Shown one piece after another: positions 1 to 64,000 of a stretch of DNA of 64,000 nucleotides. Location of the stretch: NCBI GenBank assembly GCA_020344415.1, contig CP070825.1, forward strand, positions 680,228-744,227, in the 5' to 3' direction. A program made the position numbers and the translations under genes. Below the pieces are notes generated by a model. That model was not told the DNA's origin, did no database searches, and worked only from the letters and a program-made list of their open reading frames with translations. Source of the DNA: Candidatus Aminicenantota bacterium. GTDB taxonomy: Bacteria > Acidobacteriota > Aminicenantia > Aminicenantales > Aminicenantaceae. Within the stretch, counting starts at the first letter, position 1. Each line of letters opens with the position of its first letter.

Positions 1-112
1 GGGCTTGGTCTATCAAGTCCACCTGAAGATGTTAAGGCGAGCGTAAAGCGACAATCCCGCAAGGTTGAAAGAAAAAAGGGGCTGTCTCTTTGTAATGAGG
101 TTTTTGTTTTCC
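1..112. repeat. Degenerate intergenic repeats (families A and C)
   Basis: The first bases read GGGCTTGGTCTATCAAGTCC, a degenerate copy of the family A palindrome seen many times later. Around 74-92 a run of A followed by GGGGCTGTCTCTTT resembles a worn family C end. No gene is visible here. Confidence 0.5.
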
Positions 113-141
113 TTGACTTTGATCCTATATTCTATTATAAA
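113..141 (+). promoter_or_regulatory. Predicted sigma-70-type promoter of the TPR lipoprotein gene
   Basis: TTGACT at 113-118 and TATAAA at 136-141 are separated by 17 bp. The start codon lies about 60 bp downstream and is preceded by a strong AAAGGAGG ribosome binding site at 192-199. Called by inspection only. Confidence 0.55.
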
Positions 142-203
142 ATTATTTTGTAACTATAATTGAACTTTCAGAAGAGTTCGTACTCGCTGATAAAGGAGGC
201 CAC

Positions 204-1211
204 ATGCATAGAAGAGATAGAATTACTGTTCTGACAATTTTTCTAGCTCTGGCTATTATTTTTACCTTTACTAGCTGTGAAAAACTCAAAGCAAGCAGAC
301 TTAAAGCTAATCATTACTTTACCCAAGCAAACCATCATTTTACAGAAGGTAATTACCGCGATGCCATTGAAGCCTATGAGCAAGCTCTGTCGTATAATCC
401 AGATCTCATTGAAGCCTACCGATTCTTAGGGGAATCCTACAAGAATATGTTCAGACCAGGGGATAATAATCCAGAGAATCAGGAAAAAGCAGACAAGGCT
501 TTAGACGCTTTGAATAGGGCTTTAGCAATCGAGCCTAACAACAAAGATATTATTTACTCCTTAGGTGACATGTTAGACAAACTCAGGAATTTCGAGGAGG
601 CAGAGAACCTGTACTTAAGAATCGTCGAATTAGAGCCCGCCAATATGGACAACTACTATGTCCTGGCAGAGTTTTACAAGAGATATTCAGGTGAGAGGGA
701 GGAACTTAAGGTGAAGGCAGAATCAACCTACTATCGAAGGATTGAGGCTGATCCTGAAAGTCCTCAAGGTTACGCCTATCTTGCTCAGTTTTATAGTGAT
801 CAAATAAATACTTCTGAAACACCTGAAGTTGAGTTTGATAAGGCTTATGATTTATACATAAAAATCACAAGATTAGATCCCCAAAATTCTGTGGCCTGGT
901 ATTCAATAGGAGTGAATCGTTTTTCCAAAGCTTTCCGTCTTCAAACGATACTGCCTCTAGACGAGAGAAAAGGGCTTGCCGAGGATAGCCGCAAGGCAAT
1001 ATTGAAAGCAATTGAAATAGATCCCAATGAGCCTTTTCCATATGTTTATATGAGAATGCTTTATGTAAATGTCTATATGAAACTCTATCCAGAGCGGAAG
1101 GGCAGGTATGAGGAAGAAGCAAAAATGTGGGGAGAGAGATACGAAGAAGCAAGAAAGAAGCAGGCGGAGAGAAGAAGGCTTGAGGAAGAATTGAGAAGGT
1201 CAGAGAGGTAG
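204..1211 (+). CDS. TPR-repeat lipoprotein
   Basis: A 335-residue protein with an N-terminal hydrophobic segment ending in a lipobox-like Phe-Thr-Ser-Cys with Cys25, so it is probably exported and lipidated. From about residue 36 it consists of tetratricopeptide repeats (an ANHHFTEGNYRDAIEAYEQA-type unit and similar units near 98-150 and 215-280). It ends in a highly charged Glu/Arg/Lys helix likely to form a coiled coil. TPR lipoproteins usually act as periplasmic protein-protein scaffolds; the specific partner cannot be read from the sequence. A strong AAAGGAGG site sits 4 bp before the ATG. It appears monocistronic, with its own promoter and about 110 bp before the rhomboid gene. Confidence 0.85.
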   Translation: MHRRDRITVLTIFLALAIIFTFTSCEKLKASRLKANHYFTQANHHFTEGNYRDAIEAYEQALSYNPDLIEAYRFLGESYKNMFRPGDNNPENQEKADKALDALNRALAIEPNNKDIIYSLGDMLDKLRNFEEAENLYLRIVELEPANMDNYYVLAEFYKRYSGEREELKVKAESTYYRRIEADPESPQGYAYLAQFYSDQINTSETPEVEFDKAYDLYIKITRLDPQNSVAWYSIGVNRFSKAFRLQTILPLDERKGLAEDSRKAILKAIEIDPNEPFPYVYMRMLYVNVYMKLYPERKGRYEEEAKMWGERYEEARKKQAERRRLEEELRRSER

Positions 1212-1321
1212 CGTTAAGAAAGACTTATCCTTATACTTAGAATACATTCCAGATCTCCTCTTTAAACAACCTAACCAAAATTATTCTTATAAAATGCCTC
1301 GTGAATAATCCAGGGTAATAA

Positions 1322-2020
1322 ATGTTCATTCCCCTTAAAGACGAGAACCCTACATATCGCTTTCCGTTCATCACCATCTTGTTCATTGCCCTGAATGTAA
1401 TTATCTTCTTTTATCAGATATTTTCTCCTCAAGGACTGCAGTATTATGTCTATAAAATGGGAGCTATTCCCTACGAAATCACACATCTCAAGCCTGTTCA
1501 CTTTGTTTTTTTCGAAACCAGGGAATCTCTATCCAGACTATCACCACCTTTAACTCTCATCACATCCATGTTTCTTCATGGAAACCTCTTCCATCTTATT
1601 GGAAACATGCTCTTTCTTTGGATATTCGGGAACAACATTGAAGATTTTCTCGGCTCTTTTCGGTTTATCATCTTCTATTTTCTCTCAGGATTAGGAGCTA
1701 GTCTGACTCATATTATTTTCAATCCAAATTCCGAGGTTCCGATGATAGGTGCAAGCGGTGCGATTGCAGGTGTACTCGGTGCGTATTTGATCCTGTATCC
1801 TGGAGCAAGGATTTTGACTCTAGTCTTTTTATTTTTTTTCATTAGAATTCTGCCCATCCCCGCAGCATTTTTCCTCGTGATATGGTTTTTAGCGCAAGTG
1901 CTGAACGTTGGCATTGGAGGTGGAGTTGCCTGGTTTGCTCATATTGGCGGATTTTTGATCGGAATTGTTCTGATAGGAGTGTATTCGAGAAGAAAGAGGA
2001 GAAAGAGTGTCCCCTTTTAA
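1322..2020 (+). CDS. Rhomboid family intramembrane serine protease
   Basis: A 232-residue polytopic membrane protein. The TM2 signature HGNLFHLIGNM (His86, His91, Asn95), the catalytic serine in GASGA (Ser145) and the catalytic histidine in AHIGG (His207) are all present, so the Ser-His dyad is intact. Rhomboids cleave transmembrane substrates within the bilayer. The N-terminus (FIPLKDENP) is typical of bacterial rhomboids. No clear Shine-Dalgarno sequence precedes the ATG. The last codons (SVPF-stop) lie in GTGTCCCCTTTTAA, which resembles the right end of a family C repeat, so the C-terminus may have been remodelled by a repeat. Confidence 0.93.
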   Translation: MFIPLKDENPTYRFPFITILFIALNVIIFFYQIFSPQGLQYYVYKMGAIPYEITHLKPVHFVFFETRESLSRLSPPLTLITSMFLHGNLFHLIGNMLFLWIFGNNIEDFLGSFRFIIFYFLSGLGASLTHIIFNPNSEVPMIGASGAIAGVLGAYLILYPGARILTLVFLFFFIRILPIPAAFFLVIWFLAQVLNVGIGGGVAWFAHIGGFLIGIVLIGVYSRRKRRKSVPF

Positions 2021-2032
2021 ACTACAGATAGG

Positions 2033-2061
2033 TTGACAATAACTCGCAGATTTAGTATTTT
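2033..2061 (+). promoter_or_regulatory. Predicted promoter of the rplM-frr translation operon
   Basis: TTGACA at 2033-2038 and TATTTT at 2056-2061 with 17 bp spacing, followed by a leader of about 40 bases before rplM. No long leader or obvious ribosomal-protein autoregulatory structure is visible. Confidence 0.6.
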
Positions 2062-2105
2062 AAGTCATCGCCAACCCTAAGAGTTTAATTCTGAGGATAA
2101 AGGCA

Positions 2106-2534
2106 ATGAAGACGTATATACCAAGAAAAGATGAGATCGAGAAAAAATGGTGGTTGATTAATGCCGAAGGAAAGATTCTGGGAAGGTTGGCTACTGAAAT
2201 TTCAATCTTGCTCCGAGGCAAGAAGAAGCCCCAGTTTGTTAATTTTATGGACAGTGGAGATTTTGTGGTCGTTATTAATGCCGAAAAGATAAATATAACC
2301 GGAAAAAAGATTGAGCAGAAGAAGTATTATTCGCATTCTGGTTATCCTGGAGGACTGAAAGAAAGGACTCTTGAGGAGCTTTTAGAAAAAAAGCCAGAAG
2401 AAGTCATCCGAAAAGCAGTCTGGGGGATGATTCCCAAGAACAAGCTGGGTCGAGCTGTTTTTAAAAAGCTTAAGGTTTACCGCGGTCCTCATCATCCTCA
2501 TGAAGCTCAAAAACCCCGGGAATATACTTTTTAG
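2106..2534 (+). CDS. rplM: 50S ribosomal protein L13
   Basis: A 142-residue protein of normal L13 length. Diagnostic stretches are [19 protein letters not shown] near the N-terminus, [12 protein letters not shown] in the middle, and [13 protein letters not shown] plus [15 protein letters not shown] at the C-terminus. L13 binds 23S rRNA early in 50S assembly. It is first in the run rplM-rpsI-rpsB-tsf-pyrH-frr, with only 8 bp to rpsI. The L13/S9 pairing is nearly universal in bacteria. Confidence 0.98.
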
Positions 2535-2542
2535 GAGGAAAA

Positions 2543-2947
2543 TTGAGTCTCATTCAGTATTACGGTACAGGAAAGAGAAAAACCTCAGTGGCAAGGGTTT
2601 TCCTGCGGCCTGGGAAAGGAGATATCACATTATATGTGAATAAAAAACCTCGCCAATTTGTCGAATACTTCAACTTAGATTCCCATAAGCATACTATTAA
2701 ACAACCCCTTCTTGTCACAGAGACAGAGAATAAATTTAGTGTTTTTATTCGCGTAAATGGCGGAGGGATGAATGGCCAGGCTGAAGCTATTCGATTAGGC
2801 ATTGCAAGGGCTTTAGTAGAGTTTAACAAAGAGCTAAGGTCTACTCTTAAGCAAGCTGGCTTACTGACGAGGGATGCTCGAATCAAAGAAAGGAAGAAAT
2901 ACGGTTTGTTAGGCGCACGCAAGGCCCCTCAATATCATAAGAGATAA
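2543..2947 (+). CDS. rpsI: 30S ribosomal protein S9
   Basis: A 134-residue protein matching S9: [19 protein letters not shown] at the N-terminus and the C-terminal tail [10 protein letters not shown] that reaches the decoding region. The start is a TTG at 2543 placed 4 bases after AGGAGG (2533-2538); no ATG lies in a suitable position. It sits 8 bp after rplM and 14 bp before rpsB, so the genes are almost certainly co-transcribed. Confidence 0.98.
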
Positions 2948-2961
2948 ACGGAGGATTACTT

Positions 2962-3792
2962 TTGGTCTCAATTACGATGAAGGAACTATTAGAGGCTGGT
3001 GTTCATTTTGGTCATCAAACAAAAAGATGGAATCCCAAGATGAAGGACTACATTTTCGGCCAGAGAAATGGAATTTATATCATTGATTTGCAGAGAACAA
3101 TAAAGATTTTCAAAGACGCCCTGCATTTCATGAGGGAAATAGCTGAGAGTGGGAAAGAAGTGCTTATGGTGGGAACAAAGAAGCAGGCCCAAGACATCAT
3201 TAAAGAGTTTTCTTCAAAAAGCGAATCTTCTTTTGTCAACCAGCGTTGGCTGGGAGGCTTGCTGACCAACTTCGATGTCATCCGAGGGAGCGTGGAGAGG
3301 TTAGTCGAATTAGAAGAGATGAAAGAGGATGGGAGATGGGATTTGCTCTCAAAAAAAGAGCAATCCAAGATGGATAAAGTCTTTAGGAAGCTTTATAGGA
3401 ATTTAGGCGGAATAAAGAATATGATGGAGCTCCCTGGAGCTTTATTTATTGTCGATTCAACTAAAGAAGATATTGCGATTGCTGAAGCAAAAAAATTGAA
3501 TATCCCTATTGTAGCTGTGGTGGATACCAACGGAGATCCGGAGAACATTGATTATCCGATTCCAGGTAATGATGATGCAGTTAGAGCTATCGAATTGTTT
3601 GTATCAAAAATAGCTGAAGCCATTATTGAAGGCAAAAAAAATAGAATGGAAAAAGAGATTCAGGAAGCCAAAAAAGAAGAGGCAATCCCTGAGGAGGGTA
3701 CGCTTGAGGAAGAAAGAGCGTCTTCTTCACTCGAGTCTTCTACCGAAAAGAGGGAAGAGGAGAGTTCTACGGAACCTAAGGAATCTGTATAG
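2962..3792 (+). CDS. rpsB: 30S ribosomal protein S2
   Basis: A 276-residue S2 with the hallmark [34 protein letters not shown] and [19 protein letters not shown] segments. A TTG start is used at 2962 with GGAGG upstream (2950-2954); a second possible initiator, ATG at about 2977 (MKELLEAG), is also consistent with the family. The last roughly 45 residues are a Glu/Ser/Lys-rich acidic extension beyond the usual S2 core, low in complexity and probably disordered. It is followed closely by tsf, the classical partner. Confidence 0.98.
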
Positions 3793-3806
3793 GGAAGGAG
3801 TCTGAG

Positions 3807-4403
3807 ATGGAAATAACTGCTGAAAGAGTGAAGGAGCTACGACAAAGGACGGGAATTGGGATGATGGAGTGCAAGAAAGCGCTTCAAGAGAGCGAGGGAG
3901 ATATAGAGAAGGCGATCACTATTCTGAGGAAAAAGGGTTTTGCCCGAGCAAAAGATAAAATGAGCCGGGATACCTCAGAAGGTTCTATAGGGTCTTATAT
4001 TCACCTCAACGGAAAGATAGGAGTCCTCGTTGAATTAAATTGTGAATCAGATTTCGTGGCCCGAAACGAAGAATTTAGAGAGTTAGTAAAAAATATTGCT
4101 ATGCAGATTGCCGCTTCGAGTCCCAAGTACATTTCATCAGAGGAAATTCCTAAAGAGGAGTTAGAGCAGGAAAAGGATATCATCCGAGAGCAATTCAAGG
4201 ATTCAAAGAAGCCGCCAGAGATATTAGAGAAAATAGTTCAAGGAAAATTAAGCAAGTTTTATGAGGAAATCTGTTTATTGAATCAGCCATACATTAAAGA
4301 CGACAAAGTCTCGATCGAGAAGCTTCTGAGTGCCTATATAGCCAAATTTGGCGAAAACATTAGAATTAAAAAGTTTGCTCGGTTTGAACTGGGCGAATCA
4401 TAA
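3807..4403 (+). CDS. tsf: Translation elongation factor Ts
   Basis: A 198-residue EF-Ts, the short form like that of Thermus rather than the roughly 280-residue E. coli form. It has the N-terminal UBA-like domain with TGIGMMECKKAL and the core contact motif CESDFVARNEEF. EF-Ts catalyses GDP release from EF-Tu. It lies 14 bp after rpsB with a GGAAGGAG site at about 3793 and 9 bp before pyrH, within the translation operon. Confidence 0.97.
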   Translation: MEITAERVKELRQRTGIGMMECKKALQESEGDIEKAITILRKKGFARAKDKMSRDTSEGSIGSYIHLNGKIGVLVELNCESDFVARNEEFRELVKNIAMQIAASSPKYISSEEIPKEELEQEKDIIREQFKDSKKPPEILEKIVQGKLSKFYEEICLLNQPYIKDDKVSIEKLLSAYIAKFGENIRIKKFARFELGES

Positions 4404-4412
4404 AGTTTTAGC

Positions 4413-5132
4413 ATGTCTCAAAATAAGCCAGCCTATAAAAGAATCCTGTTAAAGCTTTCCGGCGAGTCTCTTTTAGGGGAGCATCCTTATGGGATTGACC
4501 TTGAGACGACAAAATCCATTGCTCTGCAAATAAAAGAGATCCATGATTTAAACGTCCAGATAGCTATCATGATCGGAGGGGGAAATATTTTCCGCGGAAT
4601 TCGTGGAACAGAGGTGGGAATGGATAGGGCGTGGGCTGATTATATGGGCTTACTTGCCACTATAATTAACGGAATTGCTCTTCAGGATGCTTTAGAAAGA
4701 GAGGGGGTTTTTACACGCCATATTTCTGCAGTTGAGGTTAAGGCCGTAGCCGAACCCTTTATTAGAAGGAGAGTCATAAGACATCTGGAGAAGGGAAGGG
4801 TCGTCATCTTCAGTGCGGGCATCGGGAGTCCATACTTCACAACAGATACAGCCGCTGCCTTAAGAGCCCTTGAAATCAAGGCTGAAGTGATATTGAAAGC
4901 GACGAAGGTGGATGGCGTTTATTCAGCCGATCCTTTAAAGGATAAGACAGCTAAGAAATATCGTTCTATAAAGTATATGGATGTGATAAAAAAGGGGCTG
5001 AAAGTCATGGATACGACAGCCATTTCATTGTGCAAAGATAACAACCTCCCCATCCTGGTTTTCAGCCTTATGAAAAAAGAGAATATTAAAAAGGCTGTTT
5101 TAGGACAAAAGGTAGGAACAAGAGTCTATTAA
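4413..5132 (+). CDS. pyrH: UMP kinase
   Basis: A 239-residue bacterial UMP kinase of the amino-acid-kinase fold: KLSGESLLG for phosphate binding, GGGNIFRG, the UMP-contact segment [36 protein letters not shown] and [13 protein letters not shown]. It phosphorylates UMP to UDP with ATP and is normally UTP-inhibited and GTP-activated. The start ATG is 9 bp after tsf. A family C palindrome begins 3 bases after its stop codon and separates it from frr. Confidence 0.97.
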
Positions 5133-5135
5133 AAT

Positions 5136-5179
5136 GGGGACAGGCTACTTTTTTTCAACAAAAAAAGTTGCCTATCCCC
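5136..5179. repeat. Compact family C inverted repeat between pyrH and frr
   Basis: The left arm (5136-5155) begins GGGGACAGGCTACT; the right arm (5160-5179) ends AGTTGCCTATCCCC and is its near-perfect reverse complement with a very short loop. As RNA this is a long hairpin followed by TTTT, so it could attenuate transcription into frr. A second partial copy (AAGCTACTTTTTTC) follows at about 5188-5201. Confidence 0.75.
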
Positions 5180-5222
5180 TTTTATCCAAGCTACTTTTTT
5201 CTTCTTAATGAGGTGATGAAGG

Positions 5223-5780
5223 ATGGTTAAAGACGTATTAAAAGATCTTGAAAAAGATATGAAAGCCTCACTGGAGCATTTTCGAAAGGACTTGAGTAAG
5301 TTAAGAACTGGACGGGCCAATCTTAGCATTTTCGAAGATATAAAAGTAGACTATTATGGAAGTTTGACTCCTGTCAATCAAGTGGCTACTCTTGCGGTTC
5401 CTGATCCCACTTTGATTACAGTACAGCCCTGGGATCCTTCCTTATTAGATACTATTGATAAAGCAGTAAGAGGTGCCGACCTGGGACTCAATCCCATTAA
5501 CGACGGCAAGATGTTGAAAATCCCGATTCCACCGATGGATGAGGAAAGAAGGCAAGAAATGGCCAAGCACATAAAGAAATTGTTAGAGGAGGAGAAGACA
5601 GTTCTGCGCAACTTGAGAAGAGATAGCAAGGAAATGATCGAAGAATTGGAAAAAGAGAAAGAGATTACTGAAGATGATAAATTCTGGGGTTATGATAAGC
5701 TCAAGGAAGTAACTGACGAATACACAAAAAAAATAGAAGACCTTGCTACGGCTAAAGAGAAAGAAATATTGGAAATATAG
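5223..5780 (+). CDS. frr: Ribosome recycling factor
   Basis: A 185-residue protein of exact family length. Family signatures include LRTGRANLSIFEDIKVDYYGS, NQVATLAVPDP, WDPSLLDTIDKAV and the C-terminal helical region LRRDSKEMIEELEKEKEITEDD. RRF splits post-termination ribosomes together with EF-G. The gene follows pyrH as in most bacteria but is separated by 90 bp occupied by a family C palindrome; a GAGGTGATGAAGG site precedes the ATG. It ends the plus-strand translation operon. Confidence 0.97.
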   Translation: MVKDVLKDLEKDMKASLEHFRKDLSKLRTGRANLSIFEDIKVDYYGSLTPVNQVATLAVPDPTLITVQPWDPSLLDTIDKAVRGADLGLNPINDGKMLKIPIPPMDEERRQEMAKHIKKLLEEEKTVLRNLRRDSKEMIEELEKEKEITEDDKFWGYDKLKEVTDEYTKKIEDLATAKEKEILEI

Positions 5781-6081
5781 AGCGAACCTGCATTTCTGCC
5801 ATTGCGATCGTAGCGCGGCGATCCTCTGTCGCGAGCGCAGCGCGGCGATCTAAACCTTTCTCTATGAGATTACTTCGTTTCACTCGCAACGGCGGATTGC
5901 CTCGTCATTTCATTCCTCGCAATGTCAAGGCGGGCTTGATTCATCCAACCCCTCATTAATCATGTAGGGGCTTGATTCATCAAGCCTACCTTATTTATAA
6001 GGCCAATATAAAGAGGTGGGTTTGATAAATCAAACCCTTATATCAACAGTAATCAAAATGTGGGCATAAGGAATCAAACCC
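5781..6081. repeat. Cluster of family B and family A repeats, no gene
   Basis: This 300-base gap is repeats throughout. About 5797-5925 holds family B sequence (GCCATTGCGATCGTAGCGC, CGTCATTTCATTCCTCGCAA). Four family A palindromes follow at about 5930-5952, 5964-5990 (GTAGGGGCTTGATTCATC), 6015-6037 (GGTGGGTTTGATAAATC) and 6062-6087. The gap separates the converging frr and bactofilin-like genes. Confidence 0.8.
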
Positions 6082-6996
6082 CTACTTTTTTCTAAACCAG
6101 TTTTCGGTTGTTCCGAATTTTGTCCTTACAGCCGCTCCCCAACCCATTATGCTCAAGAAGAAAGAGAAGAGAGTTCCGATAATAGGTATAAAGGTAATAA
6201 TGCTTACGAGTATCAGACCAAGAATAACGGCAAGAATTGTGGAGGGATTTTTGCTGCCGAAGGCCCTGGAAAGGCTTTCTCCGAAGAAATAGAAAAGGGT
6301 GACCCGGCCAAAGATTTTGATGATTATCCCTATGAGGATGAGAGCGAGAAGGATAGGGATTCCTATTATAAGGAGAATGAGTAGGCCAGAAAAGATGGCT
6401 AAGCCTGTAAATATGACAAGACTTAGGAAGCCAGTTCCAAAAATTGGCCAGAAAGATTTTCTGATTTGGGAAGCGGCAAATGAGATTTGACGAGGGAAAA
6501 TGGCTGCTACAATCAAGGCAAGGAGAAACCATATGAAAATAGAAACGAGTTTTATTATCAATAGCAAGGGGATCAGAGAAATACCTAAGATCCCAACTAG
6601 GCCCTCTTTTAAGAATTTTGTTACTTCTTCAGAAGTCTCAAAGTAAATCGTGTCGCCATCGATAATACATCCGGGCTCTTTAGTGAGTGATCCTCCCAAT
6701 GAGGCCACATCGCCTCTGATGACGGCTGAAGATTTGAGAGTGATGGTTGAGCCGATTCCCAAGACTACGTCTCCAACCTCCCCTTTCACAATGATTGAGC
6801 CGCCAAATGCGACCACGCTTTCTTCGACTTCCCCTTCGATGAGGACATTTCCACCAAAGGAAATCACATTTTTCTGAACCTCACCTTCAGCCACATGGAT
6901 ATCTTTTGTTAGGGTAAAGCTGGTTTGACCTTGGAGAGGGATGAGTCCTGAAAAGAAAAAGAGAAGGCTGAAGGTTAATATTATTTTATTCTTCAT
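6082..6996 (-). CDS. Bactofilin-like / polymer-forming repeat membrane protein
   Basis: A 304-residue protein with an N-terminal signal peptide. About 90 residues of short beta-helix-like repeats follow (VISFGGNVLIEGEVEESVVA, IRGDVASLGGSL), as in bactofilin-type domains, and then several strongly hydrophobic helices from about residue 135 onward. The repeats are probably outside the membrane and the helices anchor it. It is the last gene of a three-gene operon after an ECF sigma factor and its anti-sigma, overlapping the latter by 4 bp, so it is a likely effector or sensor of that system. Function is inferred from context; only the architecture is seen. Confidence 0.75.
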   Translation of the reverse strand: MKNKIILTFSLLFFFSGLIPLQGQTSFTLTKDIHVAEGEVQKNVISFGGNVLIEGEVEESVVAFGGSIIVKGEVGDVVLGIGSTITLKSSAVIRGDVASLGGSLTKEPGCIIDGDTIYFETSEEVTKFLKEGLVGILGISLIPLLLIIKLVSIFIWFLLALIVAAIFPRQISFAASQIRKSFWPIFGTGFLSLVIFTGLAIFSGLLILLIIGIPILLALILIGIIIKIFGRVTLFYFFGESLSRAFGSKNPSTILAVILGLILVSIITFIPIIGTLFSFFLSIMGWGAAVRTKFGTTENWFRKK

Positions 6997-7571
6997 GATT
7001 TTTCTCCAATCAAAATTTTTCTTCGTATTCCTATAATTATTGAAGTAAATAAAATAATACTGAAAGTGATAATGATTATTTGAATTTCAGGACTGATGAG
7101 GCTTGTCAAGCGAGCAAAGTTTTCCAAAATATATCCAGCTAATTGCCCAATGATATTTATCAAGAGAGATGCCAGTTTGAAGAGTTTAGTAAAAATAAGA
7201 GCGACGTTTTTTACAGAATTCCATAGAGTGTGGCTACTGCTAATCAGGAATGTCATAAGATTTTGTCCGGTGATCATGAAGAAGGCAAAAAGTGCTGCAA
7301 TAACTGAAGAAAATCCAACAGCTAGCGCAGTAAGCCACTCACGAAGAGTCACCTTATCTGGATAGATTCTTGCCATGACCTGTTGGGTGAAATCAGGAGG
7401 AGGCTGCCAGAGAGGAAGACTATCTGATGCCTCGAGCAGCAAGCTTCTCTCTTCGAAGGCGTTTTTGCATTTCAAGCATACGGCAAGATGTTCCTCTATT
7501 TTATTTTTTTCCTCAGAAGAAAGCTCCTTCTCGAGGTATAAATAAATTTGGTCAATGCCGAGACACTTCAT
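6993..7571 (-). CDS. Anti-sigma factor with zinc-finger (zf-HC2) domain
   Basis: A 192-residue membrane protein. The N-terminus has the anti-sigma zinc motif EEHLAVCLKCK (His-x3-Cys-x2-Cys); helices follow near residues 80-100 and 165-185 with a hydrophobic middle. zf-HC2 proteins hold their cognate ECF sigma factor inactive at the membrane. The start codon overlaps the sigma gene by 4 bp and its end overlaps the bactofilin-like gene by 4 bp, which implies translational coupling and a one-to-one partnership with the sigma factor. Confidence 0.85.
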   Translation of the reverse strand: MKCLGIDQIYLYLEKELSSEEKNKIEEHLAVCLKCKNAFEERSLLLEASDSLPLWQPPPDFTQQVMARIYPDKVTLREWLTALAVGFSSVIAALFAFFMITGQNLMTFLISSSHTLWNSVKNVALIFTKLFKLASLLINIIGQLAGYILENFARLTSLISPEIQIIIITFSIILFTSIIIGIRRKILIGEKS

Positions 7572-8140
7572 GTTTTTTCCTCTAGGTGTTTTCGAATTAA
7601 TTCTTTGGCCTGAAAGACTCTGTTTTTAATTGTGCCTACTGGCAAATCTTTTATCTCTGCTATCTCCTCGTAGCTAAATTCGTTGATATGTCTCCATACA
7701 AATAATTCTCTCAGAGAAGAGGGGATCTTATCAAGAGCTTTTTCAATTCTTTCTCGGAGTTCTGATATTTCGAACTTTTTGACTACAGAAGGTTCATTAT
7801 CTGGGATTTGAGGGAGTGGTTTTGCGTCCTCCAGAGCTTGCTGTTGGTCAATGGAAAAAGTATCAATTTTTTTCTTTCTCCAGTAATCGATGATAAAATT
7901 GGATGCTATTTTGAAGAGCCACGTGCTGAATTTATAGTCAGGCTGATATGAGGGAAGTGCGGAATATGTTTTAATGAAAACTTCCTGGGTGAAATCTAGG
8001 GCTAGTTCGCGTTCTCCCACCATTCGGCCGATGTAATTCGCCATGGGCTGCTGGTATTTTCGGATAATCATTTCGAAAGCCTCTTTGTCTCCTCTGACAG
8101 TTCTTTCAACTAATTTCTTGTCTTCATCCATGGAGGACAT
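7568..8140 (-). CDS. ECF-type RNA polymerase sigma factor
   Basis: A 190-residue sigma-70 family protein of the extracytoplasmic-function class. Region 2 is seen in ALDFTQEVFIKTYSALPSY and WLFKIASNFIIDYWRKKK, and region 4 in YEEIAEIKDLPVGTIKNRVF, the -35-binding helix-turn-helix. It is first in a minus-strand operon with an anti-sigma and a bactofilin-like protein. A second ECF operon of the same design lies at 59.7-62.9 kb. The start may be the first ATG or the fourth codon (Met-Asp-Glu-Asp). Confidence 0.93.
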   Translation of the reverse strand: MSSMDEDKKLVERTVRGDKEAFEMIIRKYQQPMANYIGRMVGERELALDFTQEVFIKTYSALPSYQPDYKFSTWLFKIASNFIIDYWRKKKIDTFSIDQQQALEDAKPLPQIPDNEPSVVKKFEISELRERIEKALDKIPSSLRELFVWRHINEFSYEEIAEIKDLPVGTIKNRVFQAKELIRKHLEEKT

Positions 8141-8209
8141 CCTGTCCTCAAAAGTTATATACGAAACTGAGGAGAGAAGGTTTAGATAAGGGGATTTTTT
8201 GGAACGAGC

Positions 8210-8857
8210 TCATCTTTTCTTCTCTGGCTCATATTCTATTATCTCAACATCAGGAGGAACTTTGAGCTCGAACATATCTTTGGAAAAACGAACATCGGTC
8301 TTTATCTTTGTGAACTTGTATTCAGTCTTATTGCCGGCCCAATCAAAAAAAATCGCCCTTAGGATGAGCCAGGTCTTTTTATCGATTTCCAAGAGGATGT
8401 ACGAATACTCACCTTCTTCTTTGGAAGTTAACTTCAGTTGCCAGGCTTCTGCTTTTTCCGAAGGAAAAGAACTAAACTCGATTATATATGCATCTGATAG
8501 TCTCTTTTGGCCAGAAAGAATTGAGAGAATTTCCGCCTCATGCTGATCCTTTGATAAGGCACCTCTTATTAGTTCCTTATCTTCTGGGACATACCAAAGG
8601 AAAACTCCATCTTTATACAGGAAATATTTTTCCTCTGGGTCGCTGTATGCCCATTTCATCAATTCTGGTTTTTTGAAATAAAATTCCCCCTTTTCTCTTA
8701 ATGGGGTGGACATGGAGGAAGAGTAATAAATTTGATCAAAATTGGCCTGGATAGATTGGAGTGAATGAAGTTTTTTCTCAGCTTTTAAAGCGACATCCTC
8801 AGGAGTGGAGGGAAAGTAAAGCAGCGAAAGAAGGACAAGCCAGGCAGCGTGTTTCAT
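8210..8857 (-). CDS. LolA-like outer-membrane lipoprotein carrier protein
   Basis: A 215-residue secreted protein when started at the ATG at 8857 (MKHAAWLVLLSLLYF signal peptide). The mature part resembles LolA: ALKAEKKLHSLQSIQANFDQ, GEFYFKKPELMKWAY and a beta-rich C-terminal half. LolA ferries lipoproteins across the periplasm. A longer frame starts at 8911, but its first 18 residues are encoded by the family E palindrome and precede the signal peptide, so I reject that start. A TTGAGA/TATAAT pair on the minus strand would begin the transcript almost at this ATG. Confidence 0.8.
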   Translation of the reverse strand: MKHAAWLVLLSLLYFPSTPEDVALKAEKKLHSLQSIQANFDQIYYSSSMSTPLREKGEFYFKKPELMKWAYSDPEEKYFLYKDGVFLWYVPEDKELIRGALSKDQHEAEILSILSGQKRLSDAYIIEFSSFPSEKAEAWQLKLTSKEEGEYSYILLEIDKKTWLILRAIFFDWAGNKTEYKFTKIKTDVRFSKDMFELKVPPDVEIIEYEPEKKR

Positions 8858-8866
8858 ACGCTCTGA

Positions 8867-8896
8867 ATTATAACATCTGATGGGGTTGCGTCTCAA
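8867..8896 (-). promoter_or_regulatory. Predicted promoter for the lolA-like gene, -35 in a repeat arm
   Basis: On the minus strand TTGAGA (8896-8891) lies in the left arm of the family E palindrome and TATAAT (8872-8867) lies just outside it, with 18 bp spacing. Initiation about 7 bases on would be near 8860, 3 bases before the ATG, so the message may be leaderless. Confidence 0.5.
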
Positions 8897-8947
8897 CATT
8901 TGACATTTCATTCTCCTTTTTATTTACAAATGTTGAGACGCGACCCC
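8882..8947. repeat. Family E palindromic element between divergent genes
   Basis: The left arm GGGGTTGCGTCTCAACATTT (8882-8901) and the right arm AATGTTGAGACGCGACCCC (8929-8947) are reverse complements with one mismatch. The size and GGGG-ended palindrome are like REP/RAYT-type ends, but only one copy is seen in the window. Confidence 0.8.
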
Positions 8948-8961
8948 TTTCGTGCTATAAA
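8933..8961 (+). promoter_or_regulatory. Predicted promoter for the symporter gene, -35 in a repeat arm
   Basis: TTGAGA at 8933-8938 lies in the right arm of the family E palindrome and TATAAA at 8956-8961 lies in unique sequence 17 bp away. The predicted start falls near 8968, next to the GTG at 8969. It mirrors the minus-strand promoter. Confidence 0.5.
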
Positions 8962-8968
8962 TTGCTGC

Positions 8969-10369
8969 GTGAGGCTCGAATTTTTCCTTTTTCTTCTTAT
9001 TTACTTCATCTTTGTTCTTTCCCTGAGTTTTCTGTCTTCAAGGAAGATGAGAAGCCTCGAGGATTTTTTCCTCGCTTCCCGAAATCTTCCCATATCATTG
9101 GTCTACCTATCTCTATGTGCTTCTTGGTTCGGAGCGACCTCTATTCTTGTCTCTACAGATGAAGCCTTCACGCATGGGATAAGTGCTTTTTGGATCATGG
9201 GTATACCTGCAACGCTCACTGTACTCTTGCTGGCCTTTTTTTTAGCCCGGCCCATCCGTCAACTTCCGATAGTGACTTTGCCAGATCTTGTTGAGCTTCG
9301 CTATGGTCGGCTTGTTCGTCATTTCGCCTCTTTTTTGATAGTCTGGTATATGGTTGTCTTGGCATCATCCCAGATGGTCGCTATGGGGATTTTCTTAAAG
9401 ACATTCCTTGGTTCATCTTACATATTAAGTCTGGCGTTAGGGACGATCGTCGTTCTCATTTATTCAATTTTTGGGGGCTTTTTTTCTGTGGCTATAACCG
9501 ATGGTCTCCAGTTTTTTCTATTAACAGCGGGCATAATCAGCCTTTTTTTCATTCTGTTTGATGCTTCGTCATTAAAGGAAATTCCCGTTCTAGCATCGCG
9601 ATTGGGAAGGCCGGATTATTTTAATTTCTTCTTTGAATTTAAAAAGAATTTTCTGACTGTTCTCTCTTTTACTCTGGCCTGGACGATTTCTCCTATAGCT
9701 TGGCAGAGGATACAGGCAGCAAAGACCGATCGAAAAGCTCAGCGAGGTTTGTTTGCCGCTTCAGGGACTTTTGTTCTTTTTTATATACTCTTACTCTTTA
9801 TAGGCATATTATCCCTTCCTGTATTCTTATCCAGGGATTTCGGAAGCCCTCTCATCTCTGAACTTATTTCCTCTAAACTCGGATTATTCCTGGGTGGTAT
9901 CTTGTTTGTGGCTATTGCTGCAGCTATCATGTCCACGATGGATACAGCCATCAATACAGGAGCTTTGTCTTTAACCCGCGATGTCTATCAGCAGATTTTT
10001 CCATCAGATAGAATTAAAGGGATTATTTCGACGAGCCGCCTGGCAACTTTCGTTGTTGGGGCTTTGGCGTTTCTAGTTGCCACCAAATTTCAGAGCATTT
10101 TAAAGACTTTAGGACTTGCCTCAGAAATTATGGCGGCAGGGCTTTTTGTTCCTGGTATCGCTATGATTTTCCTGAAAAAGAGATTGCCTGCGGCTGGATT
10201 TTTGAGCCTTACAATGGGTGGAGGATTTTCTGTGGTCAGCTTTCTTTGTGAAGCGGGGATATTTCGTTTCAACTGGCCATCCTGGCCTTTTTCAGTTCCC
10301 TATGGCTTGGCTTTAAGCCTGTTCGGATTCTTAATCGGATTTGCCATAGAAAAATATAGAAAAAGGTAG
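8969..10369 (+). CDS. Sodium/solute symporter family (SSS) transporter
   Basis: A 466-residue protein with about twelve hydrophobic helices. Family features are the N-terminal MRSLEDFFLASRNLP region, LSLCASWFGATSILVSTDEA and IATHLKD-equivalent substrate/ion helices, with LPIVTLPDLVELRYG after TM3. SSS carriers use a sodium gradient to import sugars, amino acids or carboxylates; the substrate cannot be read here. I start it at GTG 8969 (VRLEFFLFLL), because the longer frame from 8900 would be encoded by the family E repeat. Family A repeats follow its stop. Confidence 0.88.
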   Translation: MRLEFFLFLLIYFIFVLSLSFLSSRKMRSLEDFFLASRNLPISLVYLSLCASWFGATSILVSTDEAFTHGISAFWIMGIPATLTVLLLAFFLARPIRQLPIVTLPDLVELRYGRLVRHFASFLIVWYMVVLASSQMVAMGIFLKTFLGSSYILSLALGTIVVLIYSIFGGFFSVAITDGLQFFLLTAGIISLFFILFDASSLKEIPVLASRLGRPDYFNFFFEFKKNFLTVLSFTLAWTISPIAWQRIQAAKTDRKAQRGLFAASGTFVLFYILLLFIGILSLPVFLSRDFGSPLISELISSKLGLFLGGILFVAIAAAIMSTMDTAINTGALSLTRDVYQQIFPSDRIKGIISTSRLATFVVGALAFLVATKFQSILKTLGLASEIMAAGLFVPGIAMIFLKKRLPAAGFLSLTMGGGFSVVSFLCEAGIFRFNWPSWPFSVPYGLALSLFGFLIGFAIEKYRKR

Positions 10370-10504
10370 GGGTTCGATTGCACAACCTCACCTTTGAAAT
10401 ATATTTAATGTAGGGGCTTGATTTGTCAAGCCCACCATGTCATTGCGTGTGAAACGTGGCAATCTCAACCCGCAGATGTAGAGATTTGATTCATCAACCC
10501 CGCA
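10367..10504. repeat. Family A and B repeats downstream of the symporter gene
   Basis: Three family A palindromes, a degenerate one at about 10367-10390, GTAGGGGCTTGATTTGTC at 10410-10436 and a degenerate one at about 10478-10503, flank a family B fragment (GTCATTGCGTGTGAAACGTG, 10439-10465). No gene is present. Confidence 0.7.
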
Positions 10505-10544
10505 TATTGGTTGTTTACTGCTCAGTTCGTTTTTTATATTATTT

Positions 10545-11204
10545 ATGCCGATGCCCTTCTTAGATAAAATCCGGTGGAATATGGTTGGAATTTTAGGAAA
10601 GATCATTTTATTCCTTTGGGCGAAATCCACTAGAATGAAAATTTTGGGAGAGGAATCCTATCAAAAATTAAGAGAGCAAGGGAAACCGGTCATATTTCTT
10701 GTTTGGCACGGCCGCATTTTTATCGTCCCCTATTTTTTCCGCCGCAGAAAAATAATGCCATTGGTCAGTCCCAGCGAGGACGGAGAGATTCCTGCACAGA
10801 TTATGTCCAGGTGGGGATACCGGATAGTAAGAGGGTCCAGCTCGCACGTCATTAGAAAGGCATGGAACGTGATGATAAAAGAGCTTCAACGCGGAGGAGA
10901 AGTAATCATTGTTCCCGATGGCCCTAGAGGGCCAAATCGAGAGATGAAGCTTGGGGGGCTCAAGCTGGCGCAGGAGACAGGTGCTTACCTTGTTCCCTTT
11001 ACATTTTCCACATCGAGAAAAAAATTCTTGAGAAGCTGGGATAGTTTTTTGCTCTTTTATCCTTTTTCAAGAGTGGTCGCCGTGTATGGTCAGCCCATTG
11101 CAATTGAATCTGATTTGAAGGGTGATGCATTAGAGACAGAGCGTCAAAGAATAGAAAAATTATTAGTTCAATTGGACGAAAAAGCTGATAAGTATCATAG
11201 TTGA
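10545..11204 (+). CDS. DUF374 lysophospholipid acyltransferase family protein
   Basis: A 219-residue protein with the DUF374 signature set: FLVWHGRIFIVPYFFRR, MPLVSPSEDGEI, YRIVRGSSS, and VIIVPDGPRGPNREMKLGG. These resemble acyltransferase motifs I-III of the LpxL/PlsC superfamily, with His in WHGR in place of the usual HxxxxD block. DUF374 proteins are usually linked to lipid A or phospholipid acyl transfer at the inner membrane, consistent with an N-terminal hydrophobic segment. It stands alone between repeats and a TPR gene. Acyl donor and acceptor are unknown. Confidence 0.87.
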   Translation: MPMPFLDKIRWNMVGILGKIILFLWAKSTRMKILGEESYQKLREQGKPVIFLVWHGRIFIVPYFFRRRKIMPLVSPSEDGEIPAQIMSRWGYRIVRGSSSHVIRKAWNVMIKELQRGGEVIIVPDGPRGPNREMKLGGLKLAQETGAYLVPFTFSTSRKKFLRSWDSFLLFYPFSRVVAVYGQPIAIESDLKGDALETERQRIEKLLVQLDEKADKYHS

Positions 11205-11223
11205 CTCTTCTCTTCTCTTCTCC

Positions 11224-11253
11224 TTGTCCTACACATGGCATTTATGCTATAAA
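11224..11253 (+). promoter_or_regulatory. Predicted promoter of the secreted TPR protein gene
   Basis: TTGTCC (11224-11229) and TATAAA (11248-11253) with 18 bp spacing, about 24 bp before the ATG. AAAAAAGGAG gives a good ribosome binding site. Confidence 0.5.
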
Positions 11254-11276
11254 TACTCGCAAAAAAGGAGAGATCA

Positions 11277-12032
11277 ATGAAGGCAAAAATCTTTTTCCTG
11301 ATTCTTATTTTTTTGGGTTCAACGTTTCCTCTGTTTTCTCAGAGTGCTGAGGAGCTAATTGTTCAGGGGGATGAGCTGTATAATGAGATGAAGGATATGG
11401 CTGCCGCTAAAGAGGTTCTGGCTAAATACATGGCGGCTTTTTCTAAGCTGGATAATAAATATGATGCTTATTGGAGGATAGCGAGGATACATTATTTTAT
11501 CGGCGCCCATACAGAAAAGAAAAAAGAGAAAAAGAAGATATTCAGCCAGGGAATCTATTACGGTAAGAAAGCAGTGGCAGCGGAGCCAGAAAAGCCAGAT
11601 GGTCATTATTGGCTTGGCGTCAATAATGGGAAGTATGGAGAGACCAGAGGTGTGCTCAAAAGCTTGTCTTTAGTCAAGCCCATTAAGAGAGGTATGAACA
11701 AGGTCATCGAGTTGGACCGGTCGTATGAGGATGGAGGAGCAGACAGAGTATTAGGACGGGTATTTTTTAAAGTGCCTGGTTTTGCTGGAGGAAGCAAGGA
11801 TAAGTCGCTCGAACATCTTCTCAAGTCCAAGGAACTCGGCCCTGAAGATGCACTGACCAGGGTCTATTTAGCCGAGACTTACCTTAAGCACAAGGAAGTA
11901 GAAAAAGCGAGAGAGGAACTGGAATATGTGTTGAACATGGAAGATGATCCCCGATGGGTCTTGGGAATAGCAGGATCCAAAGAAATGGCAAAGGAGTTGC
12001 TAAAGAAGAAGCAATTCAGAAAAAAGAAGTAG
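11277..12032 (+). CDS. Secreted TPR protein, TRAP T-component-like
   Basis: A 251-residue protein with a cleavable signal peptide (MKAKIFFLILIFLGSTFPLFS, cut near Gln22). Helical repeats include AYWRIARIHYFIGAHTEKKK, GKKAVAAEPEKPDGHYWLG and ALTRVYLAETYLKHKEVEKA. The pattern, with a long central helix and the GVNNGKYGE segment, resembles the TatT/TRAP-T type of periplasmic TPR protein, but no TRAP transporter genes are nearby. A basic C-terminal tail (KKKQFRKKK) is present. Function unknown beyond a scaffold role. Confidence 0.75.
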   Translation: MKAKIFFLILIFLGSTFPLFSQSAEELIVQGDELYNEMKDMAAAKEVLAKYMAAFSKLDNKYDAYWRIARIHYFIGAHTEKKKEKKKIFSQGIYYGKKAVAAEPEKPDGHYWLGVNNGKYGETRGVLKSLSLVKPIKRGMNKVIELDRSYEDGGADRVLGRVFFKVPGFAGGSKDKSLEHLLKSKELGPEDALTRVYLAETYLKHKEVEKAREELEYVLNMEDDPRWVLGIAGSKEMAKELLKKKQFRKKK

Positions 12033-12082
12033 GGCTTGAAGAAAAAAACGATCTTTTTGCCTCTGGGCATCCTCCTTGAGTT

Positions 12083-12628
12083 TTATTCTGAAAAAACTTG
12101 AGCAGAGAAGATTTCGATTTTTGCGCCTTTTTTCCATTCATCTTCATCCAAGCCTGCTTTCAAACAGCCATGCCCGATATAGGTTTCTAAATCCCAATTC
12201 CACTCCACAGGAACCTGAGGAAGGAGAAGCCCCTTTGAGGCTCCCTTAGAAATGATAATCCCATGCTTGCCTAATTCTATCTCTTTAACATCTTTAATTG
12301 GTTTAGGAAGGGTGAGCACGGATATCTCGATTTTCATTTCGGGCAGCTCCTCAAGACTTAAAGATTCGAAACGAAAATCTTGGGTAGCAGATGAGACAGC
12401 AACATCGATGATGGTCTCATACAGGGGTTTATAAGGGAGGGGGTATCCGATGCAGCCACGAAGTTCATCATTTTTTTTAAGCGTAACAAAGGCTCCTCTT
12501 TTTTCCAAAAGTACTTGATCCTTGGTTTCTGTCTTTAGGTGTTCTCCTTTCTCCAAGTAGTGCTGGATTGTTCGCCTGGCCAATCCCAGTAGGAATAATT
12601 GCTGATCTTTATTCAGGAGATTTTCCAT
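12083..12628 (-). CDS. AMMECR1-domain protein (AmmeMemoRadiSam system protein A type)
   Basis: A 181-residue protein when started at the ATG at 12628 (MENLLNKDQQLFLLGLARRT). It carries the AMMECR1 hallmark LRGCIGYPLPYKPLYETIID, the AVSSATQDFRFESLSLEELP segment and a conserved C-terminal GLLLPQVPVEWNWDLETY. The longer frame to 12691 overlaps the upstream gene and lacks a ribosome site. The usual Memo-like and radical SAM partners are not adjacent. Biochemical function of the family is unsettled. Confidence 0.9.
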   Translation of the reverse strand: MENLLNKDQQLFLLGLARRTIQHYLEKGEHLKTETKDQVLLEKRGAFVTLKKNDELRGCIGYPLPYKPLYETIIDVAVSSATQDFRFESLSLEELPEMKIEISVLTLPKPIKDVKEIELGKHGIIISKGASKGLLLPQVPVEWNWDLETYIGHGCLKAGLDEDEWKKGAKIEIFSAQVFSE

Positions 12629-12641
12629 TATTTGTTTCCCT

Positions 12642-13040
12642 CTATTTGTTGGATTTGAGTTGAATCGCAGAGAGGAAGAACTCATTCTCATAGTCTATTA
12701 TATAAGACTTAATGGTCATCTTTCTTTTTTTATCAAGGCGAATTTCTAGGAAGAGCTTGCCATGAGTAAAGGGCGCGAGAATTTTTTTAATTTTTTTCTC
12801 ATCCTTGGCAAATGAGTAGAAGCCGAGAATTTTTTCCTTAAAAAACTCATTCATAGTAAAAAATGTTTCCCGGGACGGGAAAAAACCTTTTGGAGTGGGA
12901 AAAATTTTCTCTACAAAATATCTGTGACCTCTTTTATGTCCGATGAGGAGCCCATCAGGATTCGATTGTGAATAGATGAGGCCTAGGGCCGTGAGTGCCT
13001 GGTAAGCTTCCCGGGATAAGTGAGCATCCATCGTTGCCAA
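12642..13040 (-). CDS. Small protein, possible JAB/MPN-like fold
   Basis: A 132-residue protein with no confident family. The N-terminal SREAYQALTALGLIYSQ and the stretch GLLIGHKRGHRYFVEKIFPT look like the opening of a JAB/MPN domain, but the metal-binding His-x-His and Asp of a JAMM protease are missing, so it would be inactive if related. It lies just upstream of the AMMECR1 gene on the same strand with 13 bp between the chosen starts and stops, so the two are probably co-transcribed. Confidence 0.6.
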   Translation of the reverse strand: MATMDAHLSREAYQALTALGLIYSQSNPDGLLIGHKRGHRYFVEKIFPTPKGFFPSRETFFTMNEFFKEKILGFYSFAKDEKKIKKILAPFTHGKLFLEIRLDKKRKMTIKSYIIDYENEFFLSAIQLKSNK

Positions 13041-13080
13041 TTATATCAGAACTCATTACCCGATAGAATAGGAAGAATCG

Positions 13081-13262
13081 TAGGAGCTTGATTTATCAAG
13101 CCCACCTTTCTGTCATTGCGAGGAATGAAATGACGAAGCAATCCCATATAAAGGTTGAGATCACCACGCTACGCTCGTGACAGAGGATTGCAGCACTCTT
13201 TTTAATCGTTCGCAATGACAATTAATTTTGTTAAAAAGTAGTCTGTTCCCTTATTAACTATT
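13081..13262. repeat. Repeats A, B and a half family C end
   Basis: A family A palindrome (GTAGGAGCTTGATTTATC, 13080-13107), a family B block (TGTCATTGCGAGGAATGAAA to CGTTCGCAATGACA, about 13112-13222) and a family C right end (AAAAAGTAGTCTGTTCCCTT, about 13234-13253) follow one another. They lie 3' of the DASS transporter gene. No coding sequence. Confidence 0.7.
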
Positions 13263-13264
13263 TT

Positions 13265-14734
13265 TTATATCAAACCAAGCAAAGGAACGATGAACCTGAT
13301 GCATGCCCAAATAAGGATTATTCCAGCAATATTCAACCAGAATCCATATTTCATCATTTGAGGCAAGCGCACGAGGCCTGATCCGAAAATAATTGCGTTG
13401 GGAGGTGTGGCAACAGGAAGCATGAAGGCAAAGCTACACCCGATGGCGCTTCCCAAAACTGGAGGTAAAGGGTTGATGGATGCAGCCTTGGAGATGGCGA
13501 TAATAATCGGTATAATCATGTTGGCCGAAGCTGTGTTTGATGTTAATTCTGTAAGGTAAACGCTAAAGGCTACTGAAAGCAGTGTGATGAGGGATAGGCT
13601 GGCTGCGCTTCCCCCTGAGGAGATGAAGAATCTTCCGATGGAATCGGCCAGCCCTGTTTCGAACATCTGGAATCCTAATGACAGTCCTCCACCAAAGAGA
13701 AGGAGAGTTCCCCAGTCTACTTTTAGCGCCTCCTTAAGGGAAAGGGTGAATTCTCCTCGGCTCAAATTAACGGGAAGAAGGAAGAGGAATCCTGCTCCGA
13801 TTATAGCGGCCACTGACTCAGGAAAGTGTTCATGAAGCCAAAGGAATAGCGGCGATTCTCTTCCCCAAAAGAGAGAGATAAATCCTGGAAAAACCCAGAG
13901 AAAAACAGTCACAGAAAAGGCGGCAAGAACGTTTTTTTGGGCTCTTGTGAATCCTCGCATGCTCGATTTTGCGGGAAGAGAAGTTTTATGAGCTGCCTCA
14001 CTCAAATTTTTTCCATTCCTCAGATGAAGCCTCATGAGGAAAAAAAGGATAAAAAACATAGGTATAAGCACCAGAGAGCCTATGATCATCCATTGGAAAA
14101 AAGTGATTCTGTAATCCACTAACCTCTCTAACATGCCAATAGCGATAAGGTTGGGTGGGCTTCCGATTGGAGTCCCAATCCCTCCTATAGAAGCTGCATA
14201 TGCTAATGTCAGCAGCAAGACCACCTCGAAGGAAGAACCTAATTTTTTTTCTTTTTCAGGGGAAAAAGTGCTCAGGACGCCAAGGGCGATGGGAAACATC
14301 ATTGCTGTGGTGGCTGTGTTGCTAATCCACAGGGAGAGGAACACAGAGGTCAGGCCCAAGGCAAAAAGGATTCTGGTTTTCTTGTGGCCGATTGTTTTCA
14401 AGGAAAGAACAGAGTAGGCCAATTTCTGGTCAAGGGAGTGGACACACATCGCTCTAGCAAGGATGAAACTTCCTAAAAAGAGCATAATGATGGGATTGGC
14501 AAAGGGAGCGAATGCCTCTTTGGCTGGTGCCACATTAAAAGCTATTATAAGAACAGGAACGAGCAAGGCAGTGATCGGGATGGGAATGCATTCTGTTACC
14601 CACCAGATGACTATAAAAAGGAAAATGGCTAATAGCCTGTGAGCCCTTGGATTCTGAGAAAGAAGAGGAGAAAAATAGACCAGGATTAATACGAGGGGCC
14701 CCAGGAAGAAACCGATTTTCTTCCTCATCTCCAT
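13265..14734 (-). CDS. DASS-family (SLC13) sodium-coupled anion transporter
   Basis: A 489-residue protein with about eleven to twelve helices. Both Ser-Asn-Thr motifs that form the substrate and sodium sites in VcINDY-type carriers are visible: SNTATTAMMFPIA in the first half and LTSNTASANMIIPII in the second, each before a helix-breaking hairpin. The N-terminal FLFIVIWWVTECIPIPITAL is also typical. Members import di- or tricarboxylates, sulfate or related anions with sodium. The substrate here is uncertain. It is monocistronic on the minus strand. Confidence 0.9.
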   Translation of the reverse strand: MEMRKKIGFFLGPLVLILVYFSPLLSQNPRAHRLLAIFLFIVIWWVTECIPIPITALLVPVLIIAFNVAPAKEAFAPFANPIIMLFLGSFILARAMCVHSLDQKLAYSVLSLKTIGHKKTRILFALGLTSVFLSLWISNTATTAMMFPIALGVLSTFSPEKEKKLGSSFEVVLLLTLAYAASIGGIGTPIGSPPNLIAIGMLERLVDYRITFFQWMIIGSLVLIPMFFILFFLMRLHLRNGKNLSEAAHKTSLPAKSSMRGFTRAQKNVLAAFSVTVFLWVFPGFISLFWGRESPLFLWLHEHFPESVAAIIGAGFLFLLPVNLSRGEFTLSLKEALKVDWGTLLLFGGGLSLGFQMFETGLADSIGRFFISSGGSAASLSLITLLSVAFSVYLTELTSNTASANMIIPIIIAISKAASINPLPPVLGSAIGCSFAFMLPVATPPNAIIFGSGLVRLPQMMKYGFWLNIAGIILIWACIRFIVPLLGLI

Positions 14735-15147
14735 CGGTCAGGACCTCCCTCGTTCATCTGGAGGATTATATTTTTTTTCCAGGTAAAACACAAGCCATCG
14801 GTCAACGGGGGTATGTTTTGTTTTTTGCCTTTTTTATGTTGACGATGCATTTTTTCTTTTTTCTACTTTTATCTAAAAAAATCAAAGAACGAGATTCGAT
14901 GTCTTATCGCTTAAAACAAGAAAAGGAAGAAAAGGGGACAGTCCCCTTTTTAAGGTGCGATGTCTTATTGCTTAAAACAAGAAAAGGGGACAGTCCCCTT
15001 TTTAAGGTGGGATTTGATAAATCAAACCCCTGCACAAGATGAACCTAGTGCCTACAAGCACAGAAAAAAAGGGGCCGTTCTCTTTTTCCTAAACCCTGTT
15101 CTTGACTAGATTACTGGATAGATTTATCATTGGGAAGGAGATTAAGC
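14735..15147. repeat. Intergenic region with tandem duplicated family C unit
   Basis: Two direct copies of a unit beginning CGATGTCTTAT(C/T)GCTT occur at 14897-14957 and 14958-15010. Each ends in the perfect palindrome AAAAGGGGACAGTCCCCTTTT; the first has 9 extra bases. A family A palindrome overlaps the end (about 15007-15031) and another worn family C end lies near 15065-15090. The open frame running through it is repeat-derived. No gene is seen. Confidence 0.75.
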
Positions 15148-15768
15148 ATGAATTTTGAAACAGCAATCGTCGGAGCTCTCGAGACAAACTGTTATCTCGT
15201 CTATTGTCCCGAGACATATGAATGTGCCGTTGTAGACCCTGGGGCTGAAGCGGAAAAGATTTTCCGCTTGATTGCTGAGAAAGGGCTTCATCCGACTGTC
15301 TTACTCAACACTCATGGGCATGTGGATCACATCGGTGCAAACAAGGATATCAAGGATAAGTTCAATATCCCTCTTAGCATCCATTCCTCTGATAGTTCTA
15401 TGCTCGAAAGCGTCCATCTGCTTGAGCTGGGTTTTCTGCTTGGAGCTAAACCTTCTCCTTCTGCAGATAATTTTCTTGAAGATGGAGGTAAAATAGAGAT
15501 TGGGAAGTCATTCTTAAAAATTATGCACACACCCGGACACTCTCCAGGGAGCGTAAGTTTTTTGGGAGATGGCTTTCTCCTATCCGGGGACACTCTTTTT
15601 AATGGGGGGGTCGGCCGAACCGACCTTCCAGGAGGTTCATGGGACACACTTGTGAGCACTATTAAAAATAAAATCCTGACCATGCCTGAAGAGACCACCA
15701 TCCTTCCCGGACATGGTCCTCCTACATCAGTTGGCCACGAGAAAGAAACAAATCCTTTTATCGCATGA
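15148..15768 (+). CDS. MBL-fold metallo-hydrolase (glyoxalase II-like)
   Basis: A 206-residue protein starting at ATG 15148, which has GGAAGGAG upstream; a TTG 18 bases earlier is unlikely. The metal motif THGHVDHIG (His56, His58, Asp60, His61) is complete, followed by HTPGHSPGSVSF, LSGDTLFNGGVGRTDLPGG and the C-terminal LPGHGPPTSVGHE. The GRTDLPGG block is typical of the YcbL-like glyoxalase II subgroup that hydrolyses thioesters. It overlaps the recombinase gene by 4 bp, so the two are translated together. Confidence 0.93.
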   Translation: MNFETAIVGALETNCYLVYCPETYECAVVDPGAEAEKIFRLIAEKGLHPTVLLNTHGHVDHIGANKDIKDKFNIPLSIHSSDSSMLESVHLLELGFLLGAKPSPSADNFLEDGGKIEIGKSFLKIMHTPGHSPGSVSFLGDGFLLSGDTLFNGGVGRTDLPGGSWDTLVSTIKNKILTMPEETTILPGHGPPTSVGHEKETNPFIA

Positions 15769-16667
15769 GTAAATTTCCCTCCTCTCCTGAGGAAGCCCTC
15801 AAGGTTTTCCTTGAATTCCTATCCGTTGAGAAGGGGCTTTCTTCAAATACGGTGCTTTCCTACTCGAGAGATATCCAAAAACTTTTTCGCTTTTTTCAAA
15901 AGGACAAAGTCCAATGGAATAAAGCCAGAGAAGATGATTTAACAAGATTCATCCATCATCAGAGCCGAGCCGGTCTATCTGCTCGCTCCTTAGCAAGACT
16001 CATTTCTTCTCTGAAGTCCTTCTATAAATTCCTGATTCTAGACGGAATCCTCAAGAAAAATCCCGCAGTCAACCTATCCTCACCAAAGACATGGCTTGCC
16101 TTGCCCCAGTTTTTGACTCTGACAGAAGTCGAATTGCTTTTGAATCAGCCTGATGAAAAGGATGCGCGTGGCCTCAGGGATAAGGCTATGCTGGAGTTAC
16201 TCTATGCAACGGGATTGAGAGTCTCCGAGCTCGTTGCTTTAAAGCCCAAAGATTTAAACCTGGAAGATGGTTTTCTCCTCTGCCGAGGAAAAGGAAGCAA
16301 AGAGAGAATTGTGCCGCTGGGGGCCTCGGCCATAAAGGCCCTCCGGAAATATCTTGATGAAGCCCGTCCCAAGCTTATGAAACAGCCTGCGGAAGGTCTA
16401 TTTCTTACCCGCCGAGGAAAAGTTTTTACCCGGCAGGGGTTCTGGAAGCTCCTGAAATCTCATGCTCGTAAAGCAGGTCTTGAAATGAAGATCAGTCCCC
16501 ATACACTCCGACACTCCTTTGCCACACATCTTCTAGAAAGAGGAGCCGACTTAAGGTCTGTCCAGTTAATGCTTGGGCATAGCCAGATAACCACTACCCA
16601 GATTTATACTCACGTCAGCCGAGAAAGACTCCGCCGTGTGTACGAGAAATTTCATCCTCGTGCATGA
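15765..16667 (+). CDS. XerD-like site-specific tyrosine recombinase
   Basis: A 300-residue tyrosine recombinase of XerC/XerD length. The N-terminal SAM-like domain (FLEFLSVEKGLSSNTVLSYS) is followed by the catalytic domain with Arg152 (ATGLRVSEL), Lys176 (GKGSKER), His246 and Arg249 (HTLRHSFATH), His272 (LGHSQ) and Tyr281 (IYTH). XerC/D resolve chromosome dimers at dif. It is the second gene of a pair with the MBL hydrolase; no integron or phage genes adjoin, so I favour a housekeeping role. Whether it is XerC or XerD cannot be settled without its paralogue. Confidence 0.92.
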   Translation: MSKFPSSPEEALKVFLEFLSVEKGLSSNTVLSYSRDIQKLFRFFQKDKVQWNKAREDDLTRFIHHQSRAGLSARSLARLISSLKSFYKFLILDGILKKNPAVNLSSPKTWLALPQFLTLTEVELLLNQPDEKDARGLRDKAMLELLYATGLRVSELVALKPKDLNLEDGFLLCRGKGSKERIVPLGASAIKALRKYLDEARPKLMKQPAEGLFLTRRGKVFTRQGFWKLLKSHARKAGLEMKISPHTLRHSFATHLLERGADLRSVQLMLGHSQITTTQIYTHVSRERLRRVYEKFHPRA

Positions 16668-16694
16668 TTCGATTTTCTTAGTTTGTCTATGCTA

Positions 16695-17048
16695 TCAGGT
16701 TTTTTGCGATGACTGTATTTCGTCCAGCATAGCAAAGGCGTTGCGGAGATGAGGAATGACAATGGAGCCTCCTACAAGGAGGGCGACATTGAAGGCTTCG
16801 TATAATTGCTCATTTTTAAGCCCAAGATTAGCGCACTGGATAAGGTGATAGGTGACACAATCGTTACACCTGAGCACAAGAGAAGCAACGAGTCCCAACA
16901 GTTCTTTCGTTTCTGCAGGCAGTGCTCCTTCCTTGTATGCGTTTTTATCCAGAGAAAAGAAACGCTGGATTTCTTTGTTTCCGCTCTCTAGGATTCTTTT
17001 GTTCATTTTTTCACGAAATTCTTGAAATTGTTTTAATTCTTCAGTCAT
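16695..17048 (-). CDS. Carboxymuconolactone decarboxylase (CMD/AhpD-like) family protein
   Basis: A 117-residue all-helical protein with the CMD core VASLVLRCNDCVTYHLIQCA, including the Cys61-x2-Cys64 and His68 redox motif as in AhpD-type peroxidase partners, then GLKNEQLYEAFNVALLVGG. Such proteins act as peroxidase reductants or small decarboxylases; the CxxC favours a thiol-redox role. It converges with the xerD-like gene. TTTTTCCTCCTGAGAG places a GGAGGAAAAA site before its ATG. Confidence 0.9.
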   Translation of the reverse strand: MTEELKQFQEFREKMNKRILESGNKEIQRFFSLDKNAYKEGALPAETKELLGLVASLVLRCNDCVTYHLIQCANLGLKNEQLYEAFNVALLVGGSIVIPHLRNAFAMLDEIQSSQKT

Positions 17049-17109
17049 TTTTCCTCCTGAGAGTTTTATGAGGTAGGTTCCCCTATCAATGATCCGGCAA
17101 CTGTTTGTA

Positions 17110-17820
17110 TTACCTTTTTTTAAAGCGCGGTATTATAAATATTTCTACTTTGACCTCATGGATATGGGAGAGGAAGACAGATTTTTCAGCGCCTATTTGC
17201 CAACCTTGATATCTCCAATTCCAGCAGAAATCTTTTTTGGCCGATTTGGTGTAGATTTTTTTCTCTTCCAAAAAGATACGGTTGGAGCCTTTGAAGACAA
17301 AGGCATCATAATCAATTTCAGAAAAACGCTCAGAATTTTCTTCAGAAACAGGCAGATAGAGATAGAATTTGTATTCGGACTCATTCTGGGGTATGCAAAA
17401 TCCGTTGACGCTGAAATCAAAATAAAGGTTTTCTTCTTTTTTCAAGATATAATTCATGTTTAAGAACGGTTTATCTGAAAAATTGCCAGTAGACAGCGTG
17501 CTCAGAATTTCGGGATTGGAGGATATCTCCTGTGCCTCCCAATGAAGAAGTTTGAAATCTTCGTGGTAAAGAATAAAGTCTCCGTTGTCTTTTTCCATGA
17601 ATCCTGTCCAAACTATAATAAAAGAATAATTGCCTGGATAAGAGTGTAATCCTTCCTTGACGCTGTAGTTTCCTTTTGAATCAAGAACGACTTTGACTTC
17701 CCACCAGAGCGGGGTCTTTTTATTTGAGGAGGGTGTTATACGATCTGTAGAAGAACACAAGAGTGTTGAAGTTAGTAAGAAAAATAGACATAGAATAAGA
17801 GAAGACACATTCCTCGCCAT
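17110..17820 (-). CDS. Secreted protein of unknown function
   Basis: A 236-residue protein with an N-terminal signal peptide (MARNVSSLILCLFFLLTSTL). The mature region is rich in aromatic residues and beta-prone stretches (SFIIVWTGFMEKDNGDFILY, EENLYFDFSVNGFCIPQNES). I recognise no domain. The hydrophobic leader ends LLCSS, but the residues around Cys do not form a convincing lipobox. It is divergent from the tetR gene across a 356-base region carrying a perfect 18-bp palindrome. Confidence 0.6.
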   Translation of the reverse strand: MARNVSSLILCLFFLLTSTLLCSSTDRITPSSNKKTPLWWEVKVVLDSKGNYSVKEGLHSYPGNYSFIIVWTGFMEKDNGDFILYHEDFKLLHWEAQEISSNPEILSTLSTGNFSDKPFLNMNYILKKEENLYFDFSVNGFCIPQNESEYKFYLYLPVSEENSERFSEIDYDAFVFKGSNRIFLEEKKIYTKSAKKDFCWNWRYQGWQIGAEKSVFLSHIHEVKVEIFIIPRFKKR

Positions 17821-17902
17821 TGTCTTACATTTATATATAAATAAAATTCAAAGAATAAATCAAATAAAAATTCTCAAGAAAAGTAAAAAATCACCCCACA
17901 AA

Positions 17903-17920
17903 ATCACACTTTAGTGTGAT
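17903..17920. promoter_or_regulatory. Perfect 18-bp palindrome, candidate operator
   Basis: ATCACACT and AGTGTGAT flank TT without mismatch. It is about 80 bp upstream of the minus-strand secreted-protein gene and 270 bp upstream of tetR, so it more likely serves the former. It has no T-tract of terminator type. Confidence 0.55.
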
Positions 17921-17986
17921 GAGATATTTCTGATATCTTTATACAGTCATAAGGAAGTATCCTCAAAACCACGATGCAGAAACAGT

Positions 17987-18041
17987 CAGGCAAGCTGATG
18001 AGGAAGCCATCCGGAGGCGGACTGACGAGTCAGCTTGTCTG
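17987..18041. other. Possible structured RNA or remnant: 12-bp stem, 31-nt cap
   Basis: CAGGCAAGCTGA (17987-17998) pairs with TCAGCTTGTCTG (18030-18041), with one G-U pair. The enclosed 31 nt (GC-richer, containing GCCATCCGGAGGC) may fold further. It does not match a riboswitch class I know. A worn mobile-element fragment is equally possible. Confidence 0.4.
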
Positions 18042-18094
18042 TATGCTTTTGAAACTGCCACGGGAATAAGATGCTTATAAGAACAATAGATGTG

Positions 18095-18123
18095 TTGACA
18101 AAACGCAAAAGCCATGATATCTT
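18095..18123 (+). promoter_or_regulatory. Predicted promoter of the tetR-tolC-mfp-RND operon
   Basis: TTGACA (18095-18100) and TATCTT (18118-18123) with 17 bp spacing. Two operator-like palindromes lie immediately downstream, where a bound repressor would block initiation. Confidence 0.65.
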
Positions 18124-18131
18124 AACTAATC

Positions 18132-18169
18132 AGTTTAGTATTTAAACTACAAAGTTTAGAAATCAAACT
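18132..18169. promoter_or_regulatory. Two tandem palindromes, probable TetR operators
   Basis: AGTTTA-5 nt-TAAACT (18132-18137 and 18143-18148) is followed by AGTTT-7 nt-AAACT (18153-18157 and 18165-18169). They sit between the -10 box and the tetR start, the expected place for autorepression. Confidence 0.65.
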
Positions 18170-18176
18170 AAGGAAT

Positions 18177-18851
18177 ATGATAATGAAAAAAAGAGACCTT
18201 CGTAGCGAAAGAGAGCAGCATAGGCGCGAGGAAAACAAGGAGTATATTTTGAGTGCATCAGAGTCTGTATTCGCGAAAAAAGGATTCAGTTTCGCCACTA
18301 TGGATGACATAGCAGAAGGGGCACAGTTCTCGAAGGCAACAATCTATCATTATTTCAAGAGCAAAAAAGAGATATTTTTTGAAATCATGTTAAAAAGCCT
18401 TGACGAGATGAACAGCGAGCTGGAGAGGATTCAAAAAAAAAAGACGAGCGCCGCTAAGAAATTAAAAGAAATCGTGCGTTTTACTTTTGACTTTTTTGAA
18501 CGGAAGGAAAACATTTATCGTATTTTTCTAATGGAAAGAGAGTTAATGCAGAAATTTTTCAGATTCATGGATGAAAAGCAAAAGCCAGCCTCAAGTAACC
18601 AGGATTTAGAGTATATAAGAAAACACAATATAAAAAAGAAGGTTCTGGTTGAAGTGATTCGACAGACTCTAGAAGAAGGCATGCAATCCGGAGAATTCAG
18701 AAGGATGGATGTCACGGATACTGCAACAGCGTTCACGTCGCTAGTCCATGGGTTTTATTTCACGAGGTTTTGGCGTGAGAAAAGGTATGACCTCAAAGAC
18801 TGTACAAACTTGATCCACAGCATCTTTCTTAGAGGGATCAAGAAAGCTTGA
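18177..18851 (+). CDS. TetR family transcriptional repressor
   Basis: A 224-residue TetR-type regulator with the N-terminal helix-turn-helix FATMDDIAEGAQFSKATIYH and the usual YFKSKKEIFFEIM extension. The C-terminal helical ligand domain is divergent and Lys-rich. It is first in an operon with tolC-like, membrane-fusion and RND genes, so it probably represses the pump and itself through the tandem palindromes at 18132-18169. The start could be ATG 18177 or the ATG two codons on (MKKRDLRSEREQH). Inducer unknown. Confidence 0.93.
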   Translation: MIMKKRDLRSEREQHRREENKEYILSASESVFAKKGFSFATMDDIAEGAQFSKATIYHYFKSKKEIFFEIMLKSLDEMNSELERIQKKKTSAAKKLKEIVRFTFDFFERKENIYRIFLMERELMQKFFRFMDEKQKPASSNQDLEYIRKHNIKKKVLVEVIRQTLEEGMQSGEFRRMDVTDTATAFTSLVHGFYFTRFWREKRYDLKDCTNLIHSIFLRGIKKA

Positions 18852-18865
18852 AAAGGAGAATCGTT

Positions 18866-20194
18866 ATGAAGAAGGCAAAAAGTATAATTTTGGTTCTCTT
18901 AATGTGTCTGATTGTTGGGAGGTTTTCATTTTCGCAGGAAAGGATGACCCTAACACTTGAAGATACAATTAGCTTGGCACTTTCCCAGAATCCTTACCAC
19001 TTGGCTTCAGGGGAGAGGGTTGTGGCAGCCAAGGCAATGGTCAGAGAAGCGGCAGCAAATTTTTTCCCTGCTCTGAATGCACAGGGACTCCATACCCTTG
19101 ATGAGAAAGTTTTCAGCCTGGAATTTCCAGATCCTCTTACGGGTAAATCGCAGAGGGTTACCCTCGACTTTACAAGAGATTACCAGTTCACATTCTCTCT
19201 CTCTCTGCCTCTTTTCACCGGCGGCCGTTTGGTCTCTGGCTTTAAACAAGCCAAATATAATCTCCTTTCCACAGAAGAGGGCGCAAGACAGTCTGAGCAT
19301 GCGACTGTTTTTAACGCCAAAACAGCTTTCTATGGATGTCTGCTTGCCAAGGAGTTTGTCAAAGTAGCAGAGGAAGCTGTAGAAGTCGCTGAAAAGCATT
19401 TAAAAAATGTAAAGAGCTTATATGAGGTGGGCATGGCTTCGAAGTTTGACATGTTGAGATCAGAGGTACAAGTGGCCAACCTGAAGCCTCAGCTGATTAA
19501 GGCCAGAAACAACCTGGAAATTAATAAACTCGGCTTAAAGACCCTGTTGGGTATAGACCTTTCTCAACCGCTTGATATAAAAGGAGAATTAATCTACGAG
19601 GAGTCGGAGCCTGACTTAGAGGATTGTTTGGCCAAGGCTCTTCGCAATCGCCCAGAAGTCAGCCGGCTCAATTATCAAAAGAAGATGGCCGAACAGACAG
19701 TGAAGTTGGCCCGAGCAGCAGATTTTCCCACTGTTGCTATATCCGGTACCTATAATTTTTGGGCGGATAAATTAAGTTTCAAAAAGGACACATGGCAAAG
19801 TTTCTATGCCGTTAATCTTGTTTTGAATGTACCTATTTTCAACGGCTTTTCGGCTTCTGCTCGAGTGGCCCAATCGAAAGCCGCGATCAGAGAACTTGAG
19901 TTTACCAGAAAAGGTCTTGAGGAGATGGTGGACTTCGAAGTCAGGCAGGCTATCCTGAATTTGAAAGAAGCTAAAGAATCCCTTCTTTCTCAGGAAAAAA
20001 ATGTAGAACAGGCTCAGGAAAGTCTTCGGATTGCTGAATTGAATTTTTCTGAAGGCCTGGCAACTACTCTCGATGTCAGTTCAGCTCAAGCCGCCCTATC
20101 CCAGGCAAAAACAAATTACACTCAAGCATTGTTTGACTATGTCGTATCTCTGGCTCAGTTGGATAAAGCCATGGGAGTCGGGGAAAATAAGTAG
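18866..20194 (+). CDS. TolC-like outer-membrane efflux channel protein
   Basis: A 442-residue outer-membrane factor starting at ATG 18866, with AAGGAG at 18853-18858; a TTG at 18848 that overlaps tetR is less likely. A signal peptide (MKKAKSIILVLLMCLIVGRFS) precedes two structurally similar halves with long coiled-coil helices (VKSLYEVGMASKFDMLRSEV; AELNFSEGLATTLDVSSAQA), the classic TolC duplicated motif. With the next two genes it completes a tripartite pump. Confidence 0.93.
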   Translation: MKKAKSIILVLLMCLIVGRFSFSQERMTLTLEDTISLALSQNPYHLASGERVVAAKAMVREAAANFFPALNAQGLHTLDEKVFSLEFPDPLTGKSQRVTLDFTRDYQFTFSLSLPLFTGGRLVSGFKQAKYNLLSTEEGARQSEHATVFNAKTAFYGCLLAKEFVKVAEEAVEVAEKHLKNVKSLYEVGMASKFDMLRSEVQVANLKPQLIKARNNLEINKLGLKTLLGIDLSQPLDIKGELIYEESEPDLEDCLAKALRNRPEVSRLNYQKKMAEQTVKLARAADFPTVAISGTYNFWADKLSFKKDTWQSFYAVNLVLNVPIFNGFSASARVAQSKAAIRELEFTRKGLEEMVDFEVRQAILNLKEAKESLLSQEKNVEQAQESLRIAELNFSEGLATTLDVSSAQAALSQAKTNYTQALFDYVVSLAQLDKAMGVGENK

Positions 20195-20235
20195 ATAATA
20201 TTGAAAGCATTCATAAAGATATATGGAGGAATCGA

Positions 20236-21348
20236 ATGAAAAAGATAATGACAGCAAAAATATTGGTTGTTCTGTTTCTTTTCTTTACACTTTTTTCCTG
20301 TAAGCCTCCAGGCCAACAAGAAGAACCTCAGGAAGAAGCTTTCGGTGCAGCACCGGTTAAGGTTTTTAAAGTAAAGAAACAGAGAATTTCCGAGAAGCTT
20401 CTTTATACAGGAACCATAGAAGCGTGGAAGAAAACGAATATCACTCCTGATATCGGAGGAAAGATTGCGCGCATACATGTTGAAGAAGGAGACAGAGTCA
20501 GAAAAGGACAGCTATTAGCTGAAATGGATACGCGGGCCATACGTCTCCAGCTAAAGCAAGCAGAGGCGGCGTCAGCCGTTGCCGAAGCCAATTACAATGA
20601 TGCCAAGCGGAACAATGAGAGGATGGACCGTCTGCTCAAGGAAAAGGCAGTTTCTGACCAGCAGCATGAAAAAATCAAACTGGCATTTGAGGCAGCCGAA
20701 GCACAGCTTCAACAGACGAGAGCAGCTCTAAATTTGGCTCAGCACAACCTTGATGTCTCTCTTATGAAGGCACCCTTCAGTGGAGTCATTGCCTCTAAGA
20801 ATGCAGAAGTAGGAGACGTTATCAATCCCATGATGGGAGGTTTCTCTACTGTGAGTGGCGTTCTGACACTGATGGATTTCTCTCGCATAAAGATTGAAAT
20901 AGATGCGTCTCATCAGGATATAGTTCTCATAAAAAAGGGCCAGCCTGCTCTTCTTAAAGTAGCAGCTTTTCCAGATGAAATATTTAAAGGAAGTGTGAGC
21001 TTAGTAAATCTGACCGCAGACCCTTCGACCAAGAAGTTTAAAGTCGAAGTGTCAGTTAATAATCCTGATTTCGTCTTGAGGCCGAACACATTCGGGGAAG
21101 TGACGCTCGAAGTCAGCACCCACGAAAATGCCCTCGTGATTCCCCAGAAAGCCGTACTCGAGCACACGTATGTTTTTGTCGTTCGGAAAGATAATATTGC
21201 AGAGAGAAAGGAAATAACTCTTGGCCTTCAAAATTCAGACAGGATAGAAATTGTTCAAGGGCTTAAAGAGGGAGATCTGGTTGTCGTTGAAGGGAACTAC
21301 GGCCTTGAGGATGGGGCTAAATTAGACATTAAAGAGGTAATAGAATGA
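20236..21348 (+). CDS. RND efflux periplasmic adaptor (membrane fusion) lipoprotein
   Basis: A 370-residue adaptor. The N-terminus is a lipoprotein signal with a lipobox near Leu-Phe-Ser-Cys (Cys about 29). It has the biotinyl-lipoyl half-motif KIARIHVEEGDRVRKGQLLA, an alpha-hairpin (ADTRAIRLQLKQAEAASAVA-type coiled coil), the second lipoyl half LMKAPFSGVIASKNAEVGD and a C-terminal beta-barrel (ALVIPQKAVLEHTYVFVV). It bridges TolC and the pump. The gene overlaps the RND gene by 4 bp. Confidence 0.94.
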   Translation: MKKIMTAKILVVLFLFFTLFSCKPPGQQEEPQEEAFGAAPVKVFKVKKQRISEKLLYTGTIEAWKKTNITPDIGGKIARIHVEEGDRVRKGQLLAEMDTRAIRLQLKQAEAASAVAEANYNDAKRNNERMDRLLKEKAVSDQQHEKIKLAFEAAEAQLQQTRAALNLAQHNLDVSLMKAPFSGVIASKNAEVGDVINPMMGGFSTVSGVLTLMDFSRIKIEIDASHQDIVLIKKGQPALLKVAAFPDEIFKGSVSLVNLTADPSTKKFKVEVSVNNPDFVLRPNTFGEVTLEVSTHENALVIPQKAVLEHTYVFVVRKDNIAERKEITLGLQNSDRIEIVQGLKEGDLVVVEGNYGLEDGAKLDIKEVIE

Positions 21349-24300
21349 AAATACCAGAATTTTCAGTTAATCGAAAAGTAACAACGGCCATGATGGCCAT
21401 GATTCTGGTTGTGTTTGGATTGATTGCCTTTACTACTCTCGGTTTAGATTTTATGCCCGACATCGAGTTTCCAACAGTGTCGGTCGTCACAACTTACACA
21501 GGTGCTTCCTCTGAAGACATTGAAAACACAATCACAAGACCATTGGAGCAAATCATAAACACTATCGGACGGGTAAAAAAAGTCACTTCTATGACAATAG
21601 AAGGAGCATCGGTCATCATGACTGAGTTTGAGTGGGGAACAAATCTTGATTTCGCAGCTCAGGATATCAGAGACCAGCTCGGTCTCTACCGAAATTTTAT
21701 TCCTGAAGAGGCGAGTGATCCCCTTGTGGTTAAATTCGACCTCGGTCAGTTTCCCATCATTTTTGGCGGCATAACAGCCAACCGGCCTACTTTTGAGCTG
21801 AAAGAGTTGATAGAGGATGAAGTGGCACCGCGGTTAGAAAGGATTGACGGCGTGGCTTCGGCTCAAGTGTTTTCAATGGATACAAGGGAAATCTTGGTAG
21901 ATATAGATAAGGCTGCCCTTGAATCCCTCAATATTTCGCTGGACCAGATTCTTTTGACACTAAGTATGGAAAACCTGAATCTTCCTGGAGGGCGTGTTGT
22001 CGAGAGGCATTCCGAATTTCTTGTAAGGACCCTTGGAGAATTCAAAACACTGGACGATATAAGGAATACGATCGTTGGCTCAACCCAAACTGGCCAGCCC
22101 GTGTACTTAACAGATGTAGCTGATGTCAGGGATACCTTGAAAGAGACCCGTTTTATGGGCCGAATACAGGGACAAAAAGGAATCTTCTATATCATCAGCA
22201 AACGGTCTGGAGCAAATACTGTGACTACAGCCCAGGCAGTCAATGAGGAGCTCGAAAGAATCAAAAAAACCCTTCCACCAGACATCACATTCTTTCCCTT
22301 TATGGATCAATCAGATATGATCATGAGGACCATTCGGAGGACAGGAAACAATGCACTGGTTGGTGGAATCCTGGCCATATTTTTTATCTTTGTCTTCCTC
22401 CGCAACTGGCGTCCAACAGTTACCATTGCCCTGGCAATTCCTCTCTCAGTAATTACTACCTTTATCGCGTTTTACCTTGCGGGCTATACAATAAATATGT
22501 TGACTCTTGGCGGCTTGGCATTAGGCATTGGTATGTTGGTCGATAATGCGATCGTGGTTATCGAAAATATCTTTCGACACATTGAAGAAGGGAAAAATCG
22601 AGAGGAGGCTTCTAAAAGAGGTGCCTCTGAGGTTGGGATGGCCATCACTGCATCAACTTTGACGACTATTGCTGTCTTTTTCCCTATGGTGTTTGCTCAG
22701 GGAATCACGGGAAAACTGACCCGCGGACTAGCTTTAGCTATAGCTTTTTCCTTACTCGCATCGCTCTTTGTAGCTCTCACGATTGTTCCTATGGTGGCTT
22801 CCGTTCTGTTCAAGGCAAATAATAAAAATAACAACAAGGTAACAGAGACAAAAAAGAAGGTGTCAAGGGAGTTTGGAAAAGCCAGAAACTTTTACAGGAG
22901 AATACTCCATCGTGCTCTTCAGAGAAGATGGTGGGTTCTTGGAGGAGTCACGGGCCTGCTCATCCTCTCTTTTGCTATTGTTCCTTTCCTGGGAACAGAA
23001 TTCATGCCTTCTGTTGACAGGGAGATGATCATCCTTTCGGTCAAGATGCCGGTGGGAACGTCTCTTGATGAGACAAACCGTGTCGTAACAATGGTGGAGG
23101 ACTTGATGGTCGAGCGGCCTGAAGTGGAAACAGTTTCCGCTCAAATCGGGTCTCAAGCCGAGGAGAGTCCTGCCGATATGGCTGGAGGATTTTCTACCAC
23201 AGGTTCTCATGAGGGGCTCGTCTGGGTTGGATTGGTAAAAAAGAGCGAAAGAGATTTATCGGATAAAGAGGTTATGGAAGAGATTCGAGCGAAACTCCCC
23301 AAATTGAAAGACGTCAGGTTTGAAGTCCTTGACATGGGACAAGCTTTTTCGGGAACACAAGCGCCGGTAGAAATTAAGATATTCGGAAAAGAGATAAGCC
23401 TGCTCAAAGAGATTGCCAGTAACATGGTCGAGCGAATACAAGATGTGGAAGGATTAAGGGACGTCACCCATTCATTGGCTGAGGGGAAACCCGAGTATCA
23501 CATCAAAATCGACCGGGAAAGGGCTTCCCGAATGGGATTGAAGGTGAGTCAGGTGGCCAACTCGATTCAGACTGCAGCTTTGGGTAAAGTAGCAACGCGG
23601 TTTCGAGAAGGCAATGAAGAGATTGACATAAGAGTCCGGTTCAGAGAAAGATTCAGGGACAGCCTTGAAGATATCAAAAATATTCCTATCATGACGCCGC
23701 TAAACAATATGGTCAGCCTGGAGCAGGTTGCATCCATTTCAGAGGGAGAAGGTCCTATCCGAATAACAAGAGAGAACCAGGCAAGAGAAGTGACTGTTTC
23801 TGCAAATATTGCGGGGAGAGATTTAGGAAGTGTAGTGAGAGATATTAAAGGGAGAACAGGTGAAATAGAGAGAGGGCTTCCGCCTGGGTATTTTATAGAA
23901 TTCGGTGGTCAATTTGAACAGATGCAGGAAGCTTTTATTATCATGGCGGGAGCGTTTGCGCTGGCAATACTCTTGGTCTACATGATCATGGCTTCCCAGT
24001 TCGAATCCTTTCGCCATCCCTTTGTGATAATGTTCACAATTCCCCTTGCTATTATCGGAGTAATCCTGGCCTTGCTATTAACAGGTAAACCTATAAGCCT
24101 TCCAGTGCTGATCGGTTTTATCATGCTGGGCGGGATTGCCGTTAACAACGGTATAGTGATGGTGGACTATATCAACCAATTAAAGCGAAGAGGGGTAGAG
24201 ATAAAAGAGGCTATTCTTCAAGCGTGCACTGTTCGGTTGCGTCCTGTTTTGATTACAGCTTTCACGACAATCTTGGGGATGATGCCCATGGCACTGAGTG

Positions 24301-24446
24301 TGTCAGAAGGGGCAGAGTTTAGAGCACCGATGGCAGTTACGGTCGTTGGTGGATTGTTCGCGACAACATTCCTGACGCTCTTTATCGTCCCCATTATCTA
24401 CAGCTTGTTTAATCGGGTCAAATTTAAAAAAGAAAAAATTAGATAA
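21345..24446 (+). CDS. RND family efflux transporter permease
   Basis: A 1033-residue pump of AcrB/HAE length. The N-terminal TM1 region and PDIEFPTVSVVTTYTGASSE are typical; the proton-relay Asp is in ALGIGMLVDNAIVVIENIF; the second half repeats the fold with IGFIMLGGIAVNNGIVMVDY and the GAEFRAPMAVTVVGGL segment. It exports drugs or lipophilic compounds using the proton (or cation) gradient. It ends the operon, and 3 bases after its stop a family C palindrome can act as a terminator hairpin. Confidence 0.96.
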   Translation: MKIPEFSVNRKVTTAMMAMILVVFGLIAFTTLGLDFMPDIEFPTVSVVTTYTGASSEDIENTITRPLEQIINTIGRVKKVTSMTIEGASVIMTEFEWGTNLDFAAQDIRDQLGLYRNFIPEEASDPLVVKFDLGQFPIIFGGITANRPTFELKELIEDEVAPRLERIDGVASAQVFSMDTREILVDIDKAALESLNISLDQILLTLSMENLNLPGGRVVERHSEFLVRTLGEFKTLDDIRNTIVGSTQTGQPVYLTDVADVRDTLKETRFMGRIQGQKGIFYIISKRSGANTVTTAQAVNEELERIKKTLPPDITFFPFMDQSDMIMRTIRRTGNNALVGGILAIFFIFVFLRNWRPTVTIALAIPLSVITTFIAFYLAGYTINMLTLGGLALGIGMLVDNAIVVIENIFRHIEEGKNREEASKRGASEVGMAITASTLTTIAVFFPMVFAQGITGKLTRGLALAIAFSLLASLFVALTIVPMVASVLFKANNKNNNKVTETKKKVSREFGKARNFYRRILHRALQRRWWVLGGVTGLLILSFAIVPFLGTEFMPSVDREMIILSVKMPVGTSLDETNRVVTMVEDLMVERPEVETVSAQIGSQAEESPADMAGGFSTTGSHEGLVWVGLVKKSERDLSDKEVMEEIRAKLPKLKDVRFEVLDMGQAFSGTQAPVEIKIFGKEISLLKEIASNMVERIQDVEGLRDVTHSLAEGKPEYHIKIDRERASRMGLKVSQVANSIQTAALGKVATRFREGNEEIDIRVRFRERFRDSLEDIKNIPIMTPLNNMVSLEQVASISEGEGPIRITRENQAREVTVSANIAGRDLGSVVRDIKGRTGEIERGLPPGYFIEFGGQFEQMQEAFIIMAGAFALAILLVYMIMASQFESFRHPFVIMFTIPLAIIGVILALLLTGKPISLPVLIGFIMLGGIAVNNGIVMVDYINQLKRRGVEIKEAILQACTVRLRPVLITAFTTILGMMPMALSVSEGAEFRAPMAVTVVGGLFATTFLTLFIVPIIYSLFNRVKFKKEKIR

Positions 24447-24467
24447 AAAGGGGACAGTCCCCTTTTT
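24445..24467 (+). terminator. Family C palindrome acting as likely intrinsic terminator of the efflux operon
   Basis: AAAAAGGGGAC and GTCCCCTTTTT are exact reverse complements around a single A, so the RNA forms a strong hairpin ending in a U run. It overlaps the RND stop codon region and is the left end of a larger family C element. Confidence 0.6.
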
Positions 24468-24575
24468 GATTTGTACACTTTTCTGTCATTGCGAGGAATG
24501 AAGAAGATCGCCACGCTGTGCTCGCAACAGGCTGCGCAATCTCTCTTGTTGGCAAAGAAGTAGCCTGTCTCCTTA
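24445..24575. repeat. Composite C-B-C repeat element between converging genes
   Basis: The left family C end is at 24445-24467, a family B core (TCTGTCATTGCGAGGAATGA) at about 24482-24545, and the inverted right end AAGTAGCCTGTCTCCTTA at 24558-24575. The outer edges touch the stop codons of both flanking genes. Confidence 0.75.
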
Positions 24576-25718
24576 TGTCTTATACCTCAGAAAGGCTCCG
24601 ATTTTTCCATATCTATTCAATTTTGAAGGGGCGGTGATATGCTTTACCTGACAATTTTTATCTATGGCAGATTCTACGGCTTCATCAATGACATCCGCTG
24701 AAATATTCGTCTTTATCTGGCAAGAAGGGCAGCGAAGCTTATCGACATACAGAAAGTGGCATTTGGGACAAACCCTTCCTTGTTTAGAGAAGTTGCGGGT
24801 GATTACTAGAGTTTGTACCTCAGCGCGGTTTAAACTCCTGAGGGTTTCCTTTACTCCTGAAGTGGCTAGCCCTCCTTTCTCTATTTCCGAAACAAGTCTA
24901 AGAACAATCTCAGCCTCTTCCTTTTTTATCAGTTTTTTTTCTAATTCAAGGGACTCCTTGAGAACTTGGCTTGGAGAATTGCCGGGTTTTGCTTTGATTC
25001 TGCCTCTTAATCTCTTTTTTAAATAGGGATGAAGGAGCGGCTCAAAATCGGAGAAGTACTCATCGCTGCAGCCAAGGAATAGCCAGTCGAAGTTATTTTT
25101 CTTAAAAAATTCGAATGTTATCTTTGATGCTTTTTTAAAGTAGTCATGAAGGTGGGTTGCAATATGACGTTCTATCCGTTTTGATTCATAACCTTCCCAG
25201 CCTCCCTCTCTGACTCGGCTTGGCACTTCCTCGATGATGCTTTTAAGCAGAGAGATTTCTCCCATGAAAACCTCATACCATTTGGCTTCGCGCCGGTCGA
25301 GTGTCAGTACGCAAATTCCGTGGTGTTCGTCCAGAATAGCAGAGAGAAGGCGAACATAGGGATTTTGGTCGAATATAACCCTGTTCCGCGGAGAGTCAGG
25401 GAGATTGAAGACCTGCCAGAGATCCTGGCCACTCGAGGAAAATATTGCCAATCCTGCGAAATTATAAGAAGAGAGTTGCTGGGAGCAGAAACGATTAATT
25501 TTGTCCATATCTTTATGGAGGGATTCTTTTTTTCCCTTGCTTATATCCATCTGGTCAATATGCGATTTTTCATTGTTGATAAGATTTTTAAATGAGAGAT
25601 TTATTTCCTTTTTATTCAGATTGCTTTTGTCTGTGTTGAGATAGAAGGAAGTTGTTAGAAAATCTCCATTTTTAGATTTGGAGAGCTTTTCAATTTGCTC
25701 CCGACTCGAGAGTTTCAT
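24573..25718 (-). CDS. Bacterial eRF1/Pelota-superfamily (baeRF-like) protein
   Basis: A 381-residue protein resembling the bacterial members of the eukaryotic/archaeal release-factor superfamily. An N-terminal alpha/beta region is followed by a domain with EVPSRVREGGWEGYESKRIE, where Gly-Gly-Trp (172-174) occupies the place of the GGQ loop, then the helix ERHIATHLHDYFKKA. The C-terminal third has a pelota-like nucleotide-fold region and a zinc ribbon (Cys317, Cys320, Cys330, Cys333: CPKCHFLYVDKLRCPSC). Without Gln it is unlikely to hydrolyse peptidyl-tRNA in the canonical way. It is monocistronic. Its stop codon is the first base-pair of the family C right end. Confidence 0.75.
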   Translation of the reverse strand: MKLSSREQIEKLSKSKNGDFLTTSFYLNTDKSNLNKKEINLSFKNLINNEKSHIDQMDISKGKKESLHKDMDKINRFCSQQLSSYNFAGLAIFSSSGQDLWQVFNLPDSPRNRVIFDQNPYVRLLSAILDEHHGICVLTLDRREAKWYEVFMGEISLLKSIIEEVPSRVREGGWEGYESKRIERHIATHLHDYFKKASKITFEFFKKNNFDWLFLGCSDEYFSDFEPLLHPYLKKRLRGRIKAKPGNSPSQVLKESLELEKKLIKKEEAEIVLRLVSEIEKGGLATSGVKETLRSLNRAEVQTLVITRNFSKQGRVCPKCHFLYVDKLRCPSCQIKTNISADVIDEAVESAIDKNCQVKHITAPSKLNRYGKIGAFLRYKT

Positions 25719-26063
25719 CTGGCCTCCTTTAATGATTTTAGAAGATAAGGATAATGCCTATACGCTTCGCAAAATAAAAAAAGAGGATTATAAAACACAA
25801 TTGGATGAGGATACAAGAGAAAAAGGAGTTTCACTTAGTCTTCACAAAAGATAAGAACTGACCTTCCTTTTGTCAAGTAAAATAAATACCAAACCAATGG
25901 GGTCAGGCTTTCATAAGTTTTATAACTGTACTCAAAGAGCATAATCAGATTTAAGTCATTCAGAAGTTATGAAACTTATGAAAGCCTGACCCCAAGGCCT
26001 TTACTCTTTTTAGAGATGAGATTATAATAAAAATCCGATTAAGGTGGCTGAATAAGAATACGT
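25719..26063. repeat. Intergenic region holding family D element D1
   Basis: D1 spans 25899-25993. The left arm begins GGGGTCAGGCTTTCATAAG and the right arm ends CTTATGAAAGCCTGACCCC, with about 35 bp between arms. The rest of the stretch shows no gene. It lies just upstream of tRNA-Leu. Confidence 0.8.
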
Positions 26064-26151
26064 GCGGAAGTGGCGGAATTGGCAGACGCGTAAGCCTCAG
26101 GAGTTTATGGTCGTTTAGACCGTGTGGGTTCGAGTCCCACCTTCCGCACCA
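26064..26151 (+). tRNA. tRNA-Leu (CAG anticodon), CCA encoded
   Basis: The acceptor stem GCGGAAG (26064-26070) pairs with CTTCCGC (26141-26147), followed by discriminator A and CCA. The D arm contains the expected GGCGGAATTGGCAGACGC. The anticodon stem TAAGC/GTTTA encloses the loop CTCAGGA with anticodon CAG. A long variable arm with GGTC/GACC marks a class II tRNA, and the T-arm is TGTGGGTTCGAGTCCCAC. It is flanked by repeats D1 and F1. Confidence 0.97.
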
Positions 26152-26161
26152 CCAACCAATT

Positions 26162-26276
26162 AGGGTCAGGTCTACACTTTTAACTTTTATTTTATAATAT
26201 AATAAATAGGTGCGTGTCTGTTTTCCTGTACCATGAGTCTGAATTGATAAAAAGTTAAAAGTGTAGACCTGACCCT
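26162..26276. repeat. Family F palindromic element F1 before the radical SAM gene
   Basis: The left arm AGGGTCAGGTCTACACTTTT (26162-26181) and its continuation match the right arm ending AAAAGTGTAGACCTGACCCT (26257-26276) exactly as reverse complement over 27 bp. The right end abuts the ATG of the next gene. Confidence 0.85.
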
Positions 26277-27605
26277 ATGAAAAATATTCTGCTAATCAAT
26301 CCATGGATTTATGACTTTACAGCCTATGATTTTTGGCTGAAGCCTCTAGGCCTTCTTTATGTCGCTTCTCTCCTTAAAAAGCACACTCAATTCCAGATAA
26401 GCTTTATTGATTGTCTAGACCGGCATCATTCTCTCCTTGAAAAAAAGTCAAAAACCAGACCAGATGGAAGAGGACCCTTCCCGAAAGAACAGGTCCCCAA
26501 GCCCGCTGTCTTGAAAGATGTCCCAAGGAAATATTCTCGCTATGGCATCCCTCTTTCTATTTTCAATCATGAACTTGAACAAATTCCCTTACCTGACCTT
26601 GTACTGATAACTTGTACAATGACCTATTGGTATCCTGGAGTTCAGATTGTTGCAGAGTTAATCAGAAAAAAATTTGGTCCGGTTCCTCTGATTCTGGGAG
26701 GGGTTTACCCCAGCTTAATGCCAGAACATGCCAGAAGCACATCCGGTGCCGATATTGTTTTTCAAGGCCCTGGAGAGAAGGGAATCCTTCCTTTGATAAG
26801 GGATATCTTGGGCGACAGCTCCTGTCCGGCCAGTCAGTTTGAGACACTGGATGAAGTTCCATGGCCTGACTTTAGCCTTTTGAGAAATAAAGAGACTCTT
26901 CCCCTCCTGACATCACGAGGGTGTCCTTTCAAATGTTCGTTCTGTGCAGTTCCTTTGCTTTTTAAAGATTTTGAGCAGAGAAGTCCTTCTTCTGTTATTG
27001 ACGAGATAGAATATCACTATCGCCAGCATAAAGTACGTAATTTTGCCTTCTATGATGACGCTCTTCTCCTGAACAGGGATCGTCAAATTTCTTCTATTTT
27101 AAATGGGGTCATACAAAAAAAGCTTCCTCTGCACTTTCATACTCCCAACGGGCTTCATGTCAGAGAGATAGATTCTGAACTTGCTGCTCTCTTAAAAAGA
27201 GCGAATTTTCAATCTCTCTTCCTCAGTCAAGAATCATTCGATGAGAAAGTACTCAAGGACTCCTGTCCCAAAGTTTCTTCTGAGGATTTGGAGAAAGCAT
27301 TGGTTAATCTAGAGAGGGCAGGCTATAGACGGGAAGATATAAATGTTTATCTGATGGTTGGCCTGCCAGAGCAGGATGCGTCTGGGATTAGAGAAAGCAT
27401 TTTTCAGGTTCAAAATCTCGGAGCAAAGCCCAAGTTAGCCTATTTTTCTCCAGTTCCAGGGACAGAGGTATGGCACAACCTGGTTGCAAAGGGATGTATA
27501 GACCAAGATGCTGACCCGCTTCTTCACAATAAACTGGTGTTTCCTTATTATTGGGGAAATTTTTCTTCTCAAGAGTTCGAGTCCCTTAAGGACCTTGTTA
27601 TTTAA
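26277..27605 (+). CDS. B12-binding radical SAM protein
   Basis: A 442-residue protein. The N-terminus (KNILLINPWIYDFTAYDFWL, then LPDLVLITCTMTYWYPGVQI and LILGGVYPSLMPEHARS) has the Rossmann-like cobalamin-binding shape of this class, and the radical SAM cluster motif is in TSRGCPFKCSFCAV (Cys-x3-Cys-x2-Cys). Reaction and substrate cannot be deduced. Its ATG begins at the edge of repeat F1, with no visible ribosome binding site; its stop is 3 bases before a family C element. It may be read from a promoter in or before the repeat. Confidence 0.9.
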   Translation: MKNILLINPWIYDFTAYDFWLKPLGLLYVASLLKKHTQFQISFIDCLDRHHSLLEKKSKTRPDGRGPFPKEQVPKPAVLKDVPRKYSRYGIPLSIFNHELEQIPLPDLVLITCTMTYWYPGVQIVAELIRKKFGPVPLILGGVYPSLMPEHARSTSGADIVFQGPGEKGILPLIRDILGDSSCPASQFETLDEVPWPDFSLLRNKETLPLLTSRGCPFKCSFCAVPLLFKDFEQRSPSSVIDEIEYHYRQHKVRNFAFYDDALLLNRDRQISSILNGVIQKKLPLHFHTPNGLHVREIDSELAALLKRANFQSLFLSQESFDEKVLKDSCPKVSSEDLEKALVNLERAGYRREDINVYLMVGLPEQDASGIRESIFQVQNLGAKPKLAYFSPVPGTEVWHNLVAKGCIDQDADPLLHNKLVFPYYWGNFSSQEFESLKDLVI

Positions 27606-27608
27606 AAA

Positions 27609-27690
27609 GGGGACAGGCTGCTTTTGTCTAAAATGGATAGATTGCCGCGCTCCGCCCGCAATGACAATAAAAAGAAACCTGTTTCCTTTT
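27609..27690. repeat. Composite C-B-C repeat element after the radical SAM gene
   Basis: The left end GGGGACAGGCTGCTTTTGTC begins 3 bases after the stop, a short family B core (ATTGCCGCGCTCCGCCCGCA) follows and the worn right end is AAAGAAACCTGTTTCC. It separates this gene from the GWxTD operon. Confidence 0.7.
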
Positions 27691-27814
27691 ATTGGCATGA
27701 AAATTGCTGTAATTATTTTTGCTATGAATTTATTGTTTTGGCTTGAATTTATTTGCTGTTCACTCTAACTTATAAGAGAGAGCGTTTATTTTGGAAGATA
27801 AAGGAGTTCATAAG

Positions 27815-29878
27815 GTGAAAAAGAGATTTAGCCTCTTATCATTCTTCATATTGATAGCCCTTACTTTCATTTACATGAGCACTAACGCAAAAAATGCAGA
27901 ACTTTCAGAGCAGCACAAAAGGTGGCTGGAAGAAGAGGTAGTTTATATCATAGTTCCTGTCGAGAAAGAAGTTTTTTCGAAGCTCGAGACAGACCGCGAG
28001 AGAGATCTTTTCATTGAAGCTTTCTGGAAACATAGAGATCCTACCCCTGGGACTCCTGAGAATGAATTTAAAAATGAACATTATCGGCGCATAAATTATG
28101 TCAACCATTTTTTTGGCCGGGTATCACCAAAACCTGGCTGGAAAACTGACAGGGGAAGAATGTATATTATCCTTGGTGAGCCTAATGATATCCAGAGGTA
28201 TGAGGGAAAGACCATGACCTATCCTGCAGAAGTCTGGTTCTATCAGGGCAGGACAGAGCTTGGTCTTCCAGCTGGCTTTAACCTTGTTTTTTTCCAAGAC
28301 GGAGCCGTGGGAGATTACAGGCTTTACAGCCCTCTCAAGGATGGGCCTCAGGCTTTGATGACCTCTATTTGGACAGACCCAGTGGATTATCTAGGGGCCT
28401 ATGAACAGTTGAGAAAGATTGAACCTGATTTGGCTATGGTTTCTCTTACTCTTATCCCTGGAGAGAGCTCTGCTGCTTTTGGGCGCCCATCTCTAACTTC
28501 AGATATATTGATCCAGAGAATTGAGACAACCCCCTCTAGATCAGTGGAAGAGAGGTATGCCCAGAAATTTCTCGAATACAAAGATACTGTGGAAGTAGAA
28601 TACTCAGCTAATTACATGGCTAGCGATGCTTTGGTCAAGGTGATCAAAGATCCATCCGGGATATATTTTGTGCATTATGCCATTGAGCCAGAAAGACTTT
28701 CAGTGAATTTATACGAGAATAAATATTACACCAACTTGAAGCTCAACGGTTCGATCTCGAATCTGGAAGGGAAGACCATCTATCAATTTGAAAAAAACTT
28801 TTCAATCGACTTTGATGAAGAAAAGATTAAGACAATAAGCAGACAGCCTTTCAGTATGCAAGATATGTTTCCCCTCATACCAGGAAATTTCAAGATGTCT
28901 GTTCTTGTGAAAAACGAGATCTCTAAAGAGTTTACTTCTTTAGAACGAGACCTGCTTATCCCAGGAGATGAGGATGTTATGCAAATGACCTCAATCATTC
29001 TCGGCCACAAGATGAGCGAGAAAGCTGCAGACAAAAAACTCAGGCCTTTTCAAATAGGTGGTTATCGGATCTACTTTCACGCGAAAAGAGTTTTTCTCAA
29101 AGCAGATACGATGGTCTTGGCTTTCCAGATTCATGGCTTGAGCGAAGAAGCGAAAGAGAAAGGAGAGATAAGATTCACTTTTATGAAGGGCGGAGAAGGA
29201 TTCCACACTACAACAAAGAAACTCGCTGAATTCACAGAGCTGCCAGTAGTTTTAGAACAATTCTCTCTTAGCGAATTCACTCCAGCGCATTACAGGATTC
29301 AGGTTTCGCTTTTTGTTGATGGACAGGAGGTTCTTTTCGAGAGCGAAGAATTTGATGTGACTTATCTAGAAGCTATCGCTCGTCCCTGGACCTTTTCCAA
29401 ATTATTGCCAGACATAGGAGATTCAATCTATTCTTACATTCTTGGATCTCAGCTCTTCATGCAAGGGAAAATACCTGAGGCTCGAGCCAGTCTGGAGGAG
29501 GCGTTCCGGAAGAAGCCCGATTCCATTGATTTCGCTCTGAATCTGGCCCAGGTATATATGGTGCTTGGTGAATATAAAAAAATCGAAGCCATTTTAATTT
29601 CCTTCCTGAATATGCCCCAGCCGCCCAGGTATGACCTGTTTTATATAATGGGAAAGGCGTATCAGAATATGGGAGAATTAAATAGAGCAATCGAGGTTTT
29701 TGATAAAGCGATTTCTCACTATGGAATAAACATTCCTTTATTAAATGCCGTTGGCGAGTGCTATCTCCGATTGGGCAATCCCAAGGAAGCCTTGGCTGCC
29801 TGGGAAAAATCCCTGGAGATGAACCCGGATCAGCCCAAAATCAAGAAAAATATTGAAGCTCTGAAGGAGAAAAAATGA
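27815..29878 (+). CDS. GWxTD-domain protein with C-terminal TPR repeats
   Basis: A 687-residue protein started at GTG 27815 (AAAGGAG 8 bases upstream); the longer TTG start at 27791 is unsupported. A signal peptide or anchor (MKKRFSLLSFFILIALTFIY) precedes a GWxTD domain with VEKEVFSKLETDRERDLFIE, FWKHRDPTPGTPENEFKNEH and the name motif GWKTDRGRMYIILGEP. A middle beta-rich region follows, and the last 170 residues are TPRs (FDKAISHYGINIPLLNAVGE). GWxTD proteins are exported, of unknown function. It is first of a three-gene operon, with a 4-bp overlap to the next gene. Confidence 0.88.
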   Translation: MKKRFSLLSFFILIALTFIYMSTNAKNAELSEQHKRWLEEEVVYIIVPVEKEVFSKLETDRERDLFIEAFWKHRDPTPGTPENEFKNEHYRRINYVNHFFGRVSPKPGWKTDRGRMYIILGEPNDIQRYEGKTMTYPAEVWFYQGRTELGLPAGFNLVFFQDGAVGDYRLYSPLKDGPQALMTSIWTDPVDYLGAYEQLRKIEPDLAMVSLTLIPGESSAAFGRPSLTSDILIQRIETTPSRSVEERYAQKFLEYKDTVEVEYSANYMASDALVKVIKDPSGIYFVHYAIEPERLSVNLYENKYYTNLKLNGSISNLEGKTIYQFEKNFSIDFDEEKIKTISRQPFSMQDMFPLIPGNFKMSVLVKNEISKEFTSLERDLLIPGDEDVMQMTSIILGHKMSEKAADKKLRPFQIGGYRIYFHAKRVFLKADTMVLAFQIHGLSEEAKEKGEIRFTFMKGGEGFHTTTKKLAEFTELPVVLEQFSLSEFTPAHYRIQVSLFVDGQEVLFESEEFDVTYLEAIARPWTFSKLLPDIGDSIYSYILGSQLFMQGKIPEARASLEEAFRKKPDSIDFALNLAQVYMVLGEYKKIEAILISFLNMPQPPRYDLFYIMGKAYQNMGELNRAIEVFDKAISHYGINIPLLNAVGECYLRLGNPKEALAAWEKSLEMNPDQPKIKKNIEALKEKK

Positions 29879-30903
29879 ATCTTCTACCGAGTCCAAAAAA
29901 AAATGTGAAACTGATTTCTTTACTATTGGGCCCTTTGCTCTTTCTTAGCGCATGTTTTTTCCTGTTTTTCTTTTCTTCCTCTTGTCGCCTTTATAAATTA
30001 GAGCAACAGTTGGATTCAGTAAACGCTGAATTCTTATCCAAGGTAAGATTCATTATCACTAAAAAGGAAAGAAAGATTTTTCTTGAACTGCCTGATTCAG
30101 AGAAAGAAAAGTTCAAAGAAGAATTCTGGGAGCGTCGTGATCCCAATCCTGAAACTGAAGAGAATGAATTCAAGATGGAGTATTTCAGCCGGATTGAGCA
30201 ATCAGATGAACTTTTTTTGGGTGAAGGGAGACCAGGATGGTTAACTGATAGAGGGAGGATTTATATTCTCTTTGGTTCCCCCCAGTACAGAGAAACCCAC
30301 AGAATTGAAAGCAGCGATCCATCAAGCTTCCTTTATAGACGTTGTGGGGAGATCTGGCATTATGGTGGATTTCCTGTTGTTTTTGTTGATTCAACCTGTA
30401 CTGGGAGTAATTATCGGTTGGTCACCTATAACTTGACTGGTCTTCGGTCCATCAATCTGATGTATATGCATGAATTAAATAGAGCTCAAGATGAAGCCCA
30501 GAAAACCTTTGAAAAGGAAAAGGGATTTTTTGATTTCAACTTGCGCATAGAAAAAACCATTGTTGAGGTGGACAGGATTGAAGGTATAATTGTCTTAGAG
30601 ATTCCCTACGCTGTTATCTGGTATAAGGCTGAGGAAGATTGGCTGAAGACGACTATTGATGTTCTGATAGAGTTGAAGGATTTTGAAGGCAGACTCATAT
30701 GGGAATATAATATGCCTTTTGAGATTGGGATGAAAGAGGAGGAGCTGAAAGAGAGGCAAAACAAGAATCATAGGATCGAGATTCCCCTTATTCTGGAGAA
30801 GGGTTTAGGCAGACTCCGTCAGGGGAAAAGCCTGTTTCATATTTTCCTTAAAAACAGGACCGGAGGAGAAGAGCTGAAGAAAGTGATGGAGTTTAAGATA
30901 TAG
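29875..30903 (+). CDS. GWxTD-domain exported protein, TPR-less
   Basis: A 342-residue relative of the preceding gene with the same core: FIITKKERKIFLELPDSEKE, FWERRDPNPETEENEFKMEY and the name motif GWLTDRGRIYILFGSP. The N-terminus is a long hydrophobic segment with Leu-Ser-Ala-Cys (Cys27) and a second Cys37, so a lipoprotein anchor is likely though not certain. It lacks the TPR tail. The 4-bp overlap with the upstream gene and 9 bp to the next suggest coupled expression and a shared complex. Confidence 0.85.
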   Translation: MNLLPSPKKNVKLISLLLGPLLFLSACFFLFFFSSSCRLYKLEQQLDSVNAEFLSKVRFIITKKERKIFLELPDSEKEKFKEEFWERRDPNPETEENEFKMEYFSRIEQSDELFLGEGRPGWLTDRGRIYILFGSPQYRETHRIESSDPSSFLYRRCGEIWHYGGFPVVFVDSTCTGSNYRLVTYNLTGLRSINLMYMHELNRAQDEAQKTFEKEKGFFDFNLRIEKTIVEVDRIEGIIVLEIPYAVIWYKAEEDWLKTTIDVLIELKDFEGRLIWEYNMPFEIGMKEEELKERQNKNHRIEIPLILEKGLGRLRQGKSLFHIFLKNRTGGEELKKVMEFKI

Positions 30904-30912
30904 GAGGTTAAG

Positions 30913-31905
30913 ATGAGTCATAGATGGAATAATAAAATTTTGAACCTGGGTCTTTCTATTCTGCTAATTATTGTCTGGATTGTTCCCATAACCTTTGCCC
31001 AGGAACACATGGGAAAGGGAAGAGTTAATGGCATTGTTGTTGATGATAAAGGGCAGCCCCTTGAAGGTGCGTTAATTCTTTGCGAAAGCTTGAGGCATAA
31101 GACAAAACTCGAGGGTCATTCGGATAAGAAAGGGAATTTTGCCGTGCTTGGGTTGGGAACAGGTCCATGGAAAATCACAGCTTCTAAGCAGGGCTACGCG
31201 AGCTCTTCTGTAGATATGAATATTAGACAACTCAGGAGAAATCCCCCTGTCACATTTACACTTCAGAAAATGAAAGAGTCTCAGGCCCTTATGTCTGATG
31301 AGGAATCCTATCAGTTGTTTGACCAAGGGAATCTCCTCATAAAAGAGGAGAAATATGATGAAGCCTTGGCAGTTTTCGAGGAATTCCTGATAAAGTATCC
31401 TGAGATTTATCAAGTACATTTAAACATCGGAACTTGTTACCTGAAGAAAGGAGAAATGACGAAGGCTGAGGAGTCGTTTAAACTCGTCCTGGATAAAACA
31501 CTGGAAAATCACGGAGATTATAAAAATGACCCTCCGGCTAGCCTGCGCGCGTTTACTGGGCTTGGAGAAATATACCTTCGAAAAGAAGATTTTGAGACTT
31601 CCCAGAAATATTTCGCGCAAGCTTTGGAAATTTCTCCTGAGGATGAAGTGGCTGCCTACAATGTGGGAGAGGTTTTCTTTTCCAATCTGAGGATTGATGA
31701 AGCCATCAGGTACTTTGAGTTAGCTGTCCAGATTAAGAAGGATTGGCCCAAGCCGTACTTAAAGCTGGGCTATGCTTATTTGAATAAAGGCGATTACAAT
31801 AAAGCTCTTGAGTATTTCAATAAGTTCGTCGAGATAGACCCTGAAAGCCCACAAGTGCCTACCGTAAAAAACATCATCGCTACCATCGAAAAGATGAAAA
31901 AATAA
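30913..31905 (+). CDS. Carboxypeptidase-regulatory-like domain and TPR protein
   Basis: A 330-residue protein with a signal peptide (cleavage near Ala29-Gln30). Residues about 34-105 form a CarboxypepD_reg-like beta sandwich (GRVNGIVVDDKGQPLEGALI, KKGNFAVLGLGTGPWKITAS), followed by four or more TPRs (YQVHLNIGTCYLKKGEMTKA; PYLKLGYAYLNKGDYNKALE). It follows two GWxTD genes with a strong AGGAGG site and its stop converges on a TonB receptor gene 3 bp away. The same regulatory domain type opens both TonB receptors of this island. Confidence 0.85.
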   Translation: MSHRWNNKILNLGLSILLIIVWIVPITFAQEHMGKGRVNGIVVDDKGQPLEGALILCESLRHKTKLEGHSDKKGNFAVLGLGTGPWKITASKQGYASSSVDMNIRQLRRNPPVTFTLQKMKESQALMSDEESYQLFDQGNLLIKEEKYDEALAVFEEFLIKYPEIYQVHLNIGTCYLKKGEMTKAEESFKLVLDKTLENHGDYKNDPPASLRAFTGLGEIYLRKEDFETSQKYFAQALEISPEDEVAAYNVGEVFFSNLRIDEAIRYFELAVQIKKDWPKPYLKLGYAYLNKGDYNKALEYFNKFVEIDPESPQVPTVKNIIATIEKMKK

Positions 31906-31908
31906 TAA

Positions 31909-34900
31909 TTAGAAACTGAGGCAGAGGCTAAATCTGAACAGCCTAACTCCAGAAAGAGAAGTGGTTTTTGTGTAATTTGGGCTTAGAATACGAATGCCCT
32001 GAACAGTATTTTCATCTGCCGGAAACCAGTAGCCCCCGTCATTCTGAGCAATCGAGCGATATTTGTTCCCTAATGCATCAATAATGTCAATGTAAGCGGT
32101 TAACCTTCCAAAGTTTCCCAAACTTAATTCTTTTGTGATTCTAATGTCAAGGTTGTCATAGGATTTATTTCTTCTTGTCCCTGGTTCTTCAAGAAGAACA
32201 TTTGCATAACTCCTATAGACATTTTCTTCCAGTGCCCAGGAAGATGGAGGGATAATTGTGACTCTTCTTGCCCAAGGAATTCCACTCATGTGTGTGTAAT
32301 AGAAACTCAGGAAAAAATCGAAAGGAAATCTGTATGTACCCATTAACTTTATGAGAAGAGATCTATCAAAGTCCAACCTTGAGCCCTCTGGATAATTTTC
32401 GAAATAATTGGGGCTGTTTGCTGCGCTTGTGAAAACCGAACTAGCACCGTAACCTAATCCAATATTGCCTGTTGCCTTGCTTAAGACCATTGCACCGTAT
32501 AATTGCCAGTTATTTGACATTCGTTTTTTAATTTGAATTTCTAGTGCCTGGTAATTTCTTTTTAACTCAGGAACGTTTTTGATTCGATCGAAAAAAAGAG
32601 GGGCATTCTTAGACCAGTAATAAACAGTAACAGGAGTATCTGGATAATCGTCAACTCCCGGAATGACCGTATTAAAAGGAGTCCACCATCTTTCTGTATC
32701 CTGATCAATAGTGTACCAATCCTTCTCTAAGTCAGGCGCATAGCGAACATTTTCAATGATGTTTCTTTTGTATTTGTAAATATAATTTACTCTAATGGAT
32801 AAATCTGGGATCAACTCCTGATGAAGCCCGATTGTAAATTCGTCGGTATAAGAGGATTTTAAGTCTGGTGCTATCCTCTTTTCAATATATTCTGGGTCGT
32901 ACAAACGATAGTCTTCAGGATAAAGAGCGTAAGTATCAGAGTCATCTACTTCCCCGTCCATATTTTCATCATACCAATAAAACTGATGAGAACGGCTGAA
33001 ATAAAGGGGATTTAAAGCAGTTAGATATTGAAGCATCAGATAGTCTGAATAACGAGAAAAGGAAGTTTTAAAAATAGTTTTTCCCTTGCCAAAGATGTCG
33101 AAGATTAAGCCAAAACGCGGTGATAAGGAATTCCAAGCTATCAATCTTTTCTGCCCCTCGACTTCGTTTTGACCAAAAGGATTCACTCCATATGTTGGGC
33201 TGATCAATTCTTCGCCTAATTTATATGAAACAGCATTTCCGCTTTCTGTTTTGAAGATTGCCGGCTGATCAGCGGCGCTCCGGTCGAATCTGATGCCTAG
33301 ATTTAAAGTCAACCTTTCAGCGATTATAATGGAATCTTGAACAAAAAAGCCAAATCTTCTAACTTCACTTTTCTGAATTAATCCTCCCTTTTCTTTGCTG
33401 GCAAGGGTGAAATGAATTTTTCCTTTTCCAACTGTGTTGCCTGTAGAAGGAGATTCGTCCAGCCCGAAATAATAGGGGCTTCCAAAATAATAATCTATCA
33501 ATAGGTTGTTCTCTTTCCATGCTGACCATTCTCCATAAATATATTCGTACTCTCCGCCAGCTTTGAATTCGTGGTGTCCTCCCAGAAAGCTGTCCGCGTA
33601 GTGAGTTATAGATGCTTCAGTCTGAAATCTTTTTGTTAGCTGTGTTTCGTTGAACAGGGCACTTCCCCAGAGGTGACCTGTGCTTTCGTCGAAAAATTGT
33701 GGATTATTTTTTCCTTCTTCGTTAAGAAACAATGGGAGCCTATGATGCGTGTATCCTGTTTTCACATCAACAAAGGTGTTTTGATTCATAATGTAATTCA
33801 GCGCTCCATTCAGCAAATAATGTTTTCCGTGATCCAGGATACGAGTAGCCTCTTCTGTTAGATTCCAGTCAAGAGAGCTATTATAGATGGGTTGATAGGT
33901 GTTCGAATAATTAAACATCCCTGAAATTTTTAATTTGGGATCGAATTTACTCGTCAACTTGAAAAAGCCCATTTTTTCCTTGTTGCTCCAATCGAATTCT
34001 TCATGCTTGTTCCCTTGAGGATCTGTCCATGGAATGAAAGAAGTTGTTTGAGATTGTGAAATATAGCGGAGATTCCCGAAAAACCACATTTTATCAACTA
34101 AAAGAGAACCCCCCAAGGTTAATGAAAAATCCCACAATTTTGTATCCATGGGCGCGGGAGAGGCTTCCATTGCACTTAATTCTTCTTCAGTCCAAAAAGT
34201 GCTTGCAAAGTCATCACTTGTATGAAAGAGAGAGAGGTGCCCACTGAAATCATTTCCTCCTGACTTGGTAATAATATTGATGAATCCGCCGTCAATAGGA
34301 CCCAGTTCCGCTGGATGAGCTGCAGTTTCCAATTCAATTTCCTCCAGAATATCAAAATTGATGTTCGTAGATAGATGCATTCCCCGTGGGTCATTAATAT
34401 ATGTGGAATCAAGGGCATAGATGTTTGCCCTCGAGGTGGAACCGTGAATAATGGATGTTTGCTGATAGGGAATGCCTTCTGAAATGATCCCAGCTACAGA
34501 GTTGATAATATCGTGCAGGTCTCTATCGAGAGGGATATTTTTTAGAATGTCCTTTTCTATAATCACGGCAGTTTTTGCCGACTCTTGGTCTCCTGTTGGT
34601 GACGTAAGTTTGGTGGTTATCTCCTCTTCTATTGTAGTCTTCTCTAAAGTGATGTAGAGAGTGGTGGTCATTCCTACACTGACTATAATGTCCTCAATGT
34701 TGACTGTTTTAAATCCCGGCATTTCAGCCATGATTTTATATCGACCAGGCGGGAGGCTAAAGAATTTAATTCTGCCAGTGTCAGAGGTGATATAGGTCTG
34801 CATTCCCAATAGCGCTGGCGAAGAAAGATAAACAAAGGCTCCAGGCAAAGGAAATCCTTCTGTATCTGTAATTTTTGCTTTGATAGAGCCAGTTTGCCTT

Positions 34901-34974
34901 TGTGCAGTGGCCAGTGAGGCAAATATTATGGGTAAATATATAATCAAGAAAATCTTAATTGATTTTTTCTTCAC
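31909..34974 (-). CDS. TonB-dependent receptor with N-terminal carboxypeptidase-regulatory domain (Oar-like)
   Basis: A 1021-residue outer-membrane protein. A signal peptide precedes a CarboxypepD_reg-like domain (GSIKAKITDTEGFPLPGAFV), a plug with IPLDRDLHDIINSVAGIISE and GGFINIITKSGGNDFSGHLS, and a long beta-barrel ending in an outer-membrane signature (RLFRFSLCLSF, terminal Phe). It is paralogous to the receptor at 40-43 kb, sharing the AQRQTGSI opening, MGAxTYIT-type sandwich and plug order. It probably imports or binds a bulky ligand under TonB control. No TonB/ExbBD genes lie in the window. Confidence 0.92.
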   Translation of the reverse strand: MKKKSIKIFLIIYLPIIFASLATAQRQTGSIKAKITDTEGFPLPGAFVYLSSPALLGMQTYITSDTGRIKFFSLPPGRYKIMAEMPGFKTVNIEDIIVSVGMTTTLYITLEKTTIEEEITTKLTSPTGDQESAKTAVIIEKDILKNIPLDRDLHDIINSVAGIISEGIPYQQTSIIHGSTSRANIYALDSTYINDPRGMHLSTNINFDILEEIELETAAHPAELGPIDGGFINIITKSGGNDFSGHLSLFHTSDDFASTFWTEEELSAMEASPAPMDTKLWDFSLTLGGSLLVDKMWFFGNLRYISQSQTTSFIPWTDPQGNKHEEFDWSNKEKMGFFKLTSKFDPKLKISGMFNYSNTYQPIYNSSLDWNLTEEATRILDHGKHYLLNGALNYIMNQNTFVDVKTGYTHHRLPLFLNEEGKNNPQFFDESTGHLWGSALFNETQLTKRFQTEASITHYADSFLGGHHEFKAGGEYEYIYGEWSAWKENNLLIDYYFGSPYYFGLDESPSTGNTVGKGKIHFTLASKEKGGLIQKSEVRRFGFFVQDSIIIAERLTLNLGIRFDRSAADQPAIFKTESGNAVSYKLGEELISPTYGVNPFGQNEVEGQKRLIAWNSLSPRFGLIFDIFGKGKTIFKTSFSRYSDYLMLQYLTALNPLYFSRSHQFYWYDENMDGEVDDSDTYALYPEDYRLYDPEYIEKRIAPDLKSSYTDEFTIGLHQELIPDLSIRVNYIYKYKRNIIENVRYAPDLEKDWYTIDQDTERWWTPFNTVIPGVDDYPDTPVTVYYWSKNAPLFFDRIKNVPELKRNYQALEIQIKKRMSNNWQLYGAMVLSKATGNIGLGYGASSVFTSAANSPNYFENYPEGSRLDFDRSLLIKLMGTYRFPFDFFLSFYYTHMSGIPWARRVTIIPPSSWALEENVYRSYANVLLEEPGTRRNKSYDNLDIRITKELSLGNFGRLTAYIDIIDALGNKYRSIAQNDGGYWFPADENTVQGIRILSPNYTKTTSLSGVRLFRFSLCLSF

Positions 34975-35313
34975 CTAATTCCTCCTTCACTTTTGCTTTT
35001 CCTTAGAATGTGGCTTTTGTCAATTTTCTCCCTTGCGCTGAAAAGCCTACTTTTTCGAGGAAAGAATAATTCTTCATGCGTTTTTATTTTGGCATGGGAT
35101 TTTAACATCTTTGCGTAATGAATTGATAATATTAACAATTATACGTGTTTTTTTCAATTATTTTTTGAGATGTACCACTCATTTTTAATCTCAATTCAGA
35201 TGCTTTTTAGCCAATTTATAGGAAACCAAATATTTTTTGCTTTTCGTCTTCTTCGCAAACTCTGGAATGATCCAGTCAACGGGCGGCATTTCCACCTTTC
35301 ATTTTTTTCTCCA
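34975..35313. other. Intergenic region upstream of the TonB receptor
   Basis: About 340 bases without a supported gene. It contains a 20-bp near-palindrome (listed separately) and AT-rich promoter-like sequence reading toward the receptor. No repeat family is seen. Confidence 0.5.
35121..35140. promoter_or_regulatory. Near-perfect 20-bp palindrome upstream of a TonB receptor
   Basis: AATTGATAAT meets ATTAACAATT with one mismatch pair. It is about 150 bp upstream of the receptor start and could be a regulator site for that gene or the aminotransferase end region. Confidence 0.45.
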
Positions 35314-36582
35314 TTACGCGAAGCTTGCCGTGGCTTTGAGAAACAGCTCTATCTCTGCCGGCGTATTATAATGGCACGCTGACAATCTAATAAAGCTTTG
35401 TATGCCAAGCTGTTTCAACATAGCCGCAAAAAACGGATCTTGTCCAGGGGCATGGAGTCTGATTTGCTCATCCTTGTAAAGTCCGCATCCTTTAGCTGAT
35501 TCGATCCCTTCTAAGTTAAATCCAACAAGACACGCGCGCCTTGATAGATCCTCTCCCATCCCATAGACAGTAACATGTTTCATATCCTTGAAGCCGTTAA
35601 TTTTATCTGTACCGTTGATTAGCGCAGACAAAAGACCTGTCGAATGTGCCTTTATACTCTGCATGGCAGCCACAACCAGTGCGCGCCGATCTGCAGAATC
35701 TGTGAAATGACCACCCAGCCAGCACAGATAGTCTACAACGGCAGACCAGGCCGCATAAGATTGATGCTCTACACCGCCCAGATCCCAACTCGTTTCAGGT
35801 TTAAAAATGTATTTCCAATGCGGAAGCCTTGCTAATCTATCTGAAACATGAGCATATCCACACCCCTTGACGCCATAGTTTTTGTAAGGGGCAATGACAT
35901 AGGCATCGGCTCCTATCTCTTCAACGTCAATCAGATCAGATGGCGAGTACTGGACACCATCGACCATGATATACAAATCAGGCTTTATCTTCCTTGCTTC
36001 TTTGATAATTGTTTTGACGTCAAATGTTTCACCGGTAACATTAGAAGTGTGTATGACAGCGAGAAAACAGGTGTCCTTGTCAATTTTTTCGAAAATTGAA
36101 TCTAGCGAGACAGAGCCTGTTTCTCGGTTGGGTTCGGCGATACGCTCTTCTTTCCCGTATTTCTCGGCAAATAAGGTTACTGCACTCCGGACTGAAGCGT
36201 GGTCTAGTCCAGTTGTCACAACGTTTGTTCCTGGGACGGCAGAGAGAACAGCGTTTGTAATGCGATATATCACGTGGCTGCTGCTCCAGCCGGGTATGGT
36301 TTGCCCAGATTTCGCTCCGAAAAAGGTCATGAGGTCTTCAATCCCTTGTGCGGTAGCCTCGACTGAGTGATTGGATCCAGGATTCGCTCTTCCCTGTTGA
36401 TCTGGCAGGCATGTCTCTTTTCCCATCGCTTCGATCACTGATTTTGGTCTTAGCGCGCCTGAAGCAGCTTCAAGGTAAATACGTTTTCCGGAATAGGGAT
36501 CCCAATCCACATATACAAACCTGCTCCTAATCTCTTCCATTAACTTGCGTGGATACAACCCTTTTTCATAATCGTTAGCCAC
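35314..36582 (-). CDS. PLP-dependent aminotransferase class V family protein
   Basis: A 422-residue fold-type I PLP enzyme of the cysteine desulfurase/kynureninase-like class V group. The N-terminal YLEAASGALRPKSVIEAMG, TTGLDHASVRSAV for phosphate contact, HTSNVTGE, the PLP-stacking Asp in MVDGVQYSPSDLIDVEEIGA, and the Schiff-base Lys234 in APYKNYGVKGCGY are visible. Reaction unknown; a lyase or desulfurase is as likely as a transaminase. It is not obviously in an operon; its neighbours are GWxTD and receptor genes. Confidence 0.85.
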   Translation of the reverse strand: MANDYEKGLYPRKLMEEIRSRFVYVDWDPYSGKRIYLEAASGALRPKSVIEAMGKETCLPDQQGRANPGSNHSVEATAQGIEDLMTFFGAKSGQTIPGWSSSHVIYRITNAVLSAVPGTNVVTTGLDHASVRSAVTLFAEKYGKEERIAEPNRETGSVSLDSIFEKIDKDTCFLAVIHTSNVTGETFDVKTIIKEARKIKPDLYIMVDGVQYSPSDLIDVEEIGADAYVIAPYKNYGVKGCGYAHVSDRLARLPHWKYIFKPETSWDLGGVEHQSYAAWSAVVDYLCWLGGHFTDSADRRALVVAAMQSIKAHSTGLLSALINGTDKINGFKDMKHVTVYGMGEDLSRRACLVGFNLEGIESAKGCGLYKDEQIRLHAPGQDPFFAAMLKQLGIQSFIRLSACHYNTPAEIELFLKATASFA

Positions 36583-36760
36583 TGTTCAACCTCCTTCAGA
36601 GTTGAGCTAATGTTCCTTATTTTAGCTTTATAAAAGAGAATATTCTAGGTTCTGAGGATTTAAATGATTGTTTTATTATTTCTATTTGTCTCCTTCAAGA
36701 TGACTAGCAGAGGAAAAAAAGGAGAAAGGGAACTCAATTATATTGCAGTGGGTTATTCTA

Positions 36761-37825
36761 TTATTTTATCTTTATTATTTCTAGCTTGCGCAGCCTTTTT
36801 TGCAGGATATTATCGCGGAGAGAAAAGTAGATCTCGTTTGTACCCTTTTCTAAAGGAATCATTATCATTTCAGTCAGAGAGAGGCCTTCTTTGATATTTT
36901 TTTTGAGCTTTTCGGCTGAGAGCCGTTCCTTTATCTCTTTTTTCTCTCCGTAGGTGCTTTTTAGCTCAAAATATTTTACTTCTAGGCTCAGTTCTAAATC
37001 ATAGGCATAAATGCCGTTTTCTTTCTTATAGCTTATGGCTCCGAATGGAATTTCAAAGATACAGTTAACCGAATAATTTTCTTCTTCACTTTTTTCGATT
37101 TTTCCAAATGATTTCTCATAATCTAGGAAAGGAAGAATTTTAGTCAGAGATTCGTCCTTCTCGATTTCCCCAATCCATTGATACTTGACCATATTGGGAT
37201 CGCTCTGGATATAACTCATCATGGAAAAGGGTTTAACTTCTACATTTGTGGTTAATTTGTAATCTCCGGTGCTTTCATAGTCGACAAAGACAAGTATCAA
37301 TGGACCCGAAAAATAATCGGGATATTGATTGTAGACCCAGATTTCTGTGGGTCTTTCGGTCCTGGTGCCCTCTTCAAGCAGGTCAGAACTGAGCTCCCTT
37401 AATCCTTTTTTTAGTTCGACTGTATGTTCACCCATACTTTTTTTAATAACATCTGTGGGCGGCCCCAAAAGGATAAAGATTCGTCCTCTATCTGTCATCC
37501 AACCTGGGATTCCCGCCCGAAAGGCTTTATCCGCTAGGGCAAGCCTCGAGTAGTACTGGCTTCGGAATTCGTTTTCTGCGGTCTCCGGAGTTGGGTCCCT
37601 CCTTTTCCAGAAATCCGCTATGAATTCAGCCCTGTCCTCGAGCGGTATTTCACGAAAAATCCTCTCTTCCTGAGGTGTGACGATATAGCGGATGACGTCC
37701 AGAAATTTTTGACTCTGAGGATCTAAGGAAGGCTTCACGATTTTATAAGAAGCACAGAATAGATGAAAATAGAGAGGTATGATCAAGAAAAAAAGATAAA
37801 AGATATTCTTCCTTCTTTTTTTCAT
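36761..37825 (-). CDS. GWxTD-domain exported protein (third paralogue)
   Basis: A 354-residue protein started at ATG 37825 (MKKRRKNIFYLFFLIIPLYF hydrophobic leader, Cys24 in a non-canonical lipobox). The domain reads IRYIVTPQEERIFREIPLED, FWKRRDPTPETAENEFRSQY and GWMTDRGRIFILLGPP, very like the two paralogues on the plus strand. The upstream 65 residues of the longer open frame look like repeat and promoter sequence. It is TPR-less. It lies between the sulfatase and aminotransferase genes. Confidence 0.85.
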   Translation of the reverse strand: MKKRRKNIFYLFFLIIPLYFHLFCASYKIVKPSLDPQSQKFLDVIRYIVTPQEERIFREIPLEDRAEFIADFWKRRDPTPETAENEFRSQYYSRLALADKAFRAGIPGWMTDRGRIFILLGPPTDVIKKSMGEHTVELKKGLRELSSDLLEEGTRTERPTEIWVYNQYPDYFSGPLILVFVDYESTGDYKLTTNVEVKPFSMMSYIQSDPNMVKYQWIGEIEKDESLTKILPFLDYEKSFGKIEKSEEENYSVNCIFEIPFGAISYKKENGIYAYDLELSLEVKYFELKSTYGEKKEIKERLSAEKLKKNIKEGLSLTEMIMIPLEKGTNEIYFSLRDNILQKRLRKLEIIKIK

Positions 37826-38076
37826 TTTTTTTCTCGGTCCAAAAGCATCATACTTATATGTCATTACGAGAAGCCCAGAAGATTCCTCGTCCGTCTCGGA
37901 ACTGGATGAGAAATTTATCCTTTTATTGTTATTGTGCACAAACGAATGGAATATATCAATATTCGATACAAAATTGTCATGGCGCCAAATTCGAAAGCTT
38001 GCATAAGGTTTTTCTCTCATTGAGGAGGCTCTTTATGAATTATGCTAGAATCGCATCAAAGTTGGCCATCCTCGGA
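37826..38076. other. Gap between the GWxTD gene and the sulfatase gene
   Basis: About 250 bases. A family B-like fragment (TGTCATTACGAGAAGCCCAG) begins at 37858. TATAAG near 37857-37852 on the minus strand may be a -10 box for the GWxTD gene. No gene is supported. Confidence 0.4.
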
Positions 38077-40209
38077 TCATTTCTGGCACTGTTCAATGAG
38101 GGCGTCTAATTTCTCTCTTTCTGCGGGAGCCATGAGATTGTAGTATCGTTTCTTATACTCACTGAGCAGATCAAACGCTTTGGTTTTATTGCCAGTGTTT
38201 AAATAGGCTATGGCTAGATCGAAATGAGCCTGGCTGAAATCGGGATTTGCTTCCAGGGCTTTTTCCCAGCAGTAGATAGCCCCTCCCAGGTCTCCTTGTT
38301 GTCTGTAGGCGTGGCCTAATCCATAGTATGGAGCTGGGTATTCAGGATCTAGTTCTATGGCTTTTTTGTAGTATTCGAAGCATCTAGAATAGACGAAGGA
38401 ATCTCTTGATTGCAGGCCGTGGGAATAGCAGGCATTGGCAAGGTTGTTGTAGAGCTCAGGATGCTTATTATCCAGGGAAAGACCCATCTCGAAAGATTTG
38501 ATCGCCTTGTCAAAATTGCCTTTCTTGGCATACGCAGTCCCGAGGTTATCCCATATTTCCGGATCATACTCAGTTTCCCTCATGTTCATTTTTTCGAAAG
38601 AGCCGATGACTTTGTCATACTGTTGAGCAGAAATGAGCCCTTTCATGTATTCGATGAATATTTCGTAGCTTGAGGGAAGAGCATCGAGCCCTTGCTCCAG
38701 GACTGCAAGAGCGTCCTCTTTATTTCCCATCTCTTGATAGATGGAAGCAAGACGTTTATACGCCAAATCGATATCCTTTCTTTCTTCTATGATTTCCTTC
38801 AAAAGCTTGATTCCCGCGTCCTGTTTTCCCTCTTTATACAGGTTCCAGCCTTCATCAATTTTATTTATATAAGGAACGAGAACTTTCACATCATCTTTGA
38901 CACTAAAGTCCTTCTTTTTCGAAACTCGAACGCTCGAGACATAGCCTAAGCTTGCTAGTTTTTCGCGAGTTTTCCGGTCGACCTTTTGAGCAGCGTCAAT
39001 TTTCTCAGATGGTGTCAGGGCAGCGATGATTTCTTTGAGCTGCGATGTAAATTGAGCTGTTTTTTTTCTTTCGGCAAGGTTGTTGAGCTCATCAAAATCA
39101 TGGTTCAGGTCATAGAGCTCAGGAATAGGAGAGTCGACAAATTTTTTCTTTTGGAGCATAAATCCCTTCAGAGGAGCCCATCCGCGGCTGTAGTAGGGAT
39201 ACAAAGATTCGAAGTAGATTGGCCTTTCAGGCAGTTTTTTCCCCTTTAAGGCTGGGAGGAGAGAGATTCCCTGGAGAAAAGGTGGCATATTGATTCCAAG
39301 CACATCACAGACTGTCGGGAATATGTCCACGTGACTGACATAGTCATCGATACGACCCGAGGCTTTTTCAGGAAGTGAGATGATGAGAGGGATCCAGATG
39401 GATGAATTATAGGCGAAAAAACCGTGAGTCTCCTCACCGTGCTGGCCTAATGACTCGCCGTGGTCCCCGGTGAAAATAATGAGAGTCGAATCGAACAGTT
39501 TGTTCTCTTTCATATGATCGAAGAGCTTTCCCATGACCCAATCGACGTAGGCAACTTCCCCCTCGTACAGATGATCTCTATATTGAGATTTAAAAGGCTC
39601 GGGAGGATCGTACGGGGTATGCGGATCCCAGCAATGGACCCAGAGAAACCAGGGAGATATTCGACCTTTCAGCCAATCAAGGGCGGCCTCGATCACAGCT
39701 TCAGCGTTTCTCTCTAACGAGGAGAGATTTACTGAGTGAACGCGGCTGTATTTATCATCGTAGAGGTCGAAGCCCTGGGATAGTCCAAACCTCGAATCGA
39801 GCGGGTAGGCTCCCACGAAGGCTCCGGTTGAATAGCCATTATTCCTGAGGTGCTCGGCTAGGGTTAACAACTCTTCGCTTACGATGAAATTTAAATTTTC
39901 ATGAACTCCATGATGGTTTGGCGTTGTCCCTAAGAGCATATTCGCATGAGATGGCAGTGTAGTAGATGTGTTGGCAAAAGCTCTAGAAAAAAGCATGCTT
40001 CTCTCTGCAAGATTATCAATATTCGGAGTTTTAGGGTATTGGCTACCATAACAGCTCAACCTGTCAGCTCTGAGTGTGTCTATGGTGATAAGAAGAAAAT
40101 TTTGTTTTGTTTCTTCTTTCTTTAGGGAATACATGGAGAGTGGAGCAAACATAATCCCGAGAAGAATAAACATCAGGAGAGACCAGGTATGAATACGATT
40201 TCTTTTCAT
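38077..40209 (-). CDS. Sulfatase-superfamily enzyme fused to TPR repeats, Thr nucleophile position
   Basis: A 710-residue protein started at ATG 40209 with a hydrophobic signal or anchor (HTWSLLMFILLGIMFAPLSM). Metal motif NFLLITIDTLRADRLSCYGS and the later GDHGESLGQHGEETHGFFAY are classical for alkaline-phosphatase/sulfatase superfamily members. The nucleophile motif aligns at TLPSH (Thr84 to His88), so Thr replaces the Cys or Ser needed for formylglycine. That favours a phosphodiesterase or phosphotransferase type activity. The C-terminal half is six to seven TPRs (AIKSFEMGLSLDNKHPELYN). It is adjacent to a TonB receptor and a GWxTD gene. Confidence 0.88.
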   Translation of the reverse strand: MKRNRIHTWSLLMFILLGIMFAPLSMYSLKKEETKQNFLLITIDTLRADRLSCYGSQYPKTPNIDNLAERSMLFSRAFANTSTTLPSHANMLLGTTPNHHGVHENLNFIVSEELLTLAEHLRNNGYSTGAFVGAYPLDSRFGLSQGFDLYDDKYSRVHSVNLSSLERNAEAVIEAALDWLKGRISPWFLWVHCWDPHTPYDPPEPFKSQYRDHLYEGEVAYVDWVMGKLFDHMKENKLFDSTLIIFTGDHGESLGQHGEETHGFFAYNSSIWIPLIISLPEKASGRIDDYVSHVDIFPTVCDVLGINMPPFLQGISLLPALKGKKLPERPIYFESLYPYYSRGWAPLKGFMLQKKKFVDSPIPELYDLNHDFDELNNLAERKKTAQFTSQLKEIIAALTPSEKIDAAQKVDRKTREKLASLGYVSSVRVSKKKDFSVKDDVKVLVPYINKIDEGWNLYKEGKQDAGIKLLKEIIEERKDIDLAYKRLASIYQEMGNKEDALAVLEQGLDALPSSYEIFIEYMKGLISAQQYDKVIGSFEKMNMRETEYDPEIWDNLGTAYAKKGNFDKAIKSFEMGLSLDNKHPELYNNLANACYSHGLQSRDSFVYSRCFEYYKKAIELDPEYPAPYYGLGHAYRQQGDLGGAIYCWEKALEANPDFSQAHFDLAIAYLNTGNKTKAFDLLSEYKKRYYNLMAPAEREKLDALIEQCQK

Positions 40210-40344
40210 GACTCTTCTTTCTTTAGAAACCCTAGACGAGAAAAAAACTAGATTTTGAAATTTCACATTTCTGTATATGATTCTAAACGAAAAAGATGTT
40301 TTTTTCTTCACATAAAGTAGCTAGAGAAATTCCCTAAAATTCCA

Positions 40345-40380
40345 AAGAAAAAAGAGGGAGGGATGATTCCCTCCCTCTTA
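40345..40380 (-). terminator. Intrinsic terminator of the second TonB receptor gene
   Basis: A perfect 12-bp stem, AAGAGGGAGGGA (40352-40363) against TCCCTCCCTCTT (40368-40379), with loop TGAT. On the minus strand it is followed by a T-rich tract, 34 bases after the receptor stop codon. Confidence 0.85.
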
Positions 40381-40413
40381 GCGTGTCGAACTAAGCAGTG
40401 TGTTCGACTCTAA

Positions 40414-43400
40414 CTAGAACGTGAACCTTGCTCCAAAACGGAAGGAGCGGACACCGTAAGCGCTTGTTATGTCTCCGTAGTCTGAGTCTAATTCGATTTC
40501 CGGTGGATCTCTGTAAGGCCAGATATATGGGTTAGGATTCTGTTCGATGTTGAGACCGCTTCTTCCCCCTATATTGAAGGCATCAATGTAGAGGCTCAGC
40601 TTGCCGAACTCACCAAAAGTGAAGGATTTCTCCACTCTCATATCCATCATGGTGTAGGAAGGATTTCTTCGAGTTCCACGCGTCTCGGGAGCGACATCAT
40701 CATAAGTGTCTTGGGTATCAATACTTGAGGGGAAATAAACACGCGAAATCGTTCTCCTCCAGGCTGACCCTGAGCGGTGCTGGAAGTAGGCGGTAAAGAC
40801 GATGTCGTAGGGGAGCATGACAGTTCCCATGATCTTGATCTGGAGTGGGCGATCATAAGCCACCCGACCGTAGGAATTTATCATCACGTTGGGGTTGTCG
40901 AACAGACTTGACTCGCCTTCTGTCTCTGAGTATGCGGGGCTGGCATTGCCTTTGAAGGCAGAATACAGGATCGAGCCCTTAAGCTGCCACCTGTTTGACA
41001 TCCTCTTGTCGAAAGTCAGCACAAGAGCGGTGTATTCCCTCTTGGCTTCTGGAGGATTCGCACCTTCGTAAGCCCGCGTAGGCGCGTAATCAGCCAGGCC
41101 ATAAATAGTCATATTCTGGTCATCTGCTGTTCCCCATTCTCCATCCCAGCCAGGGTCGATAAAATCATACGGGAGCCAGATGGGCCGTCCTTGGTCATCG
41201 ACAGCAGTGGGATCATAGCCGTTGAACTTATCCACGTCCTCGACGATGTTCTTGTTCACCTTGTAGATGAACTGGAGCCCCAGTTTAAAGTCCTTGACCA
41301 GCTCGTGCTCGATGCCCCCCATGAATTCATGCATGTAAGGAGCCTTCAAGTCTTCGGGATAGTATTGAAAATCCGGGTCTTGAATGTCATAACTGGTCAA
41401 TCTGTACTGATCTCCATCTGCGTCAAGGTACTGAGGCTGAACAGGTGAACCGTATCGTCCATCGGGTACAGGAAGGTCCATGTAGCCATTTCTGTTCAGG
41501 TCGTACCAGTACCAGTTCAGGGCTCCGCCGCTCATTATGTTGGCGGCGTTGTACTTGGCGGACCAGATGGGCTCATAGTAGCGGCTGAAAGAGGCCTTTA
41601 GAGCTGTCTTTCCGTCACCGAAGAGGTCGTAGACGATACCGATTCTCGGCGAAAGAGTTGTGAACTCAACGATTTTTTTGTAAGGGGTAGTCATGGCATC
41701 AAAAGCAGACGTCTGGTTGAACTCTATGTCGGGATCGTTGTGATACTGGTCGTTCAGAGCATGGAGGAGTATAGTGGGAGTTGCGGCCAGAGCAGGGTTC
41801 AGGAATTCGGGTCCGATATCATACAGGTCGATCATATCGGGCCGTGTTTGCTCGGGTTCGTACTGGTAGCCGTAATCGAGACGAATTCCGACATTGATCG
41901 CCAGCTTCCCAAAGACAATGCTGTCCTGGGCAAAGCCAGAGAAACGGCGGGTGTTGTCATACGACGCCATGACGCCCTTTTCGGCATGGGCGCGGATTCT
42001 GAGCCGGCCTCGCCTACCTGAGGTTGAGTAGTAATACTTGTTGCCAGCGTTGTAATCTCTCCAGTACGTGTAGTAAGGATTTCCGTCCTTGTACCTGTCA
42101 AGGCCGTAAATAGTGTGCTCGTATTCACCGCCAATCTTAAATTCGTGGCTTGCTCCCAGAAGGTCGTCTGCGAAGTGGGTCAACGAAACCGAAGCGAGGG
42201 CTTTTTTACGGATATAGTCGTCACCATAATAGGAGTTCCCCCATCTAACCTGATGCTTCCGGTCGTAGACAAAATAGTTGTCAGCGTATTCTGGCCTCAG
42301 AAGGATGGGAAAATGACGGTATACATACGTCCCGCGAATATCAGCAAATGTATTTTGGTTCAGGACCCAGTTTAACTGGTGGGTCGTGGTGTGAGTGTTC
42401 TCATGGTCCCAGACGATTGTGCACGCAAAAGTGTAGGTATTACTAGTTCTGTTCGAGTAAACAGGTTCATAAATATTGTTCCAATGATACATGCCCATGT
42501 ACCGGATGTTTTTGGCGAGCTGGAAGGTCATTTTGGCAAATCCCATCCACTCCTCATGTTCGATGTCAAAATGCTGAAGCTCTGCTGGAGTGAATGTCCA
42601 TTCCCTCAAGTTGATTTTTGCTAACCGAATATCAAAAGTTTGAGGATTGGCTTCCTCCCAGATAAGGCGACGGCCGTTGAGGAAGAACCATAACTTGTCT
42701 TGAATGATGGGACCGCCAAAGCTTAGGGAACCGTCTTTGTAATCTGCATATCTTCGGGGAGGATTGACTCCAACCGCCTCAAGATCTTCTGCGGAAAGCA
42801 GATCTTGGGCTAAGGAGTTTGCGGTATAATAGGCTGTAACGCTTCCTGTAAACTTGTTTCCACCGCTCTTGGTAACGATGTTGACAACCACTGAATCTGT
42901 CTGTCCCATTTCAGCAGGAAGCGCTCCGATCCCGAATTCAATCTCTTCGTAGACATCGGTGTTGATGTTGGCCATGGAATAGAAGGTGGCGGGATCGTTC
43001 ATGGGGACACCGTCCAGCTGGTAGAGCTGACTCCGGACTGTTCCTCCTAAAATAGAAGAGGTTCTTCGGTATTGATTCCCACTCGATATAGCACCCGGGA
43101 TAGAATTCTGGATACCGTAAAGGTCTCGGTTCATCGGGATAGTTGCCAGGAATTCTGCGCTGTAGTTGACACTAGTTTTTGAAGTCTCGACATCTACAAC
43201 CGGCGATTCGGCGGTAACAGTGACCTCCTCTTCTATAGTGGCCACCGCTAATGTAATTGTTACTTCGGTAGTCTTTCCCACGCTGATGATCAGGCCTCTT
43301 CTGATTGTGGTTTTAAATCCGAGCATTTCGACTTTGACTTCGCATCCTCCAGGGCTGAGGGCTGGAAAACGAAACCTACCTGTCTCGCCGGTTATATAAG

Positions 43401-43581
43401 TCTTAGCGCCCATAACAGACGGTCCAGTTAGTGTAACAGTAGCACCGGGAAGCGGATTGCCTTCCTCATCGATAACTTTGCCGCTAATGGAACCGGTCTG
43501 TCTTCCTTGTGCGAGCGTGATGGAAGCGAGTCCGAGAGCAAGGAGCATAATCAAGGAAAGTTTGAAGAATTTTTTACTCAT
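40414..43581 (-). CDS. TonB-dependent receptor with N-terminal carboxypeptidase-regulatory domain (Oar-like)
   Basis: A 1055-residue outer-membrane receptor. Signal peptide, CarboxypepD_reg-like sandwich (GSISGKVIDEEGNPLPGATV; GETGRFRFPALSPGG), plug (IPMNRDLYGIQNSIPGAISS; DSVVVNIVTKSGGNKFTGSV) and barrel ending SFRFGARFTF are visible in order. It is a paralogue of the receptor at 31.9-35.0 kb. The gene follows a GntR-type regulator on the same strand and ends in a strong terminator, so it may be a separate regulated unit. Ligand unknown. Confidence 0.93.
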   Translation of the reverse strand: MSKKFFKLSLIMLLALGLASITLAQGRQTGSISGKVIDEEGNPLPGATVTLTGPSVMGAKTYITGETGRFRFPALSPGGCEVKVEMLGFKTTIRRGLIISVGKTTEVTITLAVATIEEEVTVTAESPVVDVETSKTSVNYSAEFLATIPMNRDLYGIQNSIPGAISSGNQYRRTSSILGGTVRSQLYQLDGVPMNDPATFYSMANINTDVYEEIEFGIGALPAEMGQTDSVVVNIVTKSGGNKFTGSVTAYYTANSLAQDLLSAEDLEAVGVNPPRRYADYKDGSLSFGGPIIQDKLWFFLNGRRLIWEEANPQTFDIRLAKINLREWTFTPAELQHFDIEHEEWMGFAKMTFQLAKNIRYMGMYHWNNIYEPVYSNRTSNTYTFACTIVWDHENTHTTTHQLNWVLNQNTFADIRGTYVYRHFPILLRPEYADNYFVYDRKHQVRWGNSYYGDDYIRKKALASVSLTHFADDLLGASHEFKIGGEYEHTIYGLDRYKDGNPYYTYWRDYNAGNKYYYSTSGRRGRLRIRAHAEKGVMASYDNTRRFSGFAQDSIVFGKLAINVGIRLDYGYQYEPEQTRPDMIDLYDIGPEFLNPALAATPTILLHALNDQYHNDPDIEFNQTSAFDAMTTPYKKIVEFTTLSPRIGIVYDLFGDGKTALKASFSRYYEPIWSAKYNAANIMSGGALNWYWYDLNRNGYMDLPVPDGRYGSPVQPQYLDADGDQYRLTSYDIQDPDFQYYPEDLKAPYMHEFMGGIEHELVKDFKLGLQFIYKVNKNIVEDVDKFNGYDPTAVDDQGRPIWLPYDFIDPGWDGEWGTADDQNMTIYGLADYAPTRAYEGANPPEAKREYTALVLTFDKRMSNRWQLKGSILYSAFKGNASPAYSETEGESSLFDNPNVMINSYGRVAYDRPLQIKIMGTVMLPYDIVFTAYFQHRSGSAWRRTISRVYFPSSIDTQDTYDDVAPETRGTRRNPSYTMMDMRVEKSFTFGEFGKLSLYIDAFNIGGRSGLNIEQNPNPYIWPYRDPPEIELDSDYGDITSAYGVRSFRFGARFTF

Positions 43582-43695
43582 TTGTCCTCCTTTTTTTCTC
43601 CTTGTTTAGTTAAAATCCCTGAAGTGCTGATTGGGGGCAGCACTCCACTCATAACATTTTCTCTTTATCATTCTCTCTGTGATTCTCACCTCCTT
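43582..43695. other. Short gap between the GntR gene and the receptor
   Basis: On the minus strand the receptor's ATG is preceded by AGGAGGACAA; a minor stretch upstream is AT-rich. Nothing else is recognised. Confidence 0.4.
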
Positions 43696-44400
43696 TTATT
43701 GGTTACTTAGGTATTCACTCAATTCCTCTTTGAGAGAGGGTGATTTCAGGAGTAATCCCCAGTGTCTCAACGTCAAAGTTTTAAGCCGCTTTTTATCTTT
43801 AGCCTTTAATGCTTTAAGCAATTCTTTGTGTTCATTGAGTGACCTTTCCAGAACCCCTGGTTTTCTGAAGGCATACATACGGACATACTTGTATCTGAGC
43901 ATTTGGTCGTTAACCTGTTTGATTGTTTCCATAAGAAATTTATTGGGTAAAGAATCCCATATCTTATTATGTATTTCCTGGTTGAGATCTATGTATTTTT
44001 CTAAGGAGGTTATTCGGCAGTTCCGTTCCATTTCCTTTGTTAAATCCTCAATGTTTACTAGATCTTTGGATTTGATGTTTTCTGCAGCTATGCCTGTGGC
44101 TATACTATCTAGAGCACCAAGAACCACAAAGATTTCTTTCAGCTCATCGTGAGATATTTCCTTTACTACAGCTTCTTTGTGGAAATTGATTGTGACGAAT
44201 CCTTCAGCTCCTAACTTCCGAACAGCCTCTCTCACTGGAGTGGTGCTGATTCCAAATGTGGCGGCGATTTCTTTTTCGTTTATCCTTTGGTTGGCTTTGA
44301 GTTTGTTATTAATGATGGACTCCTTAAGGTAGTTGTAGATGGATTGGCTGAGGGTCTTAGGAAATCCGTGCTTGTAAGAGGAGCTTCTTTTATCGTGCAT
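43696..44400 (-). CDS. GntR family (FadR/FCD subfamily) transcriptional regulator
   Basis: A 234-residue regulator started at ATG 44400 (MHDKRSSSYKHG). The winged-helix domain has NQRINEKEIAATFGISTTPV and REAVRKLGAEGFV, and the C-terminal helical FCD domain has DLNQEIHNKIWDSLPNKFLM and ERSLNEHKELLKALKAKDKK. FCD regulators bind small carboxylates or sugar acids. The gene is upstream of a TonB receptor and downstream of a ROK kinase on the same strand, which suggests catabolic control of an uptake gene. Palindromes at 44419-44439 are candidate self-operators. Confidence 0.92.
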   Translation of the reverse strand: MHDKRSSSYKHGFPKTLSQSIYNYLKESIINNKLKANQRINEKEIAATFGISTTPVREAVRKLGAEGFVTINFHKEAVVKEISHDELKEIFVVLGALDSIATGIAAENIKSKDLVNIEDLTKEMERNCRITSLEKYIDLNQEIHNKIWDSLPNKFLMETIKQVNDQMLRYKYVRMYAFRKPGVLERSLNEHKELLKALKAKDKKRLKTLTLRHWGLLLKSPSLKEELSEYLSNQ

Positions 44401-44418
44401 AAATATTATTATACTGAA

Positions 44419-44439
44419 TACATTATATTTTATAATATA
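44419..44439. promoter_or_regulatory. AT-rich inverted repeat, candidate GntR operator
   Basis: TACATTATA (44419-44427) and TATAATATA (44431-44439) are reverse complements with one mismatch around TTT. The site is about 20 bp upstream of the GntR start codon. Confidence 0.5.
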
Positions 44440-44534
44440 CATTATATGCAAATAATATGCCAATGTAAGGGATTTTTAATTTGTTTATTTTCAATAAGAT
44501 AGGTTTTCGGGCGATTTCTTTTTTTGAAATAAAA

Positions 44535-44568
44535 TTCAATTATTTGAATTTCAATTCAAAATTTTGAA
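44535..44568. promoter_or_regulatory. Tandem overlapping TTCAA/TTGAA palindromes
   Basis: TTCAATTATTTGAA (44535-44548) and TTCAAAATTTTGAA (44555-44568, perfect) start 20 bp apart, about two helical turns. A third palindrome, TTGAATTTCAATTCAA (44544-44559), bridges them. The arrangement resembles cooperative repressor sites between the ROK and GntR genes. Confidence 0.5.
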
Positions 44569-44577
44569 TATTCCATT

Positions 44578-44607
44578 GGGGTCAGGCTTTCATAAGTTTC
44601 ATAACTT
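44578..44607. repeat. Half family D element D2
   Basis: Only the left arm GGGGTCAGGCTTTCATAAGT and its continuation is intact. The opposite side (ATTATGAGAAACTC, 44627-44640) is a worn right arm that stops just before the ROK stop codon. Confidence 0.65.
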
Positions 44608-44645
44608 GAATTATTTTACTCAAACAATTATGAGAAACTCGGCGT

Positions 44646-45560
44646 TTATCTTTTATTAATCTTCTCTTTTGCCCAAAAGGCAGCTCCGATAAATCCGGCC
44701 TTGTTGCCGAGGCTCGCTCTTTCGATGCTGCAACACTCAAAAGATGCTTTGTATGATCTTTTTCGAGCTTCTTCAAGGGCAGGAGAAAGAAGATAATCCC
44801 CTGCCGCTGTGACGGCACCTCCAAGGAGTATTTTCTCAGGATTTATAAAATTTATAGTTGAGGCAAGCCCGATTCCAAGATAAAAGCCAGCCTGAGAGAA
44901 GGCATCTCTGGCAGCCTGGTCTCCTTTTTTAGCTCTGCGATATATATCTTCCGCTGTGATATCCTCTTTGATTTTCGCCAGATCTTTATAATTCTTGACA
45001 ATCTTTGGAGCTGAAGATTCTGTTTCCAGACAGCCTTGGCTTCCACATTTACATCTTTCTCCATTCGGATTGACAATCACATGGCCCAATTCTCCTGCAA
45101 AACCACATTTTCCGTGCCAGAGCTTTCCATCAAGAATGATTCCTGAGCCGATACCAGTACCGATGGTAAGAAGAACCATGCTCTCTACACCTTGGCCTGC
45201 TCCTTGTTTGAATTCACCAAATGTTGCCATGTTAGCATCATTGTCCACCCAAAAGGGAACTTCCACAAATCGGGAGAGAGCGGGGATGAGGTCGAAATTA
45301 TCTATCTCAGGATAGTTGGGAGATTGAAATATCTTTTGTTCCTCGAGACTGAAAATTCCCGGAAACCCAAATCCAACAGCCCCGATTCTAGTGTTCTTTT
45401 TTCTTTTTAAGGTTTCCCAGGTTTTTCTGAGGAGGGAGATTAAGTCTTCTATTGAGGGAGGTGTTTCTGATTTCTCATCGAAGACAATTTGTCCCTCTTC
45501 ATTGATAAGTCCGTATTTAAGATGTGTTCCGCCTAAGTCGAATCCTGCATAGAGAGGCAT
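44646..45560 (-). CDS. ROK family glucokinase-like sugar kinase
   Basis: A 304-residue ROK protein without a DNA-binding domain. ATP motif GFDLGGTHLKYGLINEEG, TIGTGIGSGIILDGK, and the zinc motif CKCGSQGCLE, with His in GELGHVIVNPNG, are all visible. ROK kinases phosphorylate glucose, mannose, fructose or N-acetyl sugars; the precise sugar cannot be set. It follows the methyltransferase gene with 2 bp spacing, so tatA-like, methyltransferase and ROK may share one transcript. The GntR gene lies downstream on the same strand. Confidence 0.93.
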   Translation of the reverse strand: MPLYAGFDLGGTHLKYGLINEEGQIVFDEKSETPPSIEDLISLLRKTWETLKRKKNTRIGAVGFGFPGIFSLEEQKIFQSPNYPEIDNFDLIPALSRFVEVPFWVDNDANMATFGEFKQGAGQGVESMVLLTIGTGIGSGIILDGKLWHGKCGFAGELGHVIVNPNGERCKCGSQGCLETESSAPKIVKNYKDLAKIKEDITAEDIYRRAKKGDQAARDAFSQAGFYLGIGLASTINFINPEKILLGGAVTAAGDYLLSPALEEARKRSYKASFECCSIERASLGNKAGFIGAAFWAKEKINKR

Positions 45561-45562
45561 TT

Positions 45563-46759
45563 TTAGGGTTTTTTAGCTATCGCTGCGTAATTCGGGGAGG
45601 AATAGAGAAGTTTGTTCAGGTTATCGATATTTTGGTTTATTAGGGAGGTCATTTCATCGGCACCAGGCAAATTCTGGAGTCTTTCCTGTTCGAGAGGATG
45701 AGAATATTTTATCTCCACTTCTTCAAATCCGGCGTTTTCCAGTAAAAACCTGAGCATTTGAGGATGAATGGGTTTTTGATGGGAAAAGTCTAAGAAGTAA
45801 ATCTGGACAAGGGTGAAGACAGAGGTAGGATTTATGGTTTCAAACACGATGCAGCCGGATGAGGCGAGTTTGAAGTACGCAAGCTCCACCGTCCTCATCA
45901 AGTATGGAGGAGGAAGGTGTTCAATAACTTGGGAAGAAAATATACCTCCGAGCGTGCCATCTTCAAATTCGGCCAGCTTCTCCAGAATGTCGCCTTTCGT
46001 ACAGCTGAGACCTTTGTCTCTGCAGATATCTATCATCTGTCCGTTTATATCGACGCCGTCTGCTTGGATTCCGTTTTCCTTGAGAAGCTCCATGAATTCT
46101 CCTCTGCCGCATCCTAAATCCAGGACTTTTCCAATGTTTTTGAAATAAGGAAGATAGATGGCTTGTTGTTTCTTGACTTCTTCCTCTTTACCTCTGAATC
46201 GATTTTCGAAGGCTGTATACCGCCAGTCTTCCAGAGGTTCCAGGATTTCTCTGACCTGAGGAGGAGAGGGGATTTTTTTCTTTTCAAGAGTTGTGTGGAG
46301 CTGATTCAGATTCTCTTTAAGATGGAGGAATTTTTTCATCAGAATTTTTACATCCTCGTATTCTGCCGCTAATTTATCCACCTTCCATTCCATGCTCTTG
46401 AAGATCATCCCTACATGATTGCTGCCTAATGCATCCCACTCTCTGTCTTTTGCATCAGCTAGAGATGTATTGAGTTCTATGAGGTCTGTGAGGGATGAAA
46501 GAATCCCCGTTATCTGATTAAGGCTTTGCTCCAGAGTGCTTTGAAATTCTTTGAGGATTAGCAGAGCTTGTTGATTAACAAGGATTTTATCTTCAGACTT
46601 CAGGGTTTCTTCGAATTGTGAGAGAAGCTGTTTGAGACGGAGAGGAGATTTAAAGGCAGGGTCTTCTTTGCTCTTTTCTTTTATTTCCTTGAGCTTTTTT
46701 GCAACATCCGCTTCTTTTTCTTTTCGTTTTTGAGCAAGTTTTTCAAGGGTGCGTCTCAT
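45563..46759 (-). CDS. Coiled-coil plus class I SAM-dependent methyltransferase
   Basis: A 398-residue protein. Residues 1-165 are nearly all charged helix (KLAQKRKEKEADVAKKLKEI, QFEETLKSEDKILVNQQALL), likely coiled coil. From about 205 a methyltransferase core begins with VLDLGCGRGEFMELLKENGI, GVDINGQMIDICRD and ASQVIEHLPPPYLMR-type sequence. The substrate is unknown; related fusions modify glycans. It overlaps tatA by 4 bp and is followed by the ROK gene. Confidence 0.85.
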   Translation of the reverse strand: MRRTLEKLAQKRKEKEADVAKKLKEIKEKSKEDPAFKSPLRLKQLLSQFEETLKSEDKILVNQQALLILKEFQSTLEQSLNQITGILSSLTDLIELNTSLADAKDREWDALGSNHVGMIFKSMEWKVDKLAAEYEDVKILMKKFLHLKENLNQLHTTLEKKKIPSPPQVREILEPLEDWRYTAFENRFRGKEEEVKKQQAIYLPYFKNIGKVLDLGCGRGEFMELLKENGIQADGVDINGQMIDICRDKGLSCTKGDILEKLAEFEDGTLGGIFSSQVIEHLPPPYLMRTVELAYFKLASSGCIVFETINPTSVFTLVQIYFLDFSHQKPIHPQMLRFLLENAGFEEVEIKYSHPLEQERLQNLPGADEMTSLINQNIDNLNKLLYSSPNYAAIAKKP

Positions 46760-46959
46760 TCTTCCTTAGTAGGAGGCTCGGGCTTTTCTGAAGGAGTTTC
46801 ATTTTCTTTTTCTTTTGTTGTTATAGATTTACGGAAGTTTTTTATGCCTTCTCCTAAGGATTTTCCTAGCTCAGGAAGCTTTCGGGCACCAAAGATGATG
46901 ACGATGATCAGTATTATGAGAATAAGTTCTGTCGGTCCGACAGGTCCAAATAAAAACAT
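46756..46959 (-). CDS. tatA: Twin-arginine translocase subunit TatA/TatE family
   Basis: A 67-residue TatA-type protein: short N-terminal segment, one TM helix (ELILIILIIVIIFGARKLPE) with the Phe-Gly hinge, amphipathic helix LGKSLGEGIKNFRKSITT and an acidic Pro/Glu tail. TatA oligomers build the pore for folded protein export. It is not accompanied by tatC here. It overlaps the methyltransferase gene by 4 bp. TatB cannot be excluded but the length and hinge fit TatA better. Confidence 0.9.
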   Translation of the reverse strand: MFLFGPVGPTELILIILIIVIIFGARKLPELGKSLGEGIKNFRKSITTKEKENETPSEKPEPPTKEE

Positions 46960-47059
46960 TAAAACCTCCTTGGAGGACTTTCTTTCGAGCTTAATTCTTT
47001 ACTTTTTCTCTTAACAAAATTACTTTACTCCTTCCCAAAAGTCAAGCTCCCAATTATCC

Positions 47060-47338
47060 ATTGGGGTCAGGCTTTCATAAGTTTCATAATTTGACTAATT
47101 TTTGTAACTTTGCGATCATTCTCTGATTCAAACGTCATAATAATACCAATATCTAAAATGGCTCGTATGGCTAGAATTGAATTCCCTGGTGCTTTTTACC
47201 ATGTTCTTGCACGAGGAAATAATAAACAGAAAATATTTAAAAATGAGCAGGATTATATTGAAGAAAAAATTGACAAAAGTCAGATATTCTCTGATTATTT
47301 AAATCAAGTTATGAAAGTTATGAAAGCCTGACACCAAT
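47060..47338 (+). mobile_element. Family D element D3 carrying a RAYT transposase relic
   Basis: The left arm starts GGGGTCAGGCTTTCATAAG at 47063 and the right arm ends AAGCCTGACACC at 47335. ATTGG and CCAAT outside extend the inverted repeat. A truncated REP-associated transposase frame lies between. The last bases touch the lepA start codon. Confidence 0.8.
47158..47331 (+). pseudogene. Internally deleted REP-associated tyrosine transposase (RAYT, Y1 Tnp)
   Basis: From ATG 47158 the frame begins MARMARIEFPGAFYHVLARG and NNKQKIFKNEQDY, the standard N-terminal signature of REP-associated tyrosine transposases of the IS200/IS605 (HUH) superfamily. After about 33 residues the similarity stops and the frame runs into the right arm of the repeat, ending at 47331. 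The His-hydrophobic-His and catalytic Tyr regions are absent, so no activity is possible. It shows that family D arms were once the ends of a RAYT gene. Confidence 0.8.
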
Positions 47339-49133
47339 GAAGATGAAGAATATAAGGAATTTTTCGATAATCGCTCATATTGACCACGGAAAGTCCACTC
47401 TAGCGGACCGCCTCCTGGAGAGAACCGGTGCTCTTTCGCCCCGCGAATTTAAGGAACAGGTTCTGGATACGATGGATCTAGAGCGGGAGAAGGGGATCAC
47501 AATAAAGGCCCAAACAGCTCGGCTTCGTTATGAGTCTAAATCTGGCGAAGAATACATTCTCAATCTAATCGACACGCCTGGCCATGTGGATTTCAGCTAT
47601 GAAGTCTCCCGGAGCCTTACTGCCAGTGAGGGAGCCTTTCTTGTGATCGATGCCTCTCAGGGCGTAGAGGCTCAGACTCTTGCTAACACCTATTTGGCGC
47701 TCCAGAATGACCTTGTCCTTATTCCTGTTATCAACAAGATTGACTTACCACAGGCCAATCCAGAAGTCACGCTTGAGCAACTGGAAAATATCATCGGTCT
47801 CAAGCGCGAAGAAGCCCTCCTCGTGAGTGCCAAGAAAGGAACAGGGATCGATTACGTTTTGGAAAGTATTGTCGATCGCGTACCTTCTCCTAAAGGAAAC
47901 CCGGGTTCTCCTCTTAAGGCTTTGCTCTTCGATTCTTGGTTTGATTCCTACCGCGGTGTTATCGTTCTGACGCGGGTTTTTGATGGAACCATCCGGCGGG
48001 GTGCGCAAGTTGAACTCATGGCCAGCAGAGCCATCTACGAAGTTGAAGAGGTTGGCTACCTTACTCCCAAACCACATGAGGTAGATTCCCTAAAGACTGG
48101 AGAGGTTGGGTACGTGATAGCAGGGATCAAAGAATTAAGCCACGCCAGGATAGGTGATACCATTACAGAAAAGAAAAGACGAGCATCAGAAGCTTTGCCT
48201 GGTTTCAAGGAGGCAAAGCCCATGGTTTTCTGCGGCATGTTTCCAGCCGGTGAAAGCAGCGTTGATGATTTAAGGAAGTCGCTTGAGAAATTGAGACTCA
48301 ATGATTCTTCCTTTCAGTATGAGGCTGAAAATTCTCCTGCACTAGGGATGGGATTCCGCTGCGGCTTTTTAGGCCTCCTCCATAGGGAAATCATTCAGGA
48401 GAGATTGGAAAGAGAATTTGATTTGAACCTGATCACCACTGCTCCGAGTGTGGGCTTCCGAGTCGCTGGAAAGGGTGAAAGAGTAAAAGAAATCCATAAT
48501 CCCTCAGAGCTTCCACCTGCGAATGAAATCAAAAAGATAGAAGAACCTGTTATAGAAGCTCTAATCATTACCCCCGATAAATATCTGGGCGCTGTTCTCA
48601 AACTACTTGAAAACAGACGAGGAGAACAGAAGAAGATGGAATATGCGAGCTCCCAGCGCATTATATTGACGTATCTCCTCCCTCTCAACGAAGTTGTCAT
48701 CGATTTTTACAACCAGCTAAAGTCAATCTCACAGGGCTATGCCTCTATGGATTATGAACTGGCCGGATATAGAGAAGCGTCTCTTGTTAAGCTTGATATC
48801 CTGATCAACAGAGAACCGGTGGACGCTCTTTCTCTTATAGTTCCCAAGGATAAAGCCTATCATCTCGGAAGGATGCTTGTGGCAAAGATGAGAAAACTCA
48901 TCCCCCGCCAGCAGTTCGAGGTAGCTATCCAAGCTGCAATCGGCAAAAGAGTAGTTGCCCGCGAAACGATCAAACCTTACCGCAAGGATGTTCTGGCAAA
49001 GCTTTATGGAGGCGACTACACCCGCAAAATGAAACTTCTCGAAAAGCAGAAAGGTGGCAAAAAGAGGATGCGAAAAATAGGAAGAGTTGAGATTCCGCAA
49101 GAAGCGTTCCTGGCGCTTCTTGATATTAAATAA
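47337..49133 (+). CDS. lepA: Elongation factor 4 (LepA), back-translocating GTPase
   Basis: A 598-residue protein of exact LepA length. GTPase motifs: [17 protein letters not shown] (G1), [12 protein letters not shown] (G3), [10 protein letters not shown] (G4). Domains II, III and V of EF-G type and the LepA-specific C-terminal region with [20 protein letters not shown]-type sequence (here [20 protein letters not shown]) follow. LepA remobilises or matures ribosomes. The ATG at 47337 lies in the edge of repeat D3; the second ATG at 47343 fits the family start as well. No ribosome site is visible. Confidence 0.98.
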
Positions 49134-49138
49134 TATGT

Positions 49139-49165
49139 CATTGCGACGACCTCTTTAACACTTTG
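49139..49165. repeat. Family B fragment after lepA
   Basis: A short B-like start (TGTCATTGCGACGACC) lies a few bases after the lepA stop codon. It is incomplete. Confidence 0.45.
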
Positions 49166-49221
49166 CGTTGCGTGGTGGAAACAGGCAACTTTAAGCCAAC
49201 AACGACTAATATTCAGTGTAA

Positions 49222-49250
49222 TTGATATTTGTTGTAATTAGGCATATATT
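49222..49250 (+). promoter_or_regulatory. Predicted promoter giving a near-leaderless transcript
   Basis: TTGATA (49222-49227) and TATATT (49245-49250) with 17 bp spacing. The next gene begins at 49257, where transcription would start, so the message may be leaderless. Confidence 0.5.
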
Positions 49251-49256
49251 AAGAGC

Positions 49257-49844
49257 ATGAGTACAACAGCTGTCGAAAAAGCTATCGATAAGGGAATCAA
49301 ATTTCTCTCTGAATTTATTCCTCTGAAGACCTATCTGTATTTTCCTCTCCTCTACTCGTCTCTGTTCTGGATCATAAAAAGACCTGGAGAATGGAAAAAG
49401 CAGATTTTCTCATGGAAGGTTTTTCCTGCTCCTGAATTTATAAAGGCGAAGCCTGATGAGTTTATCCTTAATTTCTTCGAGGAAAATCAGGGATTGTATA
49501 AAACTTATGAAGCAGAAATCAAAGACAGAGAAATGGAGACGTTAAGAGAGGCAGCAGATTGTCTCTACCCGATCCTCGGCCTCGAAGATCCATTTCTTTC
49601 GGCACTCTTTGCCCAAGAATTAGAAGCAGAAGACTTCCGGAAGATTGTCGAGGAGTTCAATGAGAGAGTCAGCCAAGCCCTTAATGATATCGAAGCTGTA
49701 GAAGAGGAACCGCGGCTTCTCAAGGCTTTAAAAGCATTTGCCGATGAGATAGCTTCCCTCGGCGGCGATCTTATCTCCCAGGATAAGATTCTGAAAATGT
49801 TTGCCGACCTATTAAAAAAGAAAACAAAAAAGAAGGATGATTGA
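49257..49844 (+). CDS. Hypothetical protein, membrane-associated helical
   Basis: A 195-residue protein I do not recognise. Residues 26-45 (YLYFPLLYSSLFWIIKRPGE) are hydrophobic enough to sit in or on a membrane; the rest is charged and helical (ELEAEDFRKIVEEFNERVSQ) and ends in a Lys-rich tail. It begins with a probable leaderless start and overlaps the next gene by 8 bp, implying that the two are co-translated. No function can be proposed. Confidence 0.6.
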   Translation: MSTTAVEKAIDKGIKFLSEFIPLKTYLYFPLLYSSLFWIIKRPGEWKKQIFSWKVFPAPEFIKAKPDEFILNFFEENQGLYKTYEAEIKDREMETLREAADCLYPILGLEDPFLSALFAQELEAEDFRKIVEEFNERVSQALNDIEAVEEEPRLLKALKAFADEIASLGGDLISQDKILKMFADLLKKKTKKKDD

Positions 49845-50715
49845 ATATCCTCTCAAAAAAATGAAGAAGAAGCCTGTTCCCATTCTTCTTTTTTGCCTTT
49901 TTTTCCTTTCTGCCTGCATTTCCCATCTGAAGGAAGCCAAATTTCATTATGCCCAAGGTCAAAGGCTTTCCCGACAATACCAAACTGAGAAGGCGGTTGC
50001 TTCTTTCAAAAGAGCCTTGAAAGAGGCTGAGCTGGAGGCGCAGAAGCACCCTTCAGCCCAGGCGTACATGGTTAAAGGATTAGCTGAGATGGAACTGGAT
50101 GCCTGGGGAGACGCCGAGGAAAGCTTTCTTAGGGCTTTCTCTTTCGGGTTTGAGAAGGGCGAAGAATGGGCCCGAGAGGTTTCGCTCCTAGGTTTGGCTT
50201 CGTCTTTAGAGGAGTTGGGGCTTGAAGACTCTGCTTTCAACATATACTCCTATCTAGTTAATAAGTCGAGGTTAAAACAAATTTCCATTCTAGCTGCTCA
50301 AAAATACATGGATAGAGCATTGGAGAGGGCGATTCGCACGGAAAAAAAAGAGAGACAGAGATTGTTAGCCACAGCCCTCAATACAGCAGAGAGGCTTTCC
50401 GATAAAGACCTCAGTTGCGGCTTTTATCATTATCTCCAATCTCAAGTCCTAAGCCATCTTTCCGATTATAAAAAGAGTTTTGAAGAAGCTGTCATGGCCC
50501 GGGAGCTAGGGCTGCCCACAGAGGAGATTTTCCGTGACAATGACCTTCAGATCGTTTTCTGTTACAAGAAGCTCAAGGAGGAACTCTCTTCCCAAGAGTG
50601 GCAAGATTTCCAATCGATTTACTTGAAATGGATAAAAAAGTGGAACTGGCAAGATTCAGAAACTCCTGCCTGGAAGAAGGAGGCAAGAAATGCTGCCCAC
50701 AATAAAGTGGGATGA
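49837..50715 (+). CDS. TPR-like lipoprotein
   Basis: A 292-residue exported protein. Two starts are possible: ATG 49837 or ATG 49861 (MKKKPVPILLFC). The leader ends in a good lipobox (Leu-Ser-Ala-Cys). TPR-like helical pairs follow (FHYAQGQRLSRQYQTEKAVA; AYMVKGLAEMELDAWGDAEE), then a region resembling further helical repeats. It overlaps the upstream hypothetical gene and its last 26 bases overlap the start of mtnA. Confidence 0.75.
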   Translation: MIEYPLKKMKKKPVPILLFCLFFLSACISHLKEAKFHYAQGQRLSRQYQTEKAVASFKRALKEAELEAQKHPSAQAYMVKGLAEMELDAWGDAEESFLRAFSFGFEKGEEWAREVSLLGLASSLEELGLEDSAFNIYSYLVNKSRLKQISILAAQKYMDRALERAIRTEKKERQRLLATALNTAERLSDKDLSCGFYHYLQSQVLSHLSDYKKSFEEAVMARELGLPTEEIFRDNDLQIVFCYKKLKEELSSQEWQDFQSIYLKWIKKWNWQDSETPAWKKEARNAAHNKVG

Positions 50716-51730
50716 AAACAAGGTCATCATGATCGACCAGAGAAAGCTGCCAGGGGAAGAAGTCTACGTGGAATGCCAAAATACTGATCAGGTGGCAGAG
50801 GCCATTGAGAAGATGGTGATAAGAGGGGCGCCTGCCATCGGAGTCGCTGCTGCGTTTGGAGTGGCTCTGGGCGTTCTGAGCATTGATAACGATGAGAAAC
50901 TTGATGAAGAATTTGCGCGGATTCTTCACCGCTTGGAGATAACGAGACCCACTGCCCGCAACCTGTTCTGGGCGTTGGAGAGGATGAAAGGGGCCTTCGA
51001 GAGAAACAAGGGACTGGAGCTTTCTCATCTCAAGGAGAAGTTAATTCAGGAAGCGTTGGACATAGAGGCGGAAGATGTAGAGACGAACAGGAAGATCGGA
51101 TTCTATGGAAAGGAACTGATTGAGGATGACCAGTCTATCCTAACCCATTGCAATGCCGGTGCCCTGGCGACAGCCGGATACGGTACTGCACTGGGCGTTA
51201 TACGAGCTGCGTTCCAGGAAGGCAAGAAGATTTGTGTGTTTGCTGACGAGACAAGGCCTTTTCTTCAGGGAGCGAGGTTGACCTGTTGGGAACTCCACAA
51301 AGAAAATATTCCGGTGGTCCTTATTACTGATAGCATGGCCGGTTATTTCATGCAGAAAGGAGAGATAGCCCTGGTGATTACGGGTGCGGATCGAATAACC
51401 AGGAATGGCGATGCTGCCAATAAAATCGGAACTTACTCCCTAGCTGTTTTAGCTAAAGAACATAGTATTCCTTTTTATGTTGCTGCACCCTTTAGCACTA
51501 TAGACTTTAATCTGAATAGAGGGAGCGAGATTCCCATAGAGGAAAGGGACCCGCAGGAAGTAAGAGAAGTTGGAGGGCATTGTCTTTCCCTTGCTGATGT
51601 AAAAGTCAAAAATCCTGCTTTTGATGTAACGCCTGCCAAATATATTTCTGCCATAATTACAGAAAAAGGAACAGCAAGGCCGCCATATGGGGAAAGTTTG
51701 GAAGAGCTGAATAATGTGAAAGAGCTGTAG
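50690..51730 (+). CDS. mtnA: S-methyl-5-thioribose-1-phosphate isomerase
   Basis: A 346-residue enzyme of the eIF2B-related isomerase family. MVIRGAPAIGVAAAFGVALG, THCNAGALATAGYGTALGV with catalytic Cys154, DETRPFLQGARLTCWEL and TGADRITRNGDAANKIGTYS with catalytic Asp234 match mtnA closely. It isomerises methylthioribose-1-phosphate in methionine salvage. No other salvage gene is next to it. It overlaps the lipoprotein gene by 26 bp in another frame. Confidence 0.96.
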   Translation: MLPTIKWDENKVIMIDQRKLPGEEVYVECQNTDQVAEAIEKMVIRGAPAIGVAAAFGVALGVLSIDNDEKLDEEFARILHRLEITRPTARNLFWALERMKGAFERNKGLELSHLKEKLIQEALDIEAEDVETNRKIGFYGKELIEDDQSILTHCNAGALATAGYGTALGVIRAAFQEGKKICVFADETRPFLQGARLTCWELHKENIPVVLITDSMAGYFMQKGEIALVITGADRITRNGDAANKIGTYSLAVLAKEHSIPFYVAAPFSTIDFNLNRGSEIPIEERDPQEVREVGGHCLSLADVKVKNPAFDVTPAKYISAIITEKGTARPPYGESLEELNNVKEL

Positions 51731-51774
51731 TACAAACCAAAATGAAAATTAAGAAAACCGACGCTCTTTCATCA

Positions 51775-52803
51775 ATGAGTATTTTAGGGATTGAGACTTC
51801 TTGTGATGAAACTGCGGCTTCGGTTGTGAAAGGCGATTTTGAAATACTGAGCAATGTTGTCTTATCCCAGGATGAGATTCATGCCCCCTTTGGCGGAGTC
51901 GTACCTGAATTAGCCTCTCGCCAGCATCTAACATTCATCGGGTATGTTATCCAGGAGAGCTTGAACCGTGCCAAGCTAAAACTCGACGAGATCGACGTCT
52001 ATGCTGTCACTCAGGGCCCTGGATTGATCGGTTCTCTTCTAGTGGGTCTTTCCTTTGCAAAGGGGCTGACTTACTATTTTGAAAAGCCTTTGATAGCGAT
52101 TGACCACCTTGAAGCCCATATTCATTCTGCTTTACTTGATACTCGAAACATTCCGTTTCCTGCTCTGGCCCTTGTGGTTTCAGGAGGTCACACTTCTCTT
52201 TTTTTTATGAAGAAAAAACTCAACCTGGAGCTAATCGGAAAGACAAGAGACGATGCTGCTGGTGAAGCCCTGGACAAGATCGCGAAATTCCTTGATTTGG
52301 GTTATCCCGGGGGTCCGATTATCGATAAACTTGCTGAAAAAGGCAATCCTCAGAAATTCGCCTTTGGGTTACCGCATATGACTGATGGAAGTCTCGATTT
52401 CAGTTTCAGCGGTCTTAAGACGGCCGCTTTAAAGAAGATCAAGGAGTATGAGATTTCAAAGAGCCATTCCGATTTTTTCGATTTTCTGGCCAGTTTCGAG
52501 AAAGCCGTCATCCGGGCTCTTCTGGCTAATATGGCTAAAGCCATAAACATCTACAAACCAAAGTCTTTGATTCTCTGTGGGGGAGTGGCCAGGAATAAAA
52601 AGCTCAGACAGCAATTCACAGAGTTTGCCCAGGAAAGCCGCCTTAGCTTTTCCATTCCATCCCCTGAATTCTGCACGGATAATGCAGCGATGGTAGCAAC
52701 ACTGGCTCTGGAGAAGCTAAAAAGCGGAGAAAAACCATCTTTTGCCCAGGATTTAAACGCCTATCCCCGCCGGGCTCATATCAATGGGGTCAGGCTTTCA
52801 TAA
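51775..52803 (+). CDS. tsaD: tRNA N6-adenosine threonylcarbamoyltransferase TsaD
   Basis: A 342-residue protein from ATG 51775 (MSILGIETSCDETAASVVKG); an ATG 33 bases upstream is less typical. Signatures: GGVVPELASRQH, the metal motif IDHLEAHIHSALL (His-x3-His), ALVVSGGHTSLFF, GYPGGPIID, FSFSGLKTA and ILCGGVARNKKL. TsaD makes the t6A37 modification with TsaB, E and C. The last codons, Gly-Val-Arg-Leu-Ser and the stop codon, are encoded by the left end of a family D repeat, so the native C-terminus was replaced. Confidence 0.97.
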   Translation: MSILGIETSCDETAASVVKGDFEILSNVVLSQDEIHAPFGGVVPELASRQHLTFIGYVIQESLNRAKLKLDEIDVYAVTQGPGLIGSLLVGLSFAKGLTYYFEKPLIAIDHLEAHIHSALLDTRNIPFPALALVVSGGHTSLFFMKKKLNLELIGKTRDDAAGEALDKIAKFLDLGYPGGPIIDKLAEKGNPQKFAFGLPHMTDGSLDFSFSGLKTAALKKIKEYEISKSHSDFFDFLASFEKAVIRALLANMAKAINIYKPKSLILCGGVARNKKLRQQFTEFAQESRLSFSIPSPEFCTDNAAMVATLALEKLKSGEKPSFAQDLNAYPRRAHINGVRLS

Positions 52804-52985
52804 CTTTCATAAGTTTTATTGTTTTTGGATATCTCAAATTTAATTATATAGTTCACCACAATTATTAAACTTATAAAGGTCTGATCCCATCCCTTAAACG
52901 GTAGAAAAAATTGATCTCCCTTATGGAAAGACTTGATTCCGAGCACAAAAGATTCAAGTTATAAAACTTATGAAAGCCTGACCCC
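52786..52985. repeat. Family D array D4 overlapping the end of tsaD
   Basis: The left arm GGGGTCAGGCTTTCATAAC starts at 52786 inside tsaD. A worn right arm (TTATAAAGGTCTGATCCCA, about 52871-52890) is followed by an intact right arm ending CTTATGAAAGCCTGACCCC at 52985. One left and two right arms suggest a partial duplication or two events. Confidence 0.8.
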
Positions 52986-53033
52986 GTTTTTGCCGGTTTT
53001 TAATCTTGCTATCCATTTTTTCCCTATGCTAAT

Positions 53034-53816
53034 ATGGGGGCGATGGATATCTCGGCTGTTATCATTACTTATAATGAAGAAAAAAGGCTTGAGCCCGCCT
53101 TGAAAAGCCTTGACGGAATAGCTTCAGAGATTATAGTCGTTGATAGCTTCAGCAGAGATGATACTGTTAGGCTAGCCAAGAAATACACGAATCGGATTTT
53201 TCAAAGAAAGTGGACAAATTTCTCAGACCAGAAGAACTACGCCAATAGCCAAGCCTCTAATCCCTGGATATTGTCCCTGGATGCAGATGAAAGACTTTCG
53301 CCAGAGCTGCGGGAGGAAATTCTTCGCGTTAAAGAAAGCGAGCCTGATTGTTATGGATTCTCCATGCCCCGAGAGGTTTTTTATTTGGGAAAATGGATAC
53401 GCCATTCAGGATGGTATCCAGACCGGAAAATTCGCCTTTTTCGCAAAGATAAAGCCCGCTGGGAAGGAGAATATGTTCATGAGAAGCTGGTCATCGAGGG
53501 AAAAATACAGAAGTTGAACGGCTCCATTTACCATTTCACTTATCGAGATATTTCTGATCATTTAGACCGGATCAACAGATTTTCACACCTCGGTGCCCAG
53601 AAACTCTATATTCAGAGGAAAAAGTGCCGGTGGTATCATTTGGTGTTTTTGCCTTTTTTCAGGTTCATGAAGTCATATTTTTTGCGGGCAGGTTTTCTGG
53701 ACGGTTTTGCTGGATTTGTAATTTCAGCACTCAACGGCTATTCGATTTTTATCCGTTACGCTAAGCTGAGAGAAATATGGAAAAAAGGAGAGAAGATTGA
53801 GCCTTTTCCATATTGA
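53034..53816 (+). CDS. Glycosyltransferase family 2 protein (WaaE/KdtX-like)
   Basis: A 260-residue GT-A enzyme. ISAVIITYNEEKRLEPALKS, IIVVDSFSRDDTVRLAKKY, WTNFSDQKNYANSQASNPWI and the metal motif LSLDADERLSPELREEIL are all close to the WaaE/KdtX group that adds glucose to lipopolysaccharide core. It may start at ATG 53034 or 53043. Its end overlaps the next glycosyltransferase by 20 bp, so the two act in one pathway, presumably of a surface glycan. Confidence 0.9.
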   Translation: MGAMDISAVIITYNEEKRLEPALKSLDGIASEIIVVDSFSRDDTVRLAKKYTNRIFQRKWTNFSDQKNYANSQASNPWILSLDADERLSPELREEILRVKESEPDCYGFSMPREVFYLGKWIRHSGWYPDRKIRLFRKDKARWEGEYVHEKLVIEGKIQKLNGSIYHFTYRDISDHLDRINRFSHLGAQKLYIQRKKCRWYHLVFLPFFRFMKSYFLRAGFLDGFAGFVISALNGYSIFIRYAKLREIWKKGEKIEPFPY

Positions 53817-54948
53817 TGCTGGAAAGGAATGGAGAGGTGGCCAGAGACAGTCGTTTTTTTTGGTCAGAGAGCTAGCGAAAAAAGGCTACCCTGTTCAGTT
53901 CATTGTTCAGCCTGGAAGCCCTCTTTATCAAAGTGCCACTGAGGCCAAACTCCCTGTCATCTCCCAAAAAATCAGGGCTGAAATTGATCCAGCTGCGGTC
54001 CTGCGTATAGCCTTAGCTATGAAACGCAAGAAGTGTGTCTTGGCGCATTTCCATGACGCTCATTCCGCAGCTGTTGGCTCCATGGCAGCTTCCCTCGCTA
54101 AAGTTCCGATCAGAGTAATCACCAGGCGTGTCGATTTTCCTCTCAAGAAAAATTTATTCTCCCGCCGTAAATATAACAAAGATGTTGATGCTGTCATAGC
54201 CATTTCCGAAGGTGTTAAAAAAGTTCTTGTTGAGGGAGGACTCGAACGTGGCTTAATAGAAGTCATTCCTTCAGGTATAGATTTTTCTCCATTCGAGAAA
54301 ACCTACTCGAGTGATTATCTGCGTCAGGAGCTCTCTTTCTCCTCAGATGATTATCTAGTAGGAATAGTTGCCCATCTAGCCGATCATAAAGGCCATAAGT
54401 ATTTGATCCAGGCGACAAAAATCCTAAAAGAATATTCGCCCAAAATAAAGGTCATTATTGTGGGGGAGGGTCCTCTGCGGATGGAGTTAGATAAACAGAC
54501 GAAAGAATCAGAGGTGGAGGATATGGTCTTCTTTCTCGGTTTCCGGAAGGATATCCCTCAGATTCTTTTCTCTTTGGATCTATTCGTTCTTTCCTCTTAT
54601 CTTGAAGGCTTGGGAAGCAGTATTCTGGATGCTATGGCATGTCGACTTCCGGTGGTCGCAACGCGAACAGGAGGCATCCCAGAACTTGTAGCTCATAGAA
54701 AAACTGGTCTTCTCGTGCCGCCTACAGATCCTTCGGCATTGGCACGTGCAATCCTTAAACTTTACAATGACAGGGAATTGGCTTTTCGTCTTGGGCAAAA
54801 AGGGTATGATGTGGTCCACAAGAAATTCTCAGTTGAGTCAAGGGCAGACAAGGTGATTTTATTGTATAAAAGGTTAGCTTTAAAAAAGGGGATTAGCCCA
54901 ACGCTCGTCCTGCCTGAAAAGAAGAAGATAGATGAATATAGAGATTGA
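53797..54948 (+). CDS. Glycosyltransferase family 4 protein
   Basis: A 383-residue GT-B enzyme starting at TTG 53797 (AGGAG at 53786-53790). The N-terminal HIDAGKEWRGGQRQSFFLVR is a typical GT4 donor-acceptor loop, and the C-terminal half has VGEGPLRMELDKQTKE, FLGFRKDIPQILFSLDLFVL, SSYLEGLGSSILDAMACRLP and ATRTGGIPELVAHRKTGLLV, the Glu-x7-Glu UDP-sugar motif. It overlaps both neighbours, suggesting translational coupling with the GT2 and MenC-like genes. Confidence 0.92.
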   Translation: MSLFHIDAGKEWRGGQRQSFFLVRELAKKGYPVQFIVQPGSPLYQSATEAKLPVISQKIRAEIDPAAVLRIALAMKRKKCVLAHFHDAHSAAVGSMAASLAKVPIRVITRRVDFPLKKNLFSRRKYNKDVDAVIAISEGVKKVLVEGGLERGLIEVIPSGIDFSPFEKTYSSDYLRQELSFSSDDYLVGIVAHLADHKGHKYLIQATKILKEYSPKIKVIIVGEGPLRMELDKQTKESEVEDMVFFLGFRKDIPQILFSLDLFVLSSYLEGLGSSILDAMACRLPVVATRTGGIPELVAHRKTGLLVPPTDPSALARAILKLYNDRELAFRLGQKGYDVVHKKFSVESRADKVILLYKRLALKKGISPTLVLPEKKKIDEYRD

Positions 54949-56050
54949 AAGAATAGAGCTTTTCCTTCTGAAGCTTCCCTATGTTCATTTTTTTGAAACG
55001 AGCCTCGGACGTGAAGAAGAGAGGACGTTCATCCTTGTGAAAATTTGTGCAGAGGAAATTATTGGGTATGGAGAAGTGGTGGCTGATACGAGCCCCCTCT
55101 ATAGCTACGAGACAACTTCCACTGCCTGGCATGTATTAAAAGATTATCTGATTCCTCTGGTCCTGGAGGATTCCCTGACCAATCCCCAAGATTTTTATGA
55201 GGAGGCAAATAAATACCGGGGACATCCTATGGCTAAAGCAGGGCTCGAGCTGGCTCTCTGGGACCTTCAGGGGAAAAAAGAGCAAAAGCCACTCTGGAAG
55301 CTTTATGGAGGGGAAAAGAGAGAAATTCCTGCCGGAGTCAGCGTGGGAATCCAGGATTCCATCCCTGAGCTCTTAGAGAGGATTCATGCTTTCCTTCAGG
55401 AAGGATACCAGAGAATTAAAATAAAGATAAAGCCAGCTTGGGATGTCACTATCTGTGAAGAAATCCGGAAGATATTCCCTGATATTCTGCTCCAGGCAGA
55501 TGCCAATGGAGCCTATAGCATTGAAGATAAGGAGACCCTGAAAAAGCTTGATGAATTTAACCTCTTGATGCTCGAGCAGCCTTTCCCTCCCTATGATCTG
55601 TGGGACCACAGCCGGTTGCAGAAGGATATGAAGACTTCGCTCTGCTTGGATGAAAGCATCTTATCAGAAGAAACTTCGCGTAAAGCTATTGAGATGGGAA
55701 GCTGTCGTATCATCAATATAAAGGTGGGAAGGGTAGGTGGAATTGTAGAAGCCAGGAAGATCCATGATTTCTGCCAGGAAAGGGACTTTCCAGTCTGGTG
55801 CGGAGGAATGCTGGAGTCTGGGGTAGGCCGGGCGCACAATCTGCATCTGGCTTCTCTCCCTAACTTTAAATTCCCCAATGATCTTTCTGCAAGCAAAAGA
55901 TATTATGCAGAAGATTTGATTGAACCTCCAATAGAGATTACAAATCAAGGGACGATAGAAGTTCCGGAATCTCCCGGCATCGGAGTGTTTCCTCAAGAGG
56001 AAAGGATCAAAAAAGCAACATTGAAGCATGAGGTTTTTAAGGCCCGCTGA
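54932..56050 (+). CDS. Enolase-superfamily enzyme, MenC/N-acylamino-acid racemase type
   Basis: A 372-residue muconate-lactonising-enzyme-type enzyme. Catalytic Lys pair in QRIKIKIKPAWD, metal ligands Asp in LLQADANGAYS, Glu in LEQPFPP and Asp in CLDESILS, the second base Lys in INIKVGRVGGIVEA, and the closing CGGMLESGVGRAHNLHLASL fit o-succinylbenzoate synthase/N-succinylamino acid racemase. No other men genes are adjacent, so racemase or epimerase activity is equally possible. It overlaps the GT4 gene by 17 bp. Confidence 0.88.
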   Translation: MNIEIERIELFLLKLPYVHFFETSLGREEERTFILVKICAEEIIGYGEVVADTSPLYSYETTSTAWHVLKDYLIPLVLEDSLTNPQDFYEEANKYRGHPMAKAGLELALWDLQGKKEQKPLWKLYGGEKREIPAGVSVGIQDSIPELLERIHAFLQEGYQRIKIKIKPAWDVTICEEIRKIFPDILLQADANGAYSIEDKETLKKLDEFNLLMLEQPFPPYDLWDHSRLQKDMKTSLCLDESILSEETSRKAIEMGSCRIINIKVGRVGGIVEARKIHDFCQERDFPVWCGGMLESGVGRAHNLHLASLPNFKFPNDLSASKRYYAEDLIEPPIEITNQGTIEVPESPGIGVFPQEERIKKATLKHEVFKAR

Positions 56051-56160
56051 TTGTTTAAGAGAAGTATCGCTGCCTCTTTAATATATTGTTCATTTTGGGG
56101 ATGAATAATCTTAAGGTTTACCCAGATGAGAATAGTTTTAGATTTTTATTGTTTAATAAA

Positions 56161-56186
56161 TATTACAATATTATAATATAGTAATA
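56161..56186. promoter_or_regulatory. AT-rich inverted repeat upstream of the FAD/Fe-S oxidoreductase
   Basis: TATTAC (56161-56166) and GTAATA (56181-56186) flank 14 bp of A/T, in a long AT-rich tract. Possible operator or promoter of the oxidoreductase gene, which begins at 56254 after AAAGGAGAAAAGG. Confidence 0.4.
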
Positions 56187-56253
56187 ATATATAAAAAAGA
56201 GAACAAGATATAAGAGAAAAAAAGAGTTTTGCTTTTATCAAAGGAGAAAAGGA

Positions 56254-59200
56254 ATGGTCAAGCTAAGCAAAAAAGATAAAAATTGGATAGGAGAGAAATT
56301 CGGGGACAGGGCCAACTTTAATCCCACCGAAAGGGTCTTTTACAGCCATGATATCGCTTCGATTCCCAGTCTTTTCAAACCTCTTATCGGGAATACGATT
56401 CCTGACGTTGTTGTCCAACCGGAAAACGAGGGGGAATTAGCAGAACTGGTCTGCTGGGCATCGAAGCGAAAAATACCGATCGTTCCCCGTGGAAAAGGAT
56501 CTTCTGGCTATGGGGGAATTATACCTACGCGCAACGGAATAGTCGTTGATTTCTACCAGATGAAGAATGTTCTTTCCATAGATACTCGCGAGGAAACAGT
56601 GAAGGTTGAAGCTGGAATCACCTGGGAGCAATTGGATAAAAAACTCAAGCCTGAAGGTTTCACCCTCCGTCTGTATCCCACGAGCTATCCTTCTTCATCT
56701 GCTGGAGGCTGGTTGGCACAAGGAGGGGCTGGCATAGGTTCTTACGAATATGGTTGGTTTTCCGATAATGTTGTGAGCGCTCGAGTCATCTTACCCAGTG
56801 GGGAAGTTAAAGAGCTTTTCGGCACGGATCTAGAACTGGTCGCAGATGCCGAAGGTATCACAGGAATAATCAGCCAGGTGACCCTGCGGATTCAAAAATT
56901 GGCTGATATTGGGGTTACAGCCATTGCCTGTCCAGACGCTCATGAGCTTTCCAGGATATTTAAAGATTTTATAGACAAGAGCCTTCCTCTCTGGTCGGTC
57001 GTCTTCATCAATCCGCGGATGGCAGAGATGAAAAACCGGTCTCCTGTACTCACACACCATGGACACCCGGTGGAACGCAAGGTTATCCTGCCTTCAGCCT
57101 ATATCGCTACTCTTGCCTTCAGAGAGAGCGATCGTGAACAGATCACTTCCATTCTCCCAGAGATCGTTAAGCAGTGCCAAGGAGAGATCCTCAGTCAAGA
57201 AATCGCTGACCACGAATGGGAACAGCGCTTTAAATTGATGGTTGTAAAACGGCTGGGTCCTTCTCTAGTTCCAGCTGAAGTCGTTGTTCCTCTTGATAAG
57301 CTGGGAGATGTAATGGGGGAGATTGAGAATAAGGTTAACCAGCCTGTGGTTAAGGAAGGTGTTATCATCAAGAGCGGAAAAGAGGGTAATCCCGAGGCTG
57401 TTATACTTGGATTTATTCCCAGCGACCAGAGGAAGTTTTCATACAATTTTGTATTTGGCTTGGTGCTTACCATCATGAAAATTGCGGAAAAGTATGGAGG
57501 GCGTCCTTATTCTACCGGTCTCTATTTTACAAACAAGATCGAACGCATCCTGGGCAGTGAAAGGACGAAACGAATCAAAGCTTTTAAGAGACAGGTTGAC
57601 CCCAGGCGGATATTGAATCCGGATAAAGTCATCGGCGGTAAGCTAGTCGGAAAGGCTCTCGGAGTTGCCAAGGTTTTTGAACCTTTGATAAGGCCTTTTG
57701 GAAATACTGTTGCTACACGAGTCGGGGAACGTCCTGATAAGCCTGTCCGTGGGATCCCGCCGGATGTAGCCTGGTATGCCTATGCCTGCTCTCAGTGCGG
57801 CTATTGCCTGGATGAGTGTGACCAATTTTATGGCCGCGGTTGGGAAAGCCAGTCGCCCAGGGGAAAGTGGTTCTGGCTGCGAGAATTCATGGAAGGCAGA
57901 GCCCAGTGGGACCAATTCATGGTGGACACCTTCTTGGTCTGCACAACATGTGAATTATGCAACCTGCGTTGCTCTGCCGCTCTGCCCATCGAGCCATCCT
58001 GGATGAAACTGCGGGGAAAACTGGTTCATGAAGATAAGCAAATGACATTCCCTCCTTTTGAGATTATGGCAGCAGCGCTGGAAGCTGAAGGGAACATCTG
58101 GGCAGGCTATCGCAAGGACCGAACCTCCTGGTTCCCAAAGGAGCTGTGGGAGAAACATGGTCCTGATGTTAGGAGCAAAAATGTTTATTTTGCGGGTTGC
58201 ACGGCTTCATATGTTGAAAACGACATTGCCAAGGCTGCCGTCATGCTCTTGGATGAAGCGGGAGTCGATTTTACCTATCTGGGGAATGTCGAGAACTGTT
58301 GTGGGATCCCAATGCTCGTCGCCGGAAAATGGGAGCTTTTTGAGCAGATTATGAGAAAGAACATTGAAGCGGTCAAAGCAGCAGGAGCAGACACAGTGAT
58401 TGCTTCCTGTCCTGCCTGCAATATGATGTGGCTCCATACTTACCCCGAGTGGGCCGAGAAGCTCGGTATAGATTTCAGCATAAAGGCAAAACATTACAGT
58501 GAAATCATTGCTGAGAAGATACGAGACGGAGAGTTCAAATTCACAAAGCCGATAGAGAAAAAAGTAACATGGCATGACTCCTGTCATATCGGCCGTGTTT
58601 CTGGTGTGTATGAGGAACCGAGGGAAGTGATTAAGGCCATACCGGGAGTTGAATTCGAAGAAATGGCTTACAATCGGGAGGAAGCGCACTGCTGCGGGAG
58701 TGTACTAACGCTGATAAAAGAACCTCTAGTCGCTCATGAGATAGGGAAGGAGCGCTTGGATGAAGTTGAGGAGATTCAAGCAGATGCGATCTTGGCTCTA
58801 TGTCCGTGCTGTAAATTTCAGTTCCGCGTGACTAAGGACAAGAAGAATCTCCCATTAGAAATACATGACCTGGCAGCATTTGCTTGCAAAGCTTTAGGGA
58901 AGGAATTTGAGGACTCCAGTCCAGAGGTTGCCAGGCAATGGGCTGTATTTGAGAAAATGATTCCATTGATGACCCCTGAGGGATTTGCGAACTTGATGTC
59001 AACGATGTGGCCCGAACTTCTTGATGCTATGCCGCTGGGGATGGGCAAAATGATGAGGTTTATCGGGAAGCTTGGATTCATAGGCGATTTCAAGTTTGCG
59101 ATGATGAAACCAATTTTCCCCTTTTTATTTCCCATGCTTCTTCCGAGGATGATGCCCAAAGTCATGCCGACCATGCTTGAGAGAGTCGCCAGCATGATTC

Positions 59201-59337
59201 CAATGCCAGATTACATGGCTGAACAGATGCCGGATCTGATGCCCAAGGTTATGGCTAATCTGATGCCCAAGATGCTTCCGGATGTAGTCCCGCTTGTAGT
59301 GCCTAAGATGATCGCCTATCTCCGCGGACGCGCCTAA
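56254..59337 (+). CDS. FAD-binding and (Fe-S)-binding oxidoreductase, glycolate/D-lactate dehydrogenase-like, with Met/Pro-rich tail
   Basis: A 1027-residue fusion. Residues about 30-470 are a PCMH-type FAD domain with C-terminal FAD-oxidase cap (PIVPRGKGSSGYGGIIPTRN; QVDPRRILNPDKVIGG). Then two 4Fe-4S motifs (CSQCGYCLDECDQFYGRG; CTTCELCNLRCSAALPIEP) and two CCG domains (FAGCTASYVENDIAKAAVML, ENCCGIP; WHDSCHIGRVSGVYEEPREV, HCCGSVL) complete a GlcD/GlcF-like or HdrD-type layout. The last ~110 residues are unusually rich in Met, Pro and Leu, with repeated KVMP/LMPK/RMMP units. It probably oxidises a 2-hydroxy acid and passes electrons on. A family C element begins 4 bases after the stop. Confidence 0.88.
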   Translation: MVKLSKKDKNWIGEKFGDRANFNPTERVFYSHDIASIPSLFKPLIGNTIPDVVVQPENEGELAELVCWASKRKIPIVPRGKGSSGYGGIIPTRNGIVVDFYQMKNVLSIDTREETVKVEAGITWEQLDKKLKPEGFTLRLYPTSYPSSSAGGWLAQGGAGIGSYEYGWFSDNVVSARVILPSGEVKELFGTDLELVADAEGITGIISQVTLRIQKLADIGVTAIACPDAHELSRIFKDFIDKSLPLWSVVFINPRMAEMKNRSPVLTHHGHPVERKVILPSAYIATLAFRESDREQITSILPEIVKQCQGEILSQEIADHEWEQRFKLMVVKRLGPSLVPAEVVVPLDKLGDVMGEIENKVNQPVVKEGVIIKSGKEGNPEAVILGFIPSDQRKFSYNFVFGLVLTIMKIAEKYGGRPYSTGLYFTNKIERILGSERTKRIKAFKRQVDPRRILNPDKVIGGKLVGKALGVAKVFEPLIRPFGNTVATRVGERPDKPVRGIPPDVAWYAYACSQCGYCLDECDQFYGRGWESQSPRGKWFWLREFMEGRAQWDQFMVDTFLVCTTCELCNLRCSAALPIEPSWMKLRGKLVHEDKQMTFPPFEIMAAALEAEGNIWAGYRKDRTSWFPKELWEKHGPDVRSKNVYFAGCTASYVENDIAKAAVMLLDEAGVDFTYLGNVENCCGIPMLVAGKWELFEQIMRKNIEAVKAAGADTVIASCPACNMMWLHTYPEWAEKLGIDFSIKAKHYSEIIAEKIRDGEFKFTKPIEKKVTWHDSCHIGRVSGVYEEPREVIKAIPGVEFEEMAYNREEAHCCGSVLTLIKEPLVAHEIGKERLDEVEEIQADAILALCPCCKFQFRVTKDKKNLPLEIHDLAAFACKALGKEFEDSSPEVARQWAVFEKMIPLMTPEGFANLMSTMWPELLDAMPLGMGKMMRFIGKLGFIGDFKFAMMKPIFPFLFPMLLPRMMPKVMPTMLERVASMIPMPDYMAEQMPDLMPKVMANLMPKMLPDVVPLVVPKMIAYLRGRA

Positions 59338-59707
59338 AAAAGGGGACAGGCTACTTTTTTGTAAAGGATTGCCACATTTCTCCCCTCCGTAATGACAACC
59401 TGCAGGTGGCCTTGATGAATCAAGCCCACCTTTATTTATATAAATCAATTGAATTTAAATTAAAATGAGGTGGGTTTAATGAATTAAACCCCAACAGATG
59501 GATTGCCACGCAACCTTAGGTTGCTAGCAATAATAGAAGGAAAAAAGTAGCTTGTCCCTTTATAAAATTAGGGGGCCTCGAAAGGTCCCCTTTGTTTTCT
59601 TCTTTTTTCTCGCAGCTAACTTCTTATATTGTCATTGCGAGTGATCGGAGAGAGCGAAGCAATCTCACCGGATTTATGTACCGGCTTGCTTCATCAAGCC
59701 CATATCA
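59338..59707. repeat. Nested C-B-A-A-B-C repeat array plus terminator
   Basis: The left family C end (GGGGACAGGCTACTTTTTTG) is at 59342. Next are a B fragment, family A palindromes (about 59407-59431, 59467-59493), another B fragment, and the C right end AAAAAGTAGCTTGTCCC (ends about 59558). A further B fragment (59632-59670) and an A palindrome (59678-59702) lie before the DUF4097 gene. No gene is present. Confidence 0.75.
59571..59603 (+). terminator. Intrinsic terminator downstream of the oxidoreductase
   Basis: GGGGGCC (59571-59577) pairs with GGTCCCC (59584-59590), one G-U pair, loop TCGAAA, followed by TTTGTTTTC. It may serve the plus-strand oxidoreductase. Confidence 0.6.
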
Positions 59708-60604
59708 TTATTTAGCTTTTCGGATGAGGATATCACCATTGTATGTTTTGAAATGGTAATCAGGTCCTCCACCGTTTATGGTACCTATGATGTATCTTTC
59801 GAAGCTAATCCGGTATTTTCCTTCTTTTTTCACTTCTTGCTTTTGAGGAGCTGTGTCTATTTGGATATCAAAATCGCTGTAGATCTCGCCCCGCTCGGAT
59901 TTCATTTTCACATTGGCCTTTACACCAGCAGGAAATGTCACATCGATGTCCCCGTTCCAGTTGCTGAAAGACATCGGCTTATCAGGATCTACGCTTGTGA
60001 AACTGACAACAACTTCGCCGTTCCATGTATTAGCGACAACGGTTCCTGATATACCAGTGAGATTTAATGATCCATTATGATGGTCTATTTCGATCTCCCC
60101 GGTGACATTTTCAACTGTGATATCTCCGTTGTTATGAGCATCAAGTTTGAGAGAGGTTGAATAAGGAACTTGAATAGTAAGGTCTATGGACTGTCTAAGT
60201 GAAGAGACTTCTACATGGATAACATTATCATCTTCCACAATTTCTAATCCTGTCCCGCCTGCAGGCGCTATCTTGCGCATTCCTTCTGTGGATCTTTGTT
60301 TCTTTTCTTCACGTTCTCTTCGGGAAAGTCTTTCTCGAATTGTTCTCGCGGTCCTTTCGACCAGCAATTCTTCAGTACTTGCTAGCGTCTTTCCTCGTCT
60401 CTTTGCCTCGACAATGACCTCTTTTCCTTCATAGCCCTTTACCGTAATACTCCCGTTATGAACGTCGACTTTCACCCAACCAGGTTTTGAAGGGTCACTA
60501 AAAGGAACAGTTGCTCGGTCTACAGCTGATTCTTGGGTGTAGACAACAGCACCTGCAAAAAGCAGAATTATGGCACATAAAAAATAGTTTGATAGTTTTT
60601 TCAT
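59708..60604 (-). CDS. DUF4097-type secreted beta-repeat protein
   Basis: A 298-residue secreted protein (signal peptide MKKLSNYFLCAIILLFAGAV). The mature part repeats short GDI/GxI/VxV strands (HNGSITVKGYEGKEVIVEAK; HNNGDITVENVTGEIEIDHH; NGDIDVTFPAGVKANVKMKS) as in DUF4097 proteins, which form right-handed beta-helices. It is second in a paralogous pair and the last gene of the second ECF operon, separated by only 19 bp from its neighbour. Function of the family is unknown, probably envelope-associated. Confidence 0.85.
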   Translation of the reverse strand: MKKLSNYFLCAIILLFAGAVVYTQESAVDRATVPFSDPSKPGWVKVDVHNGSITVKGYEGKEVIVEAKRRGKTLASTEELLVERTARTIRERLSRREREEKKQRSTEGMRKIAPAGGTGLEIVEDDNVIHVEVSSLRQSIDLTIQVPYSTSLKLDAHNNGDITVENVTGEIEIDHHNGSLNLTGISGTVVANTWNGEVVVSFTSVDPDKPMSFSNWNGDIDVTFPAGVKANVKMKSERGEIYSDFDIQIDTAPQKQEVKKEGKYRISFERYIIGTINGGGPDYHFKTYNGDILIRKAK

Positions 60605-60623
60605 TTTCTATCCTCCTATACAA

Positions 60624-61490
60624 TCATTTATTTCTTTTAGCTATTAAAAGATCACCGTTCAAGGTATCCATTTTTATTTCAGGTCCGCCTTTTTTGACAC
60701 GGATGCCAATGAAACGGTCACTTTTATATATATATTTGCCTTTATGGCGCTTGCTTACCGCGGGTCTTGCGGGAAGGTAGTCTACAGGAAAGTCAGAATA
60801 GGCATCGCCGTTAAAGGTTTTTAGTCTAAAGTCAGCGGAAAGTCCTTCCCGGAAAGAGAGTTCAATATCTCCATTTATGGTGCGAAAAGAACAATCGGTC
60901 TTTGGATTTTTGGTGAAGAGAACTTTTACTCTTCCGTTAACAGTATGAGCTTCCCCAGATCCAGCGACCTCTGTCATTTTAATCTTACCGTTCACGTTTT
61001 TTATCTCGAAATCTCCTTCGACGTTTTTGACCTCGATGTTTCCCCTGGTCACAGTCTTAAGGCAAAGGCTTGTTTGGTGAGGGACTTTGAGTTCAAAGTC
61101 GAAATGGACTTCATATCCAGGATTGCGCCACCTTCTTGAGCGCCGCCCTTTATTTTGACACCTGAACGGTCCATCAACGTAGAGGTCGATTGTGTTGTCG
61201 GCTTCGGTAATATCAAGTTCAACCTCTTCCTTGGCTTTCTGGATTTTTTCCTTGGTGCGGGCTTTTATCGTTTTATGGACGAGAAGCTGGACTTCTTGGC
61301 CATTATAACCCTCTACTGTTATGGAGCCGAATATATTATCAACCACAATCTCTTTAGGTTTAGATGGGTCTTCAAACTTCAAAGTTTTGCGAATCTCCTC
61401 CTTTTCTTCAACCTTATAATCAGAACCGAAGAGGCTGAGAGTCGCAACGAAAAGGCTCGAAATACACAGTATTAAAAACGTCTTTTTCAT
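60624..61490 (-). CDS. DUF4097-type secreted beta-repeat protein (paralogue)
   Basis: A 288-residue paralogue of the downstream gene, with signal peptide MKKTFLILCISSLFVATLSL and the same repeated elements (DNIFGSITVEGYNGQEVQLL; RGNIEVKNVEGDFEIKNVNG; DTLNGDLLIAKR). It lies just after the anti-sigma gene, 9 bp away, in the same order as the bactofilin-like gene in the other ECF operon, supporting a role as a downstream envelope component of the sigma system. Confidence 0.85.
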   Translation of the reverse strand: MKKTFLILCISSLFVATLSLFGSDYKVEEKEEIRKTLKFEDPSKPKEIVVDNIFGSITVEGYNGQEVQLLVHKTIKARTKEKIQKAKEEVELDITEADNTIDLYVDGPFRCQNKGRRSRRWRNPGYEVHFDFELKVPHQTSLCLKTVTRGNIEVKNVEGDFEIKNVNGKIKMTEVAGSGEAHTVNGRVKVLFTKNPKTDCSFRTINGDIELSFREGLSADFRLKTFNGDAYSDFPVDYLPARPAVSKRHKGKYIYKSDRFIGIRVKKGGPEIKMDTLNGDLLIAKRNK

Positions 61491-61499
61491 AGTTTCCTC

Positions 61500-62318
61500 C
61501 TAGAAGCTGAGCTTCTGGATTCCTGATTCAGCATGTTGTTTAACCTCGGGATCGAGCTGTTCTGTTTGTATTAGATTCTTGAGTGATTCGATCGCCTTTC
61601 GTTCGCGCACGTTTATGATGAGGTCTATGATTGCCACCTGTACAAGAGGGGAAGTTTGTTGGGAGAGAGAATTGACAAGCCCTTCCTTCACTATCGGGTT
61701 GCTATAAAAAAGGTAAAGGGCATCCACAACAGAGAGGCGGACATTGACATTCGAGTCGTTGTTTAAAGTACGGAGTAGCTTTTCGAGTGTTCCTGCACTA
61801 GGTCGCTCGACTCTAGAGCTCCAGCTTACACCTCTGAGCCGCTCGCTTGGAGACTGCTGATCCAGTAAAGAGACCGCCACCATCTGTTGCATGTCATGGA
61901 CGTCTTCGCGGAGCTGAGCAATCTCTCCATTTCCTCCGCTTCCAATATTCAGCACGTAGCCGACTGTAAGTCCAATCACAAGAAGCGCAATAGAAAGAGA
62001 AAATTGAAAGGCAGGTCGTCTTGGCCACCAGCGGGCTGTCCATCCTTCAAAGAATTTTTTCAAACGGGATATTGGTTTTTCTCTCTCGAGCTCTTGTTTA
62101 TAGGATTCTAGCATTGTGTAGAAACGAGTTCTCAAGCCATTGCTTGGGCGTTCTTCCGGGAGAACACCCAGTTTTGTCCAGATTGCACTCAGGCCTTCCA
62201 GCTCCTCTCTGCAAGAGGTACAGGAAGCAAGATGCGATTGGATTTCTTCCTTGGATTTTTGGTCTATGTCCCCGATCAAAAAATCAGGGAATCTTTCTTC
62301 TATTTGTTTGCAATTCAT
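61500..62318 (-). CDS. Anti-sigma factor (zf-HC2) with C-terminal HEAT repeats
   Basis: A 272-residue protein. The N-terminal zinc motif is HLASCTSCREELEGLS (His-x3-Cys-x2-Cys), followed by a linker, one transmembrane helix (FQFSLSIALLVIGLTVGYVL), then a periplasmic domain with HEAT-like repeats (DSNVNVRLSVVDALYLFYSN; TSPLVQVAIIDLIINVRERK). Binding of a periplasmic signal through the HEAT domain is an inference. It overlaps the sigma factor by 4 bp. Confidence 0.87.
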   Translation of the reverse strand: MNCKQIEERFPDFLIGDIDQKSKEEIQSHLASCTSCREELEGLSAIWTKLGVLPEERPSNGLRTRFYTMLESYKQELEREKPISRLKKFFEGWTARWWPRRPAFQFSLSIALLVIGLTVGYVLNIGSGGNGEIAQLREDVHDMQQMVAVSLLDQQSPSERLRGVSWSSRVERPSAGTLEKLLRTLNNDSNVNVRLSVVDALYLFYSNPIVKEGLVNSLSQQTSPLVQVAIIDLIINVRERKAIESLKNLIQTEQLDPEVKQHAESGIQKLSF

Positions 62319-62872
62319 GAGGCCATACCTCCTGAAAGTTCTAAGTAGATTTTTCCCAATTCTTTAATGGCCCTGTGAACATTGGCTTTCACAGTGCCTA
62401 TATGCCATCCGAAGAGCTCGGCGATTTCCTTATATTTAAGATTCTGATAGCGGCTCAGAACGAGTATCTCTCTTTTTTTCATCGGAAGTTTGGCCAGTGC
62501 TTCACGCATCAGGGCGATGTCTTGTCCCTTTTCAATTTCTTCTATGGGCGAAGGTTCATGGCTTGCCGCTTCCTCCCATTGATCTTCCAAGGGCAATTCC
62601 TCTTTCAGTTTTCTTAAGTAATCTATATGGGCATTACGGGCAATTTGATACATCCAGATCGTGAATTTGCTCTGTCCCTTGTATGTGTAACGATATTTCA
62701 ATATCCGGAAAAAAACATCCTGCACCAAATCCTCGCTGATATTTGTCTTTCCTGTCAGGCGAAGGAAAAAGTTATAAAGAGCTATTTGGTGTCGTTCGAA
62801 AAGAACTGCGAGCTTTTCCACTTTTCCGTCCCTTACTTCTTCCATAATTTTGTTATCTACGAGCATATTCAC
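62315..62872 (-). CDS. ECF-type RNA polymerase sigma factor (second)
   Basis: A 185-residue ECF sigma factor with region 2 (ISEDLVQDVFFRILKYRY; IWMYQIARNAHIDYLRKL) and region 4 (YKEIAELFGWHIGTVKANVH). It heads the operon sigma, anti-sigma (HEAT), DUF4097, DUF4097, parallel to the operon at 6.1-8.1 kb. The ATG at 62872 or the third codon ATG at 62866 may start it. It lacks an obvious own ribosome site. Confidence 0.93.
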   Translation of the reverse strand: MNMLVDNKIMEEVRDGKVEKLAVLFERHQIALYNFFLRLTGKTNISEDLVQDVFFRILKYRYTYKGQSKFTIWMYQIARNAHIDYLRKLKEELPLEDQWEEAASHEPSPIEEIEKGQDIALMREALAKLPMKKREILVLSRYQNLKYKEIAELFGWHIGTVKANVHRAIKELGKIYLELSGGMAS

Positions 62873-62970
62873 CGGTGATGTTCCTCGTTTATAGCATATT
62901 CATAGTATAAGACTTGCTTTCTCAGAAAAGGTTACACGAAAAAACAAAATTTTTCTATGGGGTCATTAGA

Positions 62971-63084
62971 AAAGGGAAAAGGCGGCTTTTTTATATGGTG
63001 AGATTGCTTCGCTTTGCTCGCAACGGAGGATTGCCGCGCTCCGCCCGCAATGACAATTAATTATGAGAAAAGCAGCCTGTCCCC
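62971..63084. repeat. Composite C-B-C repeat element upstream of the purM fragment
   Basis: The worn left end AAAAGGGAAAAGGCGGC (62971-62987), a family B core (GATTGCTTCGCTTTGCTCGC to CCGCCCGCAATGACA), and the right end AAGCAGCCTGTCCCC (63070-63084) are recognisable. It fills the gap between the second ECF operon and purM. Confidence 0.7.
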
Positions 63085-63153
63085 TTTTTATCAGGTTAAT
63101 TGACTTGAGGTGGTAGGGGTGATATAAAACAACTAACCTTCTTATGGAGAAAG

Positions 63154-63343
63154 ATGATGTCCGCCTTGACATACAAAAAAGCAGGTGTCGATATAGATAG
63201 AGCAGACGATTTCATTAGAAAGATTAAACCCCTGCTGAAAAAGACAGGCCGTCCTGAAGTTCTCGGAACATTGGGAGGTTTCAGTGGCCTCTTTAGAACT
63301 TCCTGGAATGTATGCCAAGGATAAGCTCGATTGCTCTGATTAG
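63154..63343 (+). pseudogene. Truncated, frameshifted purM (AIR synthetase) N-terminal fragment
   Basis: The frame from ATG 63154 (a second ATG at 63157) reads [20 protein letters not shown] and [16 protein letters not shown], the N-terminus of phosphoribosylformylglycinamidine cyclo-ligase. After Phe-Arg at 63297 the frame departs and stops at 63322. Removing one A near 63295 gives [10 protein letters not shown], again PurM-like, ending at 63341. The catalytic body is absent, so this is a dead fragment. The good GGAGAAAG site before it is preserved. Confidence 0.75.
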
Positions 63344-63373
63344 GATATTTTAAAATAAAAAAAGGAATTATAA

Positions 63374-63919
63374 ATGGGTAAAGAAAAGAAAGGTTTTAGT
63401 CTTTACAAGGGACAGAGAGTCGGAGTTTTTGTGGATGTTCAGAATATGTATTATTCCGCAAGATATTCCCACAAAGCCAAGGTTAATTTTAAGACAATTC
63501 TCAAAGAAGCTATTAGAGGCAGGCGTCTCATTAGAGCAATTGCCTATGTAATAAAAGCCGATGTAAAAGATGAGAGTAATTTTTTTGAAGCGCTTATGAA
63601 TCTAGGATACGAGGTGAAGGCAAAAGACCTCCAGGTTTTTTACGGAGGTGCTAAAAAAGGGGATTGGGACATCGGTATTGCTATGGATACAATTGAACTT
63701 GCTCCAAAGCTTGATGCAGTTGTGCTAGTCAGCGGGGACGGGGATTTTGTTCCACTGGTCGAACACCTCAAACATAGCTTAGGTTGTTATGTGGAGATCA
63801 TGGCATTCGGAAAGTCATGCTCTCAGAAGCTCATTGAAGAAGCGGATAATTTTATAGATATTGAAGAGAATTTGAACGCATTTTTAATCCAAGCGGCAAA
63901 TAAAAGCAAAAAGGAATAG
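63374..63919 (+). CDS. NYN-domain (LabA-like) protein
   Basis: A 181-residue PIN-like NYN-domain protein. VGVFVDVQNMYYSARY and the acidic segment ELAPKLDAVVLVSGDGDFVP carry the conserved Asp residues of the putative metal-dependent RNase site; IGIAMDTIELAP contributes another. LabA-type proteins are suspected RNA-processing enzymes. It lies 30 bp after the purM fragment with AAAGGAATTATAA upstream. The remaining 80 bases of the window hold no gene but resemble family C/A debris. Confidence 0.87.
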   Translation: MGKEKKGFSLYKGQRVGVFVDVQNMYYSARYSHKAKVNFKTILKEAIRGRRLIRAIAYVIKADVKDESNFFEALMNLGYEVKAKDLQVFYGGAKKGDWDIGIAMDTIELAPKLDAVVLVSGDGDFVPLVEHLKHSLGCYVEIMAFGKSCSQKLIEEADNFIDIEENLNAFLIQAANKSKKE

Positions 63920-64000
63920 ATAGTACTTTTTGTGATTTTTAGATAGAAAACAGTGCCGCGTTTTTTACTCGCTCATTCTAGGGATCGGCTATTTTTTAAA

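Follow-up and report, generated by a model that had tools for sequence, protein, structure and literature searches.

A recurring envelope gene set in Aminicenantia suggests a possible new system for transport or assembly at the outer membrane

The window analyzed here, a stretch of 64,000 nucleotides from a Candidatus Aminicenantota bacterium, contains a cluster of envelope genes at positions 27815–43581, which raises the question of whether their products work together or only share a neighbourhood. A sequence-only reading had placed three GWxTD proteins, two Oar-like receptors, a carboxypeptidase-regulatory/TPR protein and a TPR-sulfatase in this segment; every gene named there is present, with matches above the curated cut-offs. 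Three genes on the plus strand make up an operon. Its first gene encodes GWxTD-long (27815..29878; TIGR04514, 7.8e-35; motif GWKTD; TPR matches) and starts with GTG at 27815, with an AAAGGAG site. It overlaps as ATGA with the gene of the lipoprotein GWxTD-short (29875..30903; TIGR04514, 1.2e-30; motif GWLTD), which is followed, after a gap of 9 bp and with an AGGAGG site, by the gene of an exported protein with CarboxypepD_reg and TPR domains (CpReg-TPR, 30913..31905; PF13620, 3.4e-11). The minus strand carries the two Oar-like proteins, a third GWxTD lipoprotein (36761..38020; TIGR04514, 8.8e-35; motif GWMTD) and the sulfatase-fold enzyme. A class-V aminotransferase or cysteine desulfurase-like gene (35314..36582, minus strand; PF00266, 3.1e-31; TIGR01976, 9e-45, below its cut-off), absent from the earlier list, also lies within the cluster. 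It was rejected as a constituent because it occurs in only one of 40 GWxTD loci, and probably stands outside the module despite its position.

All three GWxTD proteins carry the GWxTD motif and belong to the TIGR04514/PF20094 family, with scores of 106–120 bits against a cut-off of 28. GWxTD-long consists of a signal peptide without a lipobox, the GWxTD domain, two Ig-like beta domains and a C-terminal TPR region; GWxTD-short combines the GWxTD domain with one Ig-like domain, and its lipobox Cys is kept in orthologues. By their signal peptides, short copies are lipoproteins and long copies are not. The third protein probably starts near position 37825, and its N-terminal Cys is kept in the orthologues L051:15196-16260- and L052:15626-16678-, which belong to syntenic loci of other Aminicenantes. 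Two AF2 models were computed, each from an alignment of 13–14 rows that left out the hits of the whole-genome search. In GWxTD-long, the Ig-like part (model residues ~240–505) and the TPR region (509–662) are confidently modelled, and in GWxTD-short the Ig-like domain spans model residues 186–304; the fold of the GWxTD domain itself has low confidence in both models. Foldseek and VIA-align matches are confined to the TPR and Ig-like parts, and a sequence search of solved structures with GWxTD returned no relative. The family is present in 87 of the 119 Acidobacteriota genomes sampled. No mention of GWxTD or of the "VWFA-related Acidobacterial domain" was found among the open-licence papers searched. 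Its function is not described; here it appears in multiple copies with fixed partners.

The Oar-like TonB-dependent outer-membrane proteins, Oar1 (40414..43581, minus strand) and Oar2 (31909..34974, minus strand), share 35% identity. Both have a CarboxypepD_reg N-terminal extension (PF13620, 4.5e-19 and 5.9e-13) and an outer-membrane beta-barrel recognized by PF25183 (5e-31 and 8.2e-34), and in Oar2 also by PF00593 (1.7e-6). The plug domain PF07715 is matched weakly in Oar1 (0.003) and has no match in Oar2. A TonB-box-like stretch, EEVTVTAESP, was spotted by eye in Oar1, and a sequence search of solved structures with this protein gave no relative.

The sulfatase-fold enzyme (38077..40311, minus strand; PF00884, 3.2e-46), which ends in a C-terminal TPR region, contains the motifs DTLRAD, TLPSH, DPHTPY and GDHGE. 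Because TLPSH occupies the site of the sulfatase motif C/S-x-P-S/A-R, the enzyme lacks the nucleophile motif of formylglycine (S1) sulfatases. All TPR-linked copies near modules read T[LF]P[SA]H at this position, whereas non-TPR neighbours keep the Cys. The "TPR-sulfatase" label is, therefore, misleading and is replaced here. The Thr together with the metal-binding motifs (DTLRAD, DPHTPY, DHGE) place the protein in the Thr-nucleophile group of the alkaline-phosphatase superfamily. This exchange of the formylglycine Cys for Thr suggests that the enzyme is probably a phosphodiesterase or phosphotransferase, a prediction made from its motifs.

A survey of 40 GWxTD loci in six genomes revealed only four families in more than four neighbourhoods, namely GWxTD itself (40), Oar (23), CpReg-TPR (14) and the sulfatase-fold enzyme (13), with the next most frequent family at 4; some of the regions counted overlap, and duplicated modules are not independent. 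In a controlled comparison of 17 GWxTD loci with 36 random 20-kb regions (Fisher test), made with neighbourhood profiles that were trained on GWxTD loci and are biased in their favour, Oar-like genes were present in 11 and 1 regions (p 2e-6), CpReg-TPR in 7 and 0 (p 1e-4), and the sulfatase-TPR gene in 6 and 0 (p 5e-4), respectively. A rotation test on Pfam positions, which is independent of these profiles, likewise associates Oar (p=0.0015) and the TPR-linked enzyme (6/8 near GWxTD, p=0.0022) with GWxTD. Of the 28 nearly full-length CpReg-TPR homologues counted across the six genomes, 20 have a GWxTD gene no more than 10 kb away, against 1.25 expected, and the remaining 8 adjoin Oar and/or sulfatase-TPR genes. 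At least one partner accompanies 36 of the 47 loci of the class; the other 11 have none within 10 kb, including L039, a close paralogue of GWxTD-long. Chance clustering is excluded by these whole-genome controls. The sequence-only reading had named a lack of conserved co-localisation as the outcome that would refute it; the families instead recur side by side, both in this genome and elsewhere in the class, much more often than in random regions.

The divergence of the partners was correlated with that of GWxTD-long, with p values taken from within-genome shuffles. GWxTD-short follows it closely (r=0.88, p=0.0025), CpReg-TPR less so (r=0.50, p=0.0075) and Oar least (r=0.27, p=0.035). Divergence of the enzyme does not follow that of GWxTD-long (r=0.05; a non-TPR enzyme is present in one of the ten pairs), so its link to the module may be looser. 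The earlier proposal of an undescribed envelope system thus stands in one part: co-localisation and the co-divergence of GWxTD-long, GWxTD-short and CpReg-TPR indicate that the families belong together, whereas the sulfatase label does not hold, and the surface location and direct contact that it supposed are putative.

The recurrence of this envelope gene set suggests that it may represent a transport or assembly system of the outer membrane that has not been described before. The sequence comparisons slightly favour the view that a repeated Aminicenantia outer-membrane module, built around an Oar-like TonB-dependent transporter, is present here in one of its copies. By comparison of loci, its parts are the Oar-like protein, CpReg-TPR, one or more GWxTD lipoproteins, GWxTD-TPR and the TPR-linked Thr-nucleophile enzyme, in subsets that vary; about ten copies are present in this genome. 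As for mechanism, the Oar-like barrel, energized by TonB, would move a cargo across the outer membrane. Short GWxTD proteins would be lipid-anchored in that membrane and pair with soluble GWxTD-TPR through their GWxTD/Ig domains, and the TPR and CpReg domains would form a periplasmic scaffold at the N-terminal CpReg extension of the barrel. The TPR-linked enzyme would be recruited to this scaffold, where it would cleave or transfer a phosphoester group of either the cargo or an envelope lipid or glycan, with different module copies serving different cargoes. We tentatively propose, as a possibility, an undescribed TonB-energized machine whose periplasmic scaffold, made up of CpReg-TPR, GWxTD-TPR and the GWxTD lipoproteins, may couple the Oar-like barrel to a phosphoester-modifying enzyme, with some ten cargo-specific copies per Aminicenantes genome.

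The direction of transport may be read in two ways, each of which is unlikely but credible and is drawn by analogy. In the first, the module would serve export or surface assembly: the barrel would release periplasmic proteins or glycoconjugates, GWxTD and TPR proteins would act as periplasmic chaperones, and the enzyme would add or remove a phospho-group. A precedent is Myxococcus Oar, which is needed for PopC secretion (PMC6434023), and Thr-nucleophile relatives of the enzyme modify envelope lipids (PMC7576196). Outside the class Aminicenantia, GWxTD directly adjoins tatC in six loci and an LptF/LptG-type permease in two, which is consistent with export, but the tatC-associated genes belong to another lineage with a different protein form and one or two copies per genome. 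In addition, no cargo gene recurs among the GWxTD neighbourhoods. In the second, a SusCD-like nutrient import, the Oar-like protein would be the counterpart of SusC, the GWxTD lipoprotein and TPR proteins would present substrate as SusD does, and the enzyme would trim it. SusC and Oar have a common N-terminal architecture (PMC6434023), and SusD, which acts as a lid, contains TPRs (PMC11351036). The SusD/RagB domain PF07980 had no match in the six genomes (a Bacteroides control was positive), despite their Oar-like transporters, which would leave its role to other proteins. Some operons include secreted peptidases (M28, C69, S9, met-zincin) or aminotransferases, yet degradative enzymes are not recurrent. 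M28 occurs in 3 of 86 regions beside modules and in 3 of 86 random regions, and the idea of a peptide-utilisation locus, suggested by co-operonic peptidases, was dropped for this reason. Moreover, the TPR-bearing partner GWxTD-long is not a lipoprotein, unlike SusD.

It is improbable that there is no machine at all, and that expanded envelope families simply gather where the genome tolerates them and are copied in blocks. Every family is multi-copy, and partners were repeatedly gained and lost on the GWxTD-long tree (11 changes for Oar, 12 for CpReg-TPR), as expected of such a process; the same partners, however, are regained across lineages, which argues for function. No further family recurs likewise beside GWxTD, TPR proteins are, like M28 peptidases, no more frequent near modules than in random regions, and CpReg-TPR without GWxTD still adjoins Oar or the enzyme. 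A true sulfatase in a sulfated-glycan utilisation locus is barely conceivable, because despite the PF00884 match (3e-46) and nearest solved enzymes that are mostly sulfatases, each TPR-linked copy near modules has Thr at the nucleophile position in place of Cys/Ser, on which ground this locus type was rejected, and few glycoside hydrolases lie beside the modules.

The proposed module resembles SusC/SusD of Bacteroidota in its TonB-dependent transporter with a CarboxypepD_reg N-terminal extension, a dedicated lipoprotein, TPR-bearing partners and many copies per genome. It differs in having GWxTD and Ig-like domains with no SusD/RagB domain in the six genomes, and a recurrent Thr-nucleophile enzyme, glycan-degrading enzymes not being recurrent. 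With Oar of Myxococcus xanthus it shares the architecture of CarboxypepD_reg and barrel, with a putative plug, and possibly the export direction; the consulted passages of PMC6434023 describe no GWxTD or CpReg-TPR partner, and no cargo gene was seen at the modules here. The enzyme, like YejM, EptA, MCR-1 and LtaS, belongs to the same superfamily (Pfam/NCBIfam) and has a Thr nucleophile and an exported catalytic domain. Unlike them, it has a fused C-terminal TPR region, its metal motifs are sulfatase-like (DTLRAD, DPHxPY, DHGE), and its sequence is nearer to sulfatases than to EptA/YejM. The comparison gives the GWxTD family fixed partners and places it in a context open to testing, that of transport across the outer membrane. 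If the proposal is true, Aminicenantia have a counterpart of their own to SusCD-type or Oar-type systems, with cargo predictions that can be tested.

All genes named in the sequence-only reading were recovered by ORF listing and family searches. The plus strand encodes a GWxTD protein with Ig-like domains and TPR (GWxTD-long, 27815–29878), a second GWxTD protein (GWxTD-short, 29875–30903) and a CarboxypepD_reg–TPR protein (CpReg-TPR, 30913–31905). The first two overlap by ATGA and the third starts 9 bp on, with an AGGAGG site; the trio (27815–31905) is an operon. The minus strand carries Oar1 (43581–40414), a sulfatase-fold TPR protein (TPR-enzyme, 40311–38077), a third GWxTD protein (38020–36761), a class-V aminotransferase-like protein (36582–35314) and Oar2 (34974–31909). 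The genome is a single contig of 4.43 Mb, and every close relative of the locus that carries a name belongs to Candidatus Aminicenantes. Syntenic orthologues are found at two loci, L051 and L052; L051 has the order GWxTD-long, GWxTD-short, TPR, CpReg-TPR, followed on the opposite strand by one GWxTD gene and a pair of Oar-like genes.

The region upstream of the locus (20236–27605) encodes HlyD, an AcrB-type RND pump, a baeRF family-10 protein, tRNA-Leu (26064–26151) and a B12-binding radical SAM protein. At L064 and L073, homologues of these genes flank the GWxTD genes; at L051 and L052, the genes flanking GWxTD match them in size and order. Directly past Oar1 lie an FCD-type GntR regulator and a ROK kinase (43696–45560); a ROK protein adjoins an Oar-like gene in L073 too.

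This genome holds 18 GWxTD domains in about eleven places. ORFs surrounding its GWxTD genes, and those in five other genomes from the same order, were called and compared against iterated profiles. Clustering of all ORFs from 40 neighbourhoods gave four widely recurring families, GWxTD (40 loci), Oar-like (23), CpReg-TPR (14) and the sulfatase fold (13), the fifth-ranked family reaching 4/40, in a set whose profiles were trained on GWxTD loci, which includes overlapping neighbourhoods (L046/L047 and L059/L060) and in which duplicated modules are non-independent observations. In two complete-contig genomes, Oar genes occurred at 11/17 GWxTD loci versus 1/36 random 20-kb regions scanned identically, CpReg-TPR at 7/17 versus 0/36, and TPR-enzymes at 6/17 versus 0/36. 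The families recur together across loci and genomes above random regions, which bears out the conserved co-localisation proposed as a check on the initial reading. A profile-independent comparison, in which the GWxTD set was rotated against Pfam positions across whole genomes, placed 10/19 Oar-like genes (p=0.0015) and 6/8 TPR-enzymes (p=0.0022) of this genome within 10 kb of a GWxTD gene, with the same direction in another genome, G024 (p=0.025 and p=0.0038, respectively). A genome-wide search of six genomes found 28 nearly full-length CpReg-TPR homologues, 20 of them no more than 10 kb from a GWxTD gene (expected 1.25). Because the remaining eight all adjoin an Oar-like gene and/or a TPR-enzyme, these three families also co-occur without GWxTD; one of the eight loci (L144) retains a GWxTD remnant.

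Co-divergence was assessed from pairwise identities of GWxTD-long and its nearest partner, with partners shuffled within genomes. The correlation was strongest for GWxTD-short (r=0.88, p=0.0025), followed by CpReg-TPR (r=0.50, p=0.0075) and Oar (r=0.27, p=0.035); none was detected for the TPR-enzyme (r=0.05, p=0.73) among ten pairs, one of them a non-TPR enzyme. By sequence divergence, GWxTD-long, GWxTD-short and CpReg-TPR thus behave as one unit to which Oar is more weakly tied, with the enzyme as an exchangeable associate.

A Cys ends the signal peptide in nearly all GWxTD-short copies and is lacking from GWxTD-long, a pattern that predicts GWxTD-short to be lipoproteins and GWxTD-long soluble periplasmic proteins. 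In the AF2 model of GWxTD-long, a pair of Ig-like domains and the TPR at the C-terminus have good confidence but the GWxTD part is poor; the model of GWxTD-short has a confident C-terminal Ig-like domain. An acidobact_VWFA (TIGR03436) protein adjoins GWxTD genes in some loci, and its C-terminal part matches the GWxTD-long Ig-like region in L040:11837–14038, L061:10618–12729 and L085:11731–13911. Stand-alone exported proteins that match this region without a GWxTD domain also lie close to modules (L060:14808–15872, L062:12604–13695, L083:6393–7460, L087:11985–12857 and L088:10767–11663).

DTLRAD, DPHTPY and DHGE are all kept in the TPR-enzyme of the window. At the nucleophile, however, it carries TLPSH, which departs from the sulfatase motif, and the earlier label "TPR-sulfatase" is not supported. 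Thr occupies the nucleophile position in all TPR-linked copies close to modules; in L056 and L095, the neighbours that lack TPR still have Cys there. Thr nucleophiles are found in YejM, EptA, MCR-1 and LtaS, whose substrates are phospho-groups of envelope molecules (PMC7576196).

The arrangement is also present in other families of the class Aminicenantia, with one or more partners no further than 10 kb from GWxTD at 36 of 47 class loci. L085 reads GWxTD-long, GWxTD-short, VWFA-Ig, enzyme, enzyme, CpReg-TPR, Oar, and L086 reads CpReg-TPR, Oar, enzyme, GWxTD-long. A tree of 32 GWxTD-long proteins implies many partner gains and losses, which argues against a single frozen ancestral block. Another family of the class has four GWxTD genes, CpReg-TPR and further TPR genes in a single run (L084:8337–16529). 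Solitary GWxTD-long genes without Oar, CpReg-TPR or enzyme occur at L039:7553–9622, L068, L071 and L078; this group is close to the GWxTD-long of the window (68–69% identity in the same genome). At L042:14449–15315, a 288-aa Oar-like fragment, probably a decayed transporter, adjoins GWxTD-long, enzyme and CpReg-TPR.

GWxTD is present in 87/119 Acidobacteriota genomes; those outside the class mostly hold one or a few such proteins, 540–620 aa in length. There, by raw locus counts, a CpReg-bearing barrel gene adjoins GWxTD in several families (L097, L098, L160, L162, L173 and L174), and tatC directly adjoins a single or tandem GWxTD gene at six loci (L101:7335–12341, L102:7991–11251, L103:7743–11188, L163, L164 and L166). 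A tatA-like gene precedes tatC in several of the six, which suggests a tatA–tatC–GWxTD operon. An LptF/LptG-type permease gene directly adjoins GWxTD in two genomes of one genus (L099:9400–13555 and L156; raw locus counts).

The module is real, repeated and of envelope type. Its recurrent association, co-divergence, export signals and Thr nucleophile are observed. In the mechanism that we infer, the Oar-like barrel would act as a TonB-energised gate. The CpReg extension of Oar, CpReg-TPR and the GWxTD pair would assemble at the outer membrane into a periplasmic scaffold, to which the TPR-enzyme would be recruited to act on a phosphoester of the cargo or envelope. Two directions of transport through this gate appear about equally likely. 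Import of the SusCD type is consistent with the architecture that Oar shares with SusC (PMC6434023) and with the absence of SusD from the six genomes searched; export of the Oar/PopC type is consistent with the tatC and LptF/LptG-type permease neighbours of GWxTD in other lineages. Peptide import, prompted by co-operonic peptidases, was dropped because the control comparison gave this reading no support. The module differs from SusCD loci in lacking SusD; it is apparently undescribed so far, and we file it with the TonB-dependent outer-membrane systems, as a variant.
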